From IMG/VR virus record IMGVR_UViG_3300025083_000274, positions 1 to 20,859 of that record: 20,859 nt of DNA. One strand, written 5' to 3'. Numbering within the stretch: position 1 is the stretch's first letter; every line of letters starts with the position of its first letter. The position numbers and the translations under genes were made by a program. Origin of the DNA: a virus. Positions 1 to 20,859 of this stretch are shown one piece after another. The notes under the pieces are model-generated. The model ran no database searches. It saw nothing but the letters and a program-made list of their open reading frames with translations, and was not told the origin of the DNA.

Positions 1-110
1 AGTCTATGATGGGAGGTGCTTTGAACGCTGCTTTACAAGATGAAGGGTTCATGAACAGAGCAGGTACTGCTGCGGGTAGTTTTATGGGTAGAATGATGGG
101 GATGAGATAA
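1..110 (+). CDS. C-terminal end of a Gly/Met/Ala-rich protein (5' truncated)
   Basis: Reading in the frame that ends at TAA 108-110 gives about 35 residues rich in Gly, Ala and Met, ending in FMGRMMGMR. The rest of the gene lies outside the window. The stop overlaps the ATG of the next gene by one base (TAATG), so the two are probably translationally coupled. The small-residue pattern could come from a virion protein or from a membrane-associated glycine-zipper segment. No family can be named from so short a piece. Confidence 0.6.
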   Translation, partial: SMMGGALNAALQDEGFMNRAGTAAGSFMGRMMGMR

Positions 111-352
111 TGATAGACAATAACCCATTTTACAATTTTTCAAGTTCGGCTATGAGTATATTTTCACCAGTCAAGAGCGTAATCATTGACATGGTTATGG
201 TTCAGTTACTAGCAATTATAGTTACTCTTGGACTTATATTAGTCACCGGTGCTGATAACCTAAGTAGTGATACTATGGCTTACTTAGTTGCTGGTTTGTT
301 CGGCGCTTTCTTTATGCTCGGTGGTATCTACAGTAGAATCTCCAGCATCTAG
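110..352 (+). CDS. Small two-helix membrane protein, holin-like
   Basis: 80 residues with two hydrophobic segments, roughly residues 23-47 and 56-75, joined by a short polar loop (GADNLSSD). The N-terminus is polar and the C-terminus ends soon after the second helix. Length and topology fit class II holins or other small phage membrane proteins, but no diagnostic motif is present, so lysis function is inference. The start is well supported: a G-rich GGGGATGA lies just upstream, and the ATG overlaps the preceding stop. The last 69 bases overlap, in antisense, the 3' end of the minus-strand zinc protein gene. Confidence 0.65.
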   Translation: MIDNNPFYNFSSSAMSIFSPVKSVIIDMVMVQLLAIIVTLGLILVTGADNLSSDTMAYLVAGLFGAFFMLGGIYSRISSI

Positions 353-670
353 TATCACTAATTTACCCCATTTGCCGAGTGGACACTCGCTTGATGTAAG
401 GCTAGTTTTTACTCTCATCTGACAACCGCACTCTAAGCATCTGTTACTACTGTGTTCCCAACTTGGACATATCATGCAGTGTTCCATTCTGCTTCTTTTT
501 ACATCATCTGGAACATACCTTCTCATCGCTATGTCTCTACCAGCCTTTGCTAGATTTCTAGCAGTCTCTATAGAAACGGGTACGCCCATAATTTTAGGCC
601 GTATTCTAGGTAGTTTCATACCCTTTGACTGGGGCTTCTTGTTCAAAAGGGTTATCCGTGTAAATGACAT
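284..670 (-). CDS. Six-cysteine zinc-binding phage protein
   Basis: 128 residues on the minus strand. The centre carries C65-x2-C68, then RC78-x2-C81-G-C83, a K-T-x-L stretch, and C96-P-L-G-K-W. This CxxC...CxxCGC...K...CPxGKW signature recurs in small proteins of many marine phages, often near structural genes; its function is unknown to me. The conserved cysteines and basic N-terminus argue that this is a real gene and not a shadow. It runs against every neighbour, overlaps the end of the holin-like gene by 69 bases, and starts 9 bases from the divergent start at 680. An internal ATG at residue 18 (position 619), preceded by AAAGGGT, is an alternative start giving 111 residues. Confidence 0.8.
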   Translation of the reverse strand: MSFTRITLLNKKPQSKGMKLPRIRPKIMGVPVSIETARNLAKAGRDIAMRRYVPDDVKRSRMEHCMICPSWEHSSNRCLECGCQMRVKTSLTSSECPLGKWGKLVILDAGDSTVDTTEHKESAEQTSN

Positions 671-679
671 GGGCTTTCT

Positions 680-1381
680 ATGGCGGGTCAGCGTCAGACT
701 AAACGGTCATGTCCTTTTTGTCAACACGGTGACCGTGAAATGTTAGAGCAGAACATCATTGACGGTATTGCTAACCCGCAAGTTTTGGACAAAGATATGG
801 GTTGGAGAGCCAATACCGCAGAGCGACACATGAAAAATCATGTGGGTGAGTATCACGAAGGTGCAAATCACTCTTGTAAAGTATGTACTGACGATAACAG
901 GAGAATGTTAGAGGTTGCTTATTTTGAAGGTAATGCTACTACAGAAGAAATTGCTAAAGAATTAGAGTGCAGTGAAGAGGCAGTTTATCGACACATGAAA
1001 CATCACTTCCAGCCTTTGGTAAAAAAGAGTTCTACTGCACTGGTATCTATCAAAGTAGGAGACGAAGTTAACATTCTTAGAAACAATGTACAAGGTCTAA
1101 ACGGTAAACTTGCACAGTTTATGGAAGAGACCAGTATTCACGACGATGGTGTTATATCTGACATGGTTAGATTGCATAAAGAAGTAAGAGAAACCCTCAA
1201 AGATTTGACAACCTATCAAGAAAAATGGGCAGAACCAACTCAAAACATCGCCAACAACACTATCAATGTGCTCAAAGTGGAGTTAGGTAAGGAGAGTCCT
1301 GAAACTTGGAAACGAGTCAAAGCCGGTTTACTTGCACAAGCAGACGGAGAAATCGACGAAGACATCATGGATTTATTGTGA
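680..1381 (+). CDS. Tandem zinc/HTH protein, candidate small terminase subunit
   Basis: 233 residues. Two copies of one module occupy residues 11-54 and 66-109. Each begins CxxC (C11/C14, C66/C69), continues through a helix-turn-helix-like stretch (second copy: TTEEIAKELECSEEAVYRHM), and ends HxxxH (H50/H54, H105/H109). A CxxC-HTH-HxxxH module is a pattern I associate with phage DNA-binding and small-terminase-like proteins. The remainder is helical and ends in an acidic EDIMDLL tail. Position upstream of the large terminase, though three genes away, supports a DNA-recognition role in packaging; a transcription regulator is the alternative. An in-frame stop at 665-667 makes ATG 680 the first available start. 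It has no clear ribosome binding site. Confidence 0.6.
   Translation: MAGQRQTKRSCPFCQHGDREMLEQNIIDGIANPQVLDKDMGWRANTAERHMKNHVGEYHEGANHSCKVCTDDNRRMLEVAYFEGNATTEEIAKELECSEEAVYRHMKHHFQPLVKKSSTALVSIKVGDEVNILRNNVQGLNGKLAQFMEETSIHDDGVISDMVRLHKEVRETLKDLTTYQEKWAEPTQNIANNTINVLKVELGKESPETWKRVKAGLLAQADGEIDEDIMDLL
710..1006 (+). repeat. Tandem protein-level repeat: CxxC-x35-HxxxH modules, period 55 residues
   Basis: Within the gene at 680 the two zinc/HTH modules have identical internal spacing: C14 to H50 and C69 to H105 are both 36 residues, and the copies are offset by 55 residues. Shared positions include CxxC, RxMLE, the HTH core and RHMKxH. The DNA of the two copies has diverged, so this is an old duplication. 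Confidence 0.8.
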
Positions 1382-1391
1382 GTTGAAAAAA

Positions 1392-2768
1392 ATGCCAATG
1401 ATTACAGGTTCAGATACTAGGATGTATAGTCCTCGAAGCGAATCTAATCTTGGCTACTCAAAAGACGATGATGACTACAAGTATGGAGTCGGTGACCCTG
1501 AGCACATGGAAGAAATTAGAGACAAAAAAATGGCTGAAAAAGACAAGTCAAGTGAAATATCTCAACTACCTCACTTACAATTATCCGTACCCAAGCCACA
1601 AATACCCCAACTTCCCGGTTTGATGGAAGAGGAAGAAGACCCTCTTATGATGGATGACCAGTTCAATGAAGGTCAACAGTTTGGTGCTATGACAGGGATG
1701 CCTGACATGGGTAATCTCAGTATTGGCAACGCTACGGGTACTATGCCAGCACCCGGTGGTATGCTTGCCACTGGAGAGCCGATGGAAAATGCTTGGTCTA
1801 CCTTGATAAAAGAAGATGAGGAAGACGATAAAAAGCCTGACTCTAAAACATTCACTAAGCCTAAAAAAATTCCTAGACCTTTTTTTGACCCAGAAAAAGA
1901 TGTCACTCCTATTAGAAGACGATTAGCGTCTGAACCTACAATAGAAACAAGCGAAGGTGACCTTCGAGCAGAAAGAATTTTACCTACTGCTTATGGTAAT
2001 CCTGATTACTTTACTACAGGCGAACCAATGGATGATGCTTGGTCTAGTTTGACCAAGAGCAGACTTGACAAGATAAAAGGTAAAAAGCAAAGGCCGTTTT
2101 CAAGAGAACAGTTTGAAATTCAACCCGGTGGCGCTGATATTACTACTGCCAATACTCGTAGAGCCAAAAGAACATCTCGTCAGATGTCACCTATAAAAAA
2201 CAGAGGACTTGACTTGAGCCCTCATAGTGTAGATTATTCTCACCTCGGTATCAAAACAAAGCAACCGCTTCGTTTGTTTCCTAGAGATTATGACCAGCAG
2301 TTAGGTACTCAACAAAAGCGGCAATTGTTGGCAGGGGTTCCTCAAGCACAATCTGGCCACGCATTGGGACCAGAAAGTAAATACAACCCTAAACCTCACA
2401 AACTCTCTTCGCCCAAAGGAAAGCCTATCAAAGAACCCGGCGAACCTAAACTTAGAGGCCAAAGTCTGGCTAAGTCTGCTGCTGTACTTAGAGAAGACAT
2501 CGAAGCCCTCAAAAAGAAAGTCGACTATATGAAATTTAATCAAATTAGAAGATTACTTTCTCAATTGAAAAATTCAGTTGAAAGACAAGAGCGCAGGCTC
2601 AAGGCTGCCAAGCAAGGCGGTCACGGTAATAACAGAGAAGCGGGTCATATGGAGGCGCAAAATAAAACAACCAAACCAACTGGTGGCACTGACACTATTG
2701 ATTTACCTGACAGTTGGGGCGCACCTTCCACTATGTTTGCAGCAAGAGGTAGTGGGAGAGTAGGCTGA
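1392..2768 (+). CDS. Acidic/proline-rich low-complexity protein with AWS repeats and C-terminal coiled coil
   Basis: 458 residues from ATG 1392; the longer reading from TTG 1332 would overlap the previous gene and lacks support. The ribosome binding site is poor, and ATG 1398 is an alternative. The protein is largely disordered-looking: charged, proline-rich, with Met/Gly-rich stretches. It holds two copies of a T-G-E-P-M-(E/D)-(N/D)-A-W-S-(T/S)-L-x-K motif at about residues 127-140 and 209-222. A long amphipathic helix, probably coiled coil, spans about residues 358-410. No family is recognised. Context between the TerS candidate and the large terminase, and the linear repeats, suggest an assembly, scaffold-like or internal virion protein, but that is inference. 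Confidence 0.7.
   Translation: MPMITGSDTRMYSPRSESNLGYSKDDDDYKYGVGDPEHMEEIRDKKMAEKDKSSEISQLPHLQLSVPKPQIPQLPGLMEEEEDPLMMDDQFNEGQQFGAMTGMPDMGNLSIGNATGTMPAPGGMLATGEPMENAWSTLIKEDEEDDKKPDSKTFTKPKKIPRPFFDPEKDVTPIRRRLASEPTIETSEGDLRAERILPTAYGNPDYFTTGEPMDDAWSSLTKSRLDKIKGKKQRPFSREQFEIQPGGADITTANTRRAKRTSRQMSPIKNRGLDLSPHSVDYSHLGIKTKQPLRLFPRDYDQQLGTQQKRQLLAGVPQAQSGHALGPESKYNPKPHKLSSPKGKPIKEPGEPKLRGQSLAKSAAVLREDIEALKKKVDYMKFNQIRRLLSQLKNSVERQERRLKAAKQGGHGNNREAGHMEAQNKTTKPTGGTDTIDLPDSWGAPSTMFAARGSGRVG
1770..2057 (+). repeat. Two copies of TGEPM(E/D)(N/D)AWS(T/S)LxK
   Basis: Copies lie at about 1770-1811 and 2016-2057, offset by 82 residues in the protein. They agree at TGEPM, AWS, L and K and are flanked by dissimilar low-complexity sequence, which suggests a conserved short linear motif, not a domain duplication. 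Confidence 0.75.
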
Positions 2769-4630
2769 TGTTTAAGATACATTTTCCTGCTAACTATGGC
2801 AAGCCTAAGCCTTTGGTTTTTGGCAGCGATGACTTTCATAAGGCTTACTTCAAACCTTTATTGAAATCCTTTGGTCTTACTTTTGTCGGAGATGGAGGTC
2901 AAGTACCTCACGGTTGGGCACCAACGGATGCTGGTATAAGCCAAGACCCGGAAGAGCCTGACCATCCACCTTGGAATCATCACCCTGAAACAGGAGAATT
3001 GTTACCGGGCGGTAAGCACACCATTGATTTCGTAAGAGATGACTTAGTAAGGCGGTTTAAACTTACTCCAGAAGAAGCCGATTATATTTTACAAATGTCT
3101 ATCGACAGATATAATCAGAAGCATCAAGATGAATACGGTGATGACAGCCAACATACTTTGCCTGATTTCAATAGTAATCAGTGGCGCAAAGTGCATGTCG
3201 GTCCTTGGTACGAGCACAATATGGAAACTCACATGAGAAAGGCCAGAAGAGGCGAGCCTCAGCAACCCGGTGGTCCAAGACCTTTGATTACCTACGCTTA
3301 CAACCAAGGTAATGTTGAGGGCGGCGCAACTGGTCGATGGATAGACAGCGGTCTTATTCACATGAATCAAGAAATTGGTGAGGTGTTACAAGAGTTAGGT
3401 GCACCTGCTGATGTTGTCAACGGTTTGAACTATGTTCAATACAACGGTTTGAAGCCGGGTTCACTTTCTGGCGGGCTGGTTCAGTCTATATCTCCAAGAG
3501 ACGGTAAAGAATACTTGAAAACAGGTATACTACCTAATCAATATCTTAGTGATGAGCAAGTGCAACAAATCAGTGACCAAAGGATGCATCCAGAAATACA
3601 TGCTCATCAGATTGCCGAATTGTTACCTGATTCTTTTTATTATCCTGCTTCTTTCAACATAGCCGCAGGTGGATTGTCAGGTGAAAGGCTACGAGAGGAA
3701 CTTGAAGGTATGGGACTAAGTCACAATTATAGTGATGAAGACTTAAATGAAATCGCTAGCACTAGGGCTATGAAACTTTTGTTCCAAGACACTCACAATA
3801 TCAATAGCGATTCGGGTAAAGGGTCAGTAAAAATGTTGACTAGGGGCTTACTTAACGATATAGATTCTCATCACGATGACGAAACATATAGTCTACATAG
3901 AAATCACATCGAGCGAGCACCTAGGCACGAAAAAACTAATTTTCACAAAAGGGCTAATCTGGTTGCTAGAAAGATAGGGGCGCACATGAGTAACGCCGCA
4001 GGTAAATTAATAGCACAAGGCATGGGTCAAGAAGAGGCTAAAGAACAGATAGCCAGACAGATGCGAGAATCGAAAGTAAATCATTACGAAAGAGCATATC
4101 GAGGACCAAAAGAGGGCCTAAGACGAGATGTTGAAGGTCTGATTGCTGGTATGATGGACATTACCGGGCACGAAAGATTCTCTTTAGGCGAGATACCGAC
4201 AGACGCTGCGACACAAAGTATTGCTACTCCTATGCCGGAGTTCCCACATTACGCTGCGCCCGACCACTGGGGGCCAGATGGCCATGACCGTATAGCACTT
4301 GGCGAGCACGAAATGGCACCTACCGGAGATGAAGTCCGTGTTGTGCCTTCTTATCCTAGACCTGAAACTACTGCACCTGCTTTACCTCCTCAAGTTCCTT
4401 CGATGATTGATTTACCAGCACCCCCATTGCAGGTTCAGTCAAGTAATCCAGCAGATTTGACAAGAAGAGCGCTGGGTAGCAGAGGCTATCCTCAAGGTAT
4501 ACCTGACAATCAGTTAACATTTGGTGACAATGGTTTCATAATGAATCGCTCCTTCGATGTAGCCAGTGGGATGGATGCAATCAAGAAAAAGATTGGATAC
4601 TTTGACGGATTTCTAAGGGGGCTAAAGTGA
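2768..4630 (+). CDS. Unknown 620-residue histidine-rich protein
   Basis: 620 residues; the start ATG overlaps the previous stop (TGATG) with a GGGAG-containing site about 10 bases upstream. No domain is recognised. The N-terminal 160 residues are rich in His, Trp and Pro (for example DHPPWNHHPETG). The middle, about residues 180-430, looks folded and helical. A helical charged stretch covers about 390-460, then a Pro-rich disordered linker at about 510-570, and a basic C-terminus ending GYFDGFLRGLK. The sequence PLLKS near residue 31 matches a short motif recurring in several proteins of this window. Position between TerS-like and TerL genes and the composition point to a virion or assembly protein, with no stronger evidence. 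Confidence 0.75.
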   Translation: MFKIHFPANYGKPKPLVFGSDDFHKAYFKPLLKSFGLTFVGDGGQVPHGWAPTDAGISQDPEEPDHPPWNHHPETGELLPGGKHTIDFVRDDLVRRFKLTPEEADYILQMSIDRYNQKHQDEYGDDSQHTLPDFNSNQWRKVHVGPWYEHNMETHMRKARRGEPQQPGGPRPLITYAYNQGNVEGGATGRWIDSGLIHMNQEIGEVLQELGAPADVVNGLNYVQYNGLKPGSLSGGLVQSISPRDGKEYLKTGILPNQYLSDEQVQQISDQRMHPEIHAHQIAELLPDSFYYPASFNIAAGGLSGERLREELEGMGLSHNYSDEDLNEIASTRAMKLLFQDTHNINSDSGKGSVKMLTRGLLNDIDSHHDDETYSLHRNHIERAPRHEKTNFHKRANLVARKIGAHMSNAAGKLIAQGMGQEEAKEQIARQMRESKVNHYERAYRGPKEGLRRDVEGLIAGMMDITGHERFSLGEIPTDAATQSIATPMPEFPHYAAPDHWGPDGHDRIALGEHEMAPTGDEVRVVPSYPRPETTAPALPPQVPSMIDLPAPPLQVQSSNPADLTRRALGSRGYPQGIPDNQLTFGDNGFIMNRSFDVASGMDAIKKKIGYFDGFLRGLK

Positions 4631-5694
4631 TGGGAAGAGTATTAGTTAAGTCTGCTCTTCCCGGTAAGGTGTTAGTCAAAAGTAATTATGCTTTCGATGC
4701 TTTTGGTAACCCAGTGTTATTATCGACTCCTTCTACAAAAGAAGGTGCACCTGTAAGAGGAGAAAGGTTGGCTGGTGTTTTAGGCGGAGCAGCAGGTGCT
4801 GGTTTGGCTCTTACTCAACCAGTAAATTCTTTGTCCCAGTTAATCAACAACATAAGATATGGTATGTTTGAAGGTGCTAGAGACGCTCGTGGTTTAAGAA
4901 GAGGGTTGTCAGGTCGCAGAGAAAAAATAAGAGCCAACAGAGCAGCAGACCTTGCCAATCAATATGCCGCTTTGAGAGCACAAGAACCTCTTGACCAAAG
5001 AAGACAAAGAGGTTTATTTGACAGATTGACTGGTGGTAATTTTATGACTGCTGGTCAACAAGAACAAGCATTGTATGAGGCGGATGTGCAAAGAAGACTT
5101 GCCGACGAAAGGGCTGCTAGAAACGCTGCTTTGGGTCAAGAAGTGTTCGATATGGCTGGCGGAATGCTTGGAGAAAGACCAGAAGACTTAACTTTACAAC
5201 AAGGTCAAGGTATTTTGGGCAACATTAGGCAGTTGGGAGTGGCAGGTGCACAACGAGGGAATAGAATAGATGCGGAATCCGTACCGTTACCTAATTTCGC
5301 AAATCAAAATCCCGAACTGATAGCGGATATAGAACGAGAGTTACAAACAAGAAATGTTATGCCTCAAGAAGGGGATGTAAATGTGACGAAGCCTTCTCAA
5401 TCTGAGCGACCTATTGTAAATGTAGCCGGTGAAAAAATAGGTGTAGTGGGAAGTCCAGAGTCGATGGCTAGGCTGAGTAGTATACAGGCTCCTTCTAACA
5501 ACATGGGTGCTGCCGATGCCAATGAACAACCAATACCTCCGAACACTACAGTTAACACCCCTATGGATACATACAACCAGATGAAACCGGAATCTGCTGA
5601 GGAAGAGGAGCAAGAGCCTAGTATGTCTGGTAATGCTACCTCTGACGAAGCCATGTTAGCGGCTTTAAAGACTAAACTGGGGGCCGGGGCTTGA
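4630..5694 (+). CDS. Unknown Ala/Gly/Arg-rich protein, possible internal virion protein
   Basis: 354 residues from ATG 4630, which overlaps the preceding TGA (4628-4630); a GTG at 4627 is the alternative, and the G-rich run AAGGGGG just upstream serves either. The N-terminus holds a direct repeat, GRVLVKSALPGKVLVKS. A small-residue hydrophobic stretch follows (about residues 46-60, LAGVLGGAAGAGLAL), too weak to call a true membrane span. An Arg/Ala/Gln-rich helical region covers about 75-165, and the C-terminal third is acidic and disordered. It ends four bases into the large terminase gene. No family recognised; composition resembles DNA-associated internal head proteins, but this is only a guess. 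Confidence 0.7.
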   Translation: MGRVLVKSALPGKVLVKSNYAFDAFGNPVLLSTPSTKEGAPVRGERLAGVLGGAAGAGLALTQPVNSLSQLINNIRYGMFEGARDARGLRRGLSGRREKIRANRAADLANQYAALRAQEPLDQRRQRGLFDRLTGGNFMTAGQQEQALYEADVQRRLADERAARNAALGQEVFDMAGGMLGERPEDLTLQQGQGILGNIRQLGVAGAQRGNRIDAESVPLPNFANQNPELIADIERELQTRNVMPQEGDVNVTKPSQSERPIVNVAGEKIGVVGSPESMARLSSIQAPSNNMGAADANEQPIPPNTTVNTPMDTYNQMKPESAEEEEQEPSMSGNATSDEAMLAALKTKLGAGA

Positions 5695-7172
5695 GTGATG
5701 TCAACAACCTCATCCGAGACATGGACATAGAGATGTCCAAAAAATCATTTAAGTATTTCTTTACTGAGATTTTAGGCTTTGATTTTTCAAACCATCATCG
5801 AGATTGGTTAGCGGGTCTAAGTGAAAGTAGAAGATACTGCGTCAAAGCAAGCCGTGACCATGGTAAATCAGTATTTTTTATGTCTTATGCACTTTGGTTG
5901 GCTGCTTTTAACCCTAATACTCACATCATGGTATTCAGTCACAGCCTTGAGCAGACACTTGAACACATGCGATTCATCCGTAACAACATCGAAAGCGCTG
6001 ATATTTTGAAAGAATTAAAGCCAACAGGTAAGCCTTGGGCTAAGTCTTACTTTGAATTCACTAATGGTAGCCGTATCATGGCTAAGTCGGTTGGTGGTGC
6101 TACTCGTGGTTTCCACCCTGATGTCGTAGTATGTGACGATATTTTGTGGGGTACTACTAGTTCTGAATTACAAAGAGCAGCAGACTGGTTCTATACTGTT
6201 CTACTCCCGGTTCTGCACCACACAGGTAGGCTGATGATGGTCGGTACACCGTTTAGTTACAACGACCTGTATGCTGAATTAGAGGACAAACCAGCGTTTA
6301 GAGTAGAAACTTATCCAGCCATTTTACCAAATGGTGACCCGCTTTGGCCCGGTAGATGGCCGCTAGACGCACTAAAGGTAAGAGAAGAGTCAATGCCAGC
6401 CATCAAGTTTGCTCGTGAGTATCTTTGTGAGCCTATTCACGACATGTCGAGTATGTTCCCAATGACTTTGTTAGAAAAAGCAAGGGATAAAAACCTAATT
6501 CTGATTGACAAAGCAGAACAAGAGTTTGATGAAAACGGCGACCCATCTGGAGTATTTGGTCAACACTTTATTGGCTGGGACCCGGCTATTGCATCAGATG
6601 CTAATGCCGATTATACTGCCATGTCTGTTCTAAGAATGTTACCGGATAGTGACGAAAAGCAACTAATTCACATCGTGAATGAGAAAGGCTTGGGCAGTAG
6701 CGCACAGAAAAGAAAGATAATCATGCTCAACAGTCGATTTAGGCCAGACCTCATCGAACTTGAAGGTAACAACTTCCAGAGGATGTTTGAGGCGGAACTC
6801 AAAGAGATGCGTGACGACATTCCTATCAAGACATTTATGACCACTCGGCAAAAGAAAGAAAGTATGTTTATGTCTTTACTCATGGCTTTCGAGCAGGGTA
6901 AAATAAAAACACCTTGGGGTGACGAAAGAAGTAAAGAGTTTACTCGTAATCTTGAAACCCAACTCAGTAGATTTGGTATGCAAAAGAACGGTAGACTAGA
7001 GTCTGTAGGCACTCACGATGACTTGGCTATGAGTCTGGCTTTGGCTAACTGGGCTACTAAAGAGTTCAAAGGTACTATGGTTATGCTTGATGACTACCTC
7101 GACGGATTCAACGATTGGTTCGGTGATGTTTCACAAAGAAATGTAGCAGGTGCGTCTTGGTTCACGATATAA
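5691..7172 (+). CDS. terL: Terminase large subunit (packaging ATPase and nuclease)
   Basis: 493 residues, normal length for the family. It powers DNA translocation into the prohead and cuts the concatemer. Walker A variant is ASRDHGKS at residues 53-60. Walker B is VVVCDD at 145-150, preceded by the GATRGFHPD segment. A coupling-motif-like VGTPFS follows near residue 183. The RNase H-like nuclease has its three acidic clusters: GWDPA near residue 296, LIELEGNNF near 355, and THDDLAMSLA near 441. All catalytic motifs are present, so it should be active. The start is probably TTG 5691, overlapping the previous TGA (TTGA) with GGGGG 8 bases upstream; ATG 5721 is the next candidate and loses only non-catalytic residues. 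Confidence 0.96.
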   Translation: MSDVNNLIRDMDIEMSKKSFKYFFTEILGFDFSNHHRDWLAGLSESRRYCVKASRDHGKSVFFMSYALWLAAFNPNTHIMVFSHSLEQTLEHMRFIRNNIESADILKELKPTGKPWAKSYFEFTNGSRIMAKSVGGATRGFHPDVVVCDDILWGTTSSELQRAADWFYTVLLPVLHHTGRLMMVGTPFSYNDLYAELEDKPAFRVETYPAILPNGDPLWPGRWPLDALKVREESMPAIKFAREYLCEPIHDMSSMFPMTLLEKARDKNLILIDKAEQEFDENGDPSGVFGQHFIGWDPAIASDANADYTAMSVLRMLPDSDEKQLIHIVNEKGLGSSAQKRKIIMLNSRFRPDLIELEGNNFQRMFEAELKEMRDDIPIKTFMTTRQKKESMFMSLLMAFEQGKIKTPWGDERSKEFTRNLETQLSRFGMQKNGRLESVGTHDDLAMSLALANWATKEFKGTMVMLDDYLDGFNDWFGDVSQRNVAGASWFTI

Positions 7173-7191
7173 TTAAATGACACCAAAAGTT

Positions 7192-7197
7192 GGAGAG
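7192..7197 (+). promoter_or_regulatory. Ribosome binding site GGAGAG deciding start at 7202
   Basis: GGAGAG with optimal spacing to ATG 7202. It overlaps the TTG at 7190, which would otherwise extend the reading frame by four codons, so ATG 7202 is preferred. Confidence 0.75.
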
Positions 7198-7201
7198 TAT
7201 T

Positions 7202-8509
7202 ATGTGGCCGAGTCTAAATGTAACAAATAGTGATTATGTTGTAGATATGGGTCACGCTATTCTTAACGATATAGCAATTAACCTCATGGCACATCCAAGA
7301 GTAGATGAAAGAGTAGCCAAATCAATTGCCTCTCAGACTGTAATATTTGAAGAAGAAAAATTACCTGAGCCACAGTATGCGCCTTTTGCACCTACTGGTG
7401 ACGGTTGGTTTGAAGATAGAATTGGCAAAAGTGCTAACGAAATCATCAAAGATTTGCGAAAAGCAAGAAGAGTCATGAAGGACAGTAAGGATGAGATTGA
7501 CAATATCATATCCAGTGTCAGGACTCTCAAAAGTGCGGAAGTAGATGCAACCTTAGCCATGATATCTTGGGGTAAACCTCATTACGATACTATGAGAAAA
7601 ATGGGATTAGCCGACAAAGACTTACGCTCGCTTAGATTATTTGGTAAATCCAGACAATCTAGTCTACTTCGTGCTTGTAATTTATGGGAAAGTGCAGAAG
7701 ATGCACTCGCCAAGTTAGACGAGTTTGAAGATGTCTGGGGCGAAGAAGAAAAAATGGCTTGGGTTAACGCTATGGAAACTAAACAAGACGCTCGAAAGAT
7801 GTGGAAAAGTTCATTACATCAAATCGACAACCTTTCTAAAGAACAGCAGAAATGGATGAGACTCGCTAAGGAAGAAGTAAGTAACCACGGCTCAATGTCT
7901 GCTAGAGCAATTACTGAAAACCTTATAGAAAAAGGCGTACCAAGGCTTAATTCTAACAGGCTGTCTAAACTTCTCAATATGTATGGTGAGGAAATAAACA
8001 TAGTCAAGGCTCACCGTAAAGGTGAATACATGTGCATAGACCGAGACGGTCTTGTTATCAAAGACCCTTGGTCTTACGCTGCTGGTTTCTTTGATTCTAA
8101 CGGCTATGTAAACATATCAGACCGTGGTGAACCCAAGGTTGGTTTGGTTACTAAAGGTAAAACAGGTAGAATGCATTGTGAACAGTTGTACAAAGGCATA
8201 GGATTTGGAACTTTACAACTTGACCAAAAAGTATACCAAGACTCTGAGCAATCTCAACACCGAGTTACATTTTTGAAATCAGAAGATGTTGCTCAGTTTT
8301 TACAAAATATCTATCCTAACTTGAGAATAAAGGGAGACTTGGCTAAGGCTATGATAACTTATGTCAACTCTGATAACAAAGACACAAAGGGTAAAGTCAA
8401 GAAGTTTCTACAGTATACTAATGCGGAAGGTACTGCCAAGGGCGACAAGTTACTAATGAAGTGGGATGTAGACCGTGATACAGTAGTTAATTGGTTGGAG
8501 GAATTTTAA
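7202..8509 (+). CDS. Protein with C-terminal LAGLIDADG-like domain, catalytic Asp replaced
   Basis: 435 residues. The N-terminal half is helical and charged and not recognised. A winged-helix-like stretch lies at about residues 222-280 (SARAITENLIEKG... then SNRLSKLLNMYG). From about 285 the sequence fits a LAGLIDADG homing-endonuclease domain: AAGFFDSNGYVNI at 293-305, a G-x-G-F-G turn, a beta hairpin, and YPNLRIKGDLAKA near 371-381. In I-CreI the motif is LAGFVDGDG with catalytic D20; here the equivalent position is N300, so DNA cleavage is doubtful while DNA binding may remain. The gene sits between intact terL and portal genes with a coupled TAATG end, which suggests a fixed packaging-related role and not a free-standing mobile gene. 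A standalone, possibly decaying, homing endonuclease is the alternative. Confidence 0.75.
   Translation: MWPSLNVTNSDYVVDMGHAILNDIAINLMAHPRVDERVAKSIASQTVIFEEEKLPEPQYAPFAPTGDGWFEDRIGKSANEIIKDLRKARRVMKDSKDEIDNIISSVRTLKSAEVDATLAMISWGKPHYDTMRKMGLADKDLRSLRLFGKSRQSSLLRACNLWESAEDALAKLDEFEDVWGEEEKMAWVNAMETKQDARKMWKSSLHQIDNLSKEQQKWMRLAKEEVSNHGSMSARAITENLIEKGVPRLNSNRLSKLLNMYGEEINIVKAHRKGEYMCIDRDGLVIKDPWSYAAGFFDSNGYVNISDRGEPKVGLVTKGKTGRMHCEQLYKGIGFGTLQLDQKVYQDSEQSQHRVTFLKSEDVAQFLQNIYPNLRIKGDLAKAMITYVNSDNKDTKGKVKKFLQYTNAEGTAKGDKLLMKWDVDRDTVVNWLEEF
8497..8501 (+). promoter_or_regulatory. Ribosome binding site GGAGG deciding portal start at 8509
   Basis: GGAGG ends seven bases before ATG 8509. It lies inside the extension that would begin at TTG 8491, so the ATG is the real start. 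The site is embedded in the last codons of the upstream gene. Confidence 0.85.
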
Positions 8510-10257
8510 TGGCAGAAAAGGGCAGAATAGGTAAACTCATAGAATCAATCGGCAATCCGTTCCGAAGAAGAAGGACACCAGAGCCACAGATGCCGCTTTG
8601 GACTACAGGTATACAAGAACCTGTGCTAGTACAAGGTATCACCATACCTGCATTATACTCAGTTGCTAATGAAAATCTTATTCTTAGAACCGTTCTTTCT
8701 ACACTTCAACAAGAAATATTCCGTCGTGGTTACTACTGGGAAAAGAAATTCCAGAAGAAATGTACTTCTTGTGATGCTGAGTTTCAACATGATATTGACG
8801 AATGTAAAGAGTGCGGCGATACAAACTTAGCAGAGCCTAACCCTGACCAATTAGTATATCCTCGTTGGTTAATTGAGCAAAGAAACTCTATGGAACAGAC
8901 CTTTATGGATGTACTTAGGGAAGTAGAATATGATTTGAATATTACAGACGATGCTTTCTTGATTCTTATCAAAGAGTATTATATGGACCCAGAGACAAAC
9001 GAGTTAGTGTTTTACAGAATTAAAGAAATAGTTAGAGGTGACCCTATCTTTATGCGTATTATTGCTGACAAGCGTGGTGTAAGAGGAGGTCGATTCAGAG
9101 TTTGCCCTATTCATCGTAATGAAGTTAAGTCTTACTCGGAAGACAACAAGAGTTGCCCTACATGTGGTACAGAAATGCTTGATGTACACCATGTCAACAC
9201 TGCCGGAAGCGGTAAAACCCAATATTATTTGGAAGGCGAGGTAATACATGTTAGTAAATATCAACCTTCCAAACTATACGGTAGAAGCCCAGTGTCTACT
9301 CTTTGGCGACAAGCCATGACTTTGACAGCGATGGATAATTACATGTACACTGCTTATTCAAAGCGTAGAATACCAAGAGGTATATTGAGCGTTACCACTG
9401 ATAATCTTGAGTCTATGAAGTCGTTTTTCAAGGCTACCGACGAAAAGTTAGAGCGTGACCCGCATTATATACCTAAGATTGGTATTGAATCTGGTAGTGG
9501 TAGAGGCGGTATCAACTGGGTCAAACTAATGGACAGTCTTGAAGAGATGCAATATATACCTGCAAGAGACGAGATGCGACAAAGAATCGCTGCTTTCTAT
9601 GGCGTATCTAATGTATTTATGATGGACACTGGTAAATCTGGTGGACTAAACAACGAAGGTATGCAGATATTAGTCACTAATAGAGCAGTAGAGTTTGGTC
9701 ACAAAGTATACACCGACCACTTGTTCCCAAGACTAATGGAAGAACTGGATGTCACAGATTGGAAACTAACATTGTATCCAAACGAAGAAGAAGATGAAGT
9801 TACTCGACTACGCCGTGATGAGATGGAAGTCAATATTGCACAAAGAATGATGATGATGGGTTACAAACCTACACTATCCGAAGATGCAAATCGTGATATT
9901 CGCTTTATCTATAAGCAACCTGACCCGGTTGACCCTGCTCAACAGCCACCTCCACAGGGTATGCCTATGGGAGGCATGCAGATGGGTGGCGGTATGGGTA
10001 CACCGGGTGCACTTCCGGGCCGTAACATTAGTCCTCAAGGCGCTGCTCAAATGGCTAGACAAGCGCAAATGGGTATGTCTCAGCCCGGTGGAGAAGGTAT
10101 GGGACTTAGAAATAGAGGCCCAGCAAGTCCTCAAAATAGAACCAGTATGGGCGCTGGTGCCCCGATGTCAAGCGTTCAACAAAGAGGCCCCCAACCCACT
10201 GGGGTTCAACAGGCTAGTCAAAATATATTAGATGCTAGAAACCCAAGAGGGGCTTAG
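8509..10257 (+). CDS. Portal protein with two zinc-ribbon inserts
   Basis: 582 residues. The portal dodecamer forms the DNA channel at one capsid vertex and docks the terminase. The protein follows terL with one gene between; its core has portal-like features: an opening WTTGIQEPV...PALYSVANENLILR segment, ISVSKYQPSKLYGRSPV-type region (visible as VIHVSKYQPSKLYGRSPVST), and a helical stem region ending with AAFYGVSNVFMMDT. Two four-ligand metal sites interrupt the N-terminal half: C85/C88/C99/C102 and C199/H202/C216/C219. Such ribbons are not part of classical portals. Residues from about 470 to the end form a Met/Gly/Pro/Gln-rich low-complexity tail. The start overlaps the preceding stop (TAATG). 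Confidence 0.92.
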   Translation: MAEKGRIGKLIESIGNPFRRRRTPEPQMPLWTTGIQEPVLVQGITIPALYSVANENLILRTVLSTLQQEIFRRGYYWEKKFQKKCTSCDAEFQHDIDECKECGDTNLAEPNPDQLVYPRWLIEQRNSMEQTFMDVLREVEYDLNITDDAFLILIKEYYMDPETNELVFYRIKEIVRGDPIFMRIIADKRGVRGGRFRVCPIHRNEVKSYSEDNKSCPTCGTEMLDVHHVNTAGSGKTQYYLEGEVIHVSKYQPSKLYGRSPVSTLWRQAMTLTAMDNYMYTAYSKRRIPRGILSVTTDNLESMKSFFKATDEKLERDPHYIPKIGIESGSGRGGINWVKLMDSLEEMQYIPARDEMRQRIAAFYGVSNVFMMDTGKSGGLNNEGMQILVTNRAVEFGHKVYTDHLFPRLMEELDVTDWKLTLYPNEEEDEVTRLRRDEMEVNIAQRMMMMGYKPTLSEDANRDIRFIYKQPDPVDPAQQPPPQGMPMGGMQMGGGMGTPGALPGRNISPQGAAQMARQAQMGMSQPGGEGMGLRNRGPASPQNRTSMGAGAPMSSVQQRGPQPTGVQQASQNILDARNPRGA

Positions 10258-10292
10258 GAAGTTTAAAGTCAAGTGGTGTATTGGAGATGAGC

Positions 10293-10634
10293 ATGGACCT
10301 TAAGAAATTGGACCCGATGGCTAGAAAAATGAGAAGTCATGTTGACGCATTTTACAAAGCACTAGAGCAACAAGACGGTATCTCGGCAAGAAGTCACATT
10401 ACAGAAGTTATCAAGTACGCAGATTACTTAAACAAGGATATCGAGACTACAATCTCAAAGTCTGATACAGTGCAAGTCACTGGTATCAATGACATCTATG
10501 TCGGCGGAGTACCTGTTCTTAAGTCAGGCTCTGCTCAAAATGTTCACACAGCGCAGAACGATGTGTTGCCGGGCATGATTAGAACCACAAGAGCAGGACC
10601 GACGCACCGAAGATTGTCAAACCGTACAGTTTGA
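10293..10634 (+). CDS. Small unknown protein downstream of portal
   Basis: 113 residues from ATG 10293. GGAG at 10283-10286 is six bases from this ATG but abuts ATG 10287, so 10293 is preferred. The N-terminal 55 residues look like a helical hairpin (MARKMRSHVDAFYKALEQQ... ARSHITEVIKYADYL). The rest is beta/loop with a GVPVLKSGSAQN segment and a basic Arg-rich C-terminus. No family recognised. Location in a run of three small genes between the portal and a giant gene suggests a head or connector accessory, which is inference. Confidence 0.7.
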   Translation: MDLKKLDPMARKMRSHVDAFYKALEQQDGISARSHITEVIKYADYLNKDIETTISKSDTVQVTGINDIYVGGVPVLKSGSAQNVHTAQNDVLPGMIRTTRAGPTHRRLSNRTV

Positions 10635-10640
10635 GGTGAT
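10633..10640 (+). promoter_or_regulatory. Extended ribosome binding site GAGGTGAT
   Basis: Eight bases complementary to the conserved 16S rRNA 3' end, three bases before ATG 10644. It spans the stop codon of the preceding gene, implying coupled translation. Confidence 0.8.
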
Positions 10641-10643
10641 TAA

Positions 10644-11012
10644 ATGAGCGAAGAGAGGGGAAATGTCGCTGAAAAGTTGATGGGTGCGCTCATCACTAAA
10701 ATGGAAAATATGGATGCAGGTCTTCAATTGTTGAAAGCCGAAAACGCCGAACTCAAAAAAGCACTATTAAACCCAGCAGTATTACTCAGAAAGGCTGGTT
10801 TTGTATCTGCTAGAAACAATATGCCAGAAGATGTCATGCCTGATGTATTTAGAGGCGACTCTGATGATGTATTGCTGAAGGAAGACGGTAATCCAATAGA
10901 GATACCAAAGACCAATCAAGACTTTTACAAGACAGACTGGAGTGAAATTCACGCACTGGCTGACCAAGCAAAGAGCAGCGGTGCAATAGGAAACGAAATA
11001 GGAATGGAATAA
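10644..11012 (+). CDS. Small coiled-coil protein with scaffold-like C-terminal motif
   Basis: 122 residues. The N-terminus is a clear heptad-type helix, about residues 5-45 (KLMGALITKMENMDAGLQLL and onward). The middle is acidic. Residues 98-106 read DWSEIHALA, preceded by a TNQD element. Almost the same arrangement (TQD-x4-DWSEVHNLA) ends the protease-scaffold protein at 17355. A coiled coil followed by a short conserved C-terminal helix is typical of scaffolding proteins that bind coat or portal, so this may be a second scaffold or a competitor for the same site. That role is inferred from the shared motif only. The next gene starts two bases after its stop. Confidence 0.75.
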   Translation: MSEERGNVAEKLMGALITKMENMDAGLQLLKAENAELKKALLNPAVLLRKAGFVSARNNMPEDVMPDVFRGDSDDVLLKEDGNPIEIPKTNQDFYKTDWSEIHALADQAKSSGAIGNEIGME

Positions 11013-11013
11013 T

Positions 11014-11409
11014 ATGAAGCCAAGATTTGAACAAGCAAGTAAAGAAGTGTATGGCCTGCTAAAAGCAGCGCAGAACTTAGAAAATCGCATCGCTAAGAAA
11101 GAAGGTAGTATGCCAGATTATACAAGTCAGCCAGAAGGGACTACTGTAGGATATGCTCGATTTGAAGCACAGCCTTCTGGTGTACCTAATGCTTATTATA
11201 ACACCAACAATGTATTGCTTAACGATGTACAAGATGTCGCTAATAAAGGTGCAATCTCAGAGAACAGCGATGTACTAACAAGAGAGTCACCTTACTATCC
11301 TACAGCGTTTAGCACAACAGGTGCACTTGAGAACTTCAAAGGTGGTGACGGTCCAACCTTGTCAGAACTAAAGAAGTCTATTGACCGATTAGCCAGCCGT
11401 CTAAATTAA
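11014..11409 (+). CDS. Small unknown protein with terminal helices
   Basis: 131 residues, ATG 11014 two bases after the previous stop, with GGAATGGA upstream. An N-terminal amphipathic helix (FEQASKEVYGLLKAAQNLEN, about residues 4-23) and a C-terminal one (LSELKKSIDRLASRL, about 115-130) flank a polar, Tyr/Asn/Pro-rich middle. The C-terminal helix resembles the first helix of the scaffold region at 17892 (L-x-E-L-x3-(I/L)-D-R-L-x2-R-L). No family recognised. It is probably a virion or assembly protein by context. Confidence 0.7.
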   Translation: MKPRFEQASKEVYGLLKAAQNLENRIAKKEGSMPDYTSQPEGTTVGYARFEAQPSGVPNAYYNTNNVLLNDVQDVANKGAISENSDVLTRESPYYPTAFSTTGALENFKGGDGPTLSELKKSIDRLASRLN

Positions 11410-11415
11410 GCGGCT

Positions 11416-11421
11416 GGTGAT
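11416..11421 (+). promoter_or_regulatory. Ribosome binding site GGTGAT for TTG start
   Basis: GGTGAT pairs with the 16S tail and lies four bases before TTG 11426. An in-frame TAG at 11423-11425 excludes any earlier start, so this site supports TTG initiation of the giant gene. Confidence 0.65.
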
Positions 11422-11425
11422 GTAG

Positions 11426-14400
11426 TTGAGAGAAGGGCCATTAGAGACTCTTGATAGAACACGAGGTGTGTTCGTTAAGTCTCTATTAGATGGTATTGGT
11501 AAAGCAGACGCTGGTGCTGAGTTTTATTTTGCAGCCGTTAGCGCTGAGCGAAAGGGTTACGATTTATCAAGTCATGACAAAGGCTTACTGAACATGTTTA
11601 GTTCTGTCATACAGAAACAGGAAGATGAAGATAAGTGGGCTCCTCAAAAGCATACCAATATTAGTGAGCAACAAATGGGATTTGAAATAGATTATACTGC
11701 TGGTATGGAATTAGCCGACAACCCATCTATGAATCCAGACAGAGTTGTTCCGCCTAACGCAGACGATTTAAAATATTCTGGCAGACCCTTCACACTAATT
11801 AATGGCGAGGCTAACGACCCCTATCGAACACGCAATGCTTTGGGTCAAGGTTTCAATCCTTTACACGGTAATTATCACCAAATCTTAGCAGATTTTTATT
11901 TAGCAAACGAGGCTGGTAGCGAGCCTCAAAGTCAAAAAGACGCTAGGAAAGAACTTGCTTGGGAAGAACACGCAGCAAAGAATGACCACAGTTTTTTACA
12001 AACACCTTTGCATCTCGGTGAGTTAAACGAAGATGCCACTAATCATCAACTCTATCTTAATCACTACAAAAGGTGGGAAGAAAGTAATCGAGATATAGTC
12101 GATAAAGTTCGAGCAGATAGAAAAGAACAAGGTTTATCGGAGGCAGAAATTGACCATGAGTTGAAGCAAATTCATATGGAAGATGCCAAAAGAGATTGGC
12201 AACAGAATCTAGGCTTTATGGATTACTTTCTTGGCATGGAATGGTTTAGTCCAGAAGAAAGAGAAAAAGCCTATCGGCACTTGTATGACTATGGAGGGGC
12301 AGATAGCACTAGACTTTTGACTTTTGATAGCAGTCCACAAATACAAGATTTTTTACCCAGACTAAAACGCAATTTCCAACAAAGATTTTCTGGTTTATAC
12401 GACTGGTGGACTAGAGTCCCTAAACACTCTCAGCATCCTTTGGCAATCAAACCAAAGCGTTTGCCAGAAGATACTGAGAATATTCAAAGAGTGCATAATT
12501 GGATAGCAATGCAAGATAGTAGTCTTGGAAAGAAAAGAGACTGGGAAAGAGCAGTGGACCATTATAACAAAATGTATAGAATGTATAATCCAGATGCTGA
12601 TGCTTTTAGTTATAGCCATGTCCCTTATTTCGACGATAAGAGAAACGAAATACATTGGAGAAAACAGTCTATTGGTAAGGGTAACAAACAGAATTACCTT
12701 AGTGAACCTATGTTAAGACATATGCTCAATATTGATAGTGAAGGTAAGTTACTTGAAGACGGGGAGCATCCTGTTTGGGGACCTGCTTGGAAAAAAGCCG
12801 ATTCGCCATTTAGTCAAGAAGAACTTGATGAGATTATGAAAAAGAGGCGAGACGAGTCCATCAAAATGAGGGCGGCAGGTAGGGTCGCTAAAAATCACGG
12901 TGTGATAAATTATGGCACTTATATGGACCCTGACCACTATGATTATCTTGATGACCATGATACACTTGCTACTCACTGGAAAAGACCCTTCCAAGTAGGT
13001 GGTATGGGTAAAAAGGCTAATGAATTATTCAATTTACTACACCATCATACTTTGGCTTACAAACCTGTAGAGACAGAACAATCAGCAGACTCTCAGGCTT
13101 TGAGAGAGCGTTTTGGCGATTACCTACAAGACATTGGTGCAGATGGAGAACAAGTCGGAGAATTTGAGCCTACGACGGAAAGAACCATGATGGGTGACAA
13201 AGAAGTGAGTTTATTCTTTGAAAAGACTGGTAATAGAATAGGTATACAGCACATCGAAGGTGGTGGTAAGAGCATGGATGCTTTCTTTGGACCATTTGGA
13301 CAGGGTGGGTTGAATTTGTTTCCTGATGCCGAGGGCAAAACTACAGCGTTCAGAGGTGACTTTGCCCGACCTAGTTCCTTGATGAACCCACAGAGTGCTG
13401 TTGCTTCTTCAGGAATAAAAGGTGCAGGCGGTCAGAATGCTCACACCGAAAGACACTCTAGTGGAACTGATGGTAAATACAGTAACGAGGTACACAGTGA
13501 TTATCACGCTGCGAGAGAATCAGGTGACGATGATGCTGCCAAAGATGCTCATGACAAACTGCGCGGTGAAACTCCCGACCATCTAAGAATGGTCAATATA
13601 CACCAAGGGACATTCAACAACGACGAAGTTGAACAAAGTGCTGCTTATAGTTACCACACTATAGGCACTATGGTTGGTATGGGTAATAACCCAATGGAGC
13701 CGCTTAGAAGAGTAATCAGTCACAAAAACCCCGGTCTTTTACAAGAAGGAACGGGTTTGCGTTCTACACTTGCTGACCACAATGATTTAGTAAACGACCT
13801 CAGTGCTAAATTTGAAACACTTGGTGAGTTCGACATCGAAGAAGAAAAACAACAAATAGAGGATAGTATAGAAAACTCCAGAAGTCGGATAGAGCGAGAA
13901 CTTGAAAATTTAAATCAAAGAAAAGCACCCACTAACCTAACTGAGGAAGAACTCATTGAATTTAATAGAGTGCTGTCGACTGAAAAAAATTTGCTAATGG
14001 GAGAACTACAAGAGTTACCAAAAGCCAAAGAAAGAATGATTGCTGACTTGGATGACAAACTTAGACAGCACACTATCGGTAACCAAGTTCTCGGTCCAGA
14101 TGGTCAACCAGTAGATATAGGTATGATGACTAATCTTGGTATACCTAGAGAACTAAATCCAGAAGGTCAGGTTTCTAGGAGGCTGTCTGCGTCTCAAAGA
14201 CCGATGGCGGCTGAGGAAGAGTCACAGTATTTTGAAGGTCTGATGGACAGGGCTGGCGAAATAGAAGAGTTGTTAGAATCTGGTAGTCTGACACAAGGTG
14301 AAAGGCTGACTTTACAGGGTGAGTTGAATCAGTTAGATGACCAGATGAAAGAGTGGGAAAGAAGAAATTACAAACTAACACCTAGTGGTAACATTTCGAC

Positions 14401-17323
14401 AAAGCACTTTGGTGGTAAAGGTCATCATAATACTCTACAAAGAAAGTTGGATGCTGATATCAAAGCGATTGCAGATGCAGGTGAGCATCTATACAGGATG
14501 CTTGGGCAAACTCCAGAAGGTAGGGCTCAACTTGCTCAGATATTCAACCCTAATGCTGACCACGAAACAGCGGCTGCTAACATGCGTATGTGGGCAGCAA
14601 TGTCAAATGATTTCTTACAAAAAGCACCCGAAGACAGCCACGACATCATGACACTAGGTAATACGAAGTTTGAAGTCAAAGGTCAATCAAAGCCGACTAC
14701 AGATTTTGCTACGGGTATGAAAACTACAATTTCTAATTTTGGTAATGCAATTAATGCTAAAAATGTATTTAATTATGTCAGTATTTTGGATGGTATTTCA
14801 CAAATAAAAAGCAGCGCTAGGATGCAGACTGACCCTGAGCAAGCACAAGCCATGATTGAACGAGGAGAAATGGATAATCGTCAGTATGAAGATTCCTTCA
14901 TGGACTCACTTGGTTTGGATAAGTCTGATAATAGATTGCGACAAACGGTAAAAGATTATGTCGACAATACTCTACTACCCAGACTCAACGAAAACAAACC
15001 TATGCCTTCTGTTATGACAGGTCGACAATTGTTTAGTCAAATGTATCCTGATATAGACATCGACGCTATGCTCGCAAACATGCTCAATCGTAAACAAGTA
15101 AACAGTCCTGATGTCAAAGACTTTGTTAGAAAGGTAGGGCAGATATACAATACATTGGGTAGAAAGGCAGAAGAGAGAAACCGACAAACTGGTATCGGTT
15201 TTCAACTTGCACATAGTTTAGACGATAGGTTTGAAGAAGGTTTGCATACGAGTCGTTCTAAATTTTCAAGAGATTTGAAGGGTAGAGGTAAAGCAGACGC
15301 AAAAAATTTAGACGACCAGCAAAATGCGATACAGACTCTTAACTCATTGATTACTAATTTTTCAGATGTAGAAGTTCCACAGGAAATCACTCAAACTAAA
15401 TCCGGTCTTGGTCGAGTCAAGGTCGGGCCAAACGGTCACGACACACATACCGTCAAGAGTCTGTATAACTCAGGTGGTTTCAAACATGAGTTCGGAGATG
15501 ATTTTTCACCTAATTTCAATTACTACATAGGCTCTGACGGCACTCCTAAAATTACCATGGTCAATCCTAATGAAGATAATACTCAGGCTTTAGTTCCACT
15601 GACTAGTCACTTTTGGGACAAGATGATTTCAGTAGCGGCACCTGCTTGGCAGAGTTTACTTTACGGCCCTGAGCATCAAGGAGCAAGACAATCATTGGCT
15701 ATAAACGAAAGGAGAGCCCCTCAGTTTACAGTTGACAATCTTGGCCGAACACTCAATCAAGATTCTAGTTCCACGACTAAATCTGATATTGGTCTAGCAG
15801 ACTTAACTAATCCTGATATTATCAGAAAAGACTTGGGCCCAGAAGTTCCTACGCTACAGCCGATGCACCGTATTTTTGAACTAGACGACCTTGAACATCT
15901 GCGTGGTTTTACAGGCGACTGGATAGTTTCTGTCATGCCAGAGGGTGAAAGAGGGTTTGTTAAGAAAGACGATGACGAAGTTACATCTCCTACTTTTGAT
16001 TTATCAGATGAAGACAAAGAGAACTTCAAGAAAGTAACAGATGAAGATTATCACGCAGATGTCATAAAGACAGAAGACGGTTACTATATCTTCGATATCT
16101 TGGAATACGAAGATAAAGAAGTCCACGAAATCACGATTGACGATAGAATCAAAATACTTAGAGGTGCTATGGAAGGTGTAGGTAATGTTCACTTACCAAG
16201 TGCTAGTGACACTCGACTTACTGATGATGCAGGTCTTAAGTTAGCAGTAGATGATTTACAGAAAGACCACGGTTCGGTATTACTCAGAGATGCTAAGTCA
16301 ACATACATGGCTGGTGAACTAAGACATCCTAAGTGGGTCATGCTCAAACCCGGCAAGGATGTAGTGTTAAGAGTATTAGACAGAAGAGGCAACGGGCCTT
16401 ACACATATCGTCTAGGTACTGGTCCGATTACTCAAGCCGAAAAAATAGGCAACCGAGCAGTAGAGTCAGAAGGTGAAACCTATATGGATGTCGGCGTTGC
16501 TTTCAATAGTCCAGAAAAATACAACAAAGGAGACCATGTGAGAGTCAATGCTGCTAATGTAAGTAAGGTGGAATCAGTAGACGAAGAAACTGTTTACACT
16601 TTGACTGGGTCAGAAATAATTGGTGAAGCAGAAGGTGAAGGTCTTGTCAGCAGAGAGACGCTAGGTTTACTTGCCAAGTCATTAGATTCACAATGGCTTT
16701 GTGAAGTTCATAGGGCTAAAAGTGGTATAAGAGTAGTAATGCCACAAGGAGATGTAGTTTACAAAGCCACAGAATCACAGGGTCATTGGTCAGTTCATAG
16801 TCCACTTTCTTCTAACAGTTATTTGGTCAGACTATCTGAAAGTCAAAGAGCGTATTGGAGCCCCATAGCAGGCGCACTGCTCAAGGCTAATCTTGATATT
16901 GCAGAATCAGATAACGAAGATAAAGCAGAAGTTCATGAATCACAAGGTGACGGTAAACCACTTATATCTCCTAAGAAAATAAAAGACTCCGAATGGAAAG
17001 ATAGAGAGAAACAGATGGTAATGGTCAAAGGCTTACAGTTGATAGAGAAACTTTTGAAAAGTGGGGTAGGCGCTGTAGGTCAATCGAGTACAGGTACTAT
17101 GGGTCTAGGTATAGGTTATGCTACACCTATAGAATCGCCTATGGGTCCGACAAACTTACACGACGAGAAGACAATGCCGGACTACGATAACAAAAAACGA
17201 CCCGGAGAAGATTCTTCTATAGAGCCGGAAACGGAAGACCAAGAGGACAAAAAACACTTAGTCATACCTGTATCAGATGGCGTTTTAGAGGTAGATTCAG
17301 ACAAGGCTGTTTTCCATACTTGA
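11426..17323 (+). CDS. Giant 1965-residue protein with C-terminal inactive DNA-ligase-like fold
   Basis: 1965 residues from TTG 11426. Residues 1-1480 match nothing I recognise: His/Trp/Tyr-rich in the first 550, coiled coils at about 801-875 and 941-981, no membrane segment. Residues about 1495-1645 follow the ATP-dependent DNA ligase nucleotidyltransferase domain: motif I region MPEGER at 1504-1509, motif IIIa FDIL at 1556-1559 followed by DDRIKIL, motif IV region HGSVLLR at 1615-1621, motif V region KWVMLKP at 1636-1642. An OB-fold-like segment follows to about 1740. Catalytic Lys of KxDG is Met, motif IV Glu is His, and the first motif V Lys is Met, so ligation is unlikely. The C-terminal 220 residues are acidic and disordered. 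It sits between portal and protease, so it is probably a virion or assembly protein. No frameshift is seen. Confidence 0.8.
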   Translation: MREGPLETLDRTRGVFVKSLLDGIGKADAGAEFYFAAVSAERKGYDLSSHDKGLLNMFSSVIQKQEDEDKWAPQKHTNISEQQMGFEIDYTAGMELADNPSMNPDRVVPPNADDLKYSGRPFTLINGEANDPYRTRNALGQGFNPLHGNYHQILADFYLANEAGSEPQSQKDARKELAWEEHAAKNDHSFLQTPLHLGELNEDATNHQLYLNHYKRWEESNRDIVDKVRADRKEQGLSEAEIDHELKQIHMEDAKRDWQQNLGFMDYFLGMEWFSPEEREKAYRHLYDYGGADSTRLLTFDSSPQIQDFLPRLKRNFQQRFSGLYDWWTRVPKHSQHPLAIKPKRLPEDTENIQRVHNWIAMQDSSLGKKRDWERAVDHYNKMYRMYNPDADAFSYSHVPYFDDKRNEIHWRKQSIGKGNKQNYLSEPMLRHMLNIDSEGKLLEDGEHPVWGPAWKKADSPFSQEELDEIMKKRRDESIKMRAAGRVAKNHGVINYGTYMDPDHYDYLDDHDTLATHWKRPFQVGGMGKKANELFNLLHHHTLAYKPVETEQSADSQALRERFGDYLQDIGADGEQVGEFEPTTERTMMGDKEVSLFFEKTGNRIGIQHIEGGGKSMDAFFGPFGQGGLNLFPDAEGKTTAFRGDFARPSSLMNPQSAVASSGIKGAGGQNAHTERHSSGTDGKYSNEVHSDYHAARESGDDDAAKDAHDKLRGETPDHLRMVNIHQGTFNNDEVEQSAAYSYHTIGTMVGMGNNPMEPLRRVISHKNPGLLQEGTGLRSTLADHNDLVNDLSAKFETLGEFDIEEEKQQIEDSIENSRSRIERELENLNQRKAPTNLTEEELIEFNRVLSTEKNLLMGELQELPKAKERMIADLDDKLRQHTIGNQVLGPDGQPVDIGMMTNLGIPRELNPEGQVSRRLSASQRPMAAEEESQYFEGLMDRAGEIEELLESGSLTQGERLTLQGELNQLDDQMKEWERRNYKLTPSGNISTKHFGGKGHHNTLQRKLDADIKAIADAGEHLYRMLGQTPEGRAQLAQIFNPNADHETAAANMRMWAAMSNDFLQKAPEDSHDIMTLGNTKFEVKGQSKPTTDFATGMKTTISNFGNAINAKNVFNYVSILDGISQIKSSARMQTDPEQAQAMIERGEMDNRQYEDSFMDSLGLDKSDNRLRQTVKDYVDNTLLPRLNENKPMPSVMTGRQLFSQMYPDIDIDAMLANMLNRKQVNSPDVKDFVRKVGQIYNTLGRKAEERNRQTGIGFQLAHSLDDRFEEGLHTSRSKFSRDLKGRGKADAKNLDDQQNAIQTLNSLITNFSDVEVPQEITQTKSGLGRVKVGPNGHDTHTVKSLYNSGGFKHEFGDDFSPNFNYYIGSDGTPKITMVNPNEDNTQALVPLTSHFWDKMISVAAPAWQSLLYGPEHQGARQSLAINERRAPQFTVDNLGRTLNQDSSSTTKSDIGLADLTNPDIIRKDLGPEVPTLQPMHRIFELDDLEHLRGFTGDWIVSVMPEGERGFVKKDDDEVTSPTFDLSDEDKENFKKVTDEDYHADVIKTEDGYYIFDILEYEDKEVHEITIDDRIKILRGAMEGVGNVHLPSASDTRLTDDAGLKLAVDDLQKDHGSVLLRDAKSTYMAGELRHPKWVMLKPGKDVVLRVLDRRGNGPYTYRLGTGPITQAEKIGNRAVESEGETYMDVGVAFNSPEKYNKGDHVRVNAANVSKVESVDEETVYTLTGSEIIGEAEGEGLVSRETLGLLAKSLDSQWLCEVHRAKSGIRVVMPQGDVVYKATESQGHWSVHSPLSSNSYLVRLSESQRAYWSPIAGALLKANLDIAESDNEDKAEVHESQGDGKPLISPKKIKDSEWKDREKQMVMVKGLQLIEKLLKSGVGAVGQSSTGTMGLGIGYATPIESPMGPTNLHDEKTMPDYDNKKRPGEDSSIEPETEDQEDKKHLVIPVSDGVLEVDSDKAVFHT
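15896..16645 (+). other. Degenerate ligase nucleotidyltransferase plus OB-fold region
   Basis: This is the part of the giant gene coding for residues about 1491-1740. The order and spacing of motifs I, IIIa, IV and V, then an OB-like barrel containing YNKGDHVRVNAANV, fit an ATP-dependent ligase core. The residues that bind AMP and do chemistry are substituted (M1504, H1615, M1639), whereas structural residues (G1507, R1509, FDIL, W1637, K1641) remain. Confidence 0.7.
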
Positions 17324-17354
17324 TTAAATAGTATGAGCATTCTCTATAGAATCA

Positions 17355-18755
17355 ATGGCAGCGATGGCTTCACTGAGAACTTCCCCCGTCAACCACGGTG
17401 GAACTATTAGTATAGTTAAGGCTGACAACGACCTTGTAATCGCTGGATATGCATCTGTTGAGATGGTAGACAAGCAAGGAGATTTGATTACTAGAGGTGC
17501 TTTGAAAAACGCTTTTGGTGACTTTATGAAAGCAGATGGATTTAGAAATGTCCAACTTGCTCACTCAAACATACAAGTTGGGAGCGTTATTCCATCTTAT
17601 ACTGACTCTGATGGCAGAGTTTGGAAATCCGGTGTCGATGACGCTGGTATGTTCGTAGTCATTAAACTACGAGACGACATAGAAAAGGCAAGAGAAGTTG
17701 CCAAAGAGATTCGCAAAGGAGCCCTTAGAGGTTTCAGTATCGGAGGACAAGCATTCAAGAGAATGCGAAAGAGTGACCAACAACACGGTGACTATACAGA
17801 AATCTCCAAACTGGAACTACACGAGGTCACTATTTGTGAGAAAGGTATTAACCCGGAGGCGACATTCCGTATATTGAAGGAGGACACAAACATGAACGAT
17901 GATAATGTATTGAATGAACTGTCAAGCACACTAGATAGACTGAACGGAAGACTCGACGCTATGGAAAAAGGCGAAATGCCAGAAGCAGCAAGAAGAGCAC
18001 TTGAAGAATCTCAAGGTAAAAAGAAAGAAAAAGACGAAGGTGAGAAAGTGGCAGAAGGTGACGATAAAAAAGAAGCAATGTACGGTGCTGAGCACAAAGG
18101 TGAAGGAGACATGGAAAAAGGATATTCTGATGTCATTACTACTGACTATCTAAACTGGATGGAAAACACTCTGAAATCAGCAGGTGTTGACATCACAGGT
18201 GCAAGAAACCACTTCGACAATGTTTCAAAGGCTAACCTAGGAAGCACACCAGAAGCAATCGGTGACGGTGCAGACTACTTCGCTGGACAAGTTAAGGGTC
18301 GAGCACAAGAAGGTGGCTCTCCATCAACTAATGCAATTGGAAAACTCAACAGCGGCGGAAGCGGTGCAGTAGCAAAAGGCTACCTACACCCAGACCTAGT
18401 TACTGCATCTGATTTGGAAGCAGCATACGAAGTTTACAAAGCAGCATCCCTAGAAGAACAATTCAAGGGTAACCTTGGTGCTGTATTCGCTGACAGACTA
18501 AACAAAGAACTTTCATCAGAAGCACAAGCAAGAGAAGCCGCTTCCTTCGATGCAAGAACACCACTTGCTAACATCGAAAAGGCTCTGGCTGACTTGAGTG
18601 GCAGAATTGATAACATCAGTAAGTCGTCTGATTCAGTAGAAGCAGCAACGATTAGAAAACAACTTTCCACTGTCGAAGTACCTTCGACACAGGACTTAGC
18701 AAGCATGGACTGGTCAGAAGTTCACAACCTTGCCGGGAGCGTATTTCATAACTGA
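17355..18755 (+). CDS. Prohead maturation protease fused to scaffold (XkdF/U35-like)
   Basis: 466 residues. Residues 1-165 form a phage serine protease domain: VDKQGDLITRGAL near 37-49, the histidine in VQLAHSNIQVGSVI (H70), and the nucleophile in LRGFSIGG (S128). This matches HK97-type/XkdF head maturation proteases, which cleave scaffold and coat after assembly. Residues 180-466 are helical, Glu/Lys/Ala-rich and scaffold-like, ending in TQD-x4-DWSEVHNLA (452-460) close to the C-terminus. ATG 17355 lacks a good ribosome binding site; ATG 17364 is an alternative. A strong internal site gives a nested scaffold. The gene is directly upstream of the major capsid gene, the classical order. Confidence 0.92.
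   Translation: MAAMASLRTSPVNHGGTISIVKADNDLVIAGYASVEMVDKQGDLITRGALKNAFGDFMKADGFRNVQLAHSNIQVGSVIPSYTDSDGRVWKSGVDDAGMFVVIKLRDDIEKAREVAKEIRKGALRGFSIGGQAFKRMRKSDQQHGDYTEISKLELHEVTICEKGINPEATFRILKEDTNMNDDNVLNELSSTLDRLNGRLDAMEKGEMPEAARRALEESQGKKKEKDEGEKVAEGDDKKEAMYGAEHKGEGDMEKGYSDVITTDYLNWMENTLKSAGVDITGARNHFDNVSKANLGSTPEAIGDGADYFAGQVKGRAQEGGSPSTNAIGKLNSGGSGAVAKGYLHPDLVTASDLEAAYEVYKAASLEEQFKGNLGAVFADRLNKELSSEAQAREAASFDARTPLANIEKALADLSGRIDNISKSSDSVEAATIRKQLSTVEVPSTQDLASMDWSEVHNLAGSVFHN
17877..17884 (+). promoter_or_regulatory. Strong internal ribosome binding site AAGGAGGA
   Basis: A near-perfect site inside the protease-scaffold gene, eight bases before in-frame ATG 17892. It is stronger than anything upstream of the full-length start at 17355. 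Confidence 0.8.
17892..18755 (+). CDS. Nested in-frame scaffold protein (internal start of protease gene)
   Basis: ATG 17892 is codon 180 of the 17355 gene and is preceded by AAGGAGGA at good spacing. Translation from it gives 287 residues lacking the protease domain: helix LSSTLDRLNGRLDAMEKG, a Lys/Glu-rich stretch (about residues 210-250 of the fusion), an Ala-rich helical body and the DWSEVHNLA C-terminus. This mirrors lambda C/Nu3, where an internal start yields scaffold in excess over protease. Alanine codons become predominantly GCA after this start, as in the capsid gene, consistent with high expression. Independent synthesis is inferred, not shown. Confidence 0.72.
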   Translation: MNDDNVLNELSSTLDRLNGRLDAMEKGEMPEAARRALEESQGKKKEKDEGEKVAEGDDKKEAMYGAEHKGEGDMEKGYSDVITTDYLNWMENTLKSAGVDITGARNHFDNVSKANLGSTPEAIGDGADYFAGQVKGRAQEGGSPSTNAIGKLNSGGSGAVAKGYLHPDLVTASDLEAAYEVYKAASLEEQFKGNLGAVFADRLNKELSSEAQAREAASFDARTPLANIEKALADLSGRIDNISKSSDSVEAATIRKQLSTVEVPSTQDLASMDWSEVHNLAGSVFHN

Positions 18756-18760
18756 ATAGG

Positions 18761-18792
18761 TGGATAAAATAAGATTAAGGAGATGACAAGAT
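18761..18792 (+). promoter_or_regulatory. Leader of major capsid gene with AT-rich box and GGAGATGA site
   Basis: The 37-base gap before the capsid gene contains TGGATAAAATA followed by TTAAGGAGATGA and ATG 18793. GGAG ends ten bases before the start. A closely related leader precedes the next gene at 19964. The AT-rich part could be a promoter element (TATA-like or -10-like), which is unproven; the ribosome binding site is well supported. Confidence 0.5.
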
Positions 18793-19926
18793 ATGGCAAG
18801 AAATTACATGAGAACAATCAATGACATGGAGCGCTACTACTACGGTGCTGGACAAAGTATGGGATACTCGTACACTGGTTCAGAACTATTGAAGGCTGAT
18901 GCACCATTGCTAAGCACAACAGCAGGAACATACCAAGCAATCTACGGTAGAAAAGTTTGGTCACAACTAAACCAAGAATTCAACGCATTTTCAATTCTAC
19001 CAAAGAAACCATGGGACAGAAGTGGATGGAGAGTAGTTACTGCTAAGCCTTCCAAGACTGTTGGTGGCGGAATTGCAGAGAACGGTACACTACCAGACAC
19101 AACCAAACCTACTTTCCAGAATGTTGCAGCAAAGCCTAAAACCATCGCTCACTCATTCGATATGTCTGAAGTAGCAATTTTCCTAAATGACAAAGACGAC
19201 GGTCTAGGTGACATTCGTTCAGTCTTGAAAGAAGAGATGGGTAAGCACCACGCAGAGCACATCAACGACATGCTAACTGAGGATGTAACAACTGTAGCAG
19301 GTAACGACTTTGAATCACTTGACAGAATTACCACTGGTAACAACTCAATGGCATCTGGTACTCACTACGATGCAGGTGACGAAGACATTTACTCGATTGA
19401 CAGAAGTGCAGCCGGTAACTCTTGGGCATTTGCTGAGGATTCTGCTGACAGCGGTTCTGCTAACAGAACTCTATCACTTGACCACTTAGATGAGATGTTT
19501 AGACTTATCTGGACTCGTGGTGGAAATCCAAAGGTCATGCTAACTGGATATGACACCTTGATGAGAATACAACAACTTCTACAAAGCCAACAAAGGTTCA
19601 TGGAAGAAAAGAGAGTAGTTCCAACATTCAACGGTGTAAAAGGTGTTCCGGGTATGGAAGCAGGTTTCATCGTAGCAACTTACAACGGTGTTCCAATTAT
19701 CCCAACCAAGGAGATGGCAAGCGACGGCATCAGCAGAATTTACATGCTTGATACTGACTACCTATACTTTAGCACTGCAAAGCCAACACAATACTTTGAA
19801 TCTGGTATCGAAACCGGAGACCCATTCGCCATTAACCGCCTCGGTCAAGAGGGACTTTACCGAACAATGGGTGAAGTATGGACAACTTTCTTTGGAGGTC
19901 AAGGTTCTATCCGTGACTTACAGTGA
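18793..19926 (+). CDS. Major capsid protein, HK97-fold type
   Basis: 377 residues, typical length. Assignment rests on position directly after the protease-scaffold gene and on capsid-like sequence: FNAFSILPKKPWDRSGWRVV near residues 62-81, a GGGIAENGTLPD loop region near 94-105 that could form the E-loop, a helix rich in charged residues (SVLKEEMGKHHAEHINDML, spine-helix-like), then VMLTGYDTLMRIQQLLQSQQ and GFIVATYNGVPIIPTKEM in the A-domain region. There is no large N-terminal delta domain, consistent with scaffold encoded separately. An LLKAD sequence at 32-36 could be a maturation site, which is speculative. Codons favour C-ending Asn, Asp, Tyr and Phe, as expected for an abundant protein. 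Confidence 0.92.
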   Translation: MARNYMRTINDMERYYYGAGQSMGYSYTGSELLKADAPLLSTTAGTYQAIYGRKVWSQLNQEFNAFSILPKKPWDRSGWRVVTAKPSKTVGGGIAENGTLPDTTKPTFQNVAAKPKTIAHSFDMSEVAIFLNDKDDGLGDIRSVLKEEMGKHHAEHINDMLTEDVTTVAGNDFESLDRITTGNNSMASGTHYDAGDEDIYSIDRSAAGNSWAFAEDSADSGSANRTLSLDHLDEMFRLIWTRGGNPKVMLTGYDTLMRIQQLLQSQQRFMEEKRVVPTFNGVKGVPGMEAGFIVATYNGVPIIPTKEMASDGISRIYMLDTDYLYFSTAKPTQYFESGIETGDPFAINRLGQEGLYRTMGEVWTTFFGGQGSIRDLQ

Positions 19927-19933
19927 GGATTAA

Positions 19934-19963
19934 TGGAGAAAATATTTTAGGAGATGATTAAAT
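19934..19963 (+). promoter_or_regulatory. Leader similar to that of the capsid gene
   Basis: TGGAGAAAATA, then TTAGGAGATGAT, then ATG 19964, with the GGAG-to-ATG distance (ten bases) identical to the capsid leader at 18761-18792. This suggests a duplicated leader and matched high expression of the two proteins. Confidence 0.5.
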
Positions 19964-20449
19964 ATGGTAGCAACAACAACCAAAACAGAAAAAGGATTGA
20001 GTATCAAAGTAGCAGACAGTGATTTTACACTTGTTGATATTCTCGCTGATATTGATATGAGAACAGGAACCCCAGTTGACGAAACAAGTTGGTTAAGCGG
20101 TAATTCCGGTGGTTCATACCCCGGAAGCCTTACAGGATTTACTGCAAGTAACGCTGACGGGTTGGCTAACGGCGGATTAAGAATGGTCACTTTCACAGTG
20201 AATATTGTTCAAGCAGCAACTGTTGAACCTCTAGTTTTTACAGCGGGCGCATCAAAGATTCTTGGAATTGTCGGATACGCTTCGGCAACTGCGGCTAAAG
20301 ATGTAACGATTACAATGAATAACACAGGAACGGCAGGTGCAGATGCAACAGTAGCCCCAACCACTGGCTCAGGAACTCTTCCGGCACTTATCATAGATTC
20401 AGAAGTCGCAAATCAAGTTTGTCAGATTACAGTACTATTACTTAACTGA
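19964..20449 (+). CDS. Small beta-rich protein after capsid gene, possible decoration or head protein
   Basis: 161 residues, rich in Thr, Ala, Gly and Val with alternating hydrophobic stretches (RMVTFTVNIVQAATVEPLVF; KDVTITMNNTG), and ending in a hydrophobic strand, VCQITVLLLN. No signal peptide or membrane helix. The composition and the position directly behind the capsid gene, with a capsid-like leader, suit an abundant beta-sandwich virion component such as a decoration protein or fibre. I do not recognise a named family, so the role is inference. Confidence 0.7.
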   Translation: MVATTTKTEKGLSIKVADSDFTLVDILADIDMRTGTPVDETSWLSGNSGGSYPGSLTGFTASNADGLANGGLRMVTFTVNIVQAATVEPLVFTAGASKILGIVGYASATAAKDVTITMNNTGTAGADATVAPTTGSGTLPALIIDSEVANQVCQITVLLLN

Positions 20450-20453
20450 GGTG
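20448..20453 (+). promoter_or_regulatory. Ribosome binding site GAGGTG for GTG start
   Basis: GAGGTG overlaps the stop of the previous gene and ends six bases before GTG 20460, deciding that start. Confidence 0.75.
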
Positions 20454-20459
20454 CTTTAA

Positions 20460-20859
20460 GTGCCAACAGTTACATACATAGGTAACTACGCCTATAGGAA
20501 AGTACCGGGTACTAAAGAAGTCTGGATAAGAAGAGAAGTCAAAGAGGTTTCTCAAGAATGGCTAGACGCTTACCGTACTGCTATCTGTACTAACCCAACA
20601 GTGTTCGTAGTCGAGGGCGATGCTAAGACTACACCGGGAGTAGGTGTCACGGTAGACGAAGGAAACGACGGACTACCTGACGAAGGTTGGACTAAGAAGG
20701 ATATCACAGGATGGCTAAAGGACAAAGGAGTGTCTATCAAAGGGTATGCTACTAAAGCAAAACTCTTGGACAAGGTAAAGACCACACTCAATCCACCGGC
20801 ACCAGAGCCAGTGGTTGAGGAGGTCGCTCCTGAACCTGTAGCAGAAGAAGTGGTAGAAG
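20460..20859 (+). CDS. Protein with HeH/SAP-like helical domain (3' truncated)
   Basis: The frame is open from GTG 20460 to the window end, 133 visible residues. It begins PTVTYIGNYAYRKVPG. A segment at about residues 80-110 (EGWTKKDITGWLKDKGVSIK, then YATKAKLLDKV) fits the HeH/LEM/SAP-type helix-extended-helix fold common at the ends of small phage head proteins, often in genes near the capsid gene. After it comes a Pro/Glu/Val-rich acidic repeat region (PEPVVEEV, PEPVAEEV) that runs off the edge. The function is unknown; a head-tail joining or virion DNA-associated role is only contextual. Confidence 0.72.
   Translation, partial: MPTVTYIGNYAYRKVPGTKEVWIRREVKEVSQEWLDAYRTAICTNPTVFVVEGDAKTTPGVGVTVDEGNDGLPDEGWTKKDITGWLKDKGVSIKGYATKAKLLDKVKTTLNPPAPEPVVEEVAPEPVAEEVVE

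Follow-up and report, generated by a model that had tools for sequence, protein, structure and literature searches.

Magrovirales, according to ICTV profiles, have PolB, a chaperonin, an HMG-CoA-lyase-like gene, a tailed-virus head module and a genome of ~90-110 kb. A DNA ligase is listed for these viruses in a paper and in two ICTV profiles; the profiles place it among the replication proteins and give morphogenesis and replication genes as predicted to be transcribed in opposite directions. For a group A magrovirus contig, a passage of PMC7318539 describes one 678-bp read covering parts of the ligase and prohead protease genes. We found no report of an inactive ligase in these viruses in the open-access literature. 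Here we describe a window, that is, the whole stretch of 20,859 nucleotides analyzed, in which a DNA-ligase fold occurs toward the C terminus of a giant protein encoded in the head module. This fold is probably a ligase core that is unable to adenylate in the known way and that is under purifying selection for a non-catalytic job.

A giant protein of the head module

All features described below lie on the + strand. The giant ORF (11426..17323, 1965 aa) opens with a TTG start, about where the consensus of its relatives (A5) has a methionine. Upstream are the terminase large subunit (5691..7172), the portal protein (8491..10257) and a block of three small syntenic ORFs (10281..11409, comprising 10281-10634, 10644-11012 and 11014-11409), in which no family was recognized. 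The giant gene is followed, 31 bases downstream, by an HK97-type prohead maturation protease (17355..18755) and then by the major capsid protein (MCP, 18793..19926), which, of the annotated phage records, best matches those of haloarchaeal druskavirids. The head-module setting, which a previous sequence-only reading of this DNA had proposed, is borne out by the relatives: a portal lies upstream of the giant gene in 95 of 96 listed loci (the exception is L101, where it went undetected), the protease lies within 400 nt of it in all 117 listed relatives with room to see adjacency, and the MCP is downstream in all 99 listed loci. Among 61 listed loci fetched by their MCP, several of which share records with domain-fetched loci, 57 contain the ligase-like domain; in one such locus, L313, it was not found upstream.

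Outside the ligase-like region, the N-terminal 1456 aa gave no family identity, yielding only isolated weak matches and coiled-coil-like proteins. A profile of the N-terminal part matched mostly coiled-coil or long-helix proteins, weakly (E 0.0054-0.93), and a coiled-coil-like stretch, with approximate limits judged by eye, spans aa ~785-980 (13778..14365). The C-terminal module (aa 1739-1965, 16640..17320) is conserved and without known family, and its ESPxGPT...PDxD...RPxED tail is kept even in a clade without the OB fold. No family was returned when PHROGs was searched with the giant protein, and tblastn of phage records gave no match. In Pfam, DNA_ligase_A_M (PF01068) was its sole match, with no N-terminal ligase DNA-binding domain detected, nor was such a domain found in the 31 N-terminal parts searched. 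Promoter, terminator, tandem-repeat and tRNA scans added nothing. A scan of genome contigs gave one weak match, in a Treponema MAG.

The window itself is a 21-kb fragment. A 101-kb relative (G004), of which 41 of 77 listed ORFs were scanned, encodes PolB, Cpn60, HMGL, a portal, a protease and an SU10-type MCP, a gene set that agrees with the ICTV description of Magrovirales. As part of our preferred explanation, the giant protein would belong to magrovirus-like archaeal tailed viruses.

The ligase fold

Profile searches and the predicted structure confirm that aa 1471-1738 (15836..16639) adopt a DNA-ligase nucleotidyltransferase plus OB fold. The nucleotidyltransferase (ligase adenylation) domain, recognized by PF01068 and in an AlphaFold2 model, is catalytically degenerate and corresponds to aa 1471-1645 (15836..16360), while aa 1646-1738 (16361..16639) form an OB-fold domain in both the predicted model and the fold search, where the sequence-only reading had noted an OB-like segment after the motifs. 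The sequence-only reading had set the limits of the domain at 15896-16645; the fold stands, and its start has to be moved upstream.

The window's match to PF01068 (24.3 bits, E 2.8e-5 for the fragment) is below the 26.2-bit cut-off, and seven NCBIfam ligase models match with E-values of 8.4e-5 to 0.0052, all far below their own cut-offs. Of 76 family members, 74 have a PF01068 match with an E-value no higher than 0.01, and a family-profile search of the PDB ranks DNA ligases first (4eq5, E 1.6e-5). An earlier model of aa 1457-1965 was too poor (mean pLDDT 49.4). The AlphaFold2 model of the ligase-like domain, which has a pLDDT of 88.9, matches Pyrococcus ligase with a Z of 17.3 over 241 residues, and its nucleotidyltransferase domain matches DNA ligase 3 with a Z of 17.2 (165 residues, 2.5 Å). 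The best viral structure match is BFVD entry A0A516LT18 (28% identity, E 6.4e-21). Profile search and structure prediction, the two checks that the sequence-only reading had proposed for the fold, therefore both returned ligases, and a chance motif match is ruled out by the profile E-values, the 74 of 76 PF01068 matches and the predicted fold. Homology is based on profiles and the predicted fold because single-sequence and direct intact-ligase comparisons were insignificant: a single-sequence PDB search gave no match, hhalign against the HGTV-1 ligase gave a probability of 0.25, and the family profile scored ~0 bits against two intact viral ligases. When viral contigs were scanned with the HGTV-1 ligase, four loci were retrieved.

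Catalytic motifs and selection

The domain was found in at least 184 ORFs, of which 125 sequences, the window's among them, were kept (minimum 230 aa, identical ones once); with 37 more from MCP-fetched loci (minimum 150 aa), they make up a set of 162 listed domains. These relatives are the matches listed, mostly fetched by sequence patterns inside the ligase domain and hence biased toward conserved copies, and near relatives weigh on the counts because only identical sequences were removed.

The motifs occur where the sequence-only reading had seen them. Motif I (aa 1504-1509, 15935..15952), placed by alignments, reads MPEGER in place of KxDGxR. Its lysine column contains Met (as in the window), Trp, Tyr, Phe, Leu, Gln or His, and lysine in 0 of 162 listed domains; Met1504, whose conservation had been raised as a question, thus gives way in relatives to other residues but never to lysine. 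A tree built from 72 representatives (<90% identity; M 27, W 18, L 8, F 7, Y 6, H 4, Q 2) shows at least 13 changes in this column, none to Lys. Since the PF01068 match spans profile positions 104-204 only, that is, after motif I, and the motif I stretch alone scores only 1.6 bits against 4eq5, the lost lysine was placed by motif order, fold and a multiple alignment in which KFDGVR, DGE, EGAMVR and KVK of an intact ligase encoded by a virus of this kind fall onto the degenerate motifs. All three agree with the proposed replacement of the lysine by M1504.

Motif III, also defined by alignments, is DVIK replacing DGE (16058..16069), with I, V, F, L, M, A or T at the Glu column in 162 of 162 listed domains; motif IIIa is FDIL (16091..16102). 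In motif IV (GSVLLRD replacing EGxxxK, 16271..16291), the glutamate had been aligned with H1615. Its loss holds, with no conserved Glu at 1615 (0 of 162 listed) or 1616, but its position is most likely G1616, a column that is Glu in 35 and Asp in 49 of 162 listed domains; the place of the motif IV lysine is taken by Arg in 157, Lys in four and Cys in one. The following S-T-Y-x-x-G-E-x-R segment (16298..16324) resembles the equivalent segment of DNA ligases, its S, Y, G and E being present in all 162 listed domains and R1633 being R in 152 and K in 10. In motif V (PKWVMLK, 16328..16348), the first lysine has given way to L, M, V or I in every listed domain (162/162), as had been claimed, and the second position is Arg or Lys in 112 of 162. 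By contrast with these losses, R1509, R1574, R1579, D1622, S1625, Y1627, G1630, E1631, P1635, K1636 and W1637 are invariant in the 162 listed domains. Moreover, no K-x-[DE]-G was found in the window's giant protein, an intact KxDG being what the sequence-only reading had regarded as evidence against inactivity. With the adenylation lysine, motif III Glu and first motif V Lys absent in 162 of 162 listed domains, the view that the ligase is catalytically dead is strongly supported.

Ligand binding was considered as well. Position 1556, presumably the adenine-stacking site, varies (F, I, V, N and others in the 162 listed domains), and the net charge of the nucleotidyltransferase part has a median of -6 (range -21 to 7, same set) and is -19 in the window. 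Consequently, AMP binding is disfavored and general DNA binding is unsupported.

The ligase-fold region is the best conserved part of the giant protein: in 64 representatives, the mean consensus per 50-residue block is 0.53-0.69 for aa 1451-1750, versus 0.00-0.49 for aa 1-1450 and 0.40-0.56 for aa 1751-1965. The dN/dS ratio is 0.035-0.060 in five usable pairs of seven, with dS above 1 in four of the five; L184-L171 (ratio 1.17) was left out because its segments were unequal in length and compared ungapped, and L018-L088 because dS was saturated. A decaying domain is ruled out by these ratios and by conservation above the rest of the protein. In the most divergent clade the OB fold is missing, the domain profile A3 matching only at positions 2-180 in six records, and 206-221 aa follow HPKW in eight loci of this clade; the window has 328 aa after HPKW, and the 102 of the full-length set have at least 315.

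Candidate roles and known ligase folds

A dead ligase domain is carried by all 44 records searched. One of them, G033, also encodes a stand-alone ligase with an intact KxDG, so the dead domain is not a replacement enzyme. No other PF01068 match was found in the remaining 43 of 44 records, most of which are fragments, and neither an RNA ligase nor an NAD ligase was found elsewhere in 22 records (0/22 each). According to the passage on the 678-bp read, the "ATP-dependent DNA ligase" published for magroviruses has the prohead protease gene as its neighbor. It is therefore probably the giant ORF, in one group A magrovirus contig at any rate, and what has been reported as the DNA ligase of these viruses would probably, at least partly, be no functional enzyme.

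What job a dead ligase core could perform is something that we infer. The sequence-only reading had suggested that it binds nicks or ends, that it has an architectural role in capsid assembly or packaging, or that the protein enters together with the DNA. In the explanation we prefer, catalysis would have been lost before the sampled viruses diversified, and the giant protein would be made late, together with portal, protease and capsid. Gene order, our only guide to its role and location, suggests a place close to or at the portal vertex, or else within the head, where the former ligase core would be a docking module of a head protein. Its partner would more likely be a protein (portal, protease or capsid) than DNA, a second possibility being docking on a DNA end or phosphate via two arginines, that of motif I, which is invariant, and that of motif IV, which nearly is. 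That possibility, in which the dead core binds a 5' phosphate or nick through these arginines and either guides the ends of the genome at the portal while it is packaged or ejected or protects them after entry, is a special case of docking. It is consistent with the gene lying between portal and protease and with the basic residues retained in the listed domains (motif I Arg in 162/162, motif IV Arg/Lys in 161/162, second motif V Arg/Lys in 112/162), but the nucleotidyltransferase part is net negative in most relatives, and the most divergent clade lacks the OB fold, which in ligases belongs to the DNA clamp; we consider this reading rather unlikely. A wider scenario is only slightly more credible and is put forward tentatively: a ligase was captured by the head module of marine archaeal tailed viruses and lost catalysis, is now the best conserved piece of a giant protein close to the portal that reads genome ends or nicks (or portal partners) in packaging or ejection, and mostly accounts for the replication ligase credited to these viruses. 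Equally compatible with docking, and another special case of it, is a virion protein injected with the DNA, whose ligase fold would target it or bind host factors. The equivalent interval of haloarchaeal HVTV-1 has large proteins, one with zeta-toxin and ADP-ribosyltransferase domains; however, HVTV-1 gp113 and gp115 gave no significant match to the giant protein, a relation to either was rejected on this basis, and we deem injection improbable.

The remaining explanations depart further from docking. That the protein works as an ATP-dependent DNA ligase, in line with its published annotation, could be argued from its listing in a paper and two ICTV profiles and from searches in which the PF01068 cut-off was exceeded in 4 of 14, 10 of 22 and 6 of 13 records; among the last six is the genuine stand-alone ligase of G033. 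It is contradicted by the three catalytic residues absent from all 162 listed domains and has virtually no chance of being correct. Because some relatives have an adjacent lysine (1503 in 45 and 1505 in 8 of 162 listed) and the motif IV column is acidic in 84 of 162, another nucleotide-using activity with a relocated residue retains a slim chance, but these lysines are unconserved and missing from the window, and position 1556 is variable. No better placed is a replisome scaffold, a pseudo-ligase tethering replication proteins as in vaccinia A20, whose middle domain is described in PMC11142717 as an inactive ligase that comprises a catalytic and an OB subdomain. In its favor, the 101-kb relative has its own PolB, but the gene is in the head module beside portal and protease, and the two ICTV profiles give opposite predicted directions of transcription for morphogenesis and replication genes.

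Should the published gene in most cases encode a dead ligase within a giant head protein, the view of replication in these viruses would change: many of them would depend on another ligase, such as the host's, and archaeal virus head assembly would gain a fixed, testable component. Compared with known systems, the domain shares with ATP-dependent DNA ligases (Pyrococcus, Thermococcus; human LIG1, LIG3, LIG4) the nucleotidyltransferase plus OB fold, the motif order, S-x-Y-x-x-G before motif V and the motif V Trp. In contrast to these enzymes, it lacks the adenylation lysine, the motif III Glu and the first motif V Lys, has no detected N-terminal DNA-binding domain and is embedded in a giant head-module protein. 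The snurportin-1 cap-binding domain, a non-catalytic relative of the capping-enzyme fold that binds the RNA trimethylguanosine cap, is a weak profile match (E 0.044). BFVD A0A516LT18, at 827 aa shorter than the giant protein, is probably a family member, judging by its predicted structure. According to PMC11142717, the middle domain of vaccinia/mpox A20 is likewise an inactive viral ligase, made up of a catalytic and an OB subdomain and forming part of a larger protein; compared by description, A20 is a DNA polymerase processivity factor in a virus of eukaryotes, whereas the giant protein is in an archaeal tailed-virus head module. It would thus add a prokaryotic-virus case to the exapted ligase folds, here in a morphogenesis module: while the magrovirus ligase of the literature is listed as a replication protein, the version in the giant protein is catalytically dead and lies in the head module.

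The giant head-module protein and its gene neighbourhood

In the virus record, which is 20,859 bases long, the head module runs from the terminase through an HNH-like gene, the portal, three small ORFs and a 1965-aa ORF (11426-17323, plus strand) to the prohead protease and the major capsid protein (MCP). The segment that the sequence-only reading had flagged as a catalytically dead DNA-ligase fold (15896-16645) lies within the 1965-aa ORF, which is separated from the protease gene by 31 bases. Three large ORFs upstream of the terminase (1332-5694; 478, 620 and 355 aa) gave no PHROG match with E at or below 0.01. Between terminase and portal is a 439-aa ORF (7190-8509) with an HNH PHROG match (E 1.6e-6), and haloarchaeal HVTV-1 likewise has an HNH gene there. 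The portal (8491-10257) displays Cys-x-x-Cys pairs at residues 91, 105 and 222 and zinc-ribbon matches below threshold, which suggests a putative metal-binding insertion.

The place of the giant gene is fixed. Across 124 loci examined, the portal lies upstream in 95 of the 96 that offer more than 3 kb on that side, and the MCP lies downstream in all 99 for which more than 3 kb is available there; the protease frame opens less than 400 nt away in 117/117 loci with at least 1.5 kb downstream. We therefore infer that the giant protein would play a late role in head assembly. When relatives were instead fetched by their MCP (447 found, 80 kept), the ligase-like domain was present in 57 of the 61 loci whose upstream sequence reached 4.5 kb or more; the other four are locus L313 and three that we take to be HVTV-1, HCTV-5 and HCTV-1, all haloarchaeal. 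Upstream of its related capsid gene, L313 (1925-7205) has 1175-aa and 598-aa ORFs with neither a ligase-like domain nor a significant Pfam match. One 101-kb relative, G004, encodes PolB, a chaperonin, an HMG-CoA-lyase-like protein, ERCC4 and head genes among the 41 of its 77 listed ORFs that were scanned, a set that fits Magrovirales as described in ICTV profiles. It also contains a 5489-aa ORF (L123:373-16839).

A remote but consistent ligase fold

The motifs quoted by the sequence-only reading were found at residues 1504-1509, 1556-1559, 1616-1622 and 1635-1641 of the giant protein. Searched against Pfam, this segment gives DNA_ligase_A_M at E 2.8e-5, with 24.3 bits against a cut-off of 26.2, and the match spans profile positions 104-204 of 204. 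Seven ligase models of NCBIfam also match, with E values from 8.4e-5 to 0.0052 and scores far under their own cut-offs in every case; PF01068 is matched by 74/76 family members with E no higher than 0.01. In five records a second, weak piece was seen at Pfam positions 12-81, which correspond to the motif I region. The motif I stretch by itself scores 1.6 bits against DNA ligase 4eq5. A family profile run against the PDB places DNA ligases on top (4eq5, E 1.6e-5), with weak matches further down that include snurportin-1 (E 0.044). Among viral models, DNA ligases rank next after the top match, a protein of 827 aa with 28% identity (E 6.4e-21).

The AlphaFold2 model of residues 1471-1738, built on 76 sequences, has a mean pLDDT of 88.9 and a pTM of 0.74. 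Its best 40 Foldseek matches in the PDB are DNA ligases throughout (best E 2.4e-10), with query TM-scores of about 0.43-0.62 and a large rmsd across both domains. VIA-align superposes it on Pyrococcus ligase (Z 17.3, 3.6 Å, 241 residues) and on DNA ligase 3 (Z 17.2, 2.5 Å, 165 residues). A single-sequence PDB search found no match, and no significant similarity emerged when two intact viral ligases were compared. The homology to DNA ligases is therefore remote, yet sequence profiles and predicted structure agree on it.

Loss of the catalytic residues under constraint

We aligned 162 non-identical domains, drawn from MCP-fetched loci and from viral-contig scans that reported 27, 146 and 508 relatives (27, 80 and 80 loci kept). 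The motif I lysine column contains no lysine in any of them, the residues being Met (52), Trp (46), Tyr (23), Phe (17), Leu (14), Gln (6) and His (4). On a tree of 72 representatives sharing <90% identity, this column underwent at least 13 changes, none to lysine. Around it, the glycine following the lost lysine is kept in 157/162 and the arginine in 162/162. The motif III glutamate column is occupied by I, V, F, L, M, A or T, and the first lysine column of motif V by L, M, V or I, in every domain. The motif IV glutamate column (1616) holds Asp in 49 and Glu in 35, the remainder being non-acidic (Gly in the window). No K-x-[DE]-G occurs anywhere in the window's giant protein, and among 102 full-length proteins K-x-D-G-x-R turned up in one, well away from the domain at residue 186. 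The sequence-only observation of a dead ligase fold holds.

The domain is nevertheless maintained. dN/dS is 0.035-0.060 in the five usable pairs out of seven, dS being <1 in only one of them (window versus L005, a relative's locus, ratio 0.060). Mean consensus per 50-residue block, in 64 full-length representatives, is 0.53-0.69 over residues 1451-1750, against 0.00-0.49 upstream and 0.40-0.56 downstream, a contrast that may be somewhat overstated, as the patterns used to fetch most relatives lie within the domain itself. The most divergent clade (eight loci) retains the nucleotidyltransferase part and lacks the OB fold; its conserved tail comes directly, with 206-221 aa after HPKW versus 328 in the window.

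What the domain might do, and how it compares

We favour a reading in which the domain would serve as a non-catalytic docking module. Lysine sits directly before the lost motif I position in 45/162 domains and directly after it in 8/162, and chemistry relocated to such a flanking residue is conceivable from the alignment. Phosphate or a DNA end could be bound through the motif I and motif IV arginines; however, the nucleotidyltransferase part carries a negative net charge in most relatives (median -6), and position 1556, which we take to be the adenine-stacking site, varies among them. The sequence-only interpretation, a dead ligase fold recruited into the head module, largely stands, the end-binding or architectural job that it proposed being a candidate role.

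In 44 magrovirus-like records (14 + 22, with 4 repeats, + 12), PF01068 matched within the long ORF every time. It matched elsewhere only in the 102-kb G033, whose stand-alone 379-aa ligase (L322:342-1481; 72 bits) has intact KFDGVR, DGE and EGAMVR. This record shows that the search detects a real ligase, that the dead domain does not substitute for it, and that some of these viruses have one. The other 43 gave no second match, but 19 of the 44 are at least 90 kb without a completeness estimate and the rest are fragments, so that a second ligase may have been missed in any of them; RNA-ligase and NAD-ligase families were each absent from the 22 records searched.

The pseudo-ligase is shared across the family, which bears on the description of these viruses. 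An ATP-dependent DNA ligase is listed in the Apasviridae and Aoguangviridae profiles of ICTV, and a statement in Xu 2023 assigns a DNA ligase to almost all magrovirus vOTUs. Given the 31-base spacing in the window, the published ligase is very probably the giant ORF, at least for the group A contig of PMC7318539, where one 678-bp read is described as covering parts of ligase and prohead protease genes.

In HVTV-1, which has no PF01068 match, the portal-protease interval, the place taken by the giant protein in the marine viruses, holds an annotated head-assembly protein with a Mu F-like match just below the Pfam cut-off and also gp115 (L043:8623-12564; 1313 aa), which has zeta-toxin and ADP-ribosyltransferase domains. 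No sequence relation was found between gp113 or gp115 and the giant protein. That an inactive ligase domain can belong to a non-ligase viral protein is illustrated by vaccinia A20, as described in PMC11142717.
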